From contig CP076324.1 in assembly GCA_018771605.1 (NCBI GenBank), positions 1,178,001-1,242,000 on the forward strand: a stretch of 64,000 nt of DNA. Direction: 5' to 3'. The position numbers and the translations under genes are program-made. Shown one piece after another: positions 1-64,000 of the stretch. Positions within the stretch are counted from its first letter, which is position 1, and each line of letters begins with the position of its first letter. The notes under the pieces are model-generated. The model saw nothing but the letters and a program-made list of their open reading frames with translations, ran no database searches and was not told where the DNA came from. Source of the DNA: Aquificota bacterium (lineage in GTDB: Bacteria > Aquificota > Aquificia > Aquificales > Aquificaceae).

Positions 1-700
1 TGTGTTTTTTATTTATTATCTCCTCAAGGGCCTCCTCAAGGGTTAGCTCCTCCCACAACATAAAGATGTCTGGTTTTGGGGTCATTATCTCCTTTACTGT
101 AATATCCCTTAGGCTTATGGCCCTTTCTACCGGTTCAATCTCCTTTTTGTCAAAGTAGCCCATGGATAGGCCTACCTCTATAAGCTCCAAAAAGGCCTCC
201 CTTGGCTCCTTCTCCTTTTCCTCCACCTTTATCATCTCTATCAATCTGTTTACTGGCATAGAAAGGACTTTTCTTATTGGATACATAAGCTTGTGTATTA
301 GGACAAAGGGTATGTAATAGATGGGTGCAAGCCTTGTGGTAAAGGGTAAAACCATATTTTTGGGAAGAACCTCGCCAAAGAGGAAGATGAGGGTGCTTGA
401 AAAGAGGACCGCAATGCCCGCCCCCTTAGAGCCAAAAAGGTCTACAAAAAGCTTGGTGCCGTAAGAAGAGATAAGTATATTTACCAGCTCGTTGCCTATG
501 AGTATGGTTAAAAGCACCTCCCTTGGCTTTGAAAGGAGGCGAAGCAAGGCCGAGTATATGCGCCTTCTTCTTTTTAGTTTGAGTAAGTAGGGGTTTGCTC
601 CAAAGAAGACCACTTCGGAAGCGCTAAAGAAGCCAGAGAGGAAAAGTAGAAAGGTTAATATTAGAACTTCAGTATAGATTGCATGAGAGGATGCGTCCAT
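1..700 (-). CDS. CorC/CNNM-family membrane protein with DUF21 and CBS domains (partial)
   Basis: Reading leftward from ATG at 700, an uninterrupted frame runs off the window edge (about 233 residues visible). The N-terminus has a hydrophobic segment ending in LSGFFSASEVVFF, typical of the DUF21/CNNM transmembrane domain, and a second motif LFGEVLPKNMVLPF. Near the edge, VKEIMTPKPDIFML marks the start of the CBS-pair domain. Family members are inner-membrane proteins linked to Mg2+/Co2+ export or resistance. The start is supported by AAGGAGGT about 9 bases upstream, and it overlaps the end of the upstream ABC ATPase gene by 32 bases, so the two are probably co-transcribed. The missing part should be the rest of the CBS pair and the CorC_HlyC domain. 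Substrate not determinable. Confidence 0.88.
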   Translation of the reverse strand, partial: MDASSHAIYTEVLILTFLLFLSGFFSASEVVFFGANPYLLKLKRRRRIYSALLRLLSKPREVLLTILIGNELVNILISSYGTKLFVDLFGSKGAGIAVLFSSTLIFLFGEVLPKNMVLPFTTRLAPIYYIPFVLIHKLMYPIRKVLSMPVNRLIEMIKVEEKEKEPREAFLELIEVGLSMGYFDKKEIEPVERAISLRDITVKEIMTPKPDIFMLWEELTLEEALEEIINKKH

Positions 701-1580
701 CCACCATTACCTCCTTAACTCCTTCTTTACACTCCTTTAACCTATACTTGCACTGGGACAAAAAGGGGCATACACCTTCCCATTCCTCTTGGGGCATATC
801 TTCCAGATAGGTTTTCCTTTGAGAGGGGTGTTTTACAGGCATGGTGCTGATAAGGTATTGGGTGTAGGGATGGAGTGGCCTTTTTAGCACCTCTTGCGCA
901 CTTCCCATCTCCATAAGCTTTCCCTTATAAAGAACGGCTACCCTATCACCTATCCTTTCCACAGCCCTTAGGTCATGGGTGATAAGCAAGGTGCTTATAC
1001 CCTCTTCCTTTAATTTTAAAAATAGGTCCAAGATGCCCGCACGGTAGGACATATCCAAAGAAGAAGTTGGCTCATCCGCCACTATAAGCTTGGGCCTTAA
1101 AACAATGGCCCTTGCAATGGCAACCCTCTGCCTTTGACCGCCCGAAAGATTTTCTGGCCTTCTTTCCAAAAACTCCTCACCAAGCCCAGCCTTTTGCAAG
1201 GCTTCTATTACCTTCTCTTTCCTTTGAGAAATGCCATGCACCAAAAGAGGTTCTTCTACGATCTCTGAGACCTTCATGCGTGGGTTTAGGGAGGTCCTTG
1301 GGTCCTGAAAAACTGCAGAGACGAGCTTGGTGTATTCCTTTCCCATTTTAAAGGGGTCCTTTCCTTCAAAGTGTATGAGGCCAGATGTTGGCCTTTCAAG
1401 CCTTAGGATTAGTTTGCCTATGGTGCTTTTGCCAGAGCCAGACTCCCCAACTAAAGAAAAGACCTCGCCATGGCTTATAGAAAGGCTTACATCCCTCACA
1501 GCCCAAACAAGCCTCTTTGTAAAAAGTCCTACTTTAAAAAGCTTGGAAACTTTTTCCAAACTGAGAAGACTACTCTTCAT
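669..1580 (-). CDS. Oligopeptide/dipeptide-type ABC transporter ATP-binding protein (OppF/DppF-like)
   Basis: A 303-residue ABC ATPase. Walker A GESGSGKS lies at about 45-52, the Q-loop with [10 protein letters not shown] at 91-100, the signature LSGGQRQR at 145-152, Walker B LIVADEP at 165-171 and the switch His at about 202. The C-terminal tail [14 protein letters not shown] is the oligo_HPY extension that marks peptide/nickel-type importers (OppF, DppF). It would energise uptake at the inner membrane, but no permease or binding protein is visible here, so partners are encoded elsewhere. The start codon overlaps the hemN stop in an ATGA arrangement (1577-1580), suggesting translational coupling. 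Substrate unknown. Confidence 0.9.
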
Positions 1581-2947
1581 ATAGTTCTGGAAAACCTTCT
1601 TTCCTTATTTGCCTTAATGTATTGGTCAAAGACCATGGCTATGTTCCTGATAAGTAGCCTACCCTCTGGCAAAACCTTTATGCTTCTATCTTCTATCTTC
1701 AAAAGGCCATCCCTTTCCATATCCTTTAGGTCCTCAAGCTCTGCCGTAAAATGCTCCTCAAAGTCTATGTTGAACATCTTCTCTACCTTTTCAAAGCTAC
1801 ACTGGAAGTTGCACATAAGGTCCATTATCACCTCACGCCTTATTATATCCTCCTCGTTGAGTATGTAGCCACGCATGGTGGGAAGCTTACCCGCATCTAT
1901 GGCCATGTAATACTCCCTTATGGTCTTGTAGTTTTGAAAGTATGCATCGTAAAGCATACCAATGGAAGTGGCCCCTATGCCTATGAGGTCCACGCCCTTT
2001 TTGGTGGTATAGCCTTGGAAGTTCCTCCAAAGGGTGCCATCCCTCTGCGCCCTTGCCAATTCATCCTCCGGCTTGGCAAAGTGGTCCATGCCTATAAAGA
2101 CATAGCCGTGCTTTTGGAATAGGTCTATGGTCATCTCCAAGATGGTGAGCTTGTCCTCTGGTGGTGGAAGGGTTGAAGGGTCTATCTTCCTTTGGAGGGG
2201 CTTTAGCCAAGGCACGTAGGCAAAGTTAAAGACAGCCACCCTGTCCGGGTCAAGGTCAATGGTCTTTTCTATTGTGTCTTTAAACTTTTGAGGGTTTTGG
2301 TAGGGAAGGCCGTATATGAGGTCTATGTTTATGCTTTCAAAGCCAAGACTTCTGAGTTCTTTCATAACCTTTTGCATTAAATCGTAGGGCTGTATGCGGT
2401 TTATGGCCCTTTGCACCTCTGGGTCAAGGTCCTGAAGGCCCATGCTAACACGGTTAAAGCCTACCTCCCTTAAAGTCTCCAGTTGGCCCTCTGAAAGGTA
2501 TCTTGGGTCAATCTCCACGCTTATCTCCGCATCTTTATCAATGTTAAATACCTCCCTTATCCTTCCAAAAAGCTCTTTTATCTCATCATTGGTAAGGAAG
2601 TTGGGCGTTCCGCCACCCCAATGAAGCTGTACTACTGGCCTGGATGTGTCCAGGTATTCTTTGAGTAGGTCCATCTCCTTATACACATAGTCCAAATATC
2701 TCCTGCTTACATCCTTCCTGTGGGATATGATCACGTTGCACCCACAAAACCAACAGGCGCTCTCACAGAAGGGTATATGAAAGTAAAGGGATAAGGGCCT
2801 TTTTGTTAGGTTGCTCTCCAAGAGCTTTCTTTTGTAATCTTCTTCTTTTACTCCCTCATGGAACTCGGTGGCGGGAGGGTAGCTGGTGTATCTTGGTCCA
2901 GGCTTGTCATACTTCCTTATAAGTTCTTCATTAAAAATGGTTTTCAT
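1577..2947 (-). CDS. hemN: Oxygen-independent coproporphyrinogen III dehydrogenase (radical SAM)
   Basis: A 456-residue protein of usual HemN length. The radical-SAM cysteines are C61, C65 and C68 in [10 protein letters not shown], the HemN-specific spacing with an extra Cys at 70, followed by [10 protein letters not shown], the glycine-rich SAM-binding motif. The enzyme decarboxylates two propionates of coproporphyrinogen III to give protoporphyrinogen IX in cytoplasmic haem synthesis without oxygen. A TATATT box (complement of 2956-2961) is only 8 bases from the ATG, so the mRNA may be leaderless. A GC-rich hairpin (2977-2991) separates it from the rhodanese gene upstream. The ABC ATPase gene overlaps its stop. 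Confidence 0.95.
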
Positions 2948-2955
2948 AAGGATTA

Positions 2956-2961
2956 AATATA
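2956..2961 (-). promoter_or_regulatory. -10 box of hemN, very close to the start codon
   Basis: The minus strand reads TATATT followed by eight bases and then the hemN ATG. If used as a -10 element, the transcript would start within a few bases of the start codon. No Shine-Dalgarno sequence is seen before this ATG. Confidence 0.45.
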
Positions 2962-2976
2962 GTCTTTTTTGAGAAA

Positions 2977-2991
2977 GGGGGCAAAGCCCCC
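2977..2991 (-). terminator. Hairpin terminator after the rhodanese gene
   Basis: The plus strand reads GGGGGC-AAA-GCCCCC, a perfect 6-bp GC stem with a 3-base loop. On the minus strand it follows the rhodanese stop at 2999 and is followed by TTTCTC. It probably ends that transcript and insulates the hemN promoter just downstream. Confidence 0.65.
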
Positions 2992-2998
2992 AAGGGTG

Positions 2999-3470
2999 TT
3001 ATTTTACGTAATCTACCGTGTTTGTGCCTACCTCCTTTGATAGTTCCATCATCCCACCTTTCAACATAAAAGCATTTTGAAAACCAACAGCCCTTAAGGC
3101 CGCCACTACTGCAGCAGCTCTATTCCCTGAATGGCATACCACTATTATCTTTTTATCCTTTGGAAGCTTGTTAAGGTTTTCTTCCTTAAAAAGCTCGTGC
3201 ATGGGTATGTAAAGGGTGTTTTTCCACCTTGGCCCTACTATGGCCTGCTCTGCGGGCGTTCTAACATCAAGCAATACAAAATCCTCACCCTTTTTTTACC
3301 ATCTCAAGAAGCTGTTTGGCTGTTGCTTGACAAGGTTTCTGCTTTAGAACCTCTGGGGTCATTTGGGAGAACATAGCATCAAAACGCTTTGCCAACTCCT
3401 TATCGTAGGATAGTGCCGTTCCAGAAAGAATCACCGAGCCTACCACAAGAGCTAAAAGAGCCTTTTTCAT
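2999..3470 (-). pseudogene. Secreted rhodanese-domain protein, split by a one-base shift at an A7 run
   Basis: The first part (3470 to 3285) encodes a signal peptide of about 21 residues (MKKALLALVVGSVILSGTALS) and a short linker ending QLLEMVKKG-stop. The second part (about 3284 to 2999) encodes the rhodanese core: LLDVRTPAEQA, then the active-site loop CHSGNRA with the catalytic Cys. The frames join exactly at a run of seven A (plus-strand T at 3291-3297). With six A the reading would be MVKKGEDFVLLDVRT, one continuous protein of about 157 residues. Rhodaneses transfer sulfane sulfur or act as periplasmic sulfur carriers. The break may be a real mutation, a homopolymer sequencing error, or a slippage site that lets some full-length product form. 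The core is otherwise intact, which argues against old decay. Confidence 0.8.
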
Positions 3471-3802
3471 GGCCTACCTCCTTGTATGATTTTTATCATT
3501 TATTAGAATATAAGCAATTCTTAATATAATGTCAAGATAATATTTGAGATAAACAATGTAGTGGCACGTTGGCGCGTGCATTCAAACATCGTGAGTTCCA
3601 AACCCGCCCAATGATTTTTGATAGGTTATAAACCTGCCACTACTGGCACTATGCATGGTGCCATTACAAACGGATTTTTCAGCCCCAGTATAAGAGTATT
3701 CTAATTTTGATATTTTTAAAGCTTATCATTGAAAAATTCTATGGATAATCTTTCATACATCCCTTATTTTATAAGCCAAGGCTCTAAAAAGGAGGTGTAA
3801 AG
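3471..3802. other. 332-bp divergent intergenic region with inverted repeats, upstream of formate dehydrogenase
   Basis: No coding frame is convincing. It separates the leftward rhodanese gene from the rightward fdn operon and must hold both promoters. Visible structure: GTAGTGGCA (3558-3566) pairs perfectly with TGCCACTAC (3635-3643). Inside lie GCACG/CGTGC (3564-3579) and AGGTT-ATA-AACCT (3623-3635). Just after is the near-palindrome GGCACTATGCATGGTGCC (3645-3662). The 3700-3780 part is AT-rich, as expected of a promoter, and AAGGAGGTG precedes the fdnG start. I cannot assign a known riboswitch class. Confidence 0.5.
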
Positions 3803-6800
3803 ATGGAGCTTACCAGGCGAAGTTTCCTTAAGGTGGCGGGTGTATCGGCAGGAGCTACTCTTGCTGGAGGGCTTGGCTTTGACCTTAAGCCAGCCATGGC
3901 AAGGGTAAGGGACCTAAAGATTTCCAATGCAAAAGCTGTAAAGAGCATATGTCCTTACTGTTCGGTTTCCTGTGGAGTTATCATATACACTTTGACCGAT
4001 GGAGCTATGAACGTAAAGCCTCGGGTTATCCATGTGGAGGGCAACCCCGATGACCCAGTAAATAGAGGAACCCTATGCCCCAAGGGTGCCACACTGAAAG
4101 ATTTTATAAACTCTCCCAATAGGCTCAAAAAGCCCCTATATAGACCTGCAGGCTCAAAGGAGTGGAAAGAGATAAGCTGGGAAGAAGCCCTTGATAGAAT
4201 AGCCAAGCTTATAAAGGATACAAGGGATAGGACCTTTATAGAGAGGGACGATCAAGGTAGGCTTGTAAACAGGTGTGAAAGTATAGCATGGATAGAAGGA
4301 AGCACCATAGGCAACGAGGAGGGCTACCTATGGATTAAGATGGGGGTGGCCTTGGGACTTGTGGCAAGAGAAACTCAGGCGCGAATATGACACGCACCCA
4401 CGGTGGCCAGTTTGGCCCCAAGGTTCGGAAGAGGTGCGATGACCAATGGGTGGACAGATATTAAAAACGCAGACCTCATACTGGTTATGGGAGGGAACCC
4501 TGCAGAAAACCACCCCTGCGGTTTCAAATGGGCCATAAAGGCTCGCCAAGAGAAGGGGACAAAGATCATATGCGTTGACCCAAGGTTCAATAGGACAGCT
4601 GCAGTATCGGACATATTCCTTCAGATAAGGCCAGGTTCGGACCTTGCCTTTATGGGCGGTCTTATAAACTATGTGCTTCAAAATAAGAAGTATAACGAAG
4701 AGTACATAAAGCACTTTACAAACGCCGCTTATATAGTAAAGGATACATACAACTTTGACCCGCAGACAGGCCTATTCTCAGGCTACGACCCAGAAAAGAG
4801 AAAGTATGACCAATCCCTTTGGGGCTACGAGCTTGACGAAAAGGGTATGGCCAAAAAGGACATGACCTTGGAGCACCCAAGGTGCGTATTCCAGCTTATG
4901 AAGCAGTTCTATTCAAGGTATACACCAGAGGTGGTAGAAAAGCTTACCGGTATTCCCAAGGATAAGTTCCTTGAGGTGGCAAAGCTCATAGCGGAAACCA
5001 GCGCACCAGATAAGTCTATGACACACCTCTATGCCCTTGGATGGACGCACCACTCCATAGGAACACAGCTTATAGGCTCCATGGCCATACTTCAGCTCCT
5101 TCTTGGCAACATAGGTGTGCCGGGCGGTGGTATAAATGCCCTACGGGGTCATTCCAACGTGCAAGGCATGACAGACTTGGCTGGTGAAGGTAGGTTCCTA
5201 CCGGGATACCTAAAGCCTCCTCTTGCAACCCAGCAAAGCCTCAAGGACCACATAGAGGCAAACACTCCAAAGGCTGTGGATACTTCCATGAACTACTGGT
5301 CAAATTACGGCAAGTTCTACGTTAGTCTTCTCAAGGCATGGTTTGGAAATGCGGCCACTCCAGAGAACGAGTTTGCCTACCATTACCTGCCAAAGATTGA
5401 AAAAGTAATAGCCATGGATGAAATACTGGATAGGATGTACAGAGGCAAGATGGAGGGCCTTGTATCAGTGGGTATGAACATACTGGCAAGCAACCCCAAC
5501 GTAAAGAAGATAGCGGAGGGCCTTGGAAAGCTAAAGTGGATGGTGGTTATAGATGTCTTTGAGACGGAGATGGCCGCCTTTTGGAAGTATGTGGATGACC
5601 CCTCAAAGGTGCAGACGGAGGTCTTCTTACTGCCTTCGGCCTTGTTTGCAGAAAAAGAGGGTTCCTATACCAACAGTGGGCGTGTCATAAAGTGGAAGTA
5701 CAAGGCGGTGGACCCGCCGGGAGAGGCAAAGGATGAGTTTTGGATAGCTGGACAGCTCTTTATGAGGATAAGGCAGCTTTATAAGAAGGAAGGTGGCAAA
5801 TTCCCAGACCCCATACTTAACCTGACTTGGAACTTCCAAAACCCCTACTATCCAACTGCAGAAGAGGTTTTAAGGGAGATGAACGGCTACGCCCTCGCAG
5901 ACATAACGGATGACAAGGGCAACGTGGTGGTTAAGAAGGGGGAAAGGGTGCCGGGCTTTGCAGTGCTAAAGGATGATGGAACTACAGCCTGCGGTATGTG
6001 GCTCTATTCGGGCGTATTCCCTCAAACGGGCAACAGGGCAAAATCCACAGACCTCTCCGACCCCTCTGGCCTTGGTGTATACCCGGGCTATGGCTTTAGC
6101 TGGCCAGCAAACAGGCGAATACTTTACAACAGGGCCTCCGCAGACCCAAGCGGAAAGCCATGGAGCGAGAAGAAAAAGTACATTTGGTGGAACGAGGCTG
6201 AGGGTAAATGGGTTGGCTACGATGTGCCAGACATAAAGCCAGACCTAACTCCCGATTATGGTCCCTTTATCATGCTTCCAGAAGGAAGGGGTAGGCTCTT
6301 CTGTGCACCCCTCGTGGATGGACCCTTCCCAGAGCATTACGAACCCTTTGAATCTCCGGTGGAAAACATACTACACCCCAAAACACCCCACAACCCAGTG
6401 GTAAAAATATACAAATCAGACCTAGACCTCCTTGGAAAACCACAAGAGTATCCATACGTGGCAACTACCTACAGGGTGGTGGAACACTTCCACTATTGGA
6501 CGAAGCATATATATGGTCCTTCTGCCTTGGTGCCAAAGATGTTTATTGAGCTTCCGGAGGAGCTGGCAAAAGAGCTTGGTATAAAAGAGGGTGATAAGGT
6601 TATAGTCAGCACTGCCAGAGGCTCTGCCGAAGGCTATGCCCTGCCTACAAAGAGGATAAAGCCCCTTGTCATAAACGGCAAAAAGGTTTATACCATTGGC
6701 ATTCCCATACACTGGGGCAACGAGGGAGTGGTAAAAGGTGCCCTTGCCAACATGATCACTCCCTTTGTGTGGGACCCCAACTCACAAACGCCAGAGTTTA

Positions 6801-6838
6801 AGGGCTTTTTGTGCAAGATAGAAAAGGTAAAAGCATAA
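3803..6838 (+). CDS. fdnG: Formate dehydrogenase catalytic subunit, selenocysteine-containing (FdnG/FdoG type)
   Basis: One 1011-residue selenoprotein read through an in-frame TGA at 4388-4390 (residue 196). Context ARI-U-HAPTVASLAPRFGRGAMTN is the classic FdnG active site, where Sec ligates Mo or W. N-terminus: twin-arginine signal TRRSFLK, so the enzyme is exported folded to the periplasm. A [4Fe-4S] site uses C50, C53, C57 and C92. The C-terminal molydopterin-binding domain includes ELAKELGIKEGDKVIVSTARGSAEG. The product oxidises formate to CO2 and passes electrons to FdnH. A hairpin just after the UGA (4402-4419) fits a bacterial SECIS, and tRNA-Sec lies 6 kb downstream. SD: AAGGAGGTG. 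An annotation that stops at the UGA would wrongly split it in two at 4390/4403. Length fits FdnG (about 1015). Confidence 0.96.
4402..4419 (+). promoter_or_regulatory. SECIS hairpin for selenocysteine insertion at UGA 4388-4390
   Basis: Starting 11 bases after the UGA, GG-U-GGCC-AGUUU-GGCC-CC folds into a GGCC/GGCC upper stem and GG/CC lower stem with a single bulged U on the 5' side and a GU-containing loop. Spacing, bulged U and loop match the known E. coli fdnG/fdhF SECIS layout recognised by SelB. The hairpin is inside the coding sequence. Confidence 0.85.
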
Positions 6839-6849
6839 GGAGGTAAAAA

Positions 6850-7740
6850 ATGGCTACAGTAACCACAGAAGGGACTGTAGGTTTGGGGCTGAGGCGCGTG
6901 TCCGCCTCCAAGCTCCCAGACCAAAGTATAAAGCAGGTGGACCAGCTTGCCATACTTGTGGATATATCCAGCTGTATAGGATGTAAGGCCTGTGAGGCTG
7001 CATGCTCCCAATGGCACGACCTAAAGCCACCTCTTCACACGGAGGAAAAGATCTTTACCGGCTATCAATCTGGCCCCGGCTTGGCACCAAACCTCTTTAT
7101 GTACATGCGCTTCCAGGAAGAAGAAACTCCCAACGGCCTTGTGTGGGCCATAACCAAGTATCAATGTATGCATTGCTCAGACCCAGGCTGTCTTAAAGCT
7201 TGCCCTTCACCGGGTGCGGTTATCCAGTATGCCAACGGAGTTGTGGACTTTGACCATTCTAAGTGTATAGGCTGTAAGTTCTGTCTGTCAGGTTGTCCCT
7301 TTGATGTGCCAAGGTATGACGCCAACAATAAGCCTTGGAAGTGCAACTTCTGCATTGATAGGGTTTCTGCCGGTATTGAGCCCATGTGTGTAAAAACCTG
7401 CCCTACCAACGCTCTGCACTTTGGAACAAAGGAGGAGATGCTTCTAAGGGCTAACAAGCTTCTGGAAGGGCTAAAGAAGAGGGGCTTTGATAAGGCTGCC
7501 ATATATGACCCCAAGGGCGTAGGCGGTACGGGCTACATATACCTTTTGCCCCATGGCGACAAGCCTGAGATATATGGCCTTCCAAGGGAGGCAAGCATAT
7601 CACCCCTTATAAGCCTATGGAAGGGTCCTGTAAAGCTCCTTGGTTCCATCATCCTTTGGGGCACGCTCCTTGGAGCCTTCCTACAGCTCATACTCTTTGG
7701 GCCCATAAAGGTGGGCAAGAAGCATAAAAAGGAGGAATAA
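6850..7740 (+). CDS. fdnH: Formate dehydrogenase iron-sulfur subunit with C-terminal membrane anchor
   Basis: 296 residues, equal to FdnH/FdoH. Four ferredoxin-type cysteine clusters are visible: CIGCKACEAAC (C42, C45, C48, C52), CMHCSDPGCLKACP, CIGCKFCLSGCP and CNFCIDR with MCVKTCP, enough for four [4Fe-4S] clusters. The last 45 residues include a hydrophobic helix (SIILWGTLLGAFLQLILF) and a Lys-rich end, as in FdnH, which anchors the subunit with its bulk in the periplasm. It carries electrons from FdnG to the cytochrome b subunit. It has no signal of its own and probably travels with FdnG through Tat. AAGGAGG precedes ATG by about 6 bases; the gap to fdnG is 11 bases. Confidence 0.95.
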   Translation: MATVTTEGTVGLGLRRVSASKLPDQSIKQVDQLAILVDISSCIGCKACEAACSQWHDLKPPLHTEEKIFTGYQSGPGLAPNLFMYMRFQEEETPNGLVWAITKYQCMHCSDPGCLKACPSPGAVIQYANGVVDFDHSKCIGCKFCLSGCPFDVPRYDANNKPWKCNFCIDRVSAGIEPMCVKTCPTNALHFGTKEEMLLRANKLLEGLKKRGFDKAAIYDPKGVGGTGYIYLLPHGDKPEIYGLPREASISPLISLWKGPVKLLGSIILWGTLLGAFLQLILFGPIKVGKKHKKEE

Positions 7741-7742
7741 TC

Positions 7743-8375
7743 ATGGAAGAGATAAAGAAATTGGAAGAGATAGAAGTGGAAAGGTTTTCCAGGTTTGATA
7801 GATTCGTGCATTGGCTTACCGCTGTGCCCTTTGTTTACCTTTTCCTGTCTGGGCTCGGCATGTATTCTCCCAAGTTTGCCTGGCTTTTACCCTTCCTGGG
7901 GGGAAGGGAGTTCTCCGCATGGCTTCACAAATGGGCTGGTGTGGTCTTTTCCGTAGGTGTGCTTCTTATGTTCCTAAAATGGGCAAAGGACTTTATCCTT
8001 GACAGCGACGATATAAAGTGGCTTTCCAACGTAAAATACTACATAAAAGGTGAGGAAGAAAAACTTCCAGAGGTAGGTAAATACAACGCAGGGCAAAAAA
8101 TCTTTGGCTGGATGGTCTTTATAGGTGGTGCAGTCTTTCTTATAACCGGCATAGTCATGTGGTTCCCTGAGAGTTTTTCCATAAACCTTGTAAGGCTTGC
8201 CATACTTTTGCATACTATTGCCTTTATAGTGGTGGGTGCTGGTTTTATAATCCATGTGTATATGGGAACGATTGGCGTGCCTGGCTCTCTGTCCAGCATG
8301 ATAACGGGAAAAGTGTCAGCCCTATGGGCTGCCTCTCACCATCCCAAGTGGTTCAAAGAAATAATAAAGAGGTAG
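7743..8375 (+). CDS. fdnI: Formate dehydrogenase cytochrome b556 subunit
   Basis: 210 residues with four hydrophobic helices, as in FdnI/FdoI. Histidines positioned to bind two b haems include H23 in RFVHWLTA, one in the second helix (LHKWAG), and two in the last helix region (LLHTIAF, IIHVYMG). The subunit takes electrons from the iron-sulfur subunit across the membrane and reduces quinone. It starts 2 bases after the fdnH stop, with GGAGGAA as ribosome site. In this operon it completes a membrane formate:quinone oxidoreductase. Confidence 0.94.
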   Translation: MEEIKKLEEIEVERFSRFDRFVHWLTAVPFVYLFLSGLGMYSPKFAWLLPFLGGREFSAWLHKWAGVVFSVGVLLMFLKWAKDFILDSDDIKWLSNVKYYIKGEEEKLPEVGKYNAGQKIFGWMVFIGGAVFLITGIVMWFPESFSINLVRLAILLHTIAFIVVGAGFIIHVYMGTIGVPGSLSSMITGKVSALWAASHHPKWFKEIIKR

Positions 8376-8380
8376 CTTAG

Positions 8381-8902
8381 ATGAAGAGATTATGTATCTT
8401 GGGGCTTTTCCTTTGCCCCTTTTTATTTTCTACAGTACAGGCAAAGGAGATCCAAGCTGAAGCAGAGCTCATAAACCAAAAGGGAGAAAAGATAGGCAAG
8501 GCTGTCTTTGTGGAAACCAACGCCGGCGTTCTTATAATGCTTGAAGCCTCTGGACTACCACCCAAGTCTGAAATGGCTTTGCATATACACGAACTTGGAA
8601 AGTGCGACCCTCCAGATTTTATGTCCGCCAAGGGACACTTTAACCCCTTCAAGAAAAAACACGGCCTTTTAAACCCTGAAGGGTGGCATGCGGGCGATAT
8701 GCCCAACATATTTACCGATGAGAAGGGTAATGTAAAGGTGCATGTGCTAAACACCTTTATAACTCTAAAGGGTGGAAAGGAGAACAGCCTTTTAAAGGAA
8801 GGCGGAACTTCCATAATGATACACCACCACAAGGATGACTACCTTACGGACCCTGCGGGGAATGCAGGTCCAAGGATAGCCTGCGGTGTTATAAGATATT
8901 AG
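8381..8902 (+). CDS. sodC: Periplasmic Cu/Zn superoxide dismutase
   Basis: 173 residues with a signal peptide of about 21 residues (ends TVQA). Copper/zinc ligands appear in order: LHIHELGKC (H68, H70), GHFNPFKKKHG (H86, H94), HAGDMPNI (H103, D106) and a downstream His stretch MIHHHKDDY. C75 and C168 (RIACGVI) can form the conserved disulfide. The C-terminal PAGNAGPRIACGVI is diagnostic for SodC. It converts superoxide to O2 and H2O2 in the periplasm. It lies 5 bases after fdnI and 1 base before fdhE, so it is part of the formate dehydrogenase operon. Protecting the oxygen-sensitive Sec/Fe-S enzyme is a reasonable inference. Confidence 0.95.
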   Translation: MKRLCILGLFLCPFLFSTVQAKEIQAEAELINQKGEKIGKAVFVETNAGVLIMLEASGLPPKSEMALHIHELGKCDPPDFMSAKGHFNPFKKKHGLLNPEGWHAGDMPNIFTDEKGNVKVHVLNTFITLKGGKENSLLKEGGTSIMIHHHKDDYLTDPAGNAGPRIACGVIRY

Positions 8903-8903
8903 G

Positions 8904-9671
8904 ATGAGTACGAACATATTTAAGCAAAGGGAGAAGGAGTATGCCCTTGAGAGGCTAAGGGTCTTGAAAGGAAAGTATCCAGAGGCCTTAGAGGTCCTAA
9001 ACTTTTATGAACATATCCTTAGGTATCAAAGGGAAGCCTATCAATCTATCAAGGATAAGGATTGGCGCAAGGGCATAAAGTGGTTTTATAGGTTGCTGGA
9101 TATATGCATGGAAAATGGTAATGAGGAAATATCCAAAAGGGCGGAGGAGTTTAAAGGCATAGAAAGGGCGGTTCTTGAGAAGATGATAGGCGACTTTATA
9201 AAGGAAAAGAAGGCAAACCCCATAGATAGGTTTCTCTTCCTTTCCTTCTTAAACCCCTTTTATGAGCGCCTTGCGGAAGGTATGGACATTGATAAAGAAA
9301 ACTGGCTAAAAACCAAGTGTCCTGTGTGTGGCTTTAAGCCTTCCGTGTCTTACATAGCGGACAGCCAAGAGGTGGAAGGTGGAAGATTTTTGCGTTGCGT
9401 GCTTTGTAATACAGACTGGCTCTACAACAGGAACAGGTGTGTAAACTGTGGCAATGAGGACGATAAGGAGATGGACTACTATTATCAAGAAGAGAATAGG
9501 GCTGTCCAGCTACAGGTTTGTCAAAAGTGCGGACATTACATAAAGCTTATAGATATGCGATTGGATGGCCTTGCGGTACCGCATGTAGAGGACGTGGCTA
9601 CACTAATCCTTGACCTTTGGGCAAAGGAAAGGGGCTTTGTTAAGTTTGAAAACAATATATTTGGCTTATGA
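8904..9671 (+). CDS. fdhE: Formate dehydrogenase accessory protein FdhE
   Basis: 255 residues. Four CxxC pairs form two zinc/iron-binding rubredoxin-like modules: C139/C142 (KCPVCG), C165/C168 (LRCVLCNTDW), C179/C182 (CVNCG) and C206/C209 (CQKCG). RFLRCVLCNTDWLYNRNRC is a hallmark of FdhE. In E. coli FdhE binds the exported formate dehydrogenase catalytic subunit and is needed for its activity. It is cytoplasmic. It starts 1 base after sodC; the next gene overlaps its stop by four bases. Confidence 0.95.
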   Translation: MSTNIFKQREKEYALERLRVLKGKYPEALEVLNFYEHILRYQREAYQSIKDKDWRKGIKWFYRLLDICMENGNEEISKRAEEFKGIERAVLEKMIGDFIKEKKANPIDRFLFLSFLNPFYERLAEGMDIDKENWLKTKCPVCGFKPSVSYIADSQEVEGGRFLRCVLCNTDWLYNRNRCVNCGNEDDKEMDYYYQEENRAVQLQVCQKCGHYIKLIDMRLDGLAVPHVEDVATLILDLWAKERGFVKFENNIFGL

Positions 9672-10189
9672 TAGATAGAAGAACACTTATTGGCTTTTTG
9701 TGTTCTTTACCCTTGCTTGGTAGAGCGAAGAGCATGGATATAGTTATCTTAAACTGTATTATTAAAAGGGATAGGCTTTACAGGGTAGATGAGGAGAGGA
9801 TGCTCTTCCAGTGGGTAAAGGAAGAAGGCTCTGGCATATACTCTGTAGGCTTTATGCAGGTGCTTTCTTCCTTGGTATATCCCCTCTATGCCATAAAGAT
9901 AAAGCCGGTCAACACGGTGGTGGAGTACGATGGAAACCTTGCGGTGGTTGAGTCTGGAAAGAGGGTCTCCACCTTTCCAAGCCCCTTAAGCGGGAAGATA
10001 GTGGAGGCTAACAAGGCCCTTGAAAAGGATCCATCCCCCATAGTAAGTAAGCCTTATGATAGCTGGATTGTGAAGATAAGGGCAGACAGGCCAGAGGAGC
10101 TAAAGAGGCTTAAAAAAGCGGAAGATATAGCGGAAAAGGTAAAGACTATAATAATCCGTGAGAAGATTGAGTGCCTTCCAAAGGGTTAA
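9668..10189 (+). CDS. Lipoyl-domain (GcvH-like) protein with an export-like N-terminus
   Basis: 173 residues. The middle (about 80-135) matches glycine cleavage H-protein fold motifs: LAVVESGKRVSTFPSPLSG, with K98 at the lipoylation position, then VEANKALEKDPSPIVSKPYDSWIVKI. The first 20 residues (DRRTLIGFLCSLPLLGRA) are basic then hydrophobic and resemble a weak Tat or Sec signal, which H-proteins do not normally have. It overlaps fdhE by four bases (ATGA) and is followed immediately by tRNA-Sec, so it belongs to the formate dehydrogenase cluster. No glycine cleavage genes are nearby. Possible roles are a sulfur or one-carbon carrier for the enzyme; the function is not known. The domain assignment is fairly sure, the localisation is not. 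Confidence 0.75.
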   Translation: MIDRRTLIGFLCSLPLLGRAKSMDIVILNCIIKRDRLYRVDEERMLFQWVKEEGSGIYSVGFMQVLSSLVYPLYAIKIKPVNTVVEYDGNLAVVESGKRVSTFPSPLSGKIVEANKALEKDPSPIVSKPYDSWIVKIRADRPEELKRLKKAEDIAEKVKTIIIREKIECLPKG

Positions 10190-10285
10190 GGGAGAGCTTG
10201 ACGCGCTGGTGCGGTCCCGGGACTTCAAATCCCGTGAGGGGTCCTGCAAAGGGTCCCTGGAGGGTTCGATTCCCTTGCTCTCCCG
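10190..10285 (+). tRNA. selC: tRNA-Sec (anticodon UCA)
   Basis: An 8-bp acceptor stem GGGAGAGC (10190-10197) pairs with GCTCTCCC (10277-10284), with discriminator G. The anticodon stem CGGGA/TCCCG encloses CTTCAAA with anticodon TCA at 10225-10227, which reads UGA. The extra-long D stem (GAC plus CGC, with a bulged G), the long variable arm (about 10236-10260) and the T arm AGGG-TTCGATT-CCCT fit SelC. CCA is not encoded. It lies directly behind the selenoprotein operon on the same strand. selA, selB and selD are not in the window. Confidence 0.96.
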
Positions 10286-10288
10286 TTG

Positions 10289-10294
10289 TATAAT
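10289..10294 (+). promoter_or_regulatory. -10 box directly before the Cys-containing small protein
   Basis: TATAAT ends 7 bases before the ATG at 10302 and no Shine-Dalgarno is present, so the transcript may be leaderless. It begins only 4 bases after the tRNA-Sec 3' end. Confidence 0.5.
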
Positions 10295-10301
10295 TAAAGC
10301 T

Positions 10302-10634
10302 ATGAGGGTGTCCGAGTACGTAGAAAAGGGCCTTAAGAATATGGTGGAGGAGAAGCCTGAGGGCTATATGGAGCTTGGCAAATGCACCTCTGGGTGCCAC
10401 TCTGTGGCCTTTTTTATTAAAGGGACTCCAGAGAAGGTGGAAGATATAAAGTTTAAGGCCACCAAAAGGTGTAAAAAGCTCCTTGCGGTGGCAGACTTTG
10501 TAGCGCAAAAAATCAAAGAAAGGGGAAAGGTAGAGCTAAAGGAGGAAGAAATCTTAAGCTACTTCTCCGATGAGAAGGAACAAGACAAGCTAAAAGATAG
10601 GCTAAACATAGTAAAGACAGCCCTCGGGCTTTAG
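10302..10634 (+). CDS. Small cysteine-containing protein, possibly NifU/IscU-N-like
   Basis: 110 residues starting MRVSEYVEKGLKNM. A longer frame exists upstream but would run through the tRNA-Sec gene, so ATG 10302, just behind a TATAAT box, is chosen. Three cysteines (C28, C32, C57) lie in ELGKCTSGCHSV and ATKRCKKL, followed by a helical, charged C-terminal half. The layout of a beta part with two Cys followed by helices with a third is reminiscent of the IscU/NifU N-terminal scaffold, but the match is weak and I do not assign a function. thrS follows after 20 bases. Confidence 0.7.
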   Translation: MRVSEYVEKGLKNMVEEKPEGYMELGKCTSGCHSVAFFIKGTPEKVEDIKFKATKRCKKLLAVADFVAQKIKERGKVELKEEEILSYFSDEKEQDKLKDRLNIVKTALGL

Positions 10635-10641
10635 AAGAAAT

Positions 10642-10647
10642 TATAAT
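10642..10647 (+). promoter_or_regulatory. -10 box directly before thrS
   Basis: TATAAT ends 7 bases before the thrS ATG at 10655. As for the preceding gene, there is no obvious ribosome site, so a leaderless message is likely. Confidence 0.5.
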
Positions 10648-10654
10648 TAACCTT

Positions 10655-12568
10655 ATGGTAAAGGTAAGGTTGAACGGCAAAGAAATAAGTGTGGAGAAAG
10701 GTACGCCACTTGGAGAGGTTTTTAAGTCTCTTGGCATAGATGGAGCCATAGGCGCAAAGGCTGGCTCAAGGCTAATAGACCTTCTTACACCCATAAGGGA
10801 AGACATAGAGATCACACCCATCTACAAGGAAGACCCGGAGAGCCTTGAGATAATGAGGCACACCCTCTCCCACATAATGGCGCAGGCCCTAAAGGAGATA
10901 TATGGCTACGATAAGGTCCATCTGGGTGTTGGTCCAACTACAGAAGAGGGCTTTTATTACGATGTGGAAGTAGAAGGGCATACCATAAGCTCTGAGGACC
11001 TACCAAAAATAGAAGAGAAGATGAGGGAGATAATAAGGAAAAACTACCCCATATTTAGAAAGGAGTTAGACAGGGAAGAGGCCATAAGGCTATTTTCCGA
11101 GCTAAAAGAAAAGTACAAACTGGACATAATAAACAGGATAGATGAAAAGGACATAATATCCGTCTATGGACAGGATGGCTTTACGGACCTTTGCAGAGGT
11201 CCTCATGTGCCTTCAACAGGTATGGTGGGAGAGTTTAAGCTTACCCATGTGGCTGGCGCCTACTGGATGGGAGATTCTTCCAAGCCCATGCTCCAGAGGA
11301 TATACGGCATAGCCTTTTGGAGCAAGGAAGAGCTGGAAGAGAGGCTAAGGCTGTATGAAGAGGCAAAAAAGAGGGACCACAGAAGGCTTGGAAAGGAGCT
11401 TGAGCTTTTCCTAATAGAGGATGAGGTGGGTGCGGGCCTTGTGCTTTGGCTTCCAAAGGGAGCAATCCTGAGAAAGACACTTGAAGATTATTGGAAGGAA
11501 GAACACATAAAAAGAGGCTACCAGCTTGTCTATACTCCTCATGTGGGAAATGCCAAGCTTTGGCAAACAAGCGGGCATCTTGACTACTACAGGCCCAACA
11601 TGTTCTCTCCCATGGAAATTGAAAATGAGGAATACTTTGTAAAGCCTATGAACTGTCCTTTCCACATAGCCATATATAAAAGCAAGGTAAGGAGCTACAA
11701 AGAGCTTCCCTTAAAGCTTGCAGAGCTTGGCACCGTTTATAGGTATGAGATGTCGGGTGTGCTTCATGGCCTTATGAGAGTCAGGGGCTTTACACAGGAC
11801 GATGCCCATATTATATGCACGCCAGAGCAGGTGGAAGGCGTAATAGAGGAGACCTTACAGTTTGCCATAGATATGCTAAGGTCCTTTGGCTTTGAAGACT
11901 TTAAGGTTTACATATCCACCAAGCCGGAGGATGCCATAGGTTCGCAGGAGCAGTGGCAGTTGGCAGAGGGCGCCCTAAGGAAGGCTGTGGAAAAGGTGGG
12001 TCTTGAGTATGAGATAGATGAGGGTGGCGGAGCCTTCTATGGTCCCAAGATAGATGTAAAGATAAAAGATGCCATAGGGAGGCTTTGGCAGTGTTCCACC
12101 ATACAGTTTGACTTTAACCTTCCAGAACGCTTTGACATGGAGTATGTGGGACCAGACAACAAAAGACACAGGCCCTATATGATACACAGAGCCATCTTTG
12201 GCTCCATTGAAAGGTTTGTGGGAGTCCTTTTAGAACATTATGCTGGGCTTTTGCCTTTGTGGCTCTCTCCAGTGCAGGTAAAGATAATTCCCATTTCACC
12301 AGAAAAGCATGGAGATTATGCAAGGGAGGTGGAAGGCAGGCTAAAAGAAAAAGGTATAAGGGTAGAGTTGGATATGAGGGATGAAAGGCTAAACGCACGT
12401 ATAAGGGATGCGGAGCTTCAAAAGGTGCCCTATGTGGTGGTTTTGGGAGACAAAGAGGTGGAGAGCAAGAGCCTGTCGGTTAGGAGTAAAAAGGAAGGAA
12501 ACCTTGGAACCATGTCCTTAGAAAACTTTGAACAAATGCTTTTGGACAAGATAAGGAGTAAACAGTGA
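10655..12568 (+). CDS. thrS: Threonyl-tRNA synthetase
   Basis: 637 residues, full length for ThrRS. Domains in order: TGS (1-60, VRLNGKEISVEKGTPLGEV), the second additional (editing-related) domain with HTLSHIMAQAL and GFYYDVE, the class II catalytic core with motif 2 TVYRYEMSGVLHGLMRVRGFTQDDAHI and zinc Cys in MNCPFHIAIYKS, motif 3 around GSIERFVGVLLEH, and the anticodon-binding domain (about 540-637). It charges tRNA-Thr in the cytoplasm. The next gene overlaps its stop by four bases (GTGA), so the two are coupled although functionally unrelated. Confidence 0.97.
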   Translation: MVKVRLNGKEISVEKGTPLGEVFKSLGIDGAIGAKAGSRLIDLLTPIREDIEITPIYKEDPESLEIMRHTLSHIMAQALKEIYGYDKVHLGVGPTTEEGFYYDVEVEGHTISSEDLPKIEEKMREIIRKNYPIFRKELDREEAIRLFSELKEKYKLDIINRIDEKDIISVYGQDGFTDLCRGPHVPSTGMVGEFKLTHVAGAYWMGDSSKPMLQRIYGIAFWSKEELEERLRLYEEAKKRDHRRLGKELELFLIEDEVGAGLVLWLPKGAILRKTLEDYWKEEHIKRGYQLVYTPHVGNAKLWQTSGHLDYYRPNMFSPMEIENEEYFVKPMNCPFHIAIYKSKVRSYKELPLKLAELGTVYRYEMSGVLHGLMRVRGFTQDDAHIICTPEQVEGVIEETLQFAIDMLRSFGFEDFKVYISTKPEDAIGSQEQWQLAEGALRKAVEKVGLEYEIDEGGGAFYGPKIDVKIKDAIGRLWQCSTIQFDFNLPERFDMEYVGPDNKRHRPYMIHRAIFGSIERFVGVLLEHYAGLLPLWLSPVQVKIIPISPEKHGDYAREVEGRLKEKGIRVELDMRDERLNARIRDAELQKVPYVVVLGDKEVESKSLSVRSKKEGNLGTMSLENFEQMLLDKIRSKQ

Positions 12569-13728
12569 AAAAGGTAGTGGTTTTGGGCGGTGGTATTGCT
12601 GGCGTTGAATGTGCCATCTTTTTAAGAAAGTATGGCTTTGAGGTAGAGCTTATTTCCGACAGGGATTATCTGTTTGTTTATCCCATATCCATATGGATAC
12701 CTACCGGAGAGAAAAACTTTGAAGATGTATGCATACCTCTTGAAAGCCTTTCAAAGGCGCATGGTTTTAATTTTGTAAAGGACAAGGTGGTGCTTGTGAA
12801 CAGAGAAGGTTTTGTCTTGGAAAAAGGTGGAGAAAGGCGGGACTTTGATTACCTTGTAATAGCTCTTGGTCAACGGAAATTGGCCCATAAAGGTATAGAA
12901 TACACCTATTCCATATGCGGCTCTCCCGAGGAAACTCTTGATTATAAAAAGAGGCTTGAAGAACTGATAAGCAAAGGTGAAGGTAAGCTTGCCTTTGGCT
13001 TTGGTGGGAATCCTAAGGCAAAGGAGGCGGTAAGAGGTGGCCCAGTTTTTGAGCTTCTTTTTAACGTTGATTACATGCTAAGGAAGAAAGGGATAAGGAA
13101 CAGGTTTGAACTTACCTTTTTTGCTCCCATGCCAAAGCCTGGAGAAAGGCTGGGAGAAAGAGCTTTGAGCATGTTGGATTATTTCTTTAAAAAGCTTAAC
13201 ATAAGGGCTATTACTGGAAAGAAAATATTGGAATTTACGCCAGATGGTGTGGTGTTGGAAGACCAAAAGATAGAGGCCGACCTTGTGTGCTTTGTGCCAG
13301 GTGGCGATGGGCATGAAGCTATCAAAAAGGGAGACCTTCCCCAAAATGAAAGTGGTTTTATCCTTGTGGACCATTATAATAAGGTAAAGGAATGCCATAA
13401 GATATATGCCATAGGCGACTGTGTGGCCTTAGAAGGCCCCGAATGGAAGGCAAAACAAGGACACCTTGCGGAAGTTATGGCAAGAAACGTGGCATACAAC
13501 ATAGCCTTAGAAGAAGGCCTTGTAAAGGGTGAACCTAAATCTTACCTGCCTCACATAAATATACTCTGTCTTATGGATATGGGAAACGGTGGCGGTCTTG
13601 CCTATAGGGATGGTAAAAGAGCCCTTCTTGTACCATTGCCTGTGGTTGGACATTGGATGAAAAAGGCTTGGGGAGTATACTATAAACTTTCAAAGCTTGG
13701 AAAGATCCCAAGACTTCCGGGTATGTAA
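12565..13728 (+). CDS. Sulfide:quinone oxidoreductase-like FAD flavoprotein
   Basis: 387 residues of the two-dinucleotide-binding-domain flavoprotein family. N-terminal FAD motif VVLGGGIAGVECA, a central FDYLVIALGQR motif, and C-terminal YAIGDCVAL for FAD contact. FVYPISIWIPTG and the long C-terminal part resemble SQR and type-2 NADH dehydrogenase-like proteins. The start is GTG, overlapping the thrS stop. Catalytic cysteines of sulfide:quinone reductases are not all clear: candidates are in DVCIPLE and SICGSPEE. It probably oxidises sulfide or a related donor at the membrane and reduces quinone, in line with a sulfur-oxidising lifestyle. Exact substrate uncertain. Confidence 0.75.
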   Translation: MKKVVVLGGGIAGVECAIFLRKYGFEVELISDRDYLFVYPISIWIPTGEKNFEDVCIPLESLSKAHGFNFVKDKVVLVNREGFVLEKGGERRDFDYLVIALGQRKLAHKGIEYTYSICGSPEETLDYKKRLEELISKGEGKLAFGFGGNPKAKEAVRGGPVFELLFNVDYMLRKKGIRNRFELTFFAPMPKPGERLGERALSMLDYFFKKLNIRAITGKKILEFTPDGVVLEDQKIEADLVCFVPGGDGHEAIKKGDLPQNESGFILVDHYNKVKECHKIYAIGDCVALEGPEWKAKQGHLAEVMARNVAYNIALEEGLVKGEPKSYLPHINILCLMDMGNGGGLAYRDGKRALLVPLPVVGHWMKKAWGVYYKLSKLGKIPRLPGM

Positions 13729-13735
13729 TGGTTTG

Positions 13736-13741
13736 TATAAT
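13736..13741 (+). promoter_or_regulatory. -10 box directly before the universal stress protein gene
   Basis: TATAAT ends 6 bases before the ATG at 13748, with no ribosome site between. It supports that ATG over an upstream in-frame start at 13697, which would overlap the previous gene. Confidence 0.5.
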
Positions 13742-13747
13742 TTTAGT

Positions 13748-14488
13748 ATGGCCTATACCATAGAGAAGGTTGGTGCCTACTTATCAGAAGAAGATGAAAA
13801 CTATTTAATTTACGTTAAGGCTATAGCTACACGATTAAAAATAAAGCCGGAGTTTATATTAGAGGAGAAAGTATTTCAAGAAAAACCATTATGGAGCTTT
13901 TTTGAAGATTATGATTTATATACCATTTCAAAAAAGGAGGAAAGTATTCTTAATATTCTTGAAGAAAAATACGACCTTCTCTTTGTAAAATACAAAAAAC
14001 AGCTCTTTGGTAAATCTGTCCCGGAGTGGATGCTGTCAGATACAAGTAAGTTAAGGTTTTGGGTATACAAAGAAGGAGCAAAAATTGATATAAGAAGAGT
14101 TTGCCTTCCCATAGACTTTTCCGAAAGGTCAATAAAACAGGTAGAGTTTGCAGAGTATCTAAAAAACTTCTTTGACTTTGATTATGACCTTGTGTATGCT
14201 ATGAACATGGAAAGGTTAAAGGGCAAGCTTAGTAAAACAGACTACGACAAAAGCCTTTCTGATAAAAAGGAAGAGGTTATACAACTTTATACAGATATGT
14301 TTGCGGAGAAAGAATTTAACCTTACCATGCTTGAGGGAGACCCATACAAAGAGATGGTAAAGTATATAAACTCTTCCGACTACGACCTTGTGGTTATAGG
14401 TAGAAGGGGTAAGGGCATGAGGGAGAGGATAGGAAGCGTGTCCCTTCATATGGTAAGGAGCTTAAAATGCCCAGTGGTTGTCCTATAA
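13748..14488 (+). CDS. Universal stress protein (UspA family)
   Basis: 246 residues. The C-terminal 140 residues form a USP domain: IRRVCLPIDFSERSIKQ at its start and the ATP-binding signature VIGRRGKGMRERIGSVS near the end, followed by LKCPVVVL. The N-terminal 110 residues are a diverged region, possibly a second degenerate USP half. ATP-binding USPs act in cytoplasmic stress responses. The start is set by the TATAAT six bases upstream. It overlaps the next gene by 22 bases. Confidence 0.85.
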   Translation: MAYTIEKVGAYLSEEDENYLIYVKAIATRLKIKPEFILEEKVFQEKPLWSFFEDYDLYTISKKEESILNILEEKYDLLFVKYKKQLFGKSVPEWMLSDTSKLRFWVYKEGAKIDIRRVCLPIDFSERSIKQVEFAEYLKNFFDFDYDLVYAMNMERLKGKLSKTDYDKSLSDKKEEVIQLYTDMFAEKEFNLTMLEGDPYKEMVKYINSSDYDLVVIGRRGKGMRERIGSVSLHMVRSLKCPVVVL

Positions 14489-15126
14489 GCACCTTTGCTA
14501 AGTTTTTCCTTGCTCCCTTTTGCCCCATAACAAAGAGTATTTTTAGAAAGGTTTTTAAGATAGAGGTCTATGGCCTTGAAAACATACCAAAAGGCCCATG
14601 TATAGTGGCCAGCAACCACAGAAGCCACCTTGACCCACCCGTGTTAAATGCAGTCTTTCCACAGCCCCTTTGGTTCCTTGCCAAGGAGGAACTCTTTAAA
14701 ATTCCCATACTTGGCAGGCTACTTCCACATATGGGGGCCTTGCCGGTAAAAAGAGGCTCGGGGGACTTGGAGGTTTTGGAGCTTGCCATGGAGCTTATGC
14801 ACTTTGGTTGTAAGGTTTGTATATTTCCAGAAGGCACAAGGGCAAGGCCCGGAGAGTTTTTAAAGCCCAAGCTGGGTGTGGGTCTTTTGGCCATAAAGAG
14901 CCAAAGGCCCGTTTTGCCCGTCTATATTGAAGGCACAGACATGGTATTCCCAAAGGGTGCCAAATTCCCAAAGCCGGGCCATCCCATAAGGGTCTTTATT
15001 GGAAAAAGCAAAGTCTATCATGGCGAAGAAAGCCCAAGGGAATACAGGAGAGTGGCAGAGGAGATAATGGAGAGCATAAAGGAGCTTGCCTATGCCAAAG
15101 GTGGTATGCATAGTAGGATACCATAA
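14467..15126 (+). CDS. plsC: 1-acyl-sn-glycerol-3-phosphate acyltransferase
   Basis: 219 residues. Acyltransferase block I NHRSHLD (50-56, the HxxxxD catalytic pair) and block III FPEGTRARPGE (120-130) are intact, with an N-terminal hydrophobic segment for membrane association. It adds the second acyl chain to lysophosphatidic acid, making phosphatidic acid at the inner membrane. The ATG start lies within the end of the usp gene. Another function within the PlsC superfamily (for example lyso-lipid acyltransferase) is possible, but the genomic copy looks like a canonical short PlsC. Confidence 0.88.
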   Translation: MPSGCPISTFAKFFLAPFCPITKSIFRKVFKIEVYGLENIPKGPCIVASNHRSHLDPPVLNAVFPQPLWFLAKEELFKIPILGRLLPHMGALPVKRGSGDLEVLELAMELMHFGCKVCIFPEGTRARPGEFLKPKLGVGLLAIKSQRPVLPVYIEGTDMVFPKGAKFPKPGHPIRVFIGKSKVYHGEESPREYRRVAEEIMESIKELAYAKGGMHSRIP

Positions 15127-15502
15127 CTCGGGAAAGACAAGCCTAATAGAGAGGCTAATACCGGAGCTTCAAAGGAGAGGCTATAAGGTGGGCTACATAA
15201 AGCATGACCCAAAGGGGCATGGCATAACAGACAAGGAAGGAAGCGATACAGACAGGGTATTCAAGCTTTTGAATAAGGTTGCCCTTATCTCTCCACAGAA
15301 GCTTACCCTTTGGGAGAAGAGGGAAGATGATCCGCTAAAGGTTGTAGAAGAATACTTTTCCGACTGCCACATTGTTATCCTTGAGGGCTGGAAGTCTTTG
15401 GAGGGTGTTAAAAAGGTTGTGGTAGGGGACTTGGAGGTGGAAGGCCTTAGGGTAGATGGACTTGAGGATTTGGATAGGCTTGTGGATTTTATACTGGAGT
15501 GA
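15092..15502 (+). CDS. mobB: Molybdopterin-guanine dinucleotide biosynthesis adapter protein MobB
   Basis: 136 residues. P-loop GYHNSGKT (9-16), then RGYKVGYIKHDPKGH, a MobB hallmark, and an ILEGWKSLEG motif. MobB is a GTP-binding helper of MobA in attaching GMP to molybdopterin, giving the bis-MGD cofactor that formate dehydrogenase and nitrate reductase in this window need. ATG 15092 is chosen because AAGGAG sits 7 bases before it. It overlaps plsC by 35 bases. A repeat element begins 1-2 bases after the stop. Confidence 0.92.
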   Translation: MPKVVCIVGYHNSGKTSLIERLIPELQRRGYKVGYIKHDPKGHGITDKEGSDTDRVFKLLNKVALISPQKLTLWEKREDDPLKVVEEYFSDCHIVILEGWKSLEGVKKVVVGDLEVEGLRVDGLEDLDRLVDFILE

Positions 15503-15503
15503 T

Positions 15504-15722
15504 AAAAATAAATGAGACAAAATTTTGCCTGCTTCATTTTTTTTCAAAATATTTGAAGCAAAGGTGATGTGAGAAATTCCCTTTTGTAGGGGCATTATGC
15601 ATGGCGCCGTAGGGACTGGTTAAAAACCTGTTTAACACACTTCTACCTTATTTGTCTCATTTATTTTTGGCAAAAAGTGATGGTGGCCTTCCCTTCGGTT
15701 AATTAATTTCTCACCCTGCGTG
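15504..15722. repeat. Nested short inverted-repeat elements (MITE/IS relic) between mobB and thrB
   Basis: Two interleaved elements. (1) AAAAATAAATGAGACAAA at 15504-15521 and its exact reverse complement at 15651-15668, an 18-bp perfect inverted repeat enclosing 129 bp. (2) GTGAGAAATTCCCTTT (15569-15584) matches the inner right end of the 966-bp IS found at 33.3 and 56.9 kb, and AATTTCTCACCCTGCGTGT (15705-15723) matches its left end with one mismatch, both facing as in an internally deleted copy. The near-palindrome GGCATTATGCATGGCGCC (15591-15608) has a sister at 3645-3662. No coding capacity. Confidence 0.75.
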
Positions 15723-15746
15723 TGTAAAGTAATATAGACTATATAT

Positions 15747-16652
15747 ATGCTCAAGATTAAAGTTCCCGCAAGCACGAGCAACTTTGGTGCTGGCTTTGAT
15801 GCCTTTGGCCTTGCCCTAAGCCTTTACAATGAGTTTTATGTGGAGCCTTCCGGCTCCTATAATGTCCAGATAGAAGGCGAGGGCTCAAACCTTCCCACCG
15901 ATGAGGAAAACCTGTTTATAAAGGTCTACAAAAGGGCTTGCAAGACCCTTGGAAAGGAAGAAGTTCCCATAAGCCTCAAACAGATAAACCGTGTGCCTAC
16001 CGCAAGGGGCCTTGGCTCTTCGGCCACTGCCATAGTGGGTGGCATACTGGCCTGCCAAGCCTTGCATGGCCTTGATATAAGCCTTGAGGAAAAGCTAAAA
16101 ATAGCCTTTGAGTTTGAAAGGCATCCCGATAACCTTCTTCCTGCCTTTCTTGGTGGCTTTGTGGTATGCGCAAGCACGGAGGAAGGGGTAAAGTTCATAA
16201 GGCTTGACTTTCCAAAGGAGATAAAGGTGGTGGTCTGCGTGCCAGACTTTGAGCTTTCCACAGAGAAGGCGAGGGAGGTGATAAAGAAGGAGGTAAGCTT
16301 AAAGGATGCGGTCTTTAACCTTCAGAGGTCAGCTCTTTTTGTGGCAAGCCTATTATCAAAGAACTTTGAACTTTTAAAGGAAGCTGTAAAGGATAGGCTC
16401 CACCAGCCTTACAGGGCCCATCTTATTCCGGGCTTTTGGCAGGTGTTGGAAGAGGCCTACAAGTTTGGAGCCTTGGCCGTCTTTTTGAGCGGTGCTGGCC
16501 CCTCTGTGGCAAGCTTGTGCCTTGATAAGATGGAGGAAGTAGGCAATGCCATGGTAAAAGCCTTTGAAGATGCCGGTGTAAAGGCCAAATACATGGTGCT
16601 TGAGGTGGCAGAAGAGGGAGCCTTGGTAGAGTATGAAGGTTCTAACCCTTGA
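15747..16652 (+). CDS. thrB: Homoserine kinase
   Basis: 301 residues of the GHMP kinase family. N-terminal VPASTSNFGAGFDAFGLAL, ATP-binding PTARGLGSSATAIVGG (84-99) and C-terminal FLSGAGPSVASL are the three GHMP motifs as found in ThrB. It phosphorylates homoserine in threonine synthesis. The start ATG follows an AT-rich TATAGACTATATAT stretch without a ribosome site, so it may be leaderless. It overlaps coaX by 20 bases. Confidence 0.93.
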   Translation: MLKIKVPASTSNFGAGFDAFGLALSLYNEFYVEPSGSYNVQIEGEGSNLPTDEENLFIKVYKRACKTLGKEEVPISLKQINRVPTARGLGSSATAIVGGILACQALHGLDISLEEKLKIAFEFERHPDNLLPAFLGGFVVCASTEEGVKFIRLDFPKEIKVVVCVPDFELSTEKAREVIKKEVSLKDAVFNLQRSALFVASLLSKNFELLKEAVKDRLHQPYRAHLIPGFWQVLEEAYKFGALAVFLSGAGPSVASLCLDKMEEVGNAMVKAFEDAGVKAKYMVLEVAEEGALVEYEGSNP

Positions 16653-17313
16653 TGTGGGAAATACATCGGTGGATGTGTGCCTTTATGAGGGGGAGCTAAG
16701 GTATATAGGGAAGTTTGAGCATGATAAGGTGCCCTATATTGAGGCGGACCTTGTGCTTGTGTCTTCTGTGAGGCCCTCTGCAGAGGCATACATAAGGGAG
16801 AGGTATCCTAAGGCAAAATTCATAAGGGCAAGGGATGTGCCTCTGGAGGTTGCCTTTGAGGGAAAGGAAAAGGTAGGAGCGGACAGGCTTCTAAACCTAT
16901 ATGGTGCTGTAAGCTTTTACAACAAGGATGTGGTGGTGGTAAGCGCCGGCACAGCCTTGGTGGTAGACCTTGCCATAGATGGCATCTTTCAAGGTGGCTT
17001 TATAACCTTGGGCATAGGTTCTGGCCTTGAATGCCTCTCCAAAAAAGCAGAACTCATTCCCAAGATAGACTTAAGGTCTATAAAGGTAAGCATTGGGAAA
17101 AACACCGAAGAGGCCATCCTTGGAGGTTTTATAAACCAAGCCAAAGCCTTCATCTCAAAGTGTTTGGAAAGCTGGCAGGAAGACTACAAAAGGAGCTTAA
17201 AGCTCATAATAACGGGTGGCGATGGATGGCTCTTTGAGGACCTTGGAATCTATGACCCTTTGCTTATTCACAAGAGCCTCCTTGCTTTAAGCTCTCATAG
17301 TAGCCCTTTATAA
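16633..17313 (+). CDS. coaX: Type III pantothenate kinase
   Basis: 226 residues of the CoaX/ASKHA fold: [13 protein letters not shown] (phosphate 1), [11 protein letters not shown] (pantothenate/Mg site), [14 protein letters not shown] and [21 protein letters not shown], and an [10 protein letters not shown] adenosine motif. It makes 4'-phosphopantothenate, the first step of CoA synthesis. The end overlaps the convergent tRNA nucleotidyltransferase gene by about 50 bases on the opposite strand. It is slightly shorter than the usual 240-260. Confidence 0.92.
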
Positions 17314-18802
17314 ACTCCACCGCCTCCTCCCTTGTGCTTACCCTTCCCTCAAGTTGTGCTTTTTCTAAGGCTTTTTTTATCTCTCCCACCAGTGGGCCAG
17401 GCCCTATGCCCAATATTTGCATTATCTCATTGCCATTTAAAAGGGGTTTTGTGGGAACCTTGGATAGCTTTTCCCTCTTGTAGCTTATGAGGTCATGGAT
17501 GGTTTTTAAAAGCTTTCCTATCTCCTCCTCTTTGTCTCCGCTTCCTATGGCGTCCGCTATGGCATGCAGGAAAAGGTGGCTTGCTATATCTTGGCACTCT
17601 CTCCAGAAGTTGGCCCTTCCCCTGTCTGTAAGCTGGCCCTTAAAGAGGGACTCCCTAAGATAAAAGGGCCTTAAATGCTCTTCCACAAGCCTTGAGACAA
17701 ACTTGGTGGCAGACTCACCCCACTTGTAAATCTTTCCATACTCTTGAACTATCTTGGCACCCAGCTTATCATGGCCGTAAAAGGTGACCTTTCCATCTCT
17801 TATCTCAAAGGTGTGGGGCTTGGCAATATCGTGGAAGAGGGCAGAAAGCTTTAAAAGTTCTATGTCGGAAAACTCACCAAGGACCTCCATCTTCCCAAAG
17901 TCTTCCAAAAGCTCCGCAGGAAGGTAAACATCCCTCTCTTCTATTACCCTTTCCAGTGCTTCCATCACCTTAAAGACATGATCCTCAAGGGGGTATATGT
18001 GGTGTTCTCCTTGGTCTTTTACTTCCTTCCACCTTTCCGTGTCTGGGAATAGCATCTGAAGCACACCGTGCTTATAGAGGTCTTTTAAAATCCTGTGGCT
18101 TTCCTTGTGTCTTAAAATCTTGAAAAGCTCAAGGCTTATCCTTTCTACGGGCGCCTTCTTTATAAGGTGTCTTTTTCTCTCCACAAACTCATAAAAATCC
18201 TCTGTAAGGCTTAGCCTCTTTTCCACTGCAAGGCGAAAGCCCCTTATTATCCTTACTGGGTCCTCTTCAAGGTTTTTGAAAGATATAGGCCTCAAAAGGC
18301 CCTGTTCTAAGTCCTCTATGCCGTGGGCTGGGTCGTAGATGATGGTCTGCTTGGCGCCTATGCTAAGAAGGTCGTCAATGCTCACAGCCATGGCGTTGGC
18401 GCTAAAGTCCCTTGAAAGAAGGTCCTCTACAAGGGCCTTTTCTATATCCTTGCCCTTTATCTGGGCAAAGTCAAAGCGGTACTTGTAAGGTGGGAGCCTC
18501 AAAACCACCGTGGCTATGGTGGGCCTTCTCAAAAGACCCTTCTTTTCAAACTCAAAGTAAGAGCCACCTATCCTTTCGGCCAGCTTTTTTGCCGTTTCTC
18601 TCGGGTCGCAGGTCACCAAAAGGTCTATATCTATGTGATAGCCCACAGGCTCACCCAGTATCCTGTCCCTTACCCATCCACCCACTACAAAGCAGTAGGC
18701 CTCCCTTGGAAGCACCTTAGCTATATCGTCAAAGTAGGTCATATAGAAGTTTAGCCCATGGGCGGTATGCTTTATTCCCTTCTCAAAGATTACATCCTGC
18801 AT
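17264..18802 (-). CDS. CCA- or A-adding tRNA nucleotidyltransferase (class II, with HD domain)
   Basis: 512 residues. The nucleotidyltransferase head has [13 protein letters not shown] (38-50) and the metal-binding DxD at 58-60 in HIDIDLLVT, followed by [11 protein letters not shown] and a neck with [14 protein letters not shown]. The C-terminal half holds an HD-domain motif [12 protein letters not shown] (about 340) and helical repeats. Aquifex aeolicus is known to divide the task between separate CC-adding and A-adding enzymes, so this may be only one of the pair; the sequence alone does not let me choose. The gene is divergent from the signalling operon and convergent, with overlap, with coaX. 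Confidence 0.9.
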
Positions 18803-18821
18803 GTTTATTAAAGATATACCA

Positions 18822-18854
18822 CTTAACCAAATCTTAACAATAACCCTTTATATT
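18822..18854 (+). promoter_or_regulatory. Pho-box-like direct repeat plus -10 before the signalling operon
   Basis: CTTAACC-AAAT-CTTAACA-AT (18822-18841) is a 7-4-7 direct repeat, the layout of a Pho box, followed by TATATT at 18849-18854. The identical 20 bases, with the same 27-base distance from repeat start to -10 start, occur before the pst operon at 23260. The repeat takes the place of a -35 element, as in activator-dependent promoters. The ribosome site AAAGGTGG and ATG follow at 18878. Confidence 0.75.
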
Positions 18855-18877
18855 CTCATCTTGAAAGGTGGTGAGCC

Positions 18878-19339
18878 ATGGAGTTCCTTGATGAGGAAAA
18901 GCTTTTAAAGGTGCTTTTTGAAGGCTTAGAGGAGTTGGCTGGAGATAAGGCAAAAAGGACCTTTCAAAGAATGCTCCAAGAGATGGAAGGGCAGGACAGT
19001 ATGCTATCCGTGGAGAGGGCCTTAATATACATCTTTGACAAGGCGGGCCATCCTATACTTTGGCAAATAGGCTACAGGTTGGCAAAGGATGAGGCTTTAA
19101 GTCAAGGCCTTGTAAGTAAGGATGGCTATAAGTTAGAGGGTGGACGCTTTATAGTTGAGGTCTCTAAGTGTGGTATCCGTAATGCTTTGGCTCAGTTGAA
19201 TATAGAGCCTACAAAAGGTATGGCCTGCTCCCTTTGCAAGGGCTATATGTATGGGGTTGGTGATATTATGGGCTTTGGAAGCCTTGTAGAAGCCTCACAC
19301 AAAGAAGGTGTATGCCAGTTTTCCTTTGGGGGTAAATAA
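18878..19339 (+). CDS. Cysteine-containing V4R-like protein, first gene of signalling operon
   Basis: 153 residues, not confidently assigned. The C-terminal part MACSLCKGYMYGVGDIMGFGSLVEASHKEGVCQFSF has the C...G...E..H.EG.C.F pattern of V4R (4-vinyl reductase/heme-NO-like) domains, which bind small molecules or metals. Cysteines are C98, C117, C120 and C146. The N-terminal half is helical and acidic. No signal peptide or membrane segment, so cytoplasmic. AAAGGTGGTGAG precedes the ATG. It is first in an operon with a Roadblock protein, an MglA-like GTPase and a c-di-GMP enzyme, so a sensor or input role is inferred. Confidence 0.72.
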   Translation: MEFLDEEKLLKVLFEGLEELAGDKAKRTFQRMLQEMEGQDSMLSVERALIYIFDKAGHPILWQIGYRLAKDEALSQGLVSKDGYKLEGGRFIVEVSKCGIRNALAQLNIEPTKGMACSLCKGYMYGVGDIMGFGSLVEASHKEGVCQFSFGGK

Positions 19340-19340
19340 C

Positions 19341-19790
19341 ATGGATATGGTTGAATACAGCCTAAAAGAAGAGGAGATAAAAGAGATAGTAAGTAAGCTT
19401 GAGTCCTTTAGAAATTCCCTTTTCCTTGACCTTGTGGTGCTTATGGATGACGGTGGAAGGCTTATAGGCTATTCTCCTTACGTGGATGGTCAAAGGCCTA
19501 TAGCCTACAGGGTGGCGGTGGTGGGTGCTGCCACGGTGGGCGCCGTTGACCAGCTTGAAAGCATCATATCCTCCAAAAGGCACATGTTCTTTGCGGGTGT
19601 GGATAAGAACATGTATATCCACGTGATAAGCCCTAAGTTTCTGTTGGCTTCCGTCTTCTCCCACAAGGTGCCCCTTGGAAGCGTAAAGCTCTTTAAGGAA
19701 AGAATATCAAAGGACCTTGCAAGCATACTGGAGAAGGCTCTGGGCAGAATGGAAAAGAAGGTGATAAGGTTTGAGGACATTGCCCTATGA
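19341..19790 (+). CDS. Roadblock/LC7-domain protein (MglB-like)
   Basis: 149 residues from ATG 19341 (MDMVEYSLKEEE); an upstream in-frame start would overlap the previous gene. FLDLVVLMDDGGRLIGYSP, a five-strand alpha/beta core with VAVVGAATVGAVDQLES, and HVISPKFLLASVFS fit the Roadblock/LC7 fold, whose bacterial members (MglB) are GAPs or regulators of MglA-type GTPases. The GTPase is encoded immediately downstream with a four-base overlap (ATGA), strong support for a functional pair. Confidence 0.82.
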   Translation: MDMVEYSLKEEEIKEIVSKLESFRNSLFLDLVVLMDDGGRLIGYSPYVDGQRPIAYRVAVVGAATVGAVDQLESIISSKRHMFFAGVDKNMYIHVISPKFLLASVFSHKVPLGSVKLFKERISKDLASILEKALGRMEKKVIRFEDIAL

Positions 19791-20317
19791 ACCTACGCAT
19801 ACTTTACCACGGCCTTGGCATGGCTGGAAAAACAACCAACTTGGAGAAGCTCCGAGAAATATACTCGGGGTACGTGTCCGACAGGATACACCAGCAAACC
19901 ACGGAAGGTAGGACCGTTTACTTGGATATGCTATCCTTGAACCTGAGGACCAAGTCTGGTAATGGAGAAGTATGGATAAGCCTTTTTACCACGCCTGGGC
20001 AGGAGAGGTTTAGGTTGCTAAGGGGCTGGCTCTTTGGCCATGTGGATGGTGTGGTCCTTGTGATAGACTCCAGCAGGAGCATGGAAGAAAACCTAAGGGC
20101 ATACGAAGAGCTAAAAGAATATGGCCTTTTAAAAGCGCCCATAGTTGTGCAGGCTAACAAAAGGGATGTGCCAGACCCTTTGCCCATTGAGGTTATAAAG
20201 GAGACCTTTAACGGTCTTACAGTGGTGGAGGCCATAGCGAGGGAAGGGTATGGTGTGGCCGAGACCCTTAGGGAGATACTTAGGGAGGTGCTAAATGCAA
20301 AAGCTCCTGTTGGCTAA
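19787..20317 (+). CDS. MglA-like small Ras-family GTPase
   Basis: 176 residues. G1 GLGMAGKTT (10-17), G3 TPGQERF (69-75, with Gln as in MglA) and G4 NKRD (124-127) are intact, so nucleotide binding is likely. NLEKLREIYSGYV after the P-loop and the LRTKSGNGEVWISLFTTPGQ region are typical of bacterial MglA proteins, which set cell polarity or drive motility and pili. It is a cytoplasmic switch. It overlaps the Roadblock gene by 4 bases and the next gene by 23 bases. Confidence 0.9.
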   Translation: MNLRILYHGLGMAGKTTNLEKLREIYSGYVSDRIHQQTTEGRTVYLDMLSLNLRTKSGNGEVWISLFTTPGQERFRLLRGWLFGHVDGVVLVIDSSRSMEENLRAYEELKEYGLLKAPIVVQANKRDVPDPLPIEVIKETFNGLTVVEAIAREGYGVAETLREILREVLNAKAPVG

Positions 20318-21539
20318 TTACATCCTCAACCTTAGGCCCCTTTATGGACCCTTCCACAGGGACATGGTAAACGTAAGCTGGCTTGTGGAGTCCCTCAGAA
20401 GTTCTCTAAAAACTGGTTGCCTTGTGGTTCAAAGGCTTGGAGAGCCAGAGTTTTTACCAGTTTTGGAGGGCATTCTAAAGGGTGATATAAGCCAAGACTT
20501 TGAGCTTATAAGCTTTTATCCCACCACGGAAAACTTTTTAATCCACTCCTTTGGGCTATACGAAAAATACAAGCTTCCGCTGCACAGTGAGAGGCCCCTT
20601 TGGATAAACTTAGAAAGCATAAACTTTAACACAAGGGAGTTTTTCAAAAAGCTCATAGACTTTGAGACAACGGGCTATGCAATAGTGGAAAACCGTGTAA
20701 AGCTTCTAAAGGCCTACCTTCTCCTACAGAGGGGCTATGTGCTAAAAGCCCAATACGGAGAGGAAAAGGATCAAACTGCCCTCAAAAGACTTTTGGAGGA
20801 CCTAAGCCAAGAGGTATGCACTCTAAGGGTCTATGAACTTCCAGAGGAGATTGTATCCTTCTTTGCCCTTGAGCCAGAGCTGGCAGGAGTCTATCAGAGC
20901 TTTGAGTCTGTACCTATTAAAAGCCTTCCAAAGACCTCCATGGTGGTGAGCGTATCCCCCGAAAGGTATGGCTATAGGGTTTATGTGGAGGGTGAAGAGG
21001 TCTTCTCAGAGGGCTTTGAAGAGGAGGCCCCCTTCTTTGAGCTATTTATCTTATCTAAGGACCTCTCTCCCATTGAGCCTATTGATGTGTTTTCTATGAT
21101 TGAAGAAAAGGCCACCCTCAAGGTGGTAAAGTATGACCCAAACCACCCCGTCCTCTACTTTTGCCCTGCCTGCTGGAGTGTGATCTCAAGGGAAGATATG
21201 GTCTGTCCCAACTGTGGCTATGACCTAAAGGAGTTTCACAACCTGCCTTATGAATACAAACTCATAATGGCTTTGGAGCATCCCGTAAAGGAGATGAAAA
21301 GGAATGTGATATACACCATAGGGAAAAAGGACTTGGAGATGGCCATACCACACCTGGAGGTGATGATAAACAAGGAAACAGACCCCATAATCCTTATGGA
21401 GATAGCGGATGCCCTATCAAGGATGACCTCGCCACAGGCCATAGGCCTTTTGAGGGTCCTAAGTCAGCACCAATACCCCGTGGTGCGCTCAAGGGCAATG
21501 CTTCATCTTCAAAAAAGGCTACGAAGTCTGGATGTTTGA
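20295..21539 (+). CDS. Zinc-ribbon and HEAT-repeat protein of the GTPase operon
   Basis: 414 residues, no known full-length family recognised. The first 280 residues form a mixed alpha/beta region with no clear motif. A zinc ribbon follows (C290, C293, C304, C307 in CPAC and CPNCG), then an alpha-helical C-terminus with HEAT-like repeats (PHLEVMINKETDPIILMEIADALSR; LRVLSQHQYPVVRSRAMLHL). HEAT repeats serve protein-protein contact, so an adaptor or effector of the GTPase is plausible. Overlaps both neighbours, so translation is coupled. Confidence 0.7.
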   Translation: MQKLLLANYILNLRPLYGPFHRDMVNVSWLVESLRSSLKTGCLVVQRLGEPEFLPVLEGILKGDISQDFELISFYPTTENFLIHSFGLYEKYKLPLHSERPLWINLESINFNTREFFKKLIDFETTGYAIVENRVKLLKAYLLLQRGYVLKAQYGEEKDQTALKRLLEDLSQEVCTLRVYELPEEIVSFFALEPELAGVYQSFESVPIKSLPKTSMVVSVSPERYGYRVYVEGEEVFSEGFEEEAPFFELFILSKDLSPIEPIDVFSMIEEKATLKVVKYDPNHPVLYFCPACWSVISREDMVCPNCGYDLKEFHNLPYEYKLIMALEHPVKEMKRNVIYTIGKKDLEMAIPHLEVMINKETDPIILMEIADALSRMTSPQAIGLLRVLSQHQYPVVRSRAMLHLQKRLRSLDV

Positions 21540-23289
21540 CATAAAAGGCTGGCTAAAAAGGGAGTTCCTTCAGAGCTTGGAAATAACACCACACTATCAA
21601 CCTATCTTAAGTCTGCCCAGCTCACAGATTGTTGGTTATGAAGCGCTGAGCAGGTTTATTTTAAAGGGAGAAAGCATTTCACCTCATAAGGCATTTCACA
21701 TGGCAGAGGATATGGGTATATTGGGAGACCTTGATATAATGTGCAGAGAGAGAGCTGTTTTGAACTTCCCAAAGGAGCTCAATTCTCTCCTTTTCTTAAA
21801 CATTTCCCCTTCCTACCTTACCTCCGAATACTTTGGCAAGAATAAGACCTTAGAGCTAGTAGAAAGTGCGGGCCTTAGGCCTGAGTCTGTGGTGCTTGAG
21901 CTTTCCGAAGTGGAAAGAGTAAAGGATGTTGAACTTCTCAAAAGGGCCATAGGCCATTACAAAAGCCTTGGCTTTTTGGTAGGCATAGACGATATTGGTA
22001 CTGGCTACAACTCCCTTCAACTACTTTTGGAGCTTGATGGGCATTTAGACTTTGTAAAGTTTCCAAGGGAGCTTGTAAATGGTGTATCAAGGAGTAAGAT
22101 AAAGTATCAACTGCTTAAGGTCCTCACAGAAGTGAGCCTTCAGATGGGCATAAGGCCCATATACGAGGGCGTGGAGCAGGAAGAAGATGTAAAAACCCTT
22201 TACTATGAGCTAAAGGCCCATCTTTTCCAAGGCTTTTATTTTGCCAAACCCATGCCAGCCACAGAGATAGTCAAGTTTAAACCACAGATAAGCTTACGGA
22301 TCAGGGAAGAGGAGAAGTACATACAGGGAGAGATACCACTTACCATCAAAGTGGAGCCAAGCGAAAAGTTTCACAAGCTTTTGCACACTTTAGAAAACTC
22401 TCAAAAGCGATACTTTTTGCTTGATGTAGGCGTTAAAAAGTTCCTCATAGACTCTTGGAAGCTAAAATATAGCCTAAACCAAAAGCTACGAGACCTTTAC
22501 TATTACAAGGACCTTAAGACGGTTATTGAAAAGCTTCCTCACCTTTTTATAGATCTTGAAAGCCTTCCATACATATCCCCAGAGGCTCTTAAGATAAAAA
22601 GCCTTCTTGAAGAGCTTTTGTCCTCAAGCCATGACTTTGTGCTTCTTAAGAGGGGCCAAGAGGTCCAAATACTTGAAAAACAGCATCTTTTGGACCTTTT
22701 CTACAAGGAGCTTTCAAAAGAGCTTCTTGACAAAAACCCCCTCACCCAGCTTCCGGGCAATAGGGCTATAGGGGAAAAGATAGAAGAACTATCAAAAAGG
22801 GGAGAAGATTTTTATGTATGCTACTTGGACTTGGACAACTTTAAGGCCTTCAACGACGCCTACGGCTTTTACCTTGGCGATCAGATGATTAAAAAGGTGG
22901 GCCTTTTCCTAAGCCTTTTTGAGAAGGAAGACCCAAACAAAAGGTTTGTGGGACACATTGGAGGGGATGACTTTATCATCCTGCTTTGGGGAGAAGACGT
23001 GAGCAAACTTGTGGAGGAACTTTTGTACCTTATAAAAAACCTCCAGAAGGAGCTTTTGGCCTTTTACAGCCAAGAGGACAGGGAAAGGGGCTACTTTGTG
23101 GGAAAGGATAGGGAGGAAAACCTAAGGGAGTTTCCCATAGCCAGCATATCGGCCGTGCTTTTGAAAGGTTCTTCGGACCTTCTTGACCTTTCTAAAAGGT
23201 CTGCCAAATACAAAAAGCTTGTAAAGGCCCAGAGGGGAAGCGCCCTCTTTGTGGAGGATCTTAACCAAATCTTAACAATTGGTCTGTAG
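21532..23289 (+). CDS. EAL - CBS-like - degenerate GGDEF (GGDDF) c-di-GMP protein
   Basis: 585 residues without membrane segments. The EAL domain (20-250) keeps YEALSRF, LFLNISPSYL, VVLELSEVE, GIDDIGTGYNSL, YEGVEQEED and FQGFYFAKPMP, so phosphodiesterase activity is likely, although the usual KID motif reads VKFPREL. A middle region (about 260-400) looks CBS-like. The GGDEF domain has LDLDNFKAFNDAYGFYLGD and, near 477-481, GGDDF instead of GG[DE]EF, so cyclase activity is doubtful; it may bind GTP to regulate the EAL domain. The substrate is c-di-GMP. It ends the operon begun at 18878, and the last bases of the gene contain the Pho-box-like repeat of the pst operon. Confidence 0.9.
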   Translation: MFDIKGWLKREFLQSLEITPHYQPILSLPSSQIVGYEALSRFILKGESISPHKAFHMAEDMGILGDLDIMCRERAVLNFPKELNSLLFLNISPSYLTSEYFGKNKTLELVESAGLRPESVVLELSEVERVKDVELLKRAIGHYKSLGFLVGIDDIGTGYNSLQLLLELDGHLDFVKFPRELVNGVSRSKIKYQLLKVLTEVSLQMGIRPIYEGVEQEEDVKTLYYELKAHLFQGFYFAKPMPATEIVKFKPQISLRIREEEKYIQGEIPLTIKVEPSEKFHKLLHTLENSQKRYFLLDVGVKKFLIDSWKLKYSLNQKLRDLYYYKDLKTVIEKLPHLFIDLESLPYISPEALKIKSLLEELLSSSHDFVLLKRGQEVQILEKQHLLDLFYKELSKELLDKNPLTQLPGNRAIGEKIEELSKRGEDFYVCYLDLDNFKAFNDAYGFYLGDQMIKKVGLFLSLFEKEDPNKRFVGHIGGDDFIILLWGEDVSKLVEELLYLIKNLQKELLAFYSQEDRERGYFVGKDREENLREFPIASISAVLLKGSSDLLDLSKRSAKYKKLVKAQRGSALFVEDLNQILTIGL

Positions 23290-23292
23290 AAT
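23260..23292 (+). promoter_or_regulatory. Pho-box-like direct repeat plus -10 before the pst operon
   Basis: CTTAACC-AAAT-CTTAACA-AT (23260-23279) is identical to the box at 18822. TAGAAT (23287-23292) starts exactly 27 bases after the repeat start, as in the other copy. It overlaps the 3' end of the EAL/GGDDF gene. The downstream operon encodes the PstSCAB phosphate transporter, the classic PhoB/PhoP target, which supports reading this as the phosphate-response operator. Confidence 0.8.
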
Positions 23293-23323
23293 AGTGCCTT
23301 AGAAAACTGTAGGAGGTGAAGCT

Positions 23324-23548
23324 ATGAGAAAGTTTATTATGGTAGTAGCCCTTGTGGCACCGCTTTTTGGCTTTGCGGGAACAAACCACCCAGCCCTGGA
23401 CACTCTGCTTGAGGTCCTAACAGATAAGGGTATAATTACTCCAGAAGAGGCTATGAAGCTGTCCGAACAGCTCAGGAAGGACATGGACGAAAGAAACAAA
23501 GAAATCCAGTCCATGATCAAAAAAGCCTTAGAAGAAAAATCTAAGTAA
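23324..23548 (+). CDS. Small secreted helical protein heading the pst operon
   Basis: 74 residues with a signal peptide (MRKFIMVVALVAPLFGFAG) and a short helical, charged mature part (LDTLLEVLTDKGIITPEEAMKLSEQLRKDM) that resembles the SHOCT-like helix pair. It is followed after 12 bases by pstS and preceded by a strong AGGAGGTGAAG ribosome site, so it is likely the first gene of the phosphate operon. Function unknown; a periplasmic partner of PstS or an envelope protein is possible. Confidence 0.72.
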   Translation: MRKFIMVVALVAPLFGFAGTNHPALDTLLEVLTDKGIITPEEAMKLSEQLRKDMDERNKEIQSMIKKALEEKSK

Positions 23549-23560
23549 GGAGGTGTAAAT

Positions 23561-24556
23561 ATGAAAAAGGTAGCTTTGGCAATCGCAGCCCTTACGGGCA
23601 CAGCATTAGCTTTGGAAATTACAGGTGCAGGAGCCACATTCCCCTACCCTGTTTATGGAAGGTGGGCCTATGAGTTTCAAAAGGCCACAGGCCACAAGGT
23701 AAATTACCAAAGCATAGGGTCTGGTGGTGGCATAAGGCAGATAATCAACAGAACGGTGGACTTTGGAGCCTCCGATGCTCCCCTAACACCAGAAGAGTTA
23801 AATAAAAACAATTTGCTTCAATTTCCAACTGTCATAGGTGCTGTGGTTATCACCTACAACGTGCCAGAGATAGGCAAAACTGTGCTTAATATGGACCAAA
23901 AGGCTGTATGTGATATCTACATGGGCAAGATCAAAAAGTGGAACGACCCATACCTCCAACAGCTTAATCCCAACGTAAAGCTACCAGATAGAAACATAGT
24001 GGTGGTTCACAGGTCTGATGGTTCTGGAACCACATGGATATTTACCAATTGGCTTTCCAAGGTATGCCCCGAGTGGAAAGAAAAGGTAGGCTTTGGCACA
24101 TCTGTAAAATGGCCCACAGGTGTAGGTGGTAAGGGCAATGAAGGAGTGACCAACTACGTAAAAAGGTCCCAGGGTGGCTTGGGATACGTGGAATACATCT
24201 ACGCAAAACAGAACAACCTTCCAGTGGCAAAGATAAAGAACAGGGAAGGCGTTTTTGTAGAGCCAAACATAAAGACTATACAGGCAGCTGCAGCTCATGC
24301 CAAGTGGGACAAAAGCAAACACTTCTATGAAGTTCTCACAGACCAACCAGGAAAGGACAGCTATCCTATAGCTGGTGCCACCTTTATACTCTTGGCAAAG
24401 GATCAACCTGAAAGAGCCAAAAAGGCCACTACCTTCTTCAAGTGGGCTTATGAAAAGGGTGACAAGTATGCAGAAGAGCTAAACTACATACCCATGCCCA
24501 GTAATGTAAAGAAACTCATCTTTGAATACTGGAAAGAAAACGGCGTACATCCATAA
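23561..24556 (+). CDS. pstS: Phosphate ABC transporter substrate-binding protein
   Basis: 331 residues. Signal peptide of 17 residues (ends TALA), then GAGATFPYPVYGRWAYEF, the PstS start motif, IGSGGGIRQIINRTVDFGASDAPL and HRSDGSGTTWIFTNWLS for phosphate contacts. It captures phosphate in the periplasm for PstCAB. The ribosome site is AAGGAGGTG. No lipobox Cys is seen. A Pho-box-like repeat lies upstream of the operon. Confidence 0.96.
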   Translation: MKKVALAIAALTGTALALEITGAGATFPYPVYGRWAYEFQKATGHKVNYQSIGSGGGIRQIINRTVDFGASDAPLTPEELNKNNLLQFPTVIGAVVITYNVPEIGKTVLNMDQKAVCDIYMGKIKKWNDPYLQQLNPNVKLPDRNIVVVHRSDGSGTTWIFTNWLSKVCPEWKEKVGFGTSVKWPTGVGGKGNEGVTNYVKRSQGGLGYVEYIYAKQNNLPVAKIKNREGVFVEPNIKTIQAAAAHAKWDKSKHFYEVLTDQPGKDSYPIAGATFILLAKDQPERAKKATTFFKWAYEKGDKYAEELNYIPMPSNVKKLIFEYWKENGVHP

Positions 24557-24569
24557 GGTGAGGTATAAT

Positions 24570-25547
24570 ATGGAATTGGAAGGCGTGATAGAAGGAAAGC
24601 TGAGCGAGGTAAAGAACGGCGGAGCTCTTATAGAAAGGGTAGTAAAAGTTTTCTTAGGCTTTTGGGCCCTCTTTGTAGGGCTCCTCTTCCCTCTTCTTAT
24701 TCTTTTTATCCTCTATTACGAAGCCAGGCTTGCCATAGAAAAGTTTGGAGTAATAAACTTTTTGAAATCTACCAACTGGGACCCTGTGGCGGAAGACTTT
24801 GGCGCTGCCACCATGGTCTTTGGCACCTTTATAAGCACCCTATTGGCCATACTAATGGCAGCACCCATTTCAATCGGCATAGCCATATTTATTACAGAGC
24901 TTGCTCCAAAATGGTTCAAGCCCATCATATCCACCGCTATAGAGCTTCTTGCCGCCATACCAAGCATCATATATGGCCTTTGGGGCTTTTTTATACTTAC
25001 GCCCATAATGGCAAACAAGGTAGAGCCTTGGCTACAGGATAAGCTGGGAGATGTGCCAATAATAGGACAACTCTTCTCTGGTATTCCAACGGGCGTGGAT
25101 GTGCTTACCACAAGCCTTGTGCTTTCTATAATGATCATACCTTTTATGAGTGCAGTGGTAAGGGACAGCTTTGAGATGGTACCTTCCGTTATGAAAGAAT
25201 CGGCCTATGCCCTTGGCGCAACCCAATGGGAAGTAGTGAGGAAGGTGGTCATACCCTATACTGCATCGGGAATAGCTGGTGGTCTTATCCTATCTACTGG
25301 TAGAGCCTTGGGTGAAACCATGGCGGTGACCTTCTTGGCAGGAAACAACCCACAGATACCCAAATCCCTTTTTGATTCCTTTACCACCATAACGGTAACC
25401 CTTGCCAACCAGTTTACAGAAGCAGATACAGATATATACCTATCCGCCCTTTACTACCTTTCCATGTTCTTGTTCCTAATATCCCTAATACTTTTATCCG
25501 TAGCCAAATACCTTGTTCTTAGGCTTGAAAAGAGGTGGAAGGTATGA
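24570..25547 (+). CDS. pstC: Phosphate ABC transporter permease PstC
   Basis: 325 residues with six hydrophobic segments. The EAA-type loop is ESAYALGATQWEVVRKVVIPYTASGI, followed by GRALGETMAVTFLAGN, a PstC signature. ATG 24570 is chosen, 13 bases after the pstS stop with AAGGTGAGG upstream; a longer in-frame start would overlap pstS. It forms the inner-membrane channel with PstA. The last four bases overlap the pstA start (ATGA). Confidence 0.95.
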   Translation: MELEGVIEGKLSEVKNGGALIERVVKVFLGFWALFVGLLFPLLILFILYYEARLAIEKFGVINFLKSTNWDPVAEDFGAATMVFGTFISTLLAILMAAPISIGIAIFITELAPKWFKPIISTAIELLAAIPSIIYGLWGFFILTPIMANKVEPWLQDKLGDVPIIGQLFSGIPTGVDVLTTSLVLSIMIIPFMSAVVRDSFEMVPSVMKESAYALGATQWEVVRKVVIPYTASGIAGGLILSTGRALGETMAVTFLAGNNPQIPKSLFDSFTTITVTLANQFTEADTDIYLSALYYLSMFLFLISLILLSVAKYLVLRLEKRWKV

Positions 25548-26425
25548 AATTAAAAACCTATAGAAAAATTGTTAATTGGACCATGCTTTCCATAGCTTCT
25601 TTAATGGCTGTTTATGGTATTTTTTGGCTGTTTTGGATACTTGGTTCCTTACTTATAAACGGATTTAAATACTTTGGACCAGAGCTTATATACCTTGATC
25701 CCACACCTGCAGGCGTGGAGGGTGGTGGATTAAGACCTGCCTTTGTAGGACATTTTATAATCGCAACCTTAGCAACCATTTTAGGAGTCCCTATAGGGTT
25801 AATGGCTGGCATATACTTTTCGGAATACGGACAGAATAGTAAGTTTTTTAGAGTTTTAAGAAATATAACAGATATTATGGTAAGCACACCATCCATCATA
25901 ATGGGCGCCGTGGTATACGCCATACTTGTCAAACCAATAGGACACTTTAATGGCCTTTCTGGAGCTGTGGCTTTGGCCCTTCTCATGGTGCCTGTTATAG
26001 CGGTAACCACCGATGAGATGTTAAAGCTGGTCCCCCAACAGATGAGGGATGCGGCCTATGCCCTTGGCGCCTACAAGTGGCAGATGATAAAAAGTGTGGT
26101 CCTCAGGGCTGCAAAGGTGGGTATACTTACGGGTGTTATTTTGGGTGTGGCAAGGATATCGGGCGAAACTGCTCCCTTGCTTTTTACAGCCTTTAACAAT
26201 GCTCACTTAAACCTTAATCTTATGAAGCCTATGGCCAGTATAACGGTTACTGTGTTCAACTATGTAATGGGCCCCTATCACTATTGGCATGAACAAGCTT
26301 GGGCAGCTTCTCTTATCCTAACCTTAGGTGTGTTGGTCCTTTCCATAGTGGCAAGGCTTGTGCTTCATGGGAAAATAACCAACCCATTGGCTTACATGTT
26401 TAGGAGAATTAGGAAGGAGGCTTGA
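25544..26425 (+). CDS. pstA: Phosphate ABC transporter permease PstA
   Basis: 293 residues, six membrane segments. [49 protein letters not shown] contains the EAA loop and the GETAPL motif typical of PstA. ATG 25544 has AGGTGGAAGG upstream and overlaps the pstC stop, so the two are coupled. It pairs with PstC in the membrane. Confidence 0.95.
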
Positions 26426-26426
26426 T

Positions 26427-27200
26427 ATGGTTGAGACCATAATAGGGCTAAAAAAGCGCATGGAAATAATCAACCTTAACTTCTATTATGGAAAAAATCA
26501 CGCCCTAAAGAACATAAGCATGCCTATATACGACAAAAAAATCACCGCCTTGATAGGACCTTCTGGTTGTGGGAAAACAACACTTTTAAGATGTCTAAAT
26601 AGGATGCAAGACCTCTATCCCAACAACAGGTATGAGGGTGATATACTTCTGGATGGTGCAAGCATCTTTGATAAGAGTGTGGACCTAATAGAATTGAGAA
26701 GCAAGGTTGGTATGGTCTTTCAAAAGCCCACACCCTTTCCCATGTCTATCTTTGATAATGTGGCCTTTGGGCTTAAGCTAAAAGGCATAAGAGGGTCCGA
26801 GCTAAAGGACCGTGTGGAAAAGGCTCTAAAAGATGCCGCCCTTTGGGATGAGGTGAAGGACAGATTAAAGGAAAGCGCCTTTTCCCTCTCCGGTGGTCAA
26901 CAGCAAAGACTTTGTATAGCAAGAAGCATTGCAGTAGAGCCAGAAGTCTTGCTCTTTGATGAACCAACCTCCGCCCTTGACCCCATATCCACAGCCAAGA
27001 TAGAGGAGCTTATTGTGGAGCTTAAAAAGACCATAACCATAGTCATAGTTACCCACAACATGCAACAGGCTGCAAGGATATCCGACTACACAGCCTTCAT
27101 GTACCTTGGCGAACTTATAGAGTTTGGACCAACGGAAAAGATATTTACCAAGCCAGACAAAAAACTTACAGAAGACTACATCACAGGAAGGTTTGGTTAA
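26427..27200 (+). CDS. pstB: Phosphate ABC transporter ATP-binding protein
   Basis: 257 residues. Walker [10 protein letters not shown] (44-52), [12 protein letters not shown] as in PstB, Q-loop [19 protein letters not shown], signature [16 protein letters not shown], Walker [14 protein letters not shown] and [13 protein letters not shown] at the C-terminus, a PstB hallmark. It powers phosphate uptake. GGAAGGAGG precedes the ATG. No phoU follows in this window. Confidence 0.96.
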
Positions 27201-27209
27201 AATATTTCT

Positions 27210-27617
27210 GTGTTCTCTTACCGCAGGCGCGTGCAGTTTTATGAGACAGATGCCCAAGGCATAGTGCATCACTCCAATTACTTTAAATACTTTGAGGAAA
27301 CAAGGGGGGAACTTTTAAGGTCCTTAGGTCTTCCCTACTCCAGGCTAAGGGAAGAGGGTTATGAGGTGGTTTTGCTTAGCGCCTCTTGCGAATTTCTCAA
27401 GCCCTTAAGGTATGATGAGGAGTTTGTCATAAGCTTGACCCTTTCTCATATAGACCGCTTTACCTTTTCCTTTGAATACCTTTTAAACTCTTCGGAGGTT
27501 TTAAAGGCGAAAGGTAATACAAAGCATTGCCTTTTGAAGGATGGCAAACTGGTCTCCATACCAAAGCATGTAAAAGAAAAGCTTAGTCAATTCTTTTCAA
27601 ATCCCTGTAAGCGTTGA
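27210..27617 (+). CDS. YbgC/FadM-type acyl-CoA thioesterase (hot-dog fold)
   Basis: 135 residues with a GTG start. ETDAQGIVHHSNYFKYFEETR contains the catalytic Asp14 and the tyrosine/His pattern of the 4-hydroxybenzoyl-CoA thioesterase family, including YbgC. It hydrolyses acyl-CoA or acyl-ACP thioesters; the natural substrate cannot be told. It lies 9 bases after pstB, so it may be read with the phosphate operon. Its end overlaps the convergent AtpZ-like gene by 35 bases. Confidence 0.85.
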   Translation: MFSYRRRVQFYETDAQGIVHHSNYFKYFEETRGELLRSLGLPYSRLREEGYEVVLLSASCEFLKPLRYDEEFVISLTLSHIDRFTFSFEYLLNSSEVLKAKGNTKHCLLKDGKLVSIPKHVKEKLSQFFSNPCKR

Positions 27618-27795
27618 GAAAGCCAGATATTATACCAATAAAAAAGAAGAATAAAAGACCAAAGGGAGAGGTCCTTATCTTAAAAAGCCCCTCCATGAGC
27701 CACCTATCAAAGGCATAACCCACCAAAAGCCCAGCTATTATACCACCCACAAGATTAAGCCCTACATTTAGAGCCAAAAAATCCTTACCCTTCAT
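27583..27795 (-). CDS. AtpZ/AtpI-family small membrane protein
   Basis: 70 residues with two hydrophobic helices (LNVGLNLVGGIIAGLLVGYAFD and PFGLLFFFFIGIISGFLNAYR), the AtpZ/AtpI two-helix pattern with a conserved Asp-Arg after the first helix. These proteins help assemble the F-type ATP synthase c-ring or transport Mg2+ or Ca2+. No ATP synthase genes are nearby. It overlaps the manC-like gene by 11 bases upstream, so it is co-transcribed with the polysaccharide group. Confidence 0.78.
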   Translation of the reverse strand: MKGKDFLALNVGLNLVGGIIAGLLVGYAFDRWLMEGLFKIRTSPFGLLFFFFIGIISGFLNAYRDLKRID

Positions 27796-29167
27796 CTTCT
27801 AAAAGGATAACATCACCGTCATCTATATATTCACCCATTCTTATCTCAAGAAGCTCTGCGGGAATAAAACCTGGGTTTTCCATGCTGTAAGCTTCTGTTC
27901 TTTTCACATACTTTGATTCACCAGGTGTAAAATAGAAATCCAGCTCATTAAACTTTATATACAACGTCCCTTTTAGCATCATCCACACCCTATTGTGGTG
28001 CATGTGCATTCTCTTTGATATACGCTTGCCTGGATAAAGGATAAGCTTATGTACGCTATAACCCTGTCCCTCCTCAAGCAAAATGCTTTTTCCCCATGCC
28101 TCGTTTTTTTCTATATGTTCTATAACCTCTCTCCTTTTGCTTTCCTTCAAAAGTTTTACAAGTTCTTTAACCTTTGCAGAACCATCCTTTTTCATAACCA
28201 ACACACTGTCCTTTGTCTCCACTATTAGAGTATCTTTTAGCCCTACTGTACAAAGGAGCCTATAACTGCTCAAAACAAGAGAACCTTCCGTGTCCAAACA
28301 AAAAACATCACCCACACAGGCGTTGTTTGAATCTTCCTTTTGAAGAAGTCTGTATAAACCATCAAAGGAGCCAACATCGCTCCATGTTATATCCATAGGG
28401 ATAACAGCACCCCTTTTTGTCTTTTCCATCTCAATGTAATCAAAGGCTATGTCTGGTAGCTGGTGATAAGCTTTTAGAAATTCAGCATAACCCTTTTTCA
28501 TGTGTTGGCCTATCTCTTGTGCGTTTGTTTCAAACTCTTCCAAGCCCACATCCAATCTAAGGAAAAAGTTGCCCGAATTCCAGAAATATCCTCCTTCTTC
28601 CAAAAAGGCCCTAGCAGTTTGAATTGGTGGCTTTTCAACAAACCTTTTTATAGCATAAGCTTTAAGCTCTCCCTCCGCTTTTATTTCATTGCCAGCCTTT
28701 ATGTATCCAAAGTTTACATCTGGGGAGGAGGGTTGAATGCCAAAAGCCACCACATAACCATCCTTTGCCACAAGCTTGCCAAAATGCATATACTCTACAA
28801 ACCTATCCTGTGGTTCTATGTAGTGGTCCGAGACAAGGATAAGCACCTCCTCTTCCAAAGAAGCCTTTAATACATCCCTTATATAAAGCAGGCCTAAAGC
28901 TACAGCAGGACCAGTATTTTTCCTCTGAGGCTCAAGTACAAGGGAATAACCCGTATATGGATAAAGGTCATTAACTATATGGTTTTTGTAATCTTGATGG
29001 CTTATTATTACTATATCTTCATGATTTGCAAGCTTTAGCGCCCTTTCGTAGGTCATTAAAAGCAATGATTTATCCCCAAAGATTTTTAAAAACTGCTTGG
29101 GATAGTTTTCTCTTGAAAGGGGCCAAAGCCTAGTGCCACTTCCTCCTGCTAATATAATAACTTTCAT
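27785..29167 (-). CDS. manC: Mannose-1-phosphate guanylyltransferase / mannose-6-phosphate isomerase
   Basis: 460 residues. N-terminal nucleotidyltransferase with ILAGGSGTRLWPLSRENYPKQF and FGYIKAG, and a C-terminal cupin (WMMLKGTLYIKFN, HMHHNRVW) as in ManC/AlgA type II PMI-GMP fusions. It makes GDP-mannose for exopolysaccharide or LPS. ATG 29167 (MKVIILAGG) is used, since an earlier start would add an atypical tail overlapping the upstream gene. Next to glycosyltransferase genes, this supports a role in cell-surface polysaccharide synthesis. The ATPZ-like gene follows with an overlap. Confidence 0.92.
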   Translation of the reverse strand: MKVIILAGGSGTRLWPLSRENYPKQFLKIFGDKSLLLMTYERALKLANHEDIVIISHQDYKNHIVNDLYPYTGYSLVLEPQRKNTGPAVALGLLYIRDVLKASLEEEVLILVSDHYIEPQDRFVEYMHFGKLVAKDGYVVAFGIQPSSPDVNFGYIKAGNEIKAEGELKAYAIKRFVEKPPIQTARAFLEEGGYFWNSGNFFLRLDVGLEEFETNAQEIGQHMKKGYAEFLKAYHQLPDIAFDYIEMEKTKRGAVIPMDITWSDVGSFDGLYRLLQKEDSNNACVGDVFCLDTEGSLVLSSYRLLCTVGLKDTLIVETKDSVLVMKKDGSAKVKELVKLLKESKRREVIEHIEKNEAWGKSILLEEGQGYSVHKLILYPGKRISKRMHMHHNRVWMMLKGTLYIKFNELDFYFTPGESKYVKRTEAYSMENPGFIPAELLEIRMGEYIDDGDVILLEDEG

Positions 29168-29190
29168 ATAAGCTATTTTAACATGCTGGC

Positions 29191-30624
29191 TCACCAAAAG
29201 GCTTTATATAATACATATTTATCCCCTTGATGGACTAAAAAGTACCCCTTTAAATATTCTTCTTTTGCTTTAGGGAACCTTGCTATAAGTGGACCTTTTA
29301 CATCTCTTTTATCTATAAGTATACAGTCCACTCTATAGTAAGGATAAGAAAGATATGTGTAATACTCATAGTTATAGGGAAGAACAAAAGCATTAGGGTT
29401 TCCATGGAAAAAAACAACCTCAAAGGAATAGGCATCATCAGTTAATGTTTTTCTGCAGTTTATTTCCTTTATGAGGTATGCTATTTTAATATCTTCACTT
29501 TTTAGAAGCACTTTATTAGGTTTTTCGTTATAAATCAAAGCTCTTATAAAAGATTTTTCATTTAATTCGGGTGAGGTTGTAGGGAGTATGAAAGACAAAA
29601 CAAAAGAGATAATTGCGGAAATGCTCAATGGTATTTTAATATTTTTTAAAGTATACTTTTGGAATATGAAAGCGAATATTAAGAAAAGAATTGTCTGATA
29701 AAAAGATGGGATAAAGAGGCCAAAATATGCGGATAAGTAAACAAGTAAAATAGGTAAAATATAAAAGAGTACGAAGGGTATGGAATAAAAGAGCCTATAT
29801 TTTACTAAATATAGTAAAACAATTACATAGGGTGCTATTAGTGGAAGGTTATAAAATAAAAACTTGAAGGTTGTTCTTATGCTATCCACTAGGGAAGTAG
29901 AGTAAGTGTATCCATCCTCACCCCTAAAGAAGGAGTAAGGACTATTTATGAAATGAAAGGGATCTTCCGTAAATACCCAATTAAGATACATCCAAGATAA
30001 GAGGAAAAATAGTATGGGAGTGAGCTTAACCAAGATAATGGCTAATCTGTAGTGTAATGTTTTTTCTTTTGTGGAGGAATATACACCTATGGCAAAAACA
30101 GGCAACAGGAAAATACTCCTAAAATCTACAAAAAAGGTAAGTCCAAAACTTAGTCCAGAAGCAAAGGCGTATATGGAATAGCCACTTTCTAGGTGTTTAA
30201 TACCGAACCACACAGAAAAAGATAAAAGCATATAAAAAAGGAGAACATCAAACCTTTGAGAAGCAAGAAATAAGTATAAAGGATTGAATAAAAGCAATAA
30301 AACATATAGAAAGCCCGCAATATTGAAAGAATCTTTCTCTCTCATCAGTAAAAAAATCAATAAACCTGACACCATAGCACTAACTAAAGCTGGGACTACT
30401 GTGGGATTTTTTATTAGCAAGAATGGCACAAAGGCTAAAGGAGGGTATACAAAACCAATATTTTCTAGCCTTGGTGGCTTTCCTTCTGTGGCAAGAAGAG
30501 CCTTTTCTGCAAAAAAGGTTAACTTTGAATGTATATAACCATAATCTAAGAAGAAAAATATATTAATACTGTAATATACTGTATACAAAACAGCTATAAT
30601 AAGTATGAGCACTATTTTCTTCAT
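29191..30624 (-). CDS. Polytopic membrane protein, GT-C glycosyltransferase-like
   Basis: 477 residues with about ten or more hydrophobic helices and a soluble C-terminal part of about 100 residues. Start ATG 30624 (MKKIVLILIIAVLY) overlaps the stop of the upstream glycosyltransferase (ATGA). Early loop YIHSKLTFFAEKAL and FVYPPLAFVPFLLIKNPTVVP fit the lumenal loop of GT-C enzymes, which use lipid-linked sugars at the outer face of the membrane. The family is not certain, as no classic DxD is obvious. Strongly AT-rich compared with flanking housekeeping genes, a sign of possible transfer of the polysaccharide cluster. Confidence 0.7.
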   Translation of the reverse strand: MKKIVLILIIAVLYTVYYSINIFFFLDYGYIHSKLTFFAEKALLATEGKPPRLENIGFVYPPLAFVPFLLIKNPTVVPALVSAMVSGLLIFLLMREKDSFNIAGFLYVLLLLFNPLYLFLASQRFDVLLFYMLLSFSVWFGIKHLESGYSIYAFASGLSFGLTFFVDFRSIFLLPVFAIGVYSSTKEKTLHYRLAIILVKLTPILFFLLSWMYLNWVFTEDPFHFINSPYSFFRGEDGYTYSTSLVDSIRTTFKFLFYNLPLIAPYVIVLLYLVKYRLFYSIPFVLFYILPILLVYLSAYFGLFIPSFYQTILFLIFAFIFQKYTLKNIKIPLSISAIISFVLSFILPTTSPELNEKSFIRALIYNEKPNKVLLKSEDIKIAYLIKEINCRKTLTDDAYSFEVVFFHGNPNAFVLPYNYEYYTYLSYPYYRVDCILIDKRDVKGPLIARFPKAKEEYLKGYFLVHQGDKYVLYKAFW

Positions 30625-32495
30625 GATTGCACCAATGGAGGTTTGTACTTTGTTATGCCGTGCTGTGTTTTTTGCCAATAAAAGGGCTTTGTAAAGAGTT
30701 CATATAGGGCTTTGTATGAAGCTATGGAATGCAACATCCAATATATTGGATTTAGGAAAGCGTATGGTAGTAATTCATAGTATTTTCTCCTGAATACAGC
30801 TATCAAATTTAAATACACACCCATGAAATTGCCAAAAAGTAGGTTGAAGAGTGATATATAAAGAACAAAACTTGGAAATATATATTCGTATAGCTGCGTT
30901 TGAGTTATTAACCAGATTATAAACATAAACCACATGATAGGGTTAACAAGGAATATAAAGGGCGTACCACCTATTAGGAAATAGAAGGCCAAAAGGCCTC
31001 TAAAGCCTACAGCTTTGTACAGTTTTATTGGATTTCTTGCATGTACCAAAAAGGTCTGCATATACCCCTTTATCCATCTTGACCTCTGTCTTATCCAGTT
31101 TTTCACTCTTGCGTTTGCTTCTTCGTAAGTTGTGGAATTTATTACGCCCACCTTATAACCCCTGCCAAAGGCACGCACACCCAAATCTGCATCTTCTGTA
31201 GTGTTAAAAGGATCCCACGCACCTATTTCTCTTAGCTTTTCCACATCAAAATGGTTGCTTGTACCACCCAAAGGTATGGGCAGTTTTAGATTGTATAGCC
31301 CTGGAAGTAGATAGTCAAACCAGTAGGAGTATTCCAAGGTAAACATTTTGGTCAAAAAGTTTTCATCCCTGTTGAAGTAGTTAAGTGCAGCCTGAAAGCA
31401 TATAAAGTCATTTCCAGCCTTCTTAAAGGCTATGACAGCCTTCTTTAGTTGGTCTGGTTCTGGTATATCTTCTGCATCATATATGGTAAGGTATTTTCCA
31501 CGTGCAAAAAACAAGCCATAATTACAAGCCTTAGGCTTTGTTTTTGGTATGCTGTTGGGTATTCTTAAAAATCTCCAATTGATGGGCGGTGCGTGTGTTT
31601 TTGCAGCCTCTAGGGTCTCTGTATCATCCTCCTCAAGAAGAAGTACAACGTCCAACTTGTTTTGAGGATAATCCATCTTCTTAAGACTACCTATCAAAAT
31701 ACCTATAACCTCTGGTTCTTTGTAAACAGGCACAAGCACCGTATATACGGGCAGGTCTTCTTCCTTTAAACTTTTGACCTCCTCATCGCTTATAAACTGT
31801 TCTACCTCCGACTTTGAACCCGCTATGCTAACTATTAGCTTAAATCCTATGGAAGCTAGGTAAAAAAGCTGGACTATGGCTATAAGAAAGGAAAGTGTAA
31901 AAGAGGTATCAATATAAAGGCCAATTAGCAATAACATGAACAAAAAGCCCATAAGAAAAACCTGACCCTTAGAAAAGACAACAGAAGCAGAATATTCTGG
32001 TGTTATATAAAACAAACCGTTTATTGCCCTATCTATAAAAGTATCTACAAAAAAATGTTCCAATGTTTTTATAAGATCAAGATCTGTAATTACTATCTGT
32101 TTTACCTTATAACCTGGAAAGTGTTTTTTTGTAAAAGAGGATACTTTAAAACCCATAGGATTGGAAGTAAGAATTAAAACTTCATTTTCATCAACTTTTG
32201 CAGGTATAAGTTCATGCGTTGAAAGTTCTTGAGGATCAAAATTTTTAATAAGGTTAGGGTCAATAAGGCTCACTATTCTATCTCTGTCTTCTATAAATTC
32301 AAGCTTATAGTGCTCTGCTAAGGTTTTGTAAAAGTCAAGCCTTTTTATATAGCCTAAGGAAGCGAGTATCCACCCAACCCTTCCACCATACTTTTTTTGA
32401 TATTCAAGGGCTTCTTCTAGCTGTTGTGGGTTTATTAGGCCCTTTTCAATTAAAAGATCACCTATTCTTTTTACTTCAATGCCTTCAGAAAGCAT
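30621..32495 (-). CDS. GT2 polysaccharide synthase with N-terminal MshEN c-di-GMP-binding motif
   Basis: 624 residues. Residues 10-62 form a tandem MshEN repeat: RIGDLLIEKGLINPQQLEEALEYQ, five residues, then RVGWILASLGYIKRLDFYKTLAEH, the c-di-GMP-binding pattern of MshE/GspE N-domains. Then membrane helices, a GT2 catalytic domain with YDAEDIPEPDQL (DxD-type), TTEDADLGVRAFG and RQRSRWIKGYMQTF (QxxRW-type processive motif), and further helices. Domain content is that of NfrB-type synthases, in which c-di-GMP activates sugar polymerisation, but the MshEN part is at the N-terminus here. Product: a cell-surface glycan, unknown. Overlaps neighbours on both sides. Confidence 0.85.
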   Translation of the reverse strand: MLSEGIEVKRIGDLLIEKGLINPQQLEEALEYQKKYGGRVGWILASLGYIKRLDFYKTLAEHYKLEFIEDRDRIVSLIDPNLIKNFDPQELSTHELIPAKVDENEVLILTSNPMGFKVSSFTKKHFPGYKVKQIVITDLDLIKTLEHFFVDTFIDRAINGLFYITPEYSASVVFSKGQVFLMGFLFMLLLIGLYIDTSFTLSFLIAIVQLFYLASIGFKLIVSIAGSKSEVEQFISDEEVKSLKEEDLPVYTVLVPVYKEPEVIGILIGSLKKMDYPQNKLDVVLLLEEDDTETLEAAKTHAPPINWRFLRIPNSIPKTKPKACNYGLFFARGKYLTIYDAEDIPEPDQLKKAVIAFKKAGNDFICFQAALNYFNRDENFLTKMFTLEYSYWFDYLLPGLYNLKLPIPLGGTSNHFDVEKLREIGAWDPFNTTEDADLGVRAFGRGYKVGVINSTTYEEANARVKNWIRQRSRWIKGYMQTFLVHARNPIKLYKAVGFRGLLAFYFLIGGTPFIFLVNPIMWFMFIIWLITQTQLYEYIFPSFVLYISLFNLLFGNFMGVYLNLIAVFRRKYYELLPYAFLNPIYWMLHSIASYKALYELFTKPFYWQKTQHGITKYKPPLVQS

Positions 32496-33270
32496 GCCAA
32501 AGGCCTAAGAAAAAACCACTACCATCACCAGTATTCCTACCCCATATGACCTTTTGATAACCAAGCAGTAGGGAAGTTTTACCCAGCATGAGCCTTGGAC
32601 CCACATAAATCTGCACAAGTTTGTAGTCCGTTTCTAAAAAGATATTTTGCCCCACTTGTTTCTTTTTTCCATTGCCCAAACCTATCTGTGCATCCAATAA
32701 GCCGTAAAGTTGAAGGTTTTTGTATAGGTTTAAGCCTCCAGTCATGTAGCCTCTGGCTTGATCGGAAGGATAGCCAAAGTAATGTCTATAGCCCGCACCC
32801 ACATCCGCAAAGCCCCAGCTTCCAGAAAGGCCGTAAGAAATCCCACCCTCCATGCCAAGCCTACCATATCCAAGCCTCAGGTCATCCTTTATAGAGTATC
32901 CCGTGGGCACTAAAAGAGTGCCATATAAGGAAAGGGATGAATCTCTATCCCTTTTTAGGTTCTTTACAATCCCTATTTCCACGTCTCCAATGCCAGAGTT
33001 ATCCTTATCACCACAAGATAGCCACGTGTATGGTGCCTTAAAGGTTGCGGTGGTTGTATTGTTTAACCCATACTCTCCATAAAGTTGTACTTCTTTTTTT
33101 CTAAAGGTACAACCTATGGGTCTCTTTTCTCCATCCTTGTCATAAAACTTATCTGCAAAGTAATAGTAAAAAGAGGGCGATACAAAAAATTCCCCCTTTT
33201 CTCTTACCCATGCAGAACCCAAAGTGAGTTCTGACATGCAACACATGATTATAAAAATCAATAAAAACAC
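32485..33270 (-). CDS. Outer-membrane beta-barrel protein, likely polysaccharide export/porin
   Basis: About 261 residues if read from GTG 33270; a shorter start at ATG 33246 (MCCMSELTLGSA) would give a weaker signal peptide. The N-terminus VFLLIFIIMCCMSELTLGSA is a signal peptide, followed by a barrel of alternating aromatic/polar strands (for example RLGYGRLGMEGGISYGL) and a C-terminal Phe (LWHAF), typical for outer-membrane insertion. The start region lies immediately inside the left end of an IS copy, whose last two bases (33269-33270) contribute the GTG, so the original start or promoter may have been lost. It overlaps the GT2 gene by 11 bases, which suggests it exports or anchors that glycan. 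Confidence 0.72.
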   Translation of the reverse strand: MFLLIFIIMCCMSELTLGSAWVREKGEFFVSPSFYYYFADKFYDKDGEKRPIGCTFRKKEVQLYGEYGLNNTTTATFKAPYTWLSCGDKDNSGIGDVEIGIVKNLKRDRDSSLSLYGTLLVPTGYSIKDDLRLGYGRLGMEGGISYGLSGSWGFADVGAGYRHYFGYPSDQARGYMTGGLNLYKNLQLYGLLDAQIGLGNGKKKQVGQNIFLETDYKLVQIYVGPRLMLGKTSLLLGYQKVIWGRNTGDGSGFFLGLWHAF

Positions 33271-33283
33271 GCCGGGTGAGAAA

Positions 33284-34132
33284 TTAGGCCTCAAGTTCAC
33301 CCCTCCTGTAATAGCTATATCCAATAGCATAAGCATATGTATAAACAAGCACACAAGTTAAAGTCCTCCACCCACTACCAGCATTGAAAAGTTTTATCTG
33401 ACTTATAACACCCTCCACCACCTGCCTTTTTGCCCTCATCTCCCTACTATCACACACAATAACACCTTCACAGCCCCTATAACCCCTATCACCATACACC
33501 ACACAATTCTCCACAAGCCCCCTAAACCATAAACTCCTTTTCTTTCTCTCTCTGAATGCCCTAACTTCATGCACGCTTCCAAAAGTTATCCACACATCAT
33601 AAACTCTCCCCTCCCTATCACATAACACCATCATCAACATACCATATCTTACCTCCTCAAACTCCACTACCTTCCCATTGTCTCTCCGAACTATCTTCCT
33701 TCTCCTCTTTGCCCACCATACCTTCCCTCTTACCCTCCTTATCTTCTGTGTCCTCGCTCTGTTTACATTGGCTATGTCCACTATGGTTCCATCTATTACA
33801 AGTTCTATCTTCTTACCATACAAAAGCCTTGCTAAAATCATAAGCCTCAGCTTGTGAAGCTTGTATTCTCTCAATATCCTGTATACTCTCTTGAGTCTGT
33901 ATCTTCTGAAGATATGCCATGATTGTATGGATGGGTCAATAAGTAGTTTAGCTAAGGTGAGGACTTTTGTATTGGTTATGTAGGAGAGTATAAAGATGGC
34001 TGCTATATGGATGTCTGTGAGTTTAGGCTTTCTGCCTGCTTTAGCTTTTGGCACATTAAGGAATGGCAAGGCATTTTCAAGGTCTTTTAGGATTTGTTGG
34101 TAGATGCGTAGGTAAGGTGGTATAATTTCCAT
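33284..34132 (-). CDS. IS transposase (DDE, IS5/IS982-like), copy 1
   Basis: 282 residues. Candidate catalytic residues are D114 (VIDGTIVDIANVNR), D215 (VYGDRGYRG) and E240 (RQVVEGVISQIK), an RNase-H-fold DDE arrangement with the spacing of IS5/IS982-type enzymes; I do not assign the family firmly. The N-terminus is helical and Lys-rich, for end binding. A perfect hairpin (34157-34177) precedes the ATG and could block transcription entering from outside. Compared with copy 2, the N-terminal half is identical and about seven residues differ, all in the C-terminal half. Confidence 0.9.
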   Translation of the reverse strand: MEIIPPYLRIYQQILKDLENALPFLNVPKAKAGRKPKLTDIHIAAIFILSYITNTKVLTLAKLLIDPSIQSWHIFRRYRLKRVYRILREYKLHKLRLMILARLLYGKKIELVIDGTIVDIANVNRARTQKIRRVRGKVWWAKRRRKIVRRDNGKVVEFEEVRYGMLMMVLCDREGRVYDVWITFGSVHEVRAFRERKKRSLWFRGLVENCVVYGDRGYRGCEGVIVCDSREMRAKRQVVEGVISQIKLFNAGSGWRTLTCVLVYTYAYAIGYSYYRRGELEA

Positions 34133-34156
34133 GGTAAAAACCTCCGATGGTTTTTA

Positions 34157-34177
34157 GGGCTACTATTATAGTAGCCC
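34157..34177 (-). terminator. Palindromic hairpin inside IS, upstream of transposase (copy 1)
   Basis: GGGCTACTAT-T-ATAGTAGCCC, 10-bp arms. It lies between the right end and the transposase start. The minus-strand continuation is TAAAAACC. Such hairpins in IS elements limit transposase expression from outside promoters. The same sequence is present in copy 2 at 57796-57816. Confidence 0.55.
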
Positions 34178-34289
34178 TGCTGTCTTTTTATTGATATGGA
34201 AGGTTTAGCTTAAAGGGAATTTCTCACTCGGCGTATAACATAAGGTATTATAGTCTATCCTGAGTGAAGCTTCTGTTATACTTTGTAAA

Positions 34290-37139
34290 TTACATACCCT
34301 TTTCAAGTATAGTCCGCACAAGTCCTTCCATGGAGTCTTCTAAGTCATCAAGGGGTATAGTCTGAACCTTCTTCCCTTTTAAGAAAATATCCACAGCCAG
34401 TTTTACCTCTCCGTTTATCTTTACCTTTGTACCCACAAAGCCAAGGTCTCCAGCGCCATGCTGTCCACAACCCTTGGCACACCCAGACCAGTGCATCCGT
34501 AAGGGTAAGTGGATTGGCATCTTTTGAGATAGATAGCCTGCAAGCCTTAAAGCGTCCGGCTTGTTTTCAATGACTCCAAAGGCGCAGGTCTCACTCCCTT
34601 GGCAGGCTATAAGGCCTGTAAGGTATGGGGAGGCACTGGTTGGATATTTGTTAAAGATTGGGTCCGAAAGTAGCTCTTCCAAATGTTCCTCTGGAATGTT
34701 TACAAGGTATATGTTTTGGTATACAGATAGCCTTATCTCACCACTTCCATATTTCCTTGAAAGGTAAGCCAGCCTTTCCAAATCCTCCCCTGTAAAGATG
34801 CCCGCAGGCACCATCAGGCTAACGGCGTAGAGGCCGTTCTTTTGCCTTATTATTCCAGTCCTCTCACCCGCCCTTTCTACCAAATCCTCACCCTTTCTCC
34901 AAAGGTTTCTCAAAAGCCTTCTCTCTATCTCGCCCCTAAAGCCCTCCACACCCAGCTCTTCTATTAAGAAGTAAAGCCTGTTCTTTGTCCTATCTTCTCT
35001 GCTTCCCATATCTGAATATATCTCAAGCACCGCCTTAGTTATATCTATGGCTTCGTAGGGAAGGACAAAGATATTTAGGTCAAGGGCCTCCACAGGACCA
35101 CCGGAGCCTATCTTACCGCCCGCATAAACGTTAAAGCCGTAGATGTTATCCTTTTTTGCTAAATAAAAGCAAAGGTCGTTATACCTGCAGTTTATACTAT
35201 CTGTCTTTGAACCTACCAAGCCCAGGTTAAACTTCCTTGGAAGGTCCGCATACTGTCTTTTGCCTAGGAAAATCTCCGTTATCCTCTTGCTTATGGGTAT
35301 GGTGTCAATGATTGAGTCTTCCGCAAGGCCCGATAGGGGGTCTCCCGTGATGTTTCTCACATTGTCCATACCCGTTTGTAGAGTTGTAAGCCCCACCCTT
35401 TCTATGGCTGATAGAACCTCCGGAAGGTCTTTTAACTCTATCCACCTTAGCTGTATCTGTTCCCTTGAGGTGAGGTCTACCTGGTTCCTTCCAAACTTCT
35501 TAGAAAGGTAGGCTATAACCCTTGCCTGGTCTGCGTTTAGCTTTCCATGGGTAATTCTAATCCTAACCATAAAGTAGCCAGGCGTGGCCTTTCTATAAAA
35601 GATGCCATACCACTTTAGCCCATACTCTCTGTCCTCCTCCGGCACCCTTTGCCAATCTCCATGCTCCCTTGCCCAAACTTCAAGCTTTTCCCTTAGGTTA
35701 ACCTCAAAGGGATGTTTACTTCTCTTGTATTCTTCTACTTTGTTTACCTTTGCTGGCCTTACCTTTACATGCTCTTTTAGTATGCTTTCAATGGTTGGCA
35801 TACACCCACCGCAGGAAGTGGAAGCTTTTGTGAGAGCTTGGATATCTTCAATAGTTTTAGCTCCGCTTTTTATGGCCTCAAGGATCCTTCCGTAAGAGAC
35901 GGCGTTGCAGTTGCAAACAAGGTCCTCTGGCTTAAAGGTGATTTTTACCTCTTCCTTGATTAAATCCCTTATAAGAAAGTGTGGCTTTATGTTTTCCACA
36001 CTCTTCCCTGTCCTGATGAGGTCCAATAGGCTTTCGCTTCCTGCCAAGTCTCCAAGCAGTATGGCACCCACAAGCTTACCATCCCTCACAATGGCCTTCC
36101 TATACCTGGAGCTGTCCTTAAAGAGGATCACCTCATCCCCTTCCCTTTCCTGAATCTCCCCCACCGACATAAGCCTTACTCCAGCCACCTTTAGAATGGC
36201 ATGGCTTAAGGACCCTTCGTACCTTTCCACATTGCCATACAAAAGGTTTTTGGCGCACACCTTAACCTGCTCCATTATGGGAGCCAAAAGCCCGTAAGTC
36301 TTTTCCCTGTGCTGTATACAATCGCCTATGGCGTATACATCCTGCTCCGATGTCTCAAGAAAATCGTTTACAAGCACACCCCTATCCACCTTTATGCCAG
36401 AGTTCTTTGCCAGCTCCACGTTTGGCACCACGCCCGTGGCTATTATAACCATATCCGCCTCTATCTCCTCCCCATCGGAGAACCTCACACGGCTAACCTT
36501 CTTCTCTCCAACTATCTCCTCCGTCCTTTTTGAAAGCAAAACCCTTATGCCAAAGCCCTCAAGGCTTTTCTTAAGCATATCGCTGGCTGTTTTGTCAATA
36601 TATTGCTCCATAAGCACGTCAAAAAGGTGAACCAGATAAACATCAAGGCCTATATCTTTTAAGGCCTTTGCACACTCAAGGCCAAGGAGGCCACCCCCTA
36701 TTACCACAGCCCTTTTTGAAACCCTCGCCAGCTCCATTATGCCATACACATCCCTTATACTCCTAAAGGTAAAGACCCCCTTCTTATCCACACCCTTTAT
36801 AGGTGGCACCTTGGGAAGGCTTCCAGTGGCTATAACCAGCTTATCATAGGGATAAAGCTTCCCATCGGAAGTTAGCAAAAGCTTCTTCCAAGGTAATACC
36901 TTTTCAACCTTTTCACCTATATGTAGCTTTACACCATGCTCTTCGTAATAGCTCCACCTGTTTATAACTATCTGACTAAAGAGCTTTTTACCGCTGAGGA
37001 TATCCGCCAAGTGTATCCTGTTATAGCTTAAGGTCCTTTCCTCGCCAAAGACGTGTATTTCAATGTCTCCGCCTTGCCTTATGAGCTCCTCAACCAAAGC
37101 AGTGCTTGCCATACCGTTTCCTACCACTATAACCTTCAT
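34290..37139 (-). CDS. nirB: Nitrite reductase: NAD(P)H flavoprotein, [2Fe-2S] and siroheme/[4Fe-4S] fusion
   Basis: 949 residues, longer than usual NirB (about 800-850). In order: FAD/NAD domain with VVVGNGMAST, VVIGGGLLGLECA and YAIGDCIQ (1-400); a BFD-type [2Fe-2S] domain with CNC (418) and SCGGC; then a complete two-half siroheme reductase starting at about 500 (ARVIAYLSKKFGRNQVDLTSREQIQLRW) and ending with C846-C852 (CQGSETC) and C887-C891 (CAKGC), the siroheme/[4Fe-4S] ligands. It reduces nitrite to ammonium with six electrons. The reductase part is longer than that in common NirB and looks like ferredoxin-type NirA joined to a NADH-oxidising head. ATG 37139 has AGGAGGT upstream. Divergent from the rest of the nitrogen cluster. 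No nirD is seen. Confidence 0.88.
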   Translation of the reverse strand: MKVIVVGNGMASTALVEELIRQGGDIEIHVFGEERTLSYNRIHLADILSGKKLFSQIVINRWSYYEEHGVKLHIGEKVEKVLPWKKLLLTSDGKLYPYDKLVIATGSLPKVPPIKGVDKKGVFTFRSIRDVYGIMELARVSKRAVVIGGGLLGLECAKALKDIGLDVYLVHLFDVLMEQYIDKTASDMLKKSLEGFGIRVLLSKRTEEIVGEKKVSRVRFSDGEEIEADMVIIATGVVPNVELAKNSGIKVDRGVLVNDFLETSEQDVYAIGDCIQHREKTYGLLAPIMEQVKVCAKNLLYGNVERYEGSLSHAILKVAGVRLMSVGEIQEREGDEVILFKDSSRYRKAIVRDGKLVGAILLGDLAGSESLLDLIRTGKSVENIKPHFLIRDLIKEEVKITFKPEDLVCNCNAVSYGRILEAIKSGAKTIEDIQALTKASTSCGGCMPTIESILKEHVKVRPAKVNKVEEYKRSKHPFEVNLREKLEVWAREHGDWQRVPEEDREYGLKWYGIFYRKATPGYFMVRIRITHGKLNADQARVIAYLSKKFGRNQVDLTSREQIQLRWIELKDLPEVLSAIERVGLTTLQTGMDNVRNITGDPLSGLAEDSIIDTIPISKRITEIFLGKRQYADLPRKFNLGLVGSKTDSINCRYNDLCFYLAKKDNIYGFNVYAGGKIGSGGPVEALDLNIFVLPYEAIDITKAVLEIYSDMGSREDRTKNRLYFLIEELGVEGFRGEIERRLLRNLWRKGEDLVERAGERTGIIRQKNGLYAVSLMVPAGIFTGEDLERLAYLSRKYGSGEIRLSVYQNIYLVNIPEEHLEELLSDPIFNKYPTSASPYLTGLIACQGSETCAFGVIENKPDALRLAGYLSQKMPIHLPLRMHWSGCAKGCGQHGAGDLGFVGTKVKINGEVKLAVDIFLKGKKVQTIPLDDLEDSMEGLVRTILEKGM

Positions 37140-37381
37140 AGGCACCTCCTACCCTTTATCTATGCAAGAAGCTTGCCAATTGGAGTTTTTTAAAGGCCCT
37201 TTATTTACGCCCTTGTTCGGAATAATCTGTGCCCTTTGGATTAACATTTTTACATTTTTGTAAACAATTTTACAATAGTGTAGTTATAACTTTTTATAAA
37301 AAATCAAGCTGGCGTAAGCCTTTTATAACCTCCTATGTCTGGCATTGATTTTGCAAATATGAAGGGTGAGGAGGTGAAGCC
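37140..37381. promoter_or_regulatory. Divergent control region of nirB and the globin-PII-nrt operon
   Basis: The 242-bp AT-rich stretch holds a perfect palindrome TTTACA-TTTT-TGTAAA (37249-37264), a typical binding site of a dimeric helix-turn-helix regulator of the Crp/Fnr or similar kind, and a possible -10 TATAAC (37285-37290) for the rightward operon. GGTGAGGAGGTGA precedes the globin ATG. The regulator identity is not known; nitrogen or NO signals are plausible. Confidence 0.45.
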
Positions 37382-37810
37382 ATGCGGGAAGAAACAAAGA
37401 TGGCCATAAGAAAAAGCATACCCTTTTTGCAGTCTAACGGCGAGAGGTTAACCTCTCGCATGTACCAGATACTCTTTGAAAAGAACCCAGAGCTTAGGAA
37501 CATGTTTGAAAGCAACAATTCCAAAAAGCTCGCCAGTGCTTTGCTTGCCTTTGCCCAGAACCTGGATAGGCTACATGTATTGGAGCCAGCCATAAACACA
37601 ATGGCGCTTGCCCATGCAAAGGCTGGTGTAAAGCCCGAACACTACCCTAAGGTTTGGGATGCCCTTTACCAGGCCATGGTTGAAATGGGTGTTGGCCAAG
37701 ACCTTATTGAGGCATGGAAGGAAGCCTATTGGTTTTTGGCCGATGTGCTAATTAGCAAAGAGAAAAGGCTTTACGCATGCCTTGAAGAGGTCAAAGGAGG
37801 TGTGCCATGA
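37382..37810 (+). CDS. Single-domain globin (thermoglobin-like)
   Basis: 142 residues. It resembles the globin domain of flavohaemoglobins: Tyr28 at B10 (RMYQILFEKNPELRNMF), Phe/Gln-rich helix E, proximal His78 in LAHAKAGVKPEHYPKVWDAL, and YACLEE at the end. There is no reductase domain. Aquifex aeolicus has a similar thermoglobin. It probably removes NO by oxidation to nitrate or binds O2. As first gene of the nitrate/nitrite operon it would protect against NO formed from nitrite. AGGAGGTGAAG upstream; overlaps the first PII gene by 4 bases. Confidence 0.9.
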   Translation: MREETKMAIRKSIPFLQSNGERLTSRMYQILFEKNPELRNMFESNNSKKLASALLAFAQNLDRLHVLEPAINTMALAHAKAGVKPEHYPKVWDALYQAMVEMGVGQDLIEAWKEAYWFLADVLISKEKRLYACLEEVKGGVP

Positions 37811-38097
37811 AGGAGCTTGTGGTGATAGTAAGAAGAGAAAAGAGCGCAGAGGTGAAAAGCTTTCTCTCATCCATAGGTCTTGATTATGTGTCCAAAACTG
37901 TGAAGGGAAGGGGTAAGGAGGGGGGCTTGGGGTACAAAACAAACAAGGGAGTTATCATGTCCCTTCTGCCAAAGACCCTTATACTCACCTGGGTGGAGGA
38001 GGCCCTTTATGAAGAGGTGATTGAAAAGATCATGGATATAGCCCATACGGGCTTTTATGGTGATGGAAAAATCTTTGTGATAGGAGGTTGGTCATGA
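37807..38097 (+). CDS. PII-family regulatory protein 1 (NifI-like)
   Basis: 96 residues. PII core with KELVVIVRREKSAEVKSFL, T-loop region KGRGKEGGLGYKTNKG, and the C-terminal signature IAHTGFYGDGKIFVIGG. The T-loop is short and has no tyrosine at the uridylylation site, as in NifI1 proteins that act in adjacent pairs. It senses 2-oxoglutarate and ATP/ADP and acts by protein contact. Overlaps the second PII gene. Confidence 0.85.
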   Translation: MKELVVIVRREKSAEVKSFLSSIGLDYVSKTVKGRGKEGGLGYKTNKGVIMSLLPKTLILTWVEEALYEEVIEKIMDIAHTGFYGDGKIFVIGGWS

Positions 38098-38420
38098 GGA
38101 TGATAAAGGCTGTTATAAGGCCAGAGAAGCTTTATGAAGTGATGAGGGCTTTGGAAAAGGAAGGCTTTAAAGGTATAACGGTGATGGATGTGGTGGGAAG
38201 GGGAAGGGAGGGTGGTATTCAGGTAGGAGATAAAAACTACGATGAGCTTGCAAAGACTCTCATAATGATAGCAGTTGAGGATGAGTATTCGGACAAAGTT
38301 GTAGACATTATAACAAGGCACGCAAATACGGGTATGTTTGGAGATGGGAAGGTTTTTGTCTGTCAGCTTGAAGAGGTTTGGACTATAAGGACTAAAAAGA
38401 GGGAGGTGCACCATGGATAG
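38094..38420 (+). CDS. PII-family regulatory protein 2 (NifI/GlnB-like)
   Basis: 108 residues. MIKAVIRPEKLYEVMRALEKEGFKG is a good PII start; T-loop VGRGREGGIQVGDKNYDELAK lacks the GlnB Tyr51; HANTGMFGDGKVFV is the B-loop signature. ATG 38094 is used as the stop of the first PII overlaps it (ATGA) and GGAGG precedes. A tandem with the first PII points to hetero-oligomers, as with NifI1/NifI2. The next gene overlaps its end by 8 bases. Confidence 0.87.
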   Translation: MRMIKAVIRPEKLYEVMRALEKEGFKGITVMDVVGRGREGGIQVGDKNYDELAKTLIMIAVEDEYSDKVVDIITRHANTGMFGDGKVFVCQLEEVWTIRTKKREVHHG

Positions 38421-39633
38421 AAGAGATTTCATCACAAAAGGTCTTCTGGTTGCGGGTGGTCTTACACTATCGGCTCCCTACATCAGCAGGGCACAAGGGA
38501 AAATAAGGATAGGATACATACCCCTAACGGACTGTGCTTCTGTGGTAATGGCAAAGGGGCTTGGGCTTTACAAAAAGTACGGTGTGGATGTGGAAATATC
38601 AAAAGAAGCAAGCTGGCCAAATGTTAGGGATAAGCTGTTAAATGGAGAGCTTAAAGCCTCCCATTGTCTCTTTGGTATGCCCTTCTCCGTTTACATGGGT
38701 ATAGGCGGTCCTGCAGGCAGGGTTATGCCCATAGGCATGATTCTAAACTTCAACGGTCAGGCTATTACCCTTTCTCAGGAAGACTTTGGTGGTAGAGTAG
38801 GCTTTAGAGAAATAAATAAGGTAAAGCCCGTAGTAGATGAGCTTAAAAGGAAAGGCAAAACACCAACCTTTGCTATGACATTCCCTGGAGGAACACACGA
38901 TATTTGGCTAAGATACTGGCTTGGAGCTTGCGGTATAAATCCAAACAGGGATGTAAGGGTAATACCCATACCACCACCACAGATGGTAGCCAACATGAAA
39001 GTGGGTAATATGGACGGCTATTGCGTTGGAGAACCATGGAATGAGGTTGCTGTAAGGGAAGGTATAGGCTTTACCCATCTTGCAACCCAAGATATATGGA
39101 AGGATCATCCAGAAAAGGCTTTGGTTTTCAACCAGGAATTCTTTAGTAAAAACGTAGAAGAGGTAAAAGCTATTATGAAAGCGGTGCTTGAAGCAAGCAG
39201 ATGGCTTGATGACCTTAAAAATAGAAAGGAAGCCTCCAAAGTGCTTGCAAGGTATGTGAATGCAAAACCTGAAGATATAGAAACAAGGCTCCTTGGTGTC
39301 TACCATCTTGGTAAGGGGCTTGGAGAATACAGATACAAGGATGATTACATGCTCTTTTTTAAAAGTGGTGCAGTAAACATACCCAAGTATTCTTACGGCA
39401 TCTTCTTCCTTGGTCAATACAGGAGATGGGGAATGATAAAACAGGTTCCTGATTACCTTGGCATATCAAAAAAGCTTATAGCCAAACCACTTTTTCTTGA
39501 GGTGGCAAAAGAACTAAACATAAAGGTAAAAGACGATGATATGACACCTCTGAGGGGCTTTATAGACGGTGTGGTCTTTGACCCAAACAAGCCAGAGCAG
39601 TCCATAAAAGCTTACAAGGTTAAGGAGGTGTAA
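38413..39633 (+). CDS. Nitrate/nitrite/cyanate-type ABC transporter substrate-binding protein (NrtA-like)
   Basis: 406 residues. Twin-arginine signal MDRRDFITKGLLVAGGLTLSAP with a cleavage after ISRAQG. The binding domain (NMT1/NrtA fold) has IRIGYIPLTDCASVVMAKGLGLY, FPGGTHDIWLRYWLGACGINPN and DGYCVGEPWNEVAV, typical for the NrtA/CmpA family. It delivers nitrate, nitrite or cyanate to the permease. It overlaps the PII gene and is followed by nrtB after 2 bases. The adjacent cyanase makes cyanate a serious alternative to nitrate. Confidence 0.87.
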   Translation: MDRRDFITKGLLVAGGLTLSAPYISRAQGKIRIGYIPLTDCASVVMAKGLGLYKKYGVDVEISKEASWPNVRDKLLNGELKASHCLFGMPFSVYMGIGGPAGRVMPIGMILNFNGQAITLSQEDFGGRVGFREINKVKPVVDELKRKGKTPTFAMTFPGGTHDIWLRYWLGACGINPNRDVRVIPIPPPQMVANMKVGNMDGYCVGEPWNEVAVREGIGFTHLATQDIWKDHPEKALVFNQEFFSKNVEEVKAIMKAVLEASRWLDDLKNRKEASKVLARYVNAKPEDIETRLLGVYHLGKGLGEYRYKDDYMLFFKSGAVNIPKYSYGIFFLGQYRRWGMIKQVPDYLGISKKLIAKPLFLEVAKELNIKVKDDDMTPLRGFIDGVVFDPNKPEQSIKAYKVKEV

Positions 39634-39635
39634 AA

Positions 39636-40460
39636 ATGGTACGTACTGAGAAAGGTTTAAAGTTTAAACTTATAGAGCTTTCTATTAGGCCTGGTACCCT
39701 CTCCACTGTTGCCGCTGCCATAGTCCTCCCCATCTTCGGTGCCTTCCTTTTTTTCCTTTTTTGGTATATACTTTCCCTTTTTATAAGAGAGCTACCTGCA
39801 CCTATAAGTACTTTAAAGACCCTTTTTGACCTAATTTCCAACCCCTTCTATGACCTTGGTCCTAACGATAAAGGGATAGGGTGGCAGTTGCTCACATCTC
39901 TAAAAAGGGTTTTCCTTGGTTTTCTTATAGGTTCTCTTATCGCTCTGCCGGCAGGCTTTCTCATAGGAATGAGCTCAAAGCTGAAGGAGATTTTAAACCC
40001 CATTGTACAGGTACTTAGACCCGTTTCACCCATGGCTTGGTTTCCCATAGGACTTGCCCTATTTAAGTCTTCTAACGAGGCCTCTATATTTGTTATTGCT
40101 ATAACATCCCTTTGGCCCACCCTTATAAATACTGCCTTGGGTGTTTCTTCCCTTCCGGAGGATTATAAAAACCTTTCAAGGGTTTTTGGCTTTCCCTTTC
40201 GCTACTACATAACAAAAGTTTTGCTTCCATACAGCCTTCCCTATATCCTAACAGGCTTTCGTCTAAGCCTTGGTATAGGGTGGATGGTAATAGTGGCTTC
40301 TGAAATGCTGGCTGGCGGTATAGGTATAGGCTTTTTTGTATGGGATTCATGGAACGCCCTAAACTTAGAAAAGGTATTGTCCGCCATTCTACTGATAGGC
40401 ATAGTAGGCCTTCTCATAGACCTGCTATTTGCAAAGCTTACGGAAAGACTAAGGAGGTGA
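39636..40460 (+). CDS. Nitrate/cyanate-type ABC transporter permease (NrtB-like)
   Basis: 274 residues with six hydrophobic segments; EAA loop LSRVFGFPFRYYITKVLLPYSLPYILTGFRLSLGIGWMVIVASEML is typical for the NrtB/SsuC/TauC group. It makes the inner-membrane channel for the transporter encoded around it. AAGGAGGTG precedes the ATG. The ATPase gene follows after 3 bases. Confidence 0.88.
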   Translation: MVRTEKGLKFKLIELSIRPGTLSTVAAAIVLPIFGAFLFFLFWYILSLFIRELPAPISTLKTLFDLISNPFYDLGPNDKGIGWQLLTSLKRVFLGFLIGSLIALPAGFLIGMSSKLKEILNPIVQVLRPVSPMAWFPIGLALFKSSNEASIFVIAITSLWPTLINTALGVSSLPEDYKNLSRVFGFPFRYYITKVLLPYSLPYILTGFRLSLGIGWMVIVASEMLAGGIGIGFFVWDSWNALNLEKVLSAILLIGIVGLLIDLLFAKLTERLRR

Positions 40461-40463
40461 GAT

Positions 40464-41243
40464 ATGAGAGGATATTTAGAAGTTTTTAACCTTACGGTGC
40501 GTTTTGGTAATCATGTAATACTCCATGGACTTGACCTTCTCGTGGAAAGGGGTGAGTTTGTAAGCATAATAGGACACTCTGGCTGTGGTAAGTCTACACT
40601 TTTGGGTGTTATTGCTGGTCTTATAAAGCCTTCCGAGGGTTCTGTGGTGCTTGATGGTAAGGAGGTTTTGGAACCAGGTCCAGATAGGGCTATGGTCTTT
40701 CAGAACTATTCTCTTCTGCCTTGGCTTTCTGTATATGAAAACGTTATGCTTGCAGTAAAGTCAGTTTTTAAAGGCGAAGATCTCACAAAGGCTAGAAGGA
40801 AGGCGGAAGATTACTTAAAACTGGCAGGCCTTTGGGAACACAAGAATAAGCTTCCTTCTCAAATCTCTGGTGGTATGAAGCAAAGAACTGCCCTTGTAAG
40901 GGCCTTGGCTGTGGACCCTAAAGTGCTTCTCCTTGATGAACCCTTTGGTGCCCTTGACGCCTTAACAAGAGCTACATTGCAAGATGAGCTTTTAAGAATA
41001 TGGGAAAATGACAAAAAAACTGTGCTGATGGTTACTCATGATGTGGAAGAAGCTATATATATGTCTGACCGCATAGTGATTATGAGCAATGGACCATCCG
41101 CTAAGGTCTACGACATTGTAAAGGTTGGCATAAAGAGACCAAGGGTAAGGGAGGAGATGATTAGGTTGAAGGAATACTTAGACCTTAAGGAATACCTGAT
41201 ATACACCTTAAGGGAAAAGTTAAAGAGGAGGGAAGTGGCATGA
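40464..41243 (+). CDS. Nitrate/cyanate-type ABC transporter ATP-binding protein (NrtC/D-like)
   Basis: 259 residues. Walker A GHSGCGKST (about 38-45), VFQNYSLLPWLSVYENV, signature ISGGMKQRTALVRALA, Walker B VLLLDEPFGALDALTRATLQDELL and TVLMVTHDVEEAIYMSDRIVIM, the pattern of NrtD/SsuB/TauB ATPases. No extra C-terminal NrtA-like regulatory domain of NrtC is present. It powers the importer. The cyanase start overlaps its stop by 4 bases. Confidence 0.9.
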   Translation: MRGYLEVFNLTVRFGNHVILHGLDLLVERGEFVSIIGHSGCGKSTLLGVIAGLIKPSEGSVVLDGKEVLEPGPDRAMVFQNYSLLPWLSVYENVMLAVKSVFKGEDLTKARRKAEDYLKLAGLWEHKNKLPSQISGGMKQRTALVRALAVDPKVLLLDEPFGALDALTRATLQDELLRIWENDKKTVLMVTHDVEEAIYMSDRIVIMSNGPSAKVYDIVKVGIKRPRVREEMIRLKEYLDLKEYLIYTLREKLKRREVA

Positions 41244-41719
41244 GTTATAAAGTTGGTTTTTTGACAAGGGAAGAAGCAAAAGAATTATTGCTTTCAGCTA
41301 AGGATAAAAAGGGTTTTACATGGTCTCAGCTAGGAAAGGCCATGGGTCTAAGCCCAGTATACACAGCTATGCTTGTATACGGCTATGGTCAGGCAAGGGA
41401 AGAAGAGGCAAGCAAATTGACAGATATTCTAGAGATTCCTGCAGATGTTAGAGAAGAGGTTAAAAGGGTTTTAACCAAAGCCCCCTACAGAGCTCCTTCC
41501 CAACCATGGCCTCCCACAGATCCCTTTGTCTATAGGCTTTATGAAGTAGTCTTGCTTTATGGCCCTGTTATTAAGGATGTGGCCCATGAACTCTTTGGCG
41601 ATGGCATCATGAGCGCCATAGATATGTCAATAGATGTGCAAAAGATAGAAGAACCAACGGGCACTCCAAGAATGGTGCTGACCCTCAATGGTAAGTGGCT
41701 TCATTACAAAAAGTTCTAA
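41240..41719 (+). CDS. cynS: Cyanase (cyanate hydratase)
   Basis: 159 residues, as in E. coli (156). The N-terminal helix-turn-helix-like domain (SQLGKAMGLSPVYTAMLVYG) is followed by the catalytic part VYRLYEVVLLYGPVIKDVAHELFGDGIMSAIDMSIDVQK, in which R99, E102 and S125 are the three catalytic residues. It converts cyanate and bicarbonate into ammonium and CO2, giving nitrogen and detoxification. It overlaps the ATPase gene by ATGA, so the transporter and cyanase are made together. Confidence 0.96.
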   Translation: MSYKVGFLTREEAKELLLSAKDKKGFTWSQLGKAMGLSPVYTAMLVYGYGQAREEEASKLTDILEIPADVREEVKRVLTKAPYRAPSQPWPPTDPFVYRLYEVVLLYGPVIKDVAHELFGDGIMSAIDMSIDVQKIEEPTGTPRMVLTLNGKWLHYKKF

Positions 41720-41737
41720 ACTGCAAGGGGGTATGAA

Positions 41738-43162
41738 GTGAGACGTATCATAGAAGCTATAAAATCGGGCAATCCTAAGGCCCTTTTTGCGTCCTTTTTG
41801 TACTTTGATACTGGCTTTAGCATATGGCTTTTGCTTGGCGCCTTGGCGCCCTTTATAGCCCAAGAGCTAAACCTCTCTCCTGCACAAAAGGGTTTTCTTG
41901 TAGCTGTCCCCGTTCTCTCTGCCGCCATCCTTAGGATAAACTTTGGCTATCTTTACCAGTCTGTAGACGGAAGAAAGATAGCACTGGCTGGTATAATCCT
42001 TTCCGGCATTCCATCCCTTTTTGCCCTTCTCTTCCCATCCTATTTAGATGATTACACGGTGCTTCTCCTCTTGGGTGTGCTTTTGGGTATGGGTGGAGCC
42101 AGCTTTGCAGTTGCTCTTCCCATGGCTGGTAGCAACTATCCGAGAGAAGTTCAGGGTCTTGTATTGGGCCTTGCGGCGGCTGGAAACATAGGGGCTGTTT
42201 TGGATGGCATCCTTTTCCCTCCTCTTGCAAAGACCTTTGGCTGGAAAGAGACGATGGCTATGGCTGGGCTTTTGCTGGTGATAACCTTTTTGGTGGTCTT
42301 TTTCTGGTCAAAGGATAAAGGAGAGAAGGAAGGCAGGGGGACTTATCCCATCCTTGTCTTTGTTATAACCATCCTCTTTATGCTCTTTTTGGTTCCAGCT
42401 CTTGAGAGGGGCTGGCTTGGTATAAAAGGTAAAGAAGCCTTGCTTTTACTCCCACTTATAGGAAGCGCCTTTGTGCTTTCCTTCCTGCCAAACAGATACA
42501 GAAGAGTTTTTCTTGAAAGGGATACATGGCTTATGGTCCTCATATACAGCATAACCTTTGGCGGCTTTGTGGGTATGTCTTCCTATGTGAGCCTTTATCT
42601 CATTGACCAGTATGGTTTTTCAAAGATTGAGGCTGGAGCCTTAATGTCCCTCTTTGCCTTTACGGGAGCCTTTATAAGGCCCTTTGGAGGCTTTATTGCG
42701 GATATGATAAGCGGTGTTAGAGCCTTGACCTTTATACTCTTTGGCATAGCCAGCATGTACATGGTGTTGTCTGTGCTTAAACTACCACCTTTCCTTGGTG
42801 TGCTTGCCCTTCTTGTAATCTTTGCCTTTTTTGGACTTGGCAACGGTGCAACCTTCCAGCTTGTACCACACCGATGGCCAAAGGTTAGGGGTATGATGGC
42901 TGGTATTATAGGCGCTGCCGGCGGTTTTGGAGGCTTTTATCTTCCCACCGTCTTAGGTATAGTAAAGGAAACAACCGACTCTTACTCTGCTGGCTTTTTC
43001 CTCTTTTCAATGGTAGCCCTAACTGCCTTGGTTCTGTTAAGGCTTGTGCATAGTCAATGGATGGAATGGGCTTATGTTAGGTATGACTACGAGAAGGATA
43101 TGCTAACCGGTATAGCTCCCAACGGGAGGGTGGTGATGGATTTTGTTTATAAGGAGGATTAA
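41738..43162 (+). CDS. NarK/NasA-type nitrate/nitrite MFS transporter
   Basis: 474 residues with about twelve hydrophobic segments. NarK-family motifs: WLLLGALAPFIAQELNLSPAQKGFLVAVPVLSAAILRINFGYL, LLGVLLGMGGASFAVALPMAGSNYP and LGNGATFQLVPHRWPKVRGMMAGIIGAAGGFGGFYLP (the second nitrate signature). GTG start with AAGGGGG upstream. It moves nitrate or nitrite across the inner membrane, next to the assimilatory nitrate reductase. A second entry route besides the ABC transporter. Confidence 0.92.
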   Translation: MRRIIEAIKSGNPKALFASFLYFDTGFSIWLLLGALAPFIAQELNLSPAQKGFLVAVPVLSAAILRINFGYLYQSVDGRKIALAGIILSGIPSLFALLFPSYLDDYTVLLLLGVLLGMGGASFAVALPMAGSNYPREVQGLVLGLAAAGNIGAVLDGILFPPLAKTFGWKETMAMAGLLLVITFLVVFFWSKDKGEKEGRGTYPILVFVITILFMLFLVPALERGWLGIKGKEALLLLPLIGSAFVLSFLPNRYRRVFLERDTWLMVLIYSITFGGFVGMSSYVSLYLIDQYGFSKIEAGALMSLFAFTGAFIRPFGGFIADMISGVRALTFILFGIASMYMVLSVLKLPPFLGVLALLVIFAFFGLGNGATFQLVPHRWPKVRGMMAGIIGAAGGFGGFYLPTVLGIVKETTDSYSAGFFLFSMVALTALVLLRLVHSQWMEWAYVRYDYEKDMLTGIAPNGRVVMDFVYKED

Positions 43163-43163
43163 A

Positions 43164-45182
43164 ATGAAAGCCTTTCAATGTCCTTACTGTGGAGTGGGCT
43201 GTGGCCTCCTGTGGGATGAGGGAAAGATAAGGGGGGACAAGAGCCATCCGGCCTCACGGGGAGAGGTCTGCAAAAAGCCCCTTTACTACCCAGAGGCGAT
43301 GCACAAGGGAAGACTTTTAAAGCCCATGTTTAGGGAAACTAAAAAAGAACCCTTTAGAGAGATAAGCTGGGAAGAGGCCTATTCCATACTTTTAAAGAAG
43401 TTAAAAGAACACTCTCCCGAGGAGCTTTACTTTTACCTTTCAGGACAGCTTTTGACGGAAGACATATATGTGATGAACAAGTTTATAAAAGGTTTTTTAA
43501 AGACAAATAATGTGGATGCCAACTCAAGGCTCTGCATGGCAACGGCCGTATCTGCCTACAGGCTGGCCTTTGGCTCCGATGGCCCACCTTGCTCTTATGA
43601 GGACCTGGATGATGCAGACACCTTTGTCTTTGCAGGCTCCAACGCCCTTTGGACCCATCCCGTGCTTTTCAAAAGGATACTCAAAAGAAAGGCCAAGGGA
43701 GAGGCTATAAACATAATAGTTATAGACCCTGTAAAAACACAAACGGCCCAAAAGGCAGACAAACACTACCAAATAAGGGCTGGAACAGATGCTGTGCTTT
43801 TTAACTCGGTGCTTTACGTGCTTTATGAGAAGGGATGGATAGACGAAGAGTTTATAAAGAACCATGTAGATGGCTTTGAAGAGGCCATAAAGGAAGCTTT
43901 AAAATATCCACCCAAAAGGGCCTCGGAGATATGCAAGATAGAAGAAAAAGATATATGGGAGCTTGCGGAATACTACGCCTTTAGCAAAAAGCTCATATCC
44001 CTGTGGTGCCAAGGCCTCAACCAATCATCGCAAGGTGTTATGAAGAACATAGCCCTCATAAACCTACACCTTGCCACAGGAAGGCTAAATAACAAGGGCT
44101 GTCCCTTTTCCTTGACAGGCCAGCCCAACGCCATGGGTGGAAGGGAGATGGGCTATCTTTCCAACGGCCTTCCGGGATACAGGGATGTGAGGAAGGAGGA
44201 AGACAGGGAGTTTATGGAAGCCTTTTGGGGAATTCCTACGGGTAGCATAAAGCCCGAGCCGGGTCCAACCATTACAGAGGCCATAGACCTTATGCTTAAG
44301 GGAGATATAAAGTTTTTGTGGGTGGTTGCCACAAACCCTGCCATTACTCTACCAAACCTTGGCAAGGTGTGGAAAGCCCTTGAAAAGGTCTTTTTGGTGG
44401 TCCAAGATGCCTATTGGAACCATACCTGTGAGTTTGCCAACCTCCTACTGCCCGCAAGCCAGATGGGTGAAAAGGAAGGGGTGATGACAGGGTCCGACAG
44501 GACCATAAGCCTATGCACCAAGTTCTCAGAAGCTCCCGGCCAAGCCAAGGAAGACTGGAGGATATTTACAGAGCTGGCCCAAAGGATGGGCTACGAAAAG
44601 CACTTTCCCTACATGTCTTCGGAAGAGATATTTAATGAGCTAAGGAAGGCCACAAAGGGCAGGCTCTGCGATATATCTTCCTTTTCTTACAAAGATTTAC
44701 CCAAGAGGTGGGGAGGAAAACACCTTTATGAGGACCTAAGGTTCAAAACAGACACGGGAAGGGCCAAGATGTACCCAGCTATATACAAGCATCATCATGC
44801 AAGGTTTATCCTTATAACGGGAAGGACAAAGAACCAATGGCATACCATGACAAGGACTGGCAAAAGCCCAGAGCTTTTAAAGGGGGAGGAAGAACCTTTT
44901 TTGCTTATGAACCCAGAGGACGCCCAAAGCATGGGGATAGCGGAAGGAGACAAGGTCAAGCTTATGTCTTTGGAGAACAAGGAGCTGGTTGAGTTAAAGG
45001 TAAGGCTTGGAGATATAAAGAGGGGACACCTTTTTGCACCCTTTGGCTATGGGTCTGTGCCAGTTAACCTGCTTTTAGGAGAAAAAATAGACCCCATTTC
45101 AAAGGAGCCAGAGCTAAAGTTTACACCTGTTTTGGTCTATGCAAAGGATAGGAGGTTTATGGCCTATGAGCTTGAAAGGTAA
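43164..45182 (+). CDS. narB: Assimilatory nitrate reductase catalytic subunit
   Basis: 672 residues. [4Fe-4S] ligands C6, C9, C13 and C36 at the N-terminus (CPYCGVGC and GEVC), Mo-ligand Cys in NSRLCMATAV (about 125), and the MGD-binding C-terminal domain ILITGRTKNQWHTMTRTGKSPELL. There is no Tat signal, so it is cytoplasmic and assimilatory, in the NarB/NasC class. It reduces nitrate to nitrite with reduced ferredoxin or flavodoxin. ATG 43164 follows AAGGAGG; an upstream start would overlap the transporter. It overlaps the hemD-like gene. Confidence 0.93.
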   Translation: MKAFQCPYCGVGCGLLWDEGKIRGDKSHPASRGEVCKKPLYYPEAMHKGRLLKPMFRETKKEPFREISWEEAYSILLKKLKEHSPEELYFYLSGQLLTEDIYVMNKFIKGFLKTNNVDANSRLCMATAVSAYRLAFGSDGPPCSYEDLDDADTFVFAGSNALWTHPVLFKRILKRKAKGEAINIIVIDPVKTQTAQKADKHYQIRAGTDAVLFNSVLYVLYEKGWIDEEFIKNHVDGFEEAIKEALKYPPKRASEICKIEEKDIWELAEYYAFSKKLISLWCQGLNQSSQGVMKNIALINLHLATGRLNNKGCPFSLTGQPNAMGGREMGYLSNGLPGYRDVRKEEDREFMEAFWGIPTGSIKPEPGPTITEAIDLMLKGDIKFLWVVATNPAITLPNLGKVWKALEKVFLVVQDAYWNHTCEFANLLLPASQMGEKEGVMTGSDRTISLCTKFSEAPGQAKEDWRIFTELAQRMGYEKHFPYMSSEEIFNELRKATKGRLCDISSFSYKDLPKRWGGKHLYEDLRFKTDTGRAKMYPAIYKHHHARFILITGRTKNQWHTMTRTGKSPELLKGEEEPFLLMNPEDAQSMGIAEGDKVKLMSLENKELVELKVRLGDIKRGHLFAPFGYGSVPVNLLLGEKIDPISKEPELKFTPVLVYAKDRRFMAYELER

Positions 45183-45960
45183 AAGGATTGCCATATGCGC
45201 CTCAAGGAAGGCGCTGGATATAACAGAGAAGATCATAAACTTAGGTGGTAGGCCCTTTGTGGAGGATATAGTTAGAATAGAGTATGTGCCAGAGGAGGAG
45301 GTAAGGGACGCCCTTATAGAATCCTTGTCTTTAAAGCCTCACTTCTTTTTGTTTACCACCGGCGAGGGAGCGGAAAGAGTGTTCCAAGTGGCGCAGAAGT
45401 ATGGCCTTTTTGAGCCTTTGAGGGAAAACATGCTAAAAGGAACTATTCTGGCAAGAGGCTATAAGACAAGAAAGGTGCTTCTTAAATATGGCTTTGAGGG
45501 CTTTAGGACCGTGGAAAGCTCGGGAGAGTTCATAGATTTTTTGAAGGAGGAAGAGGTAAAAGGAAAGGTGGTCTTTATTCAAATGTACGGCGAGGAGCTT
45601 CCAGCCTTGGAAAGGCATATGCTTGAAGCTGGTGGAAAGGTCCTAAAGGTGTGGGTCTATAGGTATGTGCCAGATATGGAAAGAATTGATGCCTTTATTG
45701 AAAAGCTTTTGAATGGGTTTTACGATGGGGTGCTTTTCACTTCGGCCTTTCAGGTAAGGTGGCTCTTTGCCAGGGCAAAGGAAAGGGGTCTAAACAAGGA
45801 GCTAAGCAAAAGGATGAACAAAGAATTGACCACCGTATCCGTTGGGCGCACCACTGCAAAGGCTTTGTTTGAAAACGGCGTTATAAGGGTTTTTATACCA
45901 GAGAGGGAAAGGCTCAGCCTTGCAATAAAAGAACTCATAAGGGCCTTTGAAGATGGGTAA
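45166..45960 (+). CDS. hemD: Uroporphyrinogen-III synthase
   Basis: 264 residues. KGKRIAICASRKALDITEKIINLGG, FLFTTGEGAERVFQ, VFIQMYGEELPALERHMLEAGGKVLKVWVYRYVPD and TSAFQVRWLFARAK with SVGRTTAKAL are all characteristic of HemD, a poorly conserved family. It closes hydroxymethylbilane to uroporphyrinogen III. In a nitrogen operon with cobA it supplies siroheme for nitrite reductase. ATG 45166 overlaps narB by 17 bases; it overlaps cobA by 8 bases. Confidence 0.82.
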   Translation: MSLKGKRIAICASRKALDITEKIINLGGRPFVEDIVRIEYVPEEEVRDALIESLSLKPHFFLFTTGEGAERVFQVAQKYGLFEPLRENMLKGTILARGYKTRKVLLKYGFEGFRTVESSGEFIDFLKEEEVKGKVVFIQMYGEELPALERHMLEAGGKVLKVWVYRYVPDMERIDAFIEKLLNGFYDGVLFTSAFQVRWLFARAKERGLNKELSKRMNKELTTVSVGRTTAKALFENGVIRVFIPERERLSLAIKELIRAFEDG

Positions 45961-46702
45961 GGTCTATATTGTAGGCGCAGGACCAGGAGACCCAGAGCTT
46001 TTAACGCTTAAGGCTTTGAGGCTAATAAAGTCCGCAGAGGTTATCCTCTACGACAGGCTCATAAACCAAGAGATACTTCTTTTTGCCAAGCCAGACTGTG
46101 AGCTGGTCTATGTAGGAAAAGAAGATGGAAAACACACAATAGAGCAGGAGAAGATAAACGAGCTTTTGCTAAGGTATGCCCACACAAGGGAAGTGGTGGT
46201 AAGACTAAAAGGAGGAGACCCATTCATCTTTGGAAGGGGAGGAGAAGAGGCCCTCTTTTTGGCAGAGCATGGCGTAGAGTTTGAGATAGTTCCGGGAGTA
46301 AGCTCCTTTTACTCAGTGCCAGCCTACGCTGGCATACCAATAACCTTCAGGGGTATATCCTCATCCTTTGCCGTAATAACAGGACATGAGGACCCAAAAA
46401 AGGAAAAATCAAGCATAGATTGGGAGAGTCTAAAAGGGATAAACACCTTGATAGTTCTCATGGGAGTATCAAGAAGAAAAGAGATAGCCAAAAGGCTTAT
46501 AGAGGTAGGGAGGGACCCAAAGGAGCCTGTGGCCTTTATAGAGAATGGGACCACAGAGAGGCAGAGGGTCATTTTAACAGACCTTTATGAGTTATCCACA
46601 AACCCCCCTGAGGTAAGCCCGCCCGCCATCATGGTGGTGGGAGAGGTGGTAAGGCTGAGAGAGAAGCTTGTCTCATTTAATTTTGTGCTAAAAATAAATT
46701 AG
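45953..46702 (+). CDS. cobA: Uroporphyrinogen-III C-methyltransferase (SUMT)
   Basis: 249 residues. VYIVGAGPGDPELLTLKALRLI, DRLINQEIL, VVRLKGGDPFIFGRGGEEAL and VPGVSSFYSVPAYAGIPITFRG are SUMT signatures. It methylates uroporphyrinogen III at C2 and C7 to precorrin-2, first step to siroheme. The last residues LVSFNFVLKIN and the stop codon TAG are encoded by a repeat (46668-46707) seen elsewhere, so the gene tail has been reshaped. The CRISPR array starts 17 bases after the stop. Confidence 0.93.
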   Translation: MGKVYIVGAGPGDPELLTLKALRLIKSAEVILYDRLINQEILLFAKPDCELVYVGKEDGKHTIEQEKINELLLRYAHTREVVVRLKGGDPFIFGRGGEEALFLAEHGVEFEIVPGVSSFYSVPAYAGIPITFRGISSSFAVITGHEDPKKEKSSIDWESLKGINTLIVLMGVSRRKEIAKRLIEVGRDPKEPVAFIENGTTERQRVILTDLYELSTNPPEVSPPAIMVVGEVVRLREKLVSFNFVLKIN

Positions 46703-46707
46703 ACAAA
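46668..46707. repeat. Inverted-repeat motif at the left edge of the CRISPR-Cas block
   Basis: TTGTCTCATTTAATTTT (46668-46684) and AAAAATAAATTAGACAAA (46690-46707) are imperfect reverse complements and form a hairpin. Both are variants of AAAAATAAATGAGACAAA, seen at 15504, 15651, 62519 and, inverted, at 53046-53059. Located between cobA and the CRISPR array. Confidence 0.7.
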
Positions 46708-46719
46708 AAATTTTTATAC

Positions 46720-47477
46720 GTTTATATCCCTCATTGTCCAAATCCTACAAGGACACTCCTCTCAAAGCCACCTTTACTCTCTTTTGCTTTATATTCCTCA
46801 TTGTCCAAATTCTACTCTACCGCCACACGCCAAAATTCTATCGTGGCGCCCTCCTTTATATTCCTCATTGTCCAAATCCTACAGCCGCTAAAAGGAGGCG
46901 CCCAAATGCTTTAGTTTCACTTTATATTCCTCATTGTCCAAATCCTACGTTGTTAGCAAGTTCAAGGACTTGTTCAAGTTTCAACTTTATATTCCTCATT
47001 GTCCAAATCCTACCCTCTCCAGAGTTTAAGCCTTGCCATAGAGAACTCTCTTTATATTCCTCATTGTCCAAATCCTACAGAGCTTAAGCAGGCTGTGAAG
47101 AAATATGCAGCTGGTACTTTATATTCCTCATTGTCCAAATCCTACCCTTGCTAAGCAGAGCATCTGCCAAGAGGTCTCATGCTTTATATTCCTCATTGTC
47201 CAAATCCTACCAAACAGTGCTTATGCTATGTTTATGTTTTCACACATCTTTATATTCCTCATTGTCCAAATCCTACAGCTACAGTTTGCAAGGCGTCCGA
47301 TAATTGTGGTTTGCTTTATATTCCTCATTGTCCAAATCCTACTATTAAACAATATTACAGAAGATGTTAAAAATACCATAATTCTTTATATTCCTCATTG
47401 TCCAAATCCTACTGCCTCCGCCTGTTGTGGAAAGATTGGAGGATATTTCTTTATATTCCTCATTGTCCAAATCCTAC
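46720..47477 (-). CRISPR. CRISPR array, 12 repeats of 29 bp
   Basis: Plus-strand repeat is 29 bp, starting CTTTATATTCC and ending CAAATCCTAC. Repeat starts: 46720, 46787, 46854, 46920, 46985, 47050, 47117, 47182, 47248, 47314, 47384, 47449. Eleven spacers of 36-41 bp (one is 41, the rest 36-38). The first two plus-strand repeats deviate (G and TCCC in the first, ATTCTAC in the second), which marks this as the old, trailer end; the leader is at the right. Transcription is thus probably leftward, like the cas genes. In that sense the repeat starts GTAGG and ends ATATAAAG, the likely 8-base 5' handle of crRNAs. Spacer sources cannot be determined here. Confidence 0.98.
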
Positions 47478-47703
47478 CCAACACCTACCACCTAAAGCTA
47501 ATATAGACACCACAACAACTTCAAAAACTTGCCAAGTGGTTCAAGTGAAGCAAAATTTCCGCGAACCTCCAGTTGGGAATTGATAATTTTTCGCAAATAG
47601 GCTTCTAAGCCTTGATACATCTTATCCAGAATGCTATGAACCTAAAAAGTAGGTTCACGGATGATTAAGAGATGATAAAGTCCTTATTCAATTGCCAAAA
47701 ATA
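47478..47703 (-). promoter_or_regulatory. CRISPR leader / cas 3' intergenic region
   Basis: A 226-bp region between the array and cas3. In the leftward sense a -10-like TATATT (complement of 47500-47505) lies about 22 bases before the first repeat, which suits a crRNA promoter. GAACCTA-AAAAG-TAGGTTC (47638-47656) is a hairpin that may end the cas transcript, although no T run follows. No gene seen. The end adjoining the array is where new spacers would be inserted. Confidence 0.5.
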
Positions 47704-49971
47704 TCAAGGGCCATCAAGACCCTCACTTATTACAAGTCCCAACTCCTTATCATATATATAGTTTACCACATACATATCTCTTAGCCAGTCTTTTAGCTTT
47801 TTATTATGACTTGCCAAATAGTCTGCTTTTATGCCATTTCTTACATAGCGATAATCCAAATCCACCACAAAGTTAGCCAAAATATCTTTCTTAAACTCCG
47901 TGTATTTTATATTCTCACCAAGTCCTTTTATAGCCTCAATAAAATTCTCTTCCATACTCTTTGGAATGACAGGCACACTAAGGATTTCTCTGAAGAATTT
48001 TTGTGCATCATCTTTTTTAATCTCATTATAGCCTGCATTCAAAAGCTTTATAGCATCTTTAAACTCTTGGATATAACTTGACTCTGAATTTGAATTTTCA
48101 AGTTCCTTGTATAGCCCTTCCACAAGATCTCTCTTTTTAATCTCTGGAAGATAGTCTATGCCTTTTAGAAGCTGTAAAGACTTATCCAAAAGTTCTTTAA
48201 GATATACCCTACCTACTCCAGATGGTTTTGTGATTATCACATTAGGCTCTTGTAAGTCTAAGCTTTCTTTTCTTTTTCTTCTTGCCACTCTTCCCATCCT
48301 TTGAATAAGTGCATCTATAGGAGCAAGCTCTGTAAAGAGGACATCCACATCTATATCCAAAGAAGCTTCCACAATCTGAGTGGCCACCAAAATCTTTGGT
48401 GTCTTTTCATTCTCAGGCTTTGGATTTTTAAACTCTTCTAAAATAGCCTTCTTTTTCTCGTCTTTATTATCTCCTGTATATTTCATTTCTTTATCCTTTC
48501 TTGTATATCTGGAGTGCAATATTTCTATATAAATGTCTTTGTCTTTTTCTTTTAGCCTTTTGTAAATCTCCTGTGCTTTACTTACCGTATTTAGAATAAC
48601 AGCCACCCTTTTGCCTTCTCTTGCACTCCTCAAAATTCTATCTGTTAAGCTTTCCATTGGCTCATCTACCATCTGTATCCTATGCTTTATAGTGTCAGAG
48701 TATTCTTCATAGAGGTCTATAATCTCAAGGTCTTCTAAATTTTCCAGTTCTTTCCTTACAAAGCTTGGAAGTGTGGCAGTCATAAGCAAAAACTTTCCAC
48801 CAAGCTTTGATATATCCTTGCACAGCTTTACAATGCATGCTACAGCTTTTGGATTGTATGCTTGAACCTCATCTATAACAAGCCTTGAATAAGAGAGTGT
48901 GGCATAAATCCTTTCATAGCCAGGGTATCTTAAAGCTGATGGAAATATCTGGTCCCCAGTGGCCACAATCACAGGATAGGAAAGATAATGAGAAAGCTCT
49001 ATAATCCTTTCCCTTTCTCCTTCTTTTACATCATCACTATTCAAAAGCTTTAAATCCGCATCCGAGTGCAAAAGTCCCACATTTTCGTCTTTAAAGACAG
49101 CCTTAGCCCTATCATAGATAGAATTGACTTGGTTTTTGAGTGGTAAGGTGAAAAACATTTTTGTGCCAGCTCCCCATAGGAAGGCATACTCAGTCTTTCC
49201 AGCTCCTGTTGGTGCAATGAGGATGATGTTTTTGTCCCTTTTTAGCTTTTCAAACTGCCAGATATTACATCCCAGCCTTTCTCCTATAGCTTTTTCTACC
49301 ACACCATACTCCACTGGCTTTCTCTCTATAGGCTCATCAATGTTTTCCTTCTGGATATAGGATGTAAAGTGGTCCACTCTCATTAGAGTGCCGAGGACCA
49401 CTGTTAGTTTGTTTAGTTTTTCCTCCTCATAATAGCGGGCGTATGGATATATCAAATCATCCCTTAAAGACTGTCCGTTGTAATTTAAGTAAGCACTATA
49501 TCCTATATACTCTGCAAACTCTTCAAACTCTTTCATTTCTTCTTGTAAAAGCTTTAATAACTTTTCTCTTAAACTTTCATTTTCTTTTAAACTTTTCATG
49601 GCTTTAGGAAAATTCTCTTTGTCTCCATTTAGCACAATACTCCTTATAGTGTCATTGTGATGGTGGAATGCTACAGCACTTCTTAAAATCTTTATCTCCT
49701 TTTCAAAAATTCTTTTAAGCTTTAACATATCCATAAACACTAAAGAAAACAAGCTATGTGGCACCTCTGGAAGACTATCTTTAACTTTATTGCCCACCTT
49801 CTTTTGAAACTCTGGATGCACCTTTCCAACATCATGAAAGAAGATGGCAAACTCTATAAGCTTTTTCAAATCCTCTGGAAAGTTGGCCACTTCAAATAAA
49901 ATTCTTGCCTGCTTTAAAAGTCCTTTTGTATGCTCACTCAAAGAGACTCCGTTGCTTTTTGCTAACAGCAT
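47704..49971 (-). CDS. cas3: CRISPR-associated helicase-nuclease Cas3 (HD and DExH)
   Basis: 755 residues from ATG 49971 (MLLAKSNGVSLSEHTKG); a longer frame would lie deep inside cas5. The HD nuclease is N-terminal: SEHT (H13), FFHDVGKVH (H46-D47). Then the SF2 helicase: APTGAGKTEYAF (Walker A), RLVIDEVQAY (DExH box), LLMTATLPSF (motif III) and ATQIVEASLDIDVDVLFTELAPIDALIQRMGRVARR (motifs V-VI). It unwinds and degrades target DNA bound by Cascade, here type I-B. It ends the cas operon, overlapping cas5 by 38 bases. AT-rich. Confidence 0.94.
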   Translation of the reverse strand: MLLAKSNGVSLSEHTKGLLKQARILFEVANFPEDLKKLIEFAIFFHDVGKVHPEFQKKVGNKVKDSLPEVPHSLFSLVFMDMLKLKRIFEKEIKILRSAVAFHHHNDTIRSIVLNGDKENFPKAMKSLKENESLREKLLKLLQEEMKEFEEFAEYIGYSAYLNYNGQSLRDDLIYPYARYYEEEKLNKLTVVLGTLMRVDHFTSYIQKENIDEPIERKPVEYGVVEKAIGERLGCNIWQFEKLKRDKNIILIAPTGAGKTEYAFLWGAGTKMFFTLPLKNQVNSIYDRAKAVFKDENVGLLHSDADLKLLNSDDVKEGERERIIELSHYLSYPVIVATGDQIFPSALRYPGYERIYATLSYSRLVIDEVQAYNPKAVACIVKLCKDISKLGGKFLLMTATLPSFVRKELENLEDLEIIDLYEEYSDTIKHRIQMVDEPMESLTDRILRSAREGKRVAVILNTVSKAQEIYKRLKEKDKDIYIEILHSRYTRKDKEMKYTGDNKDEKKKAILEEFKNPKPENEKTPKILVATQIVEASLDIDVDVLFTELAPIDALIQRMGRVARRKRKESLDLQEPNVIITKPSGVGRVYLKELLDKSLQLLKGIDYLPEIKKRDLVEGLYKELENSNSESSYIQEFKDAIKLLNAGYNEIKKDDAQKFFREILSVPVIPKSMEENFIEAIKGLGENIKYTEFKKDILANFVVDLDYRYVRNGIKADYLASHNKKLKDWLRDMYVVNYIYDKELGLVISEGLDGP

Positions 49972-50707
49972 GCTTTTCCCTCTTATAGAAAAACAAAGGA
50001 AGCCTTGTCTCTTTATCAAGTATGAATTCCATATCGGATGTGTGTAAGCCATGCAAAAGCTTACTTTCAACGTATTCTGTAAAAACTCTTACACCATTTA
50101 TAATTTCATAATACAAGCTAACCATATAAGTATTAGCTACCACATCTATATCATACCTATCATACATAAGCTTTTTTGGAAGCCATGTATAGTAATCAAA
50201 AGACTCAATTAACCCCTCTTCCGTCTCCACCCTCTTTACATCCTTTACCACAATCCAATCTTCTGCTCTTCCAAGATGTAAAGCCTTGCTTGGAAATCTT
50301 ATTCTTTCGGAGAGTTCTTCTAAAAGCTCTTCATTCTCATGATAGACATAGATTATAAGCTCCACATCAAAGAGTAAATCCACAAGCACAGGCTGAGTGC
50401 CACCTACATGATAAGGAAGTCCATGCTTTGTTCTATTCTTAGCATGGACATACTCTTGAATATGATTCTTTATTCTTAAATTCCTGTAAGTTTGTAAAGT
50501 GGTAGCATAGCTCCCATGCTTTCCAAAGATAGAAAGAGATAGACCATCTTTTAATCTCTCTATCTTTTCCTTTTCCTCTAAGCTATTGCACAAAAGCCCC
50601 ACCACGGTGGAGTATGGCGGTATAGGATAGGTGTGTTGTCTCATAAAGGTGAAAAAGACCCTATAATGTGCCACTGGTTGGTATATCTCTATCCTTATTT
50701 CTCCCAT
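49934..50707 (-). CDS. cas5: CRISPR Cascade subunit Cas5 (I-B)
   Basis: 257 residues. N-terminal RAMP strand EIRIEIYQPVAHYRVFFTFMRQHTYPIPPYSTVVGLLCN is the Cas5 signature, with SKALHLGRAEDWIVV further on and a conserved C-terminal part. It binds the 5' handle of crRNA and caps the Cas7 backbone. Overlaps cas7 by 13 bases and cas3 by 38 bases. Closest to the Cas5t/b group. Confidence 0.9.
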   Translation of the reverse strand: MGEIRIEIYQPVAHYRVFFTFMRQHTYPIPPYSTVVGLLCNSLEEKEKIERLKDGLSLSIFGKHGSYATTLQTYRNLRIKNHIQEYVHAKNRTKHGLPYHVGGTQPVLVDLLFDVELIIYVYHENEELLEELSERIRFPSKALHLGRAEDWIVVKDVKRVETEEGLIESFDYYTWLPKKLMYDRYDIDVVANTYMVSLYYEIINGVRVFTEYVESKLLHGLHTSDMEFILDKETRLPLFFYKREKHAVSKKQRSLFE

Positions 50708-51768
50708 ACTCCCACTCCAAGCCTTTTTAAAAACTCATGCCATCTTTGTTTTTCTTGACCCTGTATGTTCTTGTGGTCATATTTATATACAAGAGGTTCT
50801 CCTCCATCTTTCACAATATAATCAGAATCAAAATCCCCATAGTGTAAAACAGGCATTGCCACTTCCAGACCTGCCACATAAAGTCTTAAAGGCTTTATGC
50901 CACAGTCTGTTCCAACTCTATACATTAACCCATTCTTTATGACCGTCATAATTTGATAAATTCTTCTCTTTTTCTCATCTTCATCCACAATAAACTTTAC
51001 TCTCACAAGTCCAGCATCCTTATCCGTTTCAGGCTTTAGCTCTTCTATAATTATCCTGCCTTTATCAAGCTTATACTCATTATCACTTAGTTTTTCTGCC
51101 TTTACAGTGTGAGTGAAAATTGGTTTTTTCTCTATCTTCAGGTTGCCTTTCTTTTCACTTCCTGTTATTATCACCTGAATTTTTATGAGGCTCAGTTCTC
51201 CATCCTTATACTCCACCCTATTCACATACCACTCATCCACACCAAGCCTTCCCACATCTATGGTAAAGGATGCTCTAAAGGTATTGTAATCATTTTCCTC
51301 TTTTACTGGAATAGGTGTAGCATTGGGTACTCTTCTTGCAAAATCATGGTTAGCCATTACATGAGAAGTGCCATCCCAAGGATTTAAAGCTATAGCATGA
51401 GTTATACCAACTGGTGCTTTTCTTGATAGCCCCATGTCTCCTTTTATGGTATACATATAGCCAAAAGCATCAAGTTCTGGACTTGTTATTATGTTATGCT
51501 TTGTTAGGTCTGGCTGAACAACCACACTTTTATCATCACTCTTTTCTGTGTCCTTATCTGCCACACAGTCTGTTATAGGCCAATTAAATCTGTCATGCAA
51601 GGTCCAAAACAGATGATGCCTCAAACTCTTACTTGATATAAAGCTGTAAATCTGTCCATCCTTTTTTATCTTCTTGATGGTTCTCTCATTACCGCCAAGG
51701 TTTTCATCCCTGTTTAAAGCCCAGCCGTCAAACTCAATCGTTAGTGTTATTCCTTTCACTCTCATCAT
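50695..51768 (-). CDS. cas7: CRISPR Cascade backbone subunit Cas7 (Cst2/DevR-like)
   Basis: 357 residues from ATG 51768 (a second Met follows directly). VKGITLTIEFDGWALNRDENLGGNERTIKKI and SSKSLRHHLFWTLHDRF with ITHAIALNPWDG fit the Cas7/Cst2/DevR family of type I-B. It forms the filament on crRNA. It overlaps the small cas8 gene by 35 bases. High confidence in family, subtype by gene order. Confidence 0.9.
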   Translation of the reverse strand: MMRVKGITLTIEFDGWALNRDENLGGNERTIKKIKKDGQIYSFISSKSLRHHLFWTLHDRFNWPITDCVADKDTEKSDDKSVVVQPDLTKHNIITSPELDAFGYMYTIKGDMGLSRKAPVGITHAIALNPWDGTSHVMANHDFARRVPNATPIPVKEENDYNTFRASFTIDVGRLGVDEWYVNRVEYKDGELSLIKIQVIITGSEKKGNLKIEKKPIFTHTVKAEKLSDNEYKLDKGRIIIEELKPETDKDAGLVRVKFIVDEDEKKRRIYQIMTVIKNGLMYRVGTDCGIKPLRLYVAGLEVAMPVLHYGDFDSDYIVKDGGEPLVYKYDHKNIQGQEKQRWHEFLKRLGVGVWEK

Positions 51769-52294
51769 TTATCACCTCCTTTTTAGGATTTATAAATTCT
51801 TTTAGATAGCTATACATGTAAAACTTAAACTTTTCTTCATCCTGTTCATCAAACAACACATAGGATAAGCTATCTCCCAGCCTCTCTTTGTATAAACTAT
51901 AAGTCCTTGTGAGTTTATATATAAGCTCATTCCTTCTTCCAAGCTTTACAAGCTCCAAATACCTAAGAATATCATCTTGAATTGCCCCAATTAAACGCCA
52001 TCCACTGTCTCTTGTCTTCAACTCTCTTATATGCTTTTGCAAGCCTATTCTGATGTCATCCATGTCTTTTCCCTCCTCTATAACTAAATAATAGCTTGTA
52101 AGATACTTATCCAAAGCTTTTAAACTCTTTCTGCTTTCCTTTGCTTCCTTAAAATTTCTTAAAATATTCCCTTCAATATATGATAAGTCCTTGAATAACT
52201 TATTTACATCCATCCCCATCTCTTTAAGCAATCTCAAAAGCCCTATAACTCCAGCATTAAAAAGCCAATTGGAAGGATAAAGCACCCTCTTCAT
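51734..52294 (-). CDS. cas8: Miniature Cas8-like large-subunit protein
   Basis: 186 residues. The start MKRVLYPSNWLFNAGVIGLLRLLKEMG matches the N-terminus of Cst1/Cas8b proteins (SNWLFNAG motif), and the position between cas6 and cas7 is that of cas8. However, Cas8b proteins are usually 400-600 residues and Cst1 types carry a CxxC...CxxC zinc module; this protein has no cysteine at all. The remainder is helical and charged. The final residues ESERNNTND are encoded within the cas7 start in another frame. It may be a natural mini large subunit or an eroded one. It overlaps cas6 by 4 bases. Confidence 0.72.
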   Translation of the reverse strand: MKRVLYPSNWLFNAGVIGLLRLLKEMGMDVNKLFKDLSYIEGNILRNFKEAKESRKSLKALDKYLTSYYLVIEEGKDMDDIRIGLQKHIRELKTRDSGWRLIGAIQDDILRYLELVKLGRRNELIYKLTRTYSLYKERLGDSLSYVLFDEQDEEKFKFYMYSYLKEFINPKKEVINDESERNNTND

Positions 52295-52983
52295 AGCACT
52301 TCCACCATCCCAAAGCCTTGTGAGGTCCTTAGTCCTATGCCTTTGTTATAAAGGAACTCTAAGTCCTCTGGATGGCCTGAAAGCCTAAAGTATCCATCAA
52401 AGCATGTAAAGTATGCATAAGGCTTGCCAAGCCCTTCTCTTATGCCATCTAAGGTATGCTTTACCACCACAATTCTCCAATCCACAGGCTCAAATTTCAG
52501 CTCCTTCTTTAGTCCTCTTCCAAGCAAAGCCTTCATAACTTTCTCCTCAATGAGATTTAGATAGATGTTAAACCTTTCAAAGTTTTCTTCTTTCAAAGGA
52601 TTGTTCCCCTCCCTTTCTATAAGAATAGGAGACAAGCTTTTGCACAAAATCTCCCCCCTCTTTATCTCCTTTCCAGCTTTTACTTCTATGGATTTTACAT
52701 ACTCTTCTTCTAATAGCCCATTGTAAAGCTTTACTATAAACTTGCTATCAAAAGAACTTATCCACAAAGTATGAGGTTTCTCTGAATAAAACACATCCCC
52801 TTCCAGCCTTGAGCCTTTAGCCACAAGCACTGCAAAGGTAAAAGGTCTTGGCTTTTTGCTTGCATACAAACTTTCAAAATACTCTTTATCGCTTCTCTCT
52901 AAAGCAGACTTTATAAGAGATAGAACCTTATGCCTGTATAGAATTGGAAGTTCTTTATAGTTTAAAAGAGCTCTTAATCTCAT
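52291..52983 (-). CDS. cas6: CRISPR repeat endoribonuclease Cas6
   Basis: 230 residues. N-terminal MRLRALLNYKELPILYRHKVLSLIKSALE with His18 as likely catalytic residue, KKPRPFTFAVLV in the first RAMP domain, and the C-terminal glycine-rich loop GIGLRTSQGFGMVEVL, a Cas6 hallmark. It cuts the repeat in pre-crRNA, leaving an 8-base handle. First gene of the cas operon; TATAAT-rich sequence and TGGGGGA precede the ATG. Confidence 0.94.
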   Translation of the reverse strand: MRLRALLNYKELPILYRHKVLSLIKSALERSDKEYFESLYASKKPRPFTFAVLVAKGSRLEGDVFYSEKPHTLWISSFDSKFIVKLYNGLLEEEYVKSIEVKAGKEIKRGEILCKSLSPILIEREGNNPLKEENFERFNIYLNLIEEKVMKALLGRGLKKELKFEPVDWRIVVVKHTLDGIREGLGKPYAYFTCFDGYFRLSGHPEDLEFLYNKGIGLRTSQGFGMVEVL

Positions 52984-53045
52984 TCCCCCACTTGTATAAT
53001 TATATACACCCAGGTGATAAATTCAATCTTGTGTCCCTACATTTA

Positions 53046-53062
53046 ATTGTCTCATTTATCTT
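53046..53062 (-). repeat. Copy of the GAGACAA motif at the right edge of the CRISPR-Cas block
   Basis: ATTGTCTCATTTATCTT is a close reverse-complement match to AAAAATAAATGAGACAAA. It sits between cas6 and the HAD gene, facing the copy at 46690-46707, so the CRISPR-Cas block lies between oppositely oriented copies. Confidence 0.6.
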
Positions 53063-53073
53063 CACCGTTATGC

Positions 53074-53838
53074 TTATAAAAAGCCAGCGCTTGATAAAAA
53101 TCTTGGAAGCTCCGCCACGCTCTCCAAAATTGCAAAGGGTTCTATGCCCTTCTTTAGGTCCTCTGGTCTAAACTTGCCAGTCTTTACAAGCACGCCCCTT
53201 ATGCCCGCATCCTGCGCACCTTTCACGTCAAACTCTATATCGTCGCCAACCATCAAGGCCTCATGAGGTTCCACTTCTAAGGCTTTTAGCACCAAATTGA
53301 AAAAGTCCCTTGAGGGTTTTCCTATTATCTTGGCAGATTTTCCGGAGGCATATTCCAAAGCCTTAACAAAGGGACCAGCATCCAAGGAAAGTTTTCCATC
53401 CTTATCCATAAAGTATCTGTTTGGAGCCACCGCAATCAGCTCCGCACCTTCCAAAAGGTATCTAAAGGCTGTGTTGAGATTGTCATAGGTAAAGTTCTTA
53501 TAAGCATCGGCCACCACAACGTACTTTACCGGCTCCTTTGGCACGTCAAACTCCTCATAAACTTCCTCCGTTGATAAAAGGTAAGCACCACCACCTTGAG
53601 AAAGAACAAAGTCTTTTGCAATCCTAAGAGCTGTAAAAAGTTCTTTTTCTTCCAGCTCAAAGCCGCAATTTACCAAGCTTTGAAAGACTTTTTTTGTAGG
53701 TGTGCGCGTTGTATTGGTTACAAAGGCAAGCTTATAGTGTTTTCGTAGCTCATTAACGGCTTCCACACTGCCCTCAATAACCCTATCCCTTATGCACAGC
53801 ACACCGTCAATGTCAAAGAGTATGGCCCTTATGCCCAT
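53074..53838 (-). CDS. HAD-superfamily (NagD-like, class IIA) phosphatase
   Basis: 254 residues. Motif I LFDIDGVLCI (D8, D10), motif II AFVTNTTRTPTKK, a C2-type cap domain, and motif III/IV KIIGKPSRDFF and MVGDDIEFDVKGAQDAG. These proteins hydrolyse phosphate esters such as 4-nitrophenylphosphate, phosphoglycolate or nucleotides; substrate unknown. It lies outside the cas operon, same strand. Confidence 0.9.
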   Translation of the reverse strand: MGIRAILFDIDGVLCIRDRVIEGSVEAVNELRKHYKLAFVTNTTRTPTKKVFQSLVNCGFELEEKELFTALRIAKDFVLSQGGGAYLLSTEEVYEEFDVPKEPVKYVVVADAYKNFTYDNLNTAFRYLLEGAELIAVAPNRYFMDKDGKLSLDAGPFVKALEYASGKSAKIIGKPSRDFFNLVLKALEVEPHEALMVGDDIEFDVKGAQDAGIRGVLVKTGKFRPEDLKKGIEPFAILESVAELPRFLSSAGFL

Positions 53839-53895
53839 AAGCTTTAATATATATATATCGGAATTAAGACATGCATAATTATAGGGCTTTTGTGG

Positions 53896-53901
53896 TATAA
53901 T
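53896..53901 (+). promoter_or_regulatory. -10 box of acpP-fabF-rnc operon
   Basis: TATAAT lies 29 bases before the acpP ATG, leaving room for a leader with AGGAGGTA. This contrasts with the leaderless starts elsewhere in the window. A clear -35 is not seen. Confidence 0.5.
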
Positions 53902-53930
53902 ATTTGGACAAAACAGGCAGGAGGTAGAAA

Positions 53931-54167
53931 ATGGACTTGGAACAGAGGATAAAGGAGATTATAGCAGACCAGCTTGGCGTGGAAGTGGATAAGCTAAATC
54001 CAGGAGCTAAGTTCGTTGAAGACCTCGGAGCTGACTCCCTTGACGTGGTGGAGCTTATTATGGCCTTTGAAGAGGAGTTTGGTATTGAAATACCTGATGA
54101 GGATGCAGAAAAGATAAGGACAGTGGGCGACGTTATAGACTACCTTAAGGAGAAGGTGAAGTCTTGA
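53931..54167 (+). CDS. acpP: Acyl carrier protein
   Basis: 78 residues, as usual. The phosphopantetheine attachment Ser36 lies in [11 protein letters not shown]. Acidic helices throughout ([16 protein letters not shown]). It carries fatty acyl chains during synthesis. GGAGGTAG precedes the ATG. The fabF start overlaps its stop. Confidence 0.98.
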
Positions 54168-55405
54168 AGAGGCGTGTGGTAATAACCGGCTTGGGGGTAG
54201 TTTCCCCCATAGGGACCGGTGTAGAAAAGTTTTGGTCTAATTTGATAGCTGGCGTAAGCGGTATAGATATAATAAAGAGGTTTGATCCCGTAGAGCTTGG
54301 GCTTTCGGTCCATATTGCGGGTGAAGTAAAGGATTTTGAACCAGAAAAATACTTTGATAAAAAGGATGCTCAAAAGGTATCCGACTTTATAAAGTTTGCA
54401 GTAGCGGCGGCAGAGGAAGCCATAAAAGACAGTGGGCTTTTAGAGAGTAAATTTGACCCATATAGAGTTGGTGTAATCATAGGCACTGGCATAGGTGGCC
54501 TACGTGATATTGAAGAACAGCAAAAGGTCCTTACGGAAAAGGGACCAAGGAGGGTATCTCCCTTCTTTATACCCTACGGCATATCCAACATGGCAAGTGG
54601 TCTTGTGGCCATACGCTTTGGCTTTAAAGGCCCAAACTATTGTGTGGTCTCTGCCTGCGCCACAGGCAATCACTCTATCGGTGATGCTATGAGGCTTATA
54701 CAGAAGGGGGACATAGATGTGGCCATAGCCGGGGGTTGCGAGAGCGCCATAACACCCCTTGGAGTGGCAGGCTTTGCCTCTATGAGGGCCCTTTCCACAA
54801 GGAACCATGAGCCTCAAAAGGCCTCAAGGCCCTTTGATAGAGATAGAGATGGTTTTGTGATGGGTGAAGGCGCGGGTATATTGGTATTGGAAGAGTATGA
54901 GCATGCAAAGGCAAGGGGAGCAAAGATATACGCAGAGCTTGTAGGTTATGGTGCCACCGATGATGCCTACCATATTACTGCACCATGCGCCGACGGAGAA
55001 GGTGCCTATATGTGTATGAAGCTTGCCTTAGAAGATGCTGGTGTAAGGCCTGAAGAGATAGATTACATAAACGCCCATGGCACTTCCACACCTTTGAACG
55101 ACAAGTCTGAAACTTTGGCCATAAAAAGGCTTTTTGGAGAGCATGCCTACAAGCTAAAAATAAGCTCCAACAAATCCATGATAGGGCATCTCTTGGGCGC
55201 TGCTGGAGCTGTGGAGGCTGTGGCCACTGTAAAGACCATACAAACGGGCATAATACCACCCACCATAAACCTGGAGAATCCAGACCCAGAGTGCGACCTT
55301 GATTATGTGCCAAACAAGGCTATAGAGTATCCGGTAAACTATGCCCTTTCCAACTCCTTTGGCTTTGGTGGAACCAATGCCTGCCTCCTTTTCAAAAGAC
55401 TTTGA
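54164..55405 (+). CDS. fabF: 3-oxoacyl-[ACP] synthase II
   Basis: 413 residues. Start TTG overlaps the acpP stop (TTGA). [13 protein letters not shown], active-site Cys in [14 protein letters not shown], His in [11 protein letters not shown] and [13 protein letters not shown], Lys in [11 protein letters not shown]. It condenses malonyl-ACP with acyl-ACP in fatty acid elongation. It overlaps the rnc start by 29 bases. Confidence 0.97.
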
Positions 55406-56081
55406 AGGTCTTGAAAAGGCTTTAGGCTATCAATTCAAAGACAAAAGTTTATTAATTCAAGCCCTCACACACAAATCTTACGCCGGAGAACATGGCTTAA
55501 AAAGCTACGAGACCCTTGAGTTCCTTGGAGACTCTTTAATAAACTTCTTTGTGGTGGACTTGCTGCTTTCCGAATTTCCCCAAGCTTCCGAAGGCGAGCT
55601 TGCCATGATGAAATCTTATTTTGTGAGCGAAGAATACCTTTATGAACTGGCCGAAGGCCTCTCCCTTGACCTTTATATCCTTATAGGCGGTAGGAAAAGA
55701 AATAGCCATGTTAGCACCTCCCTAATGGCGGATACCTTTGAGGCCCTTTGGGCAGCTCTTTACCTTGACTGTGGTAGGTCTGCGGATACCACAAAAGCCA
55801 TCTTTTTTAGACTATACAAGGACAGAATAGTGGAGGCGGTAAAAAATAAGGATTACAAAAGGGACTATAAGACGTTGCTTCAAGAGGAAACCCAAAAAAG
55901 GTGGAAAGAAAGACCTACCTACCGTGTGGTAAACATAGAAGGTCCTCACCATAGTAGAATCTTTGAAGTGGAATGTAGTATAAGGGAGTTTAGGGCTACC
56001 GCAAAGGGAAGGAGTAAAAAGACAGCCCAACAGCTTGCGGCAAAAAGGGTGCTTGAGCTTATACAGTCCTCTGAAGGTTAG
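55377..56081 (+). CDS. rnc: Ribonuclease III
   Basis: 234 residues from ATG 55377 ([17 protein letters not shown]). The signature ETLEFLGDS with catalytic Glu/Asp, [15 protein letters not shown] for the second metal site, and the C-terminal double-stranded RNA-binding domain ([14 protein letters not shown]...[15 protein letters not shown]). It processes rRNA and structured RNA. The order acpP-fabF-rnc is common. It overlaps the convergent hypothetical gene by 23 bases. Confidence 0.95.
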
Positions 56082-56565
56082 ACTCAAAAAGTCTTCTGTT
56101 AAAGCTTAAAGCTTGTCTTATTACCTCTAAAAAGGCTCTAAAGGGTGTTAAAACAGCATAGAGTTTTGGGCTTTCCCTTTCATATTGAAGTATATCCTCA
56201 AGAAGGTTGGCTATCTCTTCCATCTTTGAGTTTATGGAATTTGGTATATCCAACCTTTCTACCTCTCTCCAAAGCTCTTCTGGAATATTGGCAAGGAAGG
56301 TTATCTCAAAGTTGAAGACCTCATATAGGTCATAAAGATATTCTATAGCCTCATCAATGCTTTTAAAAAGGTCCTTTTCCACCCTTTGAATAACTTGTTT
56401 AAAAGCTTTTAACTCCTCTTCTCCCGAAAGGCAAACATCCGCCAAAAAATTCAGCTCTTCAATATCTGCCCTTAGCTCTTTTAGAGCCATCTCCAGCATA
56501 TTGAGGTTATACCTTATGATCCTATCCTGTATTAGCAGGGCCGTCAATACGGAGCTTTTCTCCAT
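56059..56565 (-). CDS. Helical protein of unknown function
   Basis: 168 residues from ATG 56565 (MEKSSVLTALLIQDR), selected because GTGGAGGA precedes it. No signal or membrane segment. Long amphipathic helices (LNMLEMALKELRADIEELNFLADV; FKQVIQRVEKDLFKSIDEAIEYL) suggest a helical bundle or coiled coil. It overlaps the Toprim gene by about 44 bases, so co-expression is likely. I do not recognise a family. Confidence 0.6.
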   Translation of the reverse strand: MEKSSVLTALLIQDRIIRYNLNMLEMALKELRADIEELNFLADVCLSGEEELKAFKQVIQRVEKDLFKSIDEAIEYLYDLYEVFNFEITFLANIPEELWREVERLDIPNSINSKMEEIANLLEDILQYERESPKLYAVLTPFRAFLEVIRQALSFNRRLFESNLQRTV

Positions 56566-56881
56566 AGATATCCTCCACATAAAGAATTCCCATAGCTCGC
56601 AACTCTTCTCTAAATTCTTCTATTAAAATATATCCCTGGCTTCCCAAAAGTGTTTTTACTTTCTCCTTTATCCTCTCACCATGCTTATCAAGGTCAAAGA
56701 GTAGTATAACCTCCGAGTAGCCTTCCAAAAGGTCGGGAAGGTCTGCAAACCTTTTTCCTTCCAAGGTAAAGATGTTCTTAATGCCAAACTTAGAAAGAGC
56801 CTGTTTATCTCTCTTTCCCTCCACCAAAACGGCTCTATCTTTTGAAGCTTCCCTTAGCCTTTGTATCCAATCAGCAAGCAT
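56522..56881 (-). CDS. Small Toprim-domain protein
   Basis: 119 residues. RAVLVEGKRDKQALSKFGI carries the Toprim Glu, and EVILLFDLDKHGERI the DxD. The fold is that of DnaG/RNase M5-type nuclease cores but without other domains, as in UPF0292/M5-like proteins. Possible roles are RNA or DNA processing. The start ATG lies against the duplicated 28-bp sequence left of the IS copy; the minus strand reads TATACC 5 bases before the ATG, so it may be leaderless. Confidence 0.75.
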   Translation of the reverse strand: MLADWIQRLREASKDRAVLVEGKRDKQALSKFGIKNIFTLEGKRFADLPDLLEGYSEVILLFDLDKHGERIKEKVKTLLGSQGYILIEEFREELRAMGILYVEDIYGEKLRIDGPANTG

Positions 56882-56907
56882 GCTAAGGTATAATTTTAAA
56901 AAACTAT
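56880..56907. repeat. 28-bp direct repeat, left flank of IS copy 2
   Basis: Starts ATGCTAAGG and ends AAAAAACTAT. An identical sequence is at 57874-57901. The IS lies exactly between them, so it looks like a target duplication of 26-28 bp. It contains TATAAT (56889-56894). Confidence 0.9.
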
Positions 56908-56922
56908 ACGCCGGGTGAGAAA

Positions 56923-57771
56923 TTAGACCTCAAGTTCACCCCTCCTATAATAGCTATATCCAATAGCATAAGCATATACATACACAAGCACACAAGTTAA
57001 AGTCCTCCACCCACTACCAGCATTAAAAAGCTTTATCTGACTTATAACACCTTCCACTACCTGCCTTTTTGCCCTCATCTCCCTACTACCACACACAATC
57101 ACACCTTCACAACCCCTATAACCCCTATCTCCATACACCACACAATTCTCCACAAGCCCCCTAAACCATAAACTCCTTCTCTTCCTTTCCCTAAATGCCC
57201 TAACCTTATGCACACTTCCAAAGCTTATCCACACATCATAAACTCTTCCCCACCTATCACATAACACCATCATCAACATGCCATACCTGACCTCCTCAAA
57301 CTCCACTACCTTCCCATTGTCTCTCCGAACTATCTTCCTTCTCCTCTTTGCCCACCATACCTTCCCTCTTACCCTCCTTATCTTCTGTGTCCTCGCCCTG
57401 TTTACATTGGCTATGTCCACTATGGTTCCATCTATTACAAGTTCTATCTTCTTACCATACAAAAGCCTTGCTAAAATCATAAGCCTCAGCTTGTGAAGCT
57501 TGTATTCTCTCAATATCCTGTATACTCTCTTGAGTCTGTATCTTCTGAAGATATGCCATGATTGTATGGATGGGTCAATAAGTAGTTTAGCTAAGGTGAG
57601 GACTTTTGTATTGGTTATGTAGGAGAGTATAAAGATGGCTGCTATATGGATGTCTGTGAGTTTAGGCTTTCTGCCTGCTTTAGCTTTTGGCACATTAAGG
57701 AATGGCAAGGCATTTTCAAGGTCTTTTAGGATTTGTTGGTAGATGCGTAGGTAAGGTGGTATAATTTCCAT
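56923..57771 (-). CDS. IS transposase (DDE, IS5/IS982-like), copy 2
   Basis: 282 residues with D114, D215 and E240 as in copy 1. Differences to copy 1 are restricted to the C-terminal half: E174W, T183S, E189K, K198R, D228G, T-to-V in the VYTYAYA segment and the last residue. Both copies seem intact and could be active. A perfect hairpin (57796-57816) lies before the start. Confidence 0.9.
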   Translation of the reverse strand: MEIIPPYLRIYQQILKDLENALPFLNVPKAKAGRKPKLTDIHIAAIFILSYITNTKVLTLAKLLIDPSIQSWHIFRRYRLKRVYRILREYKLHKLRLMILARLLYGKKIELVIDGTIVDIANVNRARTQKIRRVRGKVWWAKRRRKIVRRDNGKVVEFEEVRYGMLMMVLCDRWGRVYDVWISFGSVHKVRAFRERKRRSLWFRGLVENCVVYGDRGYRGCEGVIVCGSREMRAKRQVVEGVISQIKLFNAGSGWRTLTCVLVYVYAYAIGYSYYRRGELEV

Positions 57772-57795
57772 GGTAAAAACCTCCGATGGTTTTTA

Positions 57796-57816
57796 GGGCT
57801 ACTATTATAGTAGCCC
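57796..57816 (-). terminator. Palindromic hairpin inside IS, upstream of transposase (copy 2)
   Basis: GGGCTACTAT-T-ATAGTAGCCC, identical to copy 1 (34157-34177). It may stop outside transcription from entering the transposase gene. Confidence 0.55.
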
Positions 57817-57873
57817 TGCTGTCTTTTTATTGATATGGAAGGTTTAGCTTAAAGGGAATTTCTCACTCGGCGT

Positions 57874-57901
57874 ATGCTAAGGTATAATTTTAAAAAACTA
57901 T
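57874..57901. repeat. 28-bp direct repeat, right flank of IS copy 2, with -10 box
   Basis: Identical to 56880-56907. It includes TATAAT at 57883-57888, 11 bases before the ADP-ribosylglycohydrolase ATG (57900), so this copy serves as that gene's promoter with at most a few leader bases. The last two bases of the repeat are part of the ATG. Confidence 0.9.
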
Positions 57902-58889
57902 GGATATAGTCCTTGAAAAGTTTAAAGGAACTCTTTTGGGTGGCGCTCTTGGAGATGCCATTGGTAAAAGCCTTGAAGATGTGCCTTTTGAGGAGGTGAT
58001 AAGCTTTTACGGTGGGGCTGTAAGGGGCTTTGTGGAGCCTCATCCTCACAGTCCATCGGTAGGCTTGGAGCCAGAACAAACTACGGATGAAACCACTATA
58101 AGCATACTGCTTGCCGAAAGCATAGTGGAGAAAAAGAGCATTGACCCTTATCATTTCTTTACAAAACTAAAAGAATGGGCAGGAAAAGAAGAAAGCCACC
58201 GATACCCGGACCCAACCCTTATAACGGCCATAGACCTTATATCCTCCGGCGTGGGCCTTGATGATGCAGGCCTCCTATCTTCTTCCGTGGAGGGTGTGCT
58301 TCGTTGCACCATCACAGGCCTTTTCCACTACTATAATCCCTACCTCTCTGCGGAGGCTGGAAGGCTTGTAAGCCTTATAACTCACAGAAGTAAAGAGATT
58401 TACGATGCAAGCGCCATAGTTTCTGCCCTTATTTCCTTTTTGGTCCTTGAGAGCTTTGACTTGAGAGATTTGAGGGATAGACTGGCACTCATTGAAAGCC
58501 TAAAGACCTTTATAAAGCATGATAAAAACAAGGTTTATCTTGATAAGGTGGCAAAGCTTTTGGATTCTGGTGCAGATGAAGAAGAAGCCATAAGGGAAAT
58601 AGGAAACTCCACCTTTGTCTTTGAAGCCCTACCTTTGTCAATTTTCCTCTTTTTAAGGTATATAGAGGAGCCTCTTGAGGCCTTTTGGAGAGGTGTTAAT
58701 GCCTGCGGTATGGTGGGTGGAGACACAGACGCTATAGGATACCTTCTGGGGTCCTTTGTGGGTGCCTATGGTGGCCTATGGGTTTTCCCTTTAGAACTTC
58801 TTGAAAATTTGGAAAATTCCCAGTATTATATTTCTTTAGCAGAAAAACTTTACCAGACAACTATGGAATTTTTGGAAAGGAGGAGCTAA
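57900..58889 (+). CDS. ADP-ribosylglycohydrolase family protein
   Basis: 329 residues. KFKGTLLGGALGDAIGKSLED (start motif), EQTTDETTISILLAE (metal ligands), and GMVGGDTDAIGYLLGSFVGAYGG (second metal motif, GGDTDAIG) are the ADP-ribosyl-hydrolase motifs shared with DraG. It removes ADP-ribose from proteins, RNA or small molecules; the target is unknown. ATG 57900 adjoins the 28-bp repeat. Followed by hfq after 3 bases, with GGAGG. Confidence 0.9.
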   Translation: MDIVLEKFKGTLLGGALGDAIGKSLEDVPFEEVISFYGGAVRGFVEPHPHSPSVGLEPEQTTDETTISILLAESIVEKKSIDPYHFFTKLKEWAGKEESHRYPDPTLITAIDLISSGVGLDDAGLLSSSVEGVLRCTITGLFHYYNPYLSAEAGRLVSLITHRSKEIYDASAIVSALISFLVLESFDLRDLRDRLALIESLKTFIKHDKNKVYLDKVAKLLDSGADEEEAIREIGNSTFVFEALPLSIFLFLRYIEEPLEAFWRGVNACGMVGGDTDAIGYLLGSFVGAYGGLWVFPLELLENLENSQYYISLAEKLYQTTMEFLERRS

Positions 58890-58892
58890 AAG

Positions 58893-59135
58893 ATGGCTTA
58901 CAGGTTGCAAGAGGCCTTTTTGAACACAGCAAGGAAAAGAAGGGTAAAGGTAACTATTTATCTTATCAACGGTGTGAGGCTTCAGGGAAGGATAAGGTCT
59001 TTTGACCTATACACTATACTTATGGAAGATGGCCGTCAACAAACCCTTGTTTATAAGCATGCCATAACCACTATAATACCCGCAGAAAGGATGGAAATAG
59101 AGTTTGAAGAAGAAGGAGTGCCAGGGGCTGTATAG
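58893..59135 (+). CDS. hfq: RNA-binding protein Hfq
   Basis: 80 residues. Sm1 motif (VTIYLINGVRLQGRIRSFDLYTILMED) and Sm2 motif YKHAITTIIP, in which KHA is the bacterial Hfq mark. It is a hexameric RNA chaperone. It lies 3 bases after the ADP-ribosylglycohydrolase gene with a hairpin over its stop codon. Confidence 0.96.
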   Translation: MAYRLQEAFLNTARKRRVKVTIYLINGVRLQGRIRSFDLYTILMEDGRQQTLVYKHAITTIIPAERMEIEFEEEGVPGAV

Positions 59136-59139
59136 CCCC
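59124..59139. terminator. Hairpin terminator at the hfq stop codon
   Basis: GGGGCT-GTAT-AGCCCC, perfect 6-bp stem, followed by CAACCTTTT. The hfq TAG lies in the loop/stem. It lies between the convergent hfq and ferredoxin genes and could end both transcripts. Confidence 0.6.
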
Positions 59140-59146
59140 CAACCTT

Positions 59147-59479
59147 TTAAAACATACCCGGTGGCTTCCCTTTTGAGACCACAAGCCTTTCTACTGGCTT
59201 TCCACCCTTGAGGTGGCTTTGCACTATCTCCTCCACATCGGAGGGTTTTACATTGCCATACCAAACGGCATCTGGGTAGACCACTATGGTGGGACCCAAC
59301 CCACAGGGACCAAGACAGCCCGTTGGTGTTATAGCAGTACTCATAAAAAGCTCTGGGTCCATCTGGACCTTTTCCATAAAGGCTTGGTATAGCTCTCTGC
59401 TTCCCTTTTCTGCACAGGAACCCATGGGATGGCCCGGAGGCCTTTGATTAACACATATAAAGACATGCCTAAACTCCAT
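59147..59479 (-). CDS. Thioredoxin-like [2Fe-2S] ferredoxin
   Basis: 110 residues. Cluster ligands C9 and C22 (FICVNQRPPGHPMGSC) and C55 and C59 (TGCLGPCGLGP) match the spacing of the thioredoxin-fold ferredoxin of Aquifex aeolicus. VVYPDAVWYGNVKPSDVEEIV is the usual C-terminal motif. It is a cytoplasmic electron carrier; partner unknown. It lies downstream of the FadL-type porin on the same strand. GGAGGTAA precedes the ATG. Confidence 0.94.
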   Translation of the reverse strand: MEFRHVFICVNQRPPGHPMGSCAEKGSRELYQAFMEKVQMDPELFMSTAITPTGCLGPCGLGPTIVVYPDAVWYGNVKPSDVEEIVQSHLKGGKPVERLVVSKGKPPGMF

Positions 59480-59559
59480 TGATTACCTCCTAAGAAGTTT
59501 TGAGAGTATTCTACCAGAAGCCTTTGGAATTTTGTATGAGACTTATCACCTTTTAAGGA

Positions 59560-59590
59560 GGGGAGGAAGAGCCTCCCCAAGGAGTTTTTT
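59560..59590. terminator. Hairpin with T run between fadL-type porin and ferredoxin
   Basis: GGGGAGG-AAGAG-CCTCCCC (59560-59578), then AAGGAGTTTTTT on the plus strand. The T run is on the plus strand, but both neighbouring genes read leftward. In that sense the hairpin follows the porin stop and still could end its transcript, with a weak TTAAAA after it. Confidence 0.5.
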
Positions 59591-60860
59591 AGAACTTCCA
59601 GTTGAGGCCTATGGATATGGCGTTTTGAGCGTTGGAGGCTTCTATTTGCAAACCTGCCCCCGAATTATCTGTAGCCTTTACAGTTTTCTTAAAGGCATGT
59701 TTGTATGCCAAATCTACACTAAATGTCTTTGTAAACTCATAGCCCAAACCAAGGGTTATATGCTGTTCTGTTATAGCTGGGAAGCCTATGAGGTTGAAGT
59801 AGGCTATGTTAAAGTCACTAAAGGGTGCTGTAAGGTTGGGAATGCTTTTGTTGAGCGTTGTATCCTTTGCTCCACCCCTTATAGGAGACTTTCCGTAGTT
59901 ATAACCAGCCCTTAGGGCGAGCTTGGGTATTGGCTTGTACTCACCACCTATGGCAATTACCCATTGGTCCTTCCACTGAAACTCCTTATAACCCTTTGCA
60001 TTCTTCCAGTTTATCCACCTTATATCCATACCCACCTTTAGGTTATCCATGGGCTTTACACCCAAACCAAAGGCAAGCTCTTGAGGCTGGGTGAGCTTTA
60101 GGTCCTCAAAGACTCTATCGCCGTTGGAATCAAAAACTCTCTTATAGGTCATAGAAATTGGGCTTTGATAGGTAAGACCTGCATATACAAAGTCTCCCAT
60201 ATTATAAGCTACACCAAGCTGGAAGCCCAAGCCATAGGTTTGGGATTGACCGCCGCCTAAATTTCTAACAACGGTACATAAAGGCGGGTCAAGGCACATA
60301 ACTGCTCCCATATCCAAAGAGCCATAAGCCAAATCTAAGGCACCGGCTATAGAAAAGGCATCGTTAATCTTATAAGAAAGTGCCGGGATTACTCTCATAA
60401 ACTGGAAGCTTGTATGCATATCATTAAAAGGATAGGCAAAGCCAAACCTACTCTTAGTACCTAAAGGATCCTGGTTCCTATAATCCACACCCATACCAGA
60501 AACACCAAAAGCTCCTATACCAAAGGTCAATTGATTGTTTATCTGATGAACTATACCCACTTCAGGCACCACAAAAAAGTCTGCTTTGCTTTTTCCAGAA
60601 ACTGGTCCCATGCCAAGATCTGCTCTTGCCTTCACCTCAGGCATAAAGAGTATTCCACCAAAGCTCAGGTTAAAGCCTTTGTACTGGCTCATCCATGCGG
60701 GGTTTCTAAAGATGCTGTCGGTGGGTCCTACGGGCATACCTACACCTATGCCACCCATACCCCTTGAGGCTGGAGAAACACCTATAAGGTTGTCTCCGTT
60801 GGTGGCAAAGGAAAGTCCTGCAAGTGCAAAAAGGGCTGTTCCAGCCAACACCTTTCTCAT
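59589..60860 (-). CDS. FadL/OmpP1-family outer-membrane transport protein
   Basis: 423 residues. Signal peptide ([19 protein letters not shown]), then [22 protein letters not shown], the FadL NPA-type start with [18 protein letters not shown], many amphipathic strands and a C-terminal IGLNWKF typical for outer-membrane proteins. It forms a barrel that admits hydrophobic compounds such as fatty acids or hydrocarbons. Its role in an autotroph is not clear. Alternative: TodX-like porin. Confidence 0.92.
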
Positions 60861-60973
60861 AGTTCTACCTCCCTTTAAGGTTTATTGTGTTATTTTATCC
60901 ATAAAATTGAGATAAATGCAATTCAAATAATTTATAATTAATTAAGTGTAGCTTATATAAGTATTTAAGAATA

Positions 60974-61717
60974 TCATAATGTTTCTATCAAAACAGTTCT
61001 ATTCTCAAGACATTTTATCAAGTCTTCAAAGCCTTCTCTTTTAACAAAATAAATCCTTCCACCTATGGGAACTCCCTCCTCTTTCATTGGTTTTATCCTT
61101 ACATAGCCTACGGTTTTCCCAGCCACATAGCCCGTTGTATAATCTGGGTCATCGCTCCAGCATAGCTCTGCCACAACCCCGCAGTGTATATTCTTTGTAG
61201 CCAAAGCTAAGGCATCCAAAAGCCTCTCAAGGTAGAACCTTTTTATTCCCCTTTCTTTCAAAAGCCTTTTTATAAGCCTTCTGTCCTTCCAATCAAAGCG
61301 CACAGTTCTTATGCCTCTCTCTTGGTCTAGTTCAAGCCTCTCACCAGATTCCATATCCATAAGCACCGCACCCCTCATATTGCCACCCTTTGGATTAGGA
61401 CCCTTCTTTAAAAGCTCCAAGCCCTTTAGGGCTACTTCTTCCTTTACTCCCTCCTTCATAAGCATACTAAGGGCAAAGTTATGAGCATCTTTTACGCTTT
61501 TAAAATCGTAGCTATAAATAGGTAAGGCCTTTGGTATATACTCCACATCTTTAATGTTTTCAATGGTTATAACCATCTTATCATAAAGCTTAGGCCTCTT
61601 TAAAAGCTCTTTTATGGTTTTTTCAATCTCTTCAGCATTTATTATTCTTTCTGCCCCAGATACATGCTTTCCTTCAAGCTCTGCCCTCATCCTAAGGCTG
61701 TATAGCATTTCTACCAA
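60974..61717 (-). CDS. bioW: 6-carboxyhexanoate-CoA ligase (pimeloyl-CoA synthetase)
   Basis: 247 residues (the second start, 61708, MLYSLRMRAELEGKHVSGAERI, is also possible). The BioW N-terminal SLRMRAELEGKHVSGAERII is diagnostic, with GGNMRGAVLMDMESGERLE and SDDPDYTTGYVAGKTVGYVRI, which bind ATP and pimelate. It makes pimeloyl-CoA for biotin. The end of the previous gene overlaps the start by 7 bases. No other bio genes are in the window. Confidence 0.93.
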   Translation of the reverse strand: MVEMLYSLRMRAELEGKHVSGAERIINAEEIEKTIKELLKRPKLYDKMVITIENIKDVEYIPKALPIYSYDFKSVKDAHNFALSMLMKEGVKEEVALKGLELLKKGPNPKGGNMRGAVLMDMESGERLELDQERGIRTVRFDWKDRRLIKRLLKERGIKRFYLERLLDALALATKNIHCGVVAELCWSDDPDYTTGYVAGKTVGYVRIKPMKEEGVPIGGRIYFVKREGFEDLIKCLENRTVLIETL

Positions 61718-62466
61718 AGCCTCTCTTTTTTATCCTTTAATTCTAACTCATAAAGGAATTTATACTTCAAAAACACATATATGGCACCAGACATGGCCAC
61801 TAAGAAACCTCTAACGCCGTCCAAAAAGCCAAGTTTTAGAAAATAGATTTTAAAGAAGTGCCATAAGGGATTGAAGATAAGGCTGTAAAGCCTAAACTTT
61901 TTACCCTCCTCCTTCATCCTATTGGCCATTATCTTGGCATATTTAACAGTTTTCAAATACTGGTCTTCCAAGCTTTTATAAGAATAGTGGTATATATCAC
62001 CCTTTAGCTTCCCCGCCTTGCCCTCAAAAACAACACTTTCATGAAGCTCACCCTCAAACCTAACCTTACCCTTTTTAAAGAGCCTTACCCTCCATTCGGG
62101 ATACCAAGCATGGTTCAAAAAATCGCCAAGGTAAAAGGTTTTTCTGCATAGCTTATAAACCTCATACCTTGGATTTTTTAGCTCTTTCTTTATGCTTTCC
62201 CTTAGCTCACTTGAGACCTCTTCGTCCGCATCCAGCACAAGGATCCAATCCTTGGAACACAGGCCAATGCCATAGTTTAGCTGTTTGTCATAACCTTCCC
62301 ATTCTTTAAAAAATACCTTGGCACCTAAGTTTTTTGCTATCTCTACCGTCCTATCCGTTGAGCCAGAGTCAAGCACCACAATCTCATCAGCCAAAGGTAG
62401 CACGCTCCTTATAGCCCTTCCTATATTTCTTTCCTCGTTTTTTGTGCGGATTAGAACGGACAGCAT
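61711..62466 (-). CDS. WaaE/KdtX-like GT2 glycosyltransferase
   Basis: 251 residues. SVLIRTKNEERNIGRAIRSVLPLADEIVVLDSGSTDRTVEIAK, then DWILVLDADEEVSSEL (DxD) and HAWYPEWRVRLFKKGKVRFEGELHE, the WaaE pattern of LPS core beta-1,4-glucosyltransferases. The C-terminus is hydrophobic (ILVAMSGAIYVFLKYKFLYEL), likely membrane-associated. It adds a sugar to the LPS core; acceptor unknown. Confidence 0.9.
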   Translation of the reverse strand: MLSVLIRTKNEERNIGRAIRSVLPLADEIVVLDSGSTDRTVEIAKNLGAKVFFKEWEGYDKQLNYGIGLCSKDWILVLDADEEVSSELRESIKKELKNPRYEVYKLCRKTFYLGDFLNHAWYPEWRVRLFKKGKVRFEGELHESVVFEGKAGKLKGDIYHYSYKSLEDQYLKTVKYAKIMANRMKEEGKKFRLYSLIFNPLWHFFKIYFLKLGFLDGVRGFLVAMSGAIYVFLKYKFLYELELKDKKERLW

Positions 62467-62518
62467 ATAGGCTTATAATTATAAACATTTGTGAGGCATG
62501 CCACCACTGTTTTTTGCT

Positions 62519-62536
62519 AAAAATAAATGAGACAAA
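62519..62536 (+). repeat. Copy of the 18-bp motif near glgA
   Basis: AAAAATAAATGAGACAAA, identical to 15504-15521 and to the reverse complement at 15651-15668. It lies in the 121-bp intergenic region between the waaE-like gene and glgA, with no partner copy within 200 bp. Confidence 0.75.
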
Positions 62537-62587
62537 CAAGGATGAGTTTATAGCCCGGTGTATGCATTATAATTTTAAGGGGGAAAT

Positions 62588-64000
62588 ATGAAAATAGTAA
62601 TGGTGGCTTCCGAAAGCTCGGCCTACATAAAGGCTGGGGGACTTGGGGACGTCATACATTCTCTTGCAAAGGCTCTTATAAAGCTTGGCCATAGCCTTTA
62701 TATAATAATGCCAAAATACTCAAAAATAAAGGCAAGCCTTAAGGGAGTAGGGCAAGGTAAGGTCTTTTTTGATGGCAATTGGCAGGAGTTTAGCATCTAC
62801 GAGGATATAAAGGACCATGTGAGGTATTACTTTATTGACTTTCCAAAATACTATCAGAGAGAACACATATACGCCACACCAAAGGGAGAGTATGAAGATA
62901 ACCCTTTAAGGTTTGGCTTTTTATCTTTGGCAAGCCTTGAAGTTATAAAAAGCCTTGGCATTGAGCCGAGTTTGATCCATATACACGACTGGCACACTGG
63001 CCTTTTGCCTCTATACAAAAAGCTCTATTACCCAGAGTTTGAACGCACACCCACCGTTTTTACCATACATAACGCCATGCACCAAGGCATTTATGACCCC
63101 CATTTTATCCCCATGCTAAACCTACCTTGGGAAGTCTTTCATCCATACCAAGGCATAGAGTTCTATGGCAAGATAAACTTTCTCAAAGCTGGTATAGCCT
63201 TTTGCGATATTTTAACCACCGTTAGCCCCTCTTATGCGGAAGAATTAAGGCATTATGCCTATGGCCTTGAGGGCCTTATAAGAGAAAAGAAATACTTTTT
63301 TGGGATTTTAAACGGCATAGATTACGACATCTGGAATCCGGAGACGGATAAGCTTATAAAGCATAACTATACAGCAAAAAACTTCTCCAAAGGAAAATGG
63401 ATAAACAAAAAACATTTAAAAGACATTTTTGGCCTCAAAACCAGAGATGAAAAACCCCTTGTTGGCATGGTCTCAAGGCTAACATCTCAAAAAGGACTGG
63501 ATATAGTTCAAGGTATTGTATGCGAAGCTGTAAGAGAAGGCTTTGACTTTGTCTTTCTTGGTTCTGGTGAAGAAAGATATCAAGAAATGCTTATAGAATT
63601 CATGAAAAAGCATCCAGAAAGTGTAAGAGTTAGGATAGAATATAACGAAGAGCTTGCCCATAAGATCTTTGCCGGTGCGGATATGTTTTTGATGCCCTCC
63701 CTTTTTGAACCCTGCGGTATATCTCAGATGATAGCCATGAGGTATGGAACGGTTCCCATTGTGAGGACAACCGGTGGCCTAAAAGATACGGTAGTGGATT
63801 TTGTAAAAGCTCCTCACGAGGGCAACGGCTTTTCCTTTGAGGAGTATTCAAGCAAAGACCTTATGCATGCTTTACTTAAGGCAAGGGTTTTTTACGATAT
63901 GTATATATGCGACCATTCAAAGGATTGGGCAGAGATAATAAAGAGATGTATGAAAAGAGATTTTTCTTGGGAAAGAAGCGCAAGGGAGTATGAAAGGATA
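62588..64000 (+). CDS. glgA: Glycogen (starch) synthase, partial
   Basis: The frame starts at ATG 62588 (GGGGGAAAT upstream) and is open to the window end, 471 residues; the last few residues are missing. ADP-glucose site KAGGLGDV near the N-terminus, then HDWHTGLLPLYKKL, TIHNAMHQGIY, the glycosyltransferase hinge with GMVSRLTSQKGLDIV, SLFEPCGISQ and RTTGGLKDTV, all typical GlgA (GT5). It extends alpha-1,4-glucan from ADP-glucose. TATAAT (62569-62574) lies upstream. Confidence 0.95.
   Translation, partial: MKIVMVASESSAYIKAGGLGDVIHSLAKALIKLGHSLYIIMPKYSKIKASLKGVGQGKVFFDGNWQEFSIYEDIKDHVRYYFIDFPKYYQREHIYATPKGEYEDNPLRFGFLSLASLEVIKSLGIEPSLIHIHDWHTGLLPLYKKLYYPEFERTPTVFTIHNAMHQGIYDPHFIPMLNLPWEVFHPYQGIEFYGKINFLKAGIAFCDILTTVSPSYAEELRHYAYGLEGLIREKKYFFGILNGIDYDIWNPETDKLIKHNYTAKNFSKGKWINKKHLKDIFGLKTRDEKPLVGMVSRLTSQKGLDIVQGIVCEAVREGFDFVFLGSGEERYQEMLIEFMKKHPESVRVRIEYNEELAHKIFAGADMFLMPSLFEPCGISQMIAMRYGTVPIVRTTGGLKDTVVDFVKAPHEGNGFSFEEYSSKDLMHALLKARVFYDMYICDHSKDWAEIIKRCMKRDFSWERSAREYERI

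Follow-up and report, generated by a model that had tools for sequence, protein, structure and literature searches.

The tandem PII proteins NifI1 and NifI2 are known as regulators of nitrogenase, and the question raised by the present locus is what a pair of similar genes does in the nitrate/cyanate operon of an Aquificaceae bacterium. The locus lies in a 64,000-nucleotide stretch of DNA that was analysed as a whole and is here called the window; the genome to which it belongs (G000) comprises 1,722,082 bases in one contig. An earlier note, made from the sequence alone, had described two overlapping PII genes at 37807-38420, with a globin gene on one side and an ABC transporter on the other, and our results bear out this description. 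The two genes, here called P1 and P2, overlap by ATGA and their products match PF00543 over most of the model with scores of 49.9 and 94.5 bits, respectively (gathering cut-off 25); a PF00042 globin gene lies upstream and nrtABC downstream. The operon reads globin, P1, P2, nrtA, nrtB, nrtC, cynS, narK, narB and two sirohaem-synthesis-like genes, and the features of the locus are as follows.

34290-37145, minus strand: NirB-like/NirA-like sirohaem nitrite reductase fusion, divergent
37382-37810, plus strand: globin opening the operon, consisting solely of a flavohaemoglobin-type haem domain
37807-38097, plus strand: P1, 96-aa PII-like protein of the NifI2 side
38094-38420, plus strand: P2, 108-aa NifI1-like PII protein (ATG at 38094)
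38413-39633, plus strand: nrtA, ABC transporter of nitrate/cyanate type
39636-40460, plus strand: nrtB, same transporter, NCBIfam cut-off exceeded
40464-41243, plus strand: nrtC, same transporter, NCBIfam cut-off exceeded
41240-41719, plus strand: cynS, cyanase (TIGR00673 above cut-off)
41738-43162, plus strand: narK, MFS nitrate/nitrite transporter (TIGR00886, 281 bits, below the cut-off of 311.7)
43127-43144, plus strand: narK codons for R-V-V-M-D-F, the C-terminal tail motif and proposed docking peptide
43164-45182, plus strand: narB-type assimilatory nitrate reductase
45139-45960, plus strand: uroporphyrinogen-III synthase-like, named from sequence recognition
45947-46702, plus strand: uroporphyrinogen-III methyltransferase-like, named from sequence recognition

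Both uroporphyrinogen-III genes (45139-46702) stay with the nitrate cluster in relatives. No RNA element was detected in the operon at Rfam thresholds, and in promoter and terminator scans shuffled sequence scored as well as the operon. Directly downstream of the operon lie a CRISPR array of 12 repeats at a spacing of ~66 bases (46697-47479) and Cas3b-like and Cas5b-like genes (47704-50707), while a transposase-like ORF (33284-34132; DDE_Tnp_1 score slightly below the Pfam cut-off) adjoins the nitrite reductase gene.

Four PF00543 matches were found in the genome, i.e., P1, P2, a GlnB gene adjoining glnA, and a PII gene beside a transporter gene at L003:546-1785, which, from recognition by eye, we take to be SbtB-like and SbtA-like. 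The earlier note had seen no nif gene nearby, and a profile search agreed with it on a larger scale, returning no PF00148 (NifDK) protein across the whole genome.

Kinship and sequence characters of P1 and P2

The earlier note had attributed short T-loops without the uridylylation Tyr to both proteins. Counted as the residues between G37 and K58, the T-loop has 16 residues in P2 and 19 in P1 compared to 20 in all 19 GlnK sequences examined, so that both loops are indeed short and that of P2 falls four residues below GlnK's. Neither protein has Tyr at aligned position 51, the uridylylation site, but P2 carries a Tyr close by (NYDEL), as do most NifI1 proteins, and the claim of a missing Tyr therefore holds for the aligned position only. 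The GlnB encoded beside glnA in the same genome keeps a 20-residue T-loop with Tyr51. The 16-residue loop is combined with Thr101 in 16/16 Aquificaceae P2 rows and 28/28 NifI1 rows; position 101 is Arg or Lys in 19/19 GlnK rows. P1 lacks the long insertion of NifI2 (T-loop of 26-48 residues) and stops directly after its GDGKIFV B-loop, leaving no C-loop; residue 103 is missing in 15 of the 16 Aquificaceae P1 rows.

A PII tree of 99 rows, derived from a 157-row tree by removing 58 long-branched or near-duplicate rows, placed the GlnK rows in a separate clade (support 100/97) and P2 on the NifI1 side (99/87). P1, which is long-branched, fell together with the P1 proteins of Nitrospirota nitrate (nas) clusters and NifI2 on one side of a branch supported at 97/90. 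AU tests rejected none of the alternative placements of P1 or P2 (p 0.433 and 0.487, besides the values that follow), including P2 with GlnK (p 0.111), P1 with GlnK (p 0.461), P1 as a local duplicate of P2 (log-likelihood 13 lower, p 0.222), and a recent derivation from the NifI pair native to the family (p 0.137 for P2 and 0.243 for P1). Among solved structures, P2 was closest to 9p1x_H (8.9e-29; runner-up 1.2e-21), an entry in which a 125-aa PII chain and the alpha chain of nitrogenase are also present; it counts 6 alpha, 6 long PII and 12 short PII chains, which puts its two kinds of PII at 1:2. Two discrete characters and the tree thus support the view that P2 is NifI1-like, whereas P1 is likely, with less certainty than P2, to be a NifI2-side member. 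The earlier label "NifI-like" fits P2 by its T-loop, Thr101 and tree position and is only likely for P1, given its AU value with GlnK; the phylogeny set GlnK apart, and the pairing itself was found again in relatives.

In both P1 and P2, E-G-G replaces Q39-K40-G41. Glu39-Gly40 occurs in all 32 nas-type rows of Aquificaceae (16/16 P1 and 16/16 P2), while Gln39 is present in 19/19 GlnK, 26/28 NifI1 and 28/28 NifI2 rows. Since the Nitrospirota pairs retain Gln39 (21 of 22 rows), its loss is specific to Aquificaceae among the sequences compared. According to an excerpt of PMC3198391, the protein contributes a single ligand to Mg in the ATP-Mg-2-oxoglutarate complex, namely Gln39, a residue that in the ADP state forms a hydrogen bond with Lys58; the neighbouring subunit supplies the C-loop, which carries two positive residues. 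Considering that Gln39 is lost in both subunits and that P1 has also lost its C-loop, altered effector sensing would be expected. From these residues we infer that 2-oxoglutarate sensing is weakened or altered in the Aquificaceae pair, which perhaps senses adenylates with little dependence on 2-oxoglutarate; a Glu39-Lys58 salt bridge is predicted.

Distribution and candidate partners in the Aquificaceae

We sampled 101 genomes of the order, 53 from the family and 48 others, with a threshold of E < 1e-30 for P1. P1 was present, in an intact pair or a fusion, in 26/53 family genomes and in 0/48 of the others; the corresponding family counts were 30/53 for NarB, 26/53 for NirBA, 22/53 for NarK and 6/53 for NrtA. 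Of 64 family genomes, six encoded NifDK-type proteins (PF00148); 22 of the 26 genomes with P1 encoded none. Two loci, L041 and L042, have a second pair directly before nifB (105 + 135 or 112 + 135 residues), which is a NifI1/NifI2 arrangement distinct from the nitrate-linked pair of the same genomes. In Aquifex-type genera, P1 and P2 are fused as one protein of ~206 residues (eight loci; 18 fused sequences aligned, partly from the same genomes). AlphaFold2 modelled the fused protein as two PII folds (mean pLDDT 79, pTM 0.76), and a fold search with it recovered only the PII fold for each domain. The fused Aquifex aeolicus gene carries an old annotation as glnBi and may have drawn comment in reviews. 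Since the genes overlap, are naturally fused, and have a precedent in 9p1x, we infer that P1 and P2 assemble together.

Such a pair could be a NifI relic, or plain duplicates of GlnB/GlnK, carried in the operon without any special nitrate role. One genome (G004) does keep it in the absence of matches to narB, narK, nrtA or nirBA, and the AU test allows P1 to join GlnK. However, the pair is intact and conserved in 26/53 family genomes, 22 of them nif-less, its linkage to nitrate genes recurs in two phyla and is accompanied by gene fusion, and in L041 and L042 the NifI pair that the family has beside nifB is distinct from it. We consider it very improbable that the pair is such a remnant, and turn to the targets that a nitrate-dedicated pair might have.

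Co-occurrence was tabulated over the 53 family genomes (both present, P1 only, partner only, neither), with p-values that ignore shared ancestry. P1 was associated most strongly with NarK (21/5/1/26, p 4e-9) and then with NarB (24/2/6/21, p 2e-7) and NirBA (19/7/7/20, p 9e-4), and showed no association with NrtA (4/22/2/25, p 0.42). Within the 30 NarB-bearing family genomes, P1 again followed NarK (21/3/1/5, p 0.002). P1 was present in 21 of the 22 NarK-bearing genomes; in the lone exception, G097, the contig begins at NarK residue 71 and so cuts off the place expected for the pair. The NarK of G097 has the tail motif discussed below, and the PII match of this genome is SbtB-like rather than P2. 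The end of the PII domain was at most 60 bases from the NarK match in 18 of the 22. In the other four, operon genes lie between the two (G000 and G042) or contig ends intervene (G093 and G097); in the window, it is nrtABC and cynS that separate the pair from narK. Two genomes, G072 and G060, have a unit of fused PII plus NarK away from narB and nirBA, and in G060 a NapA-like gene adjoins the PII-NarK unit. Conversely, nirA, nrtABC and narB occur without the pair in G016 and G018 (family f3), and the pair is absent from G070, where nirBA and nrtA are neighbours. These data point to NarK as the closest partner among the possible targets, and the P1-NarK co-occurrence may reflect shared inheritance of the operon block.

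Five genomes have the pair without NarK: G001, G026 and G010, which have NrtABC instead, and G004 and G080, which have neither. Since the pair persists in these genomes, it would there have another use or be in decay. The pairs of G004 (L038:5705-6315) and G080 (L056/L219) are intact in regions without narB, narK, nrtA or nirBA matches, and the nitrate genes that flank the pair in G001 are missing from G004. At L040:13961-14155, a cynS of 64 residues, probably a remnant, lies between P2 and nrtA, and L034:9911-13244 is the second cynS-nrtABC-like operon of its own genome.

The adjoining ABC transporter is a candidate in the window, where P2 directly precedes nrtA. The pair would then gate NrtABC as cyanobacterial PII does via NrtC and NrtD, both of which are bound by PII in Synechocystis according to the part of PMC6603209 consulted. 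Further support comes from outside the family: at the Clostridial loci L116:6283-11475 and L119, the gene order is allophanate hydrolase - NifI1 - NifI2 - ABC permease - ATPase - binding protein, with no NifH match within the stretches retrieved, and at L200:3463-7285 a single NifI1-type PII gene stands between cynS and nrtCBA; the genome of L200, a Nitrospirota genome, has a NifI1-NifI2 pair near nifB as well. Against this, NrtA is found in 4/26 pair genomes and in 2 family genomes lacking the pair, and the nrtABC-narB clusters of G016 and G018 dispense with the pair altogether. We therefore give NrtABC little chance of being the partner. Of the targets that the earlier note had proposed, the data favour uptake, with NarK ahead of the adjoining ABC transporter; it is NarK that tracks the pair, in gene presence and, as shown below, in a tail motif.

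Related pairs in Nitrospirota and other groups

A scan of 295 genomes of Nitrospirota, the phylum of L082, gave NifI1-like matches in 102 of them, and 40 chosen regions were read. A P1-P2 pair stood beside nitrate genes in nine of these 40 (L172, L174, L175, L186, L197 and L201-L204), and L082 is the tenth such pair of the phylum; most of the other regions held NifI1-NifI2 pairs, many with nifB. A NarK-like gene followed P2 in 10/10 of the nitrate-linked pairs, and was divergent in L201, L202 and L204 (38-45 bits). In three clusters, P1, here a NifI2-like PII domain, is fused behind a PF00174 oxidoreductase molybdopterin domain that makes up the N-terminal part of the protein, each fusion adjoining P2, narK and nirA.

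L203:3351-4457: PF00174-PII fusion
L197:7627-8781: PF00174-PII fusion
L186:5503-6633: PF00174-PII fusion

Similar proteins of 368 and 391 aa occur in L201 and L204, and L175 has the PF00174 domain as a separate gene. In Nitrospirota with PF00174-PII proteins, nitrate assimilation may involve a molybdoenzyme of the sulfite-oxidase type. Five clusters also have a third NifI1-type PII gene downstream of nirA, and these genes form a clade of their own (99).

L197:2282-2680: third NifI1-type PII gene
L201:3873-4193: third NifI1-type PII gene
L202:9468-9782: third NifI1-type PII gene
L203:9316-9636: third NifI1-type PII gene
L204:5392-5700: third NifI1-type PII gene

In archaea, NifI-like genes lie beside small NIR_SIR-domain reductases at L074:1172-3119 (three genes) and L075:41-1320. 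PF00148 was absent from 6/7 of the genomes behind L074, L075, L078, L082, L111, L116 and L119, an absence that is soft because these are mostly genome bins; the exception was G118, a Ruminococcus. Gene context in two phyla supports a role of the pair in nitrate assimilation without nif. The earlier note had contrasted adjacent PII pairs of nif operons with a nitrate role here, and to the extent that gene context and 22 nif-less genomes among 26 can speak for it, that proposal is strengthened.

The same contexts could be read as evidence that the pair acts on enzymes, binding NarB or NirBA as NifI1,2 binds nitrogenase. NarB is present in 24/26 pair genomes (p 2e-7), the Nitrospirota pairs adjoin NirBA, L186, L197 and L203 have the fusion of P1 with a molybdopterin oxidoreductase domain and L201 and L204 have similar proteins, and the archaeal pairs of L074 and L075 adjoin small sirohaem reductases. 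Yet six NarB-bearing family genomes lack P1 (including G097, cut by its contig start), P1 follows NarK even among NarB-bearing genomes, the fused PII-NarK units of G072 and G060 are apart from narB, and the association with NirBA is the weaker one. An enzyme target thus appears unlikely to us, and NarK remains the preferred partner.

Among earlier reports, as far as the parts consulted go, Nitrospira P-II proteins near nirA, ONR or glnA are named only GlnK/GlnB (PMC5767232, PMC7522533, PMC6311188), NifI1 and NifI2 are described in the nif operon of a member of the Aquificales (PMC12780486), and neither PMC2607301 nor PMC13381448 mentions a pair of the present kind. The literature searched yielded no report of a nas-linked PII pair or of a contact between PII and NarK.

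The NarK tail motif and a proposed gate

Pair-linked NarK proteins of both phyla share R-[VI]-x-M-[ED] as a motif close to the C-terminus; in the divergent NarK of L201, L202 and L204, R is replaced by Q or K and, in one case, E by G. Of the 22 family NarK proteins, 19 have a readable tail and all 19 have the motif, which is absent from three NarK of families f2 and f3 that are without the pair. We also read NarK from 70 of 111 matching Nitrospirota genomes, plus 4 from plasmids. The motif was found in 11/11 NarK whose stretch includes a NifI-family PII gene and in 0/63 of the others; seven of the 11 had supplied the motif and four were new, one of which (G350) has only a diverged P1-like gene. 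In all, motif and PII gene agree in 98/98 NarK compared. On a NarK tree built without the divergent L201, L202 and L204 and with the final 35 residues trimmed from all rows, motif and PII gene each change six times in parallel. Four supported independent pairs all point in one direction (sign test p 0.125, four being too few to reach 0.05).

Among 1319 ORFs of at least 250 aa in the loci studied, 47 have the motif in their last 40 residues, and all are NarK. Chance is a poor explanation of the motif, which is absent from every non-NarK ORF of that size in these loci; five shorter NifI2-type ORFs match it inside the PII domain and are unrelated. A Shine-Dalgarno constraint was also rejected as its cause, since the codons vary synonymously and the motif is kept where the next gene does not overlap. 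The sequences downstream of the motif differ between NarK genes.

We regard it as fairly probable, from these sequence comparisons, that P1 and P2 make up a hetero-oligomeric PII dedicated to gating nitrate/nitrite transport, which derives from a NifI1/NifI2-type pair and no longer serves nitrogenase. The oligomer would dock on the cytosolic C-terminal tail of NarK via R-[VI]-x-M-[ED] and slow or stop transport when nitrate-derived nitrogen is not needed, in response to the nucleotide and perhaps the 2-oxoglutarate state, comparable to the closing of AmtB by GlnK; the pair may, in addition, control further steps of this operon. The evidence base is one family and part of one phylum, with incomplete genome bins. 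A more elaborate version, tentative and on balance doubtful, would have the hetero-PII plug grip the NarK peptide in both phyla, with the loss of Gln39 making it an adenylate (energy-charge) switch in Aquificaceae, and with P1 tethered in some Nitrospirota to a sulfite-oxidase-type molybdopterin domain that could couple nitrate entry to reduction.

The proposed gate has points in common with several known systems. It shares with NifI1/NifI2 the tandem overlapping PII genes, the NifI1 T-loop and Thr101 in P2, and the NifI2-side tree position of P1. It differs in that the window genome has no nitrogenase genes, the NifI2-like gene comes first, P1 is without the long T-loop insertion and the C-loop of NifI2, Glu-Gly stands for Gln39-Lys40 in the 32 Aquificaceae rows, and some genera have the two proteins fused. 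SbtB and SbtA, whose likely counterparts in this genome were noted above, also combine a PII-like protein with the transporter encoded beside it, but SbtB belongs to a different PII branch and SbtA is a bicarbonate transporter. The GlnK-AmtB pairing (PMC3831643, in the part consulted) offers a PII fold, a PII gene directly beside a transporter gene, as in most relatives of the window, a stable gene linkage to one transporter (here NarK, with five pair genomes lacking it) and the T-loop as the likely contact. Here, in contrast, the partner is an MFS nitrate transporter with a tail motif, the PII subunits are two and unlike, and their T-loop sequences are unlike GlnK's and without Tyr51. Cyanobacterial NrtABCD likewise has its nitrate uptake controlled by PII (PMC6603209, as excerpted), although there one canonical PII acts on the ABC ATPases NrtC/NrtD, whereas here NarK tracks the pair and NrtA does not. 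With PII-NrtC/NrtD and GlnK-AmtB as precedents, PII control of nitrogen uptake is in itself ordinary; within the reach of the literature searched, what is new is that the partner belongs to the MFS family, that the subunits are unlike and that the transporter has a tail motif.

With a related pair that is kept without nitrogenase and tracks both a nitrate transporter and a short peptide on it, there is a specific contact that experiments can probe. If the proposal is true, the MFS family would join the transporters gated by PII, a PII pair would have been redirected to a new target along with the docking peptide of its partner, and nitrite oxidisers and hydrogen-oxidising thermophiles would gain direct on-off control of nitrate use. 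A hint in the same direction, noticed post hoc and amounting to about two independent losses, comes from T-loop position 50 of P2, where loss of Asp/Asn accompanies loss of NarK in pair-bearing genomes: the 31 rows with NarK have D or N there, and the 5 without it have L, M, P or Y.
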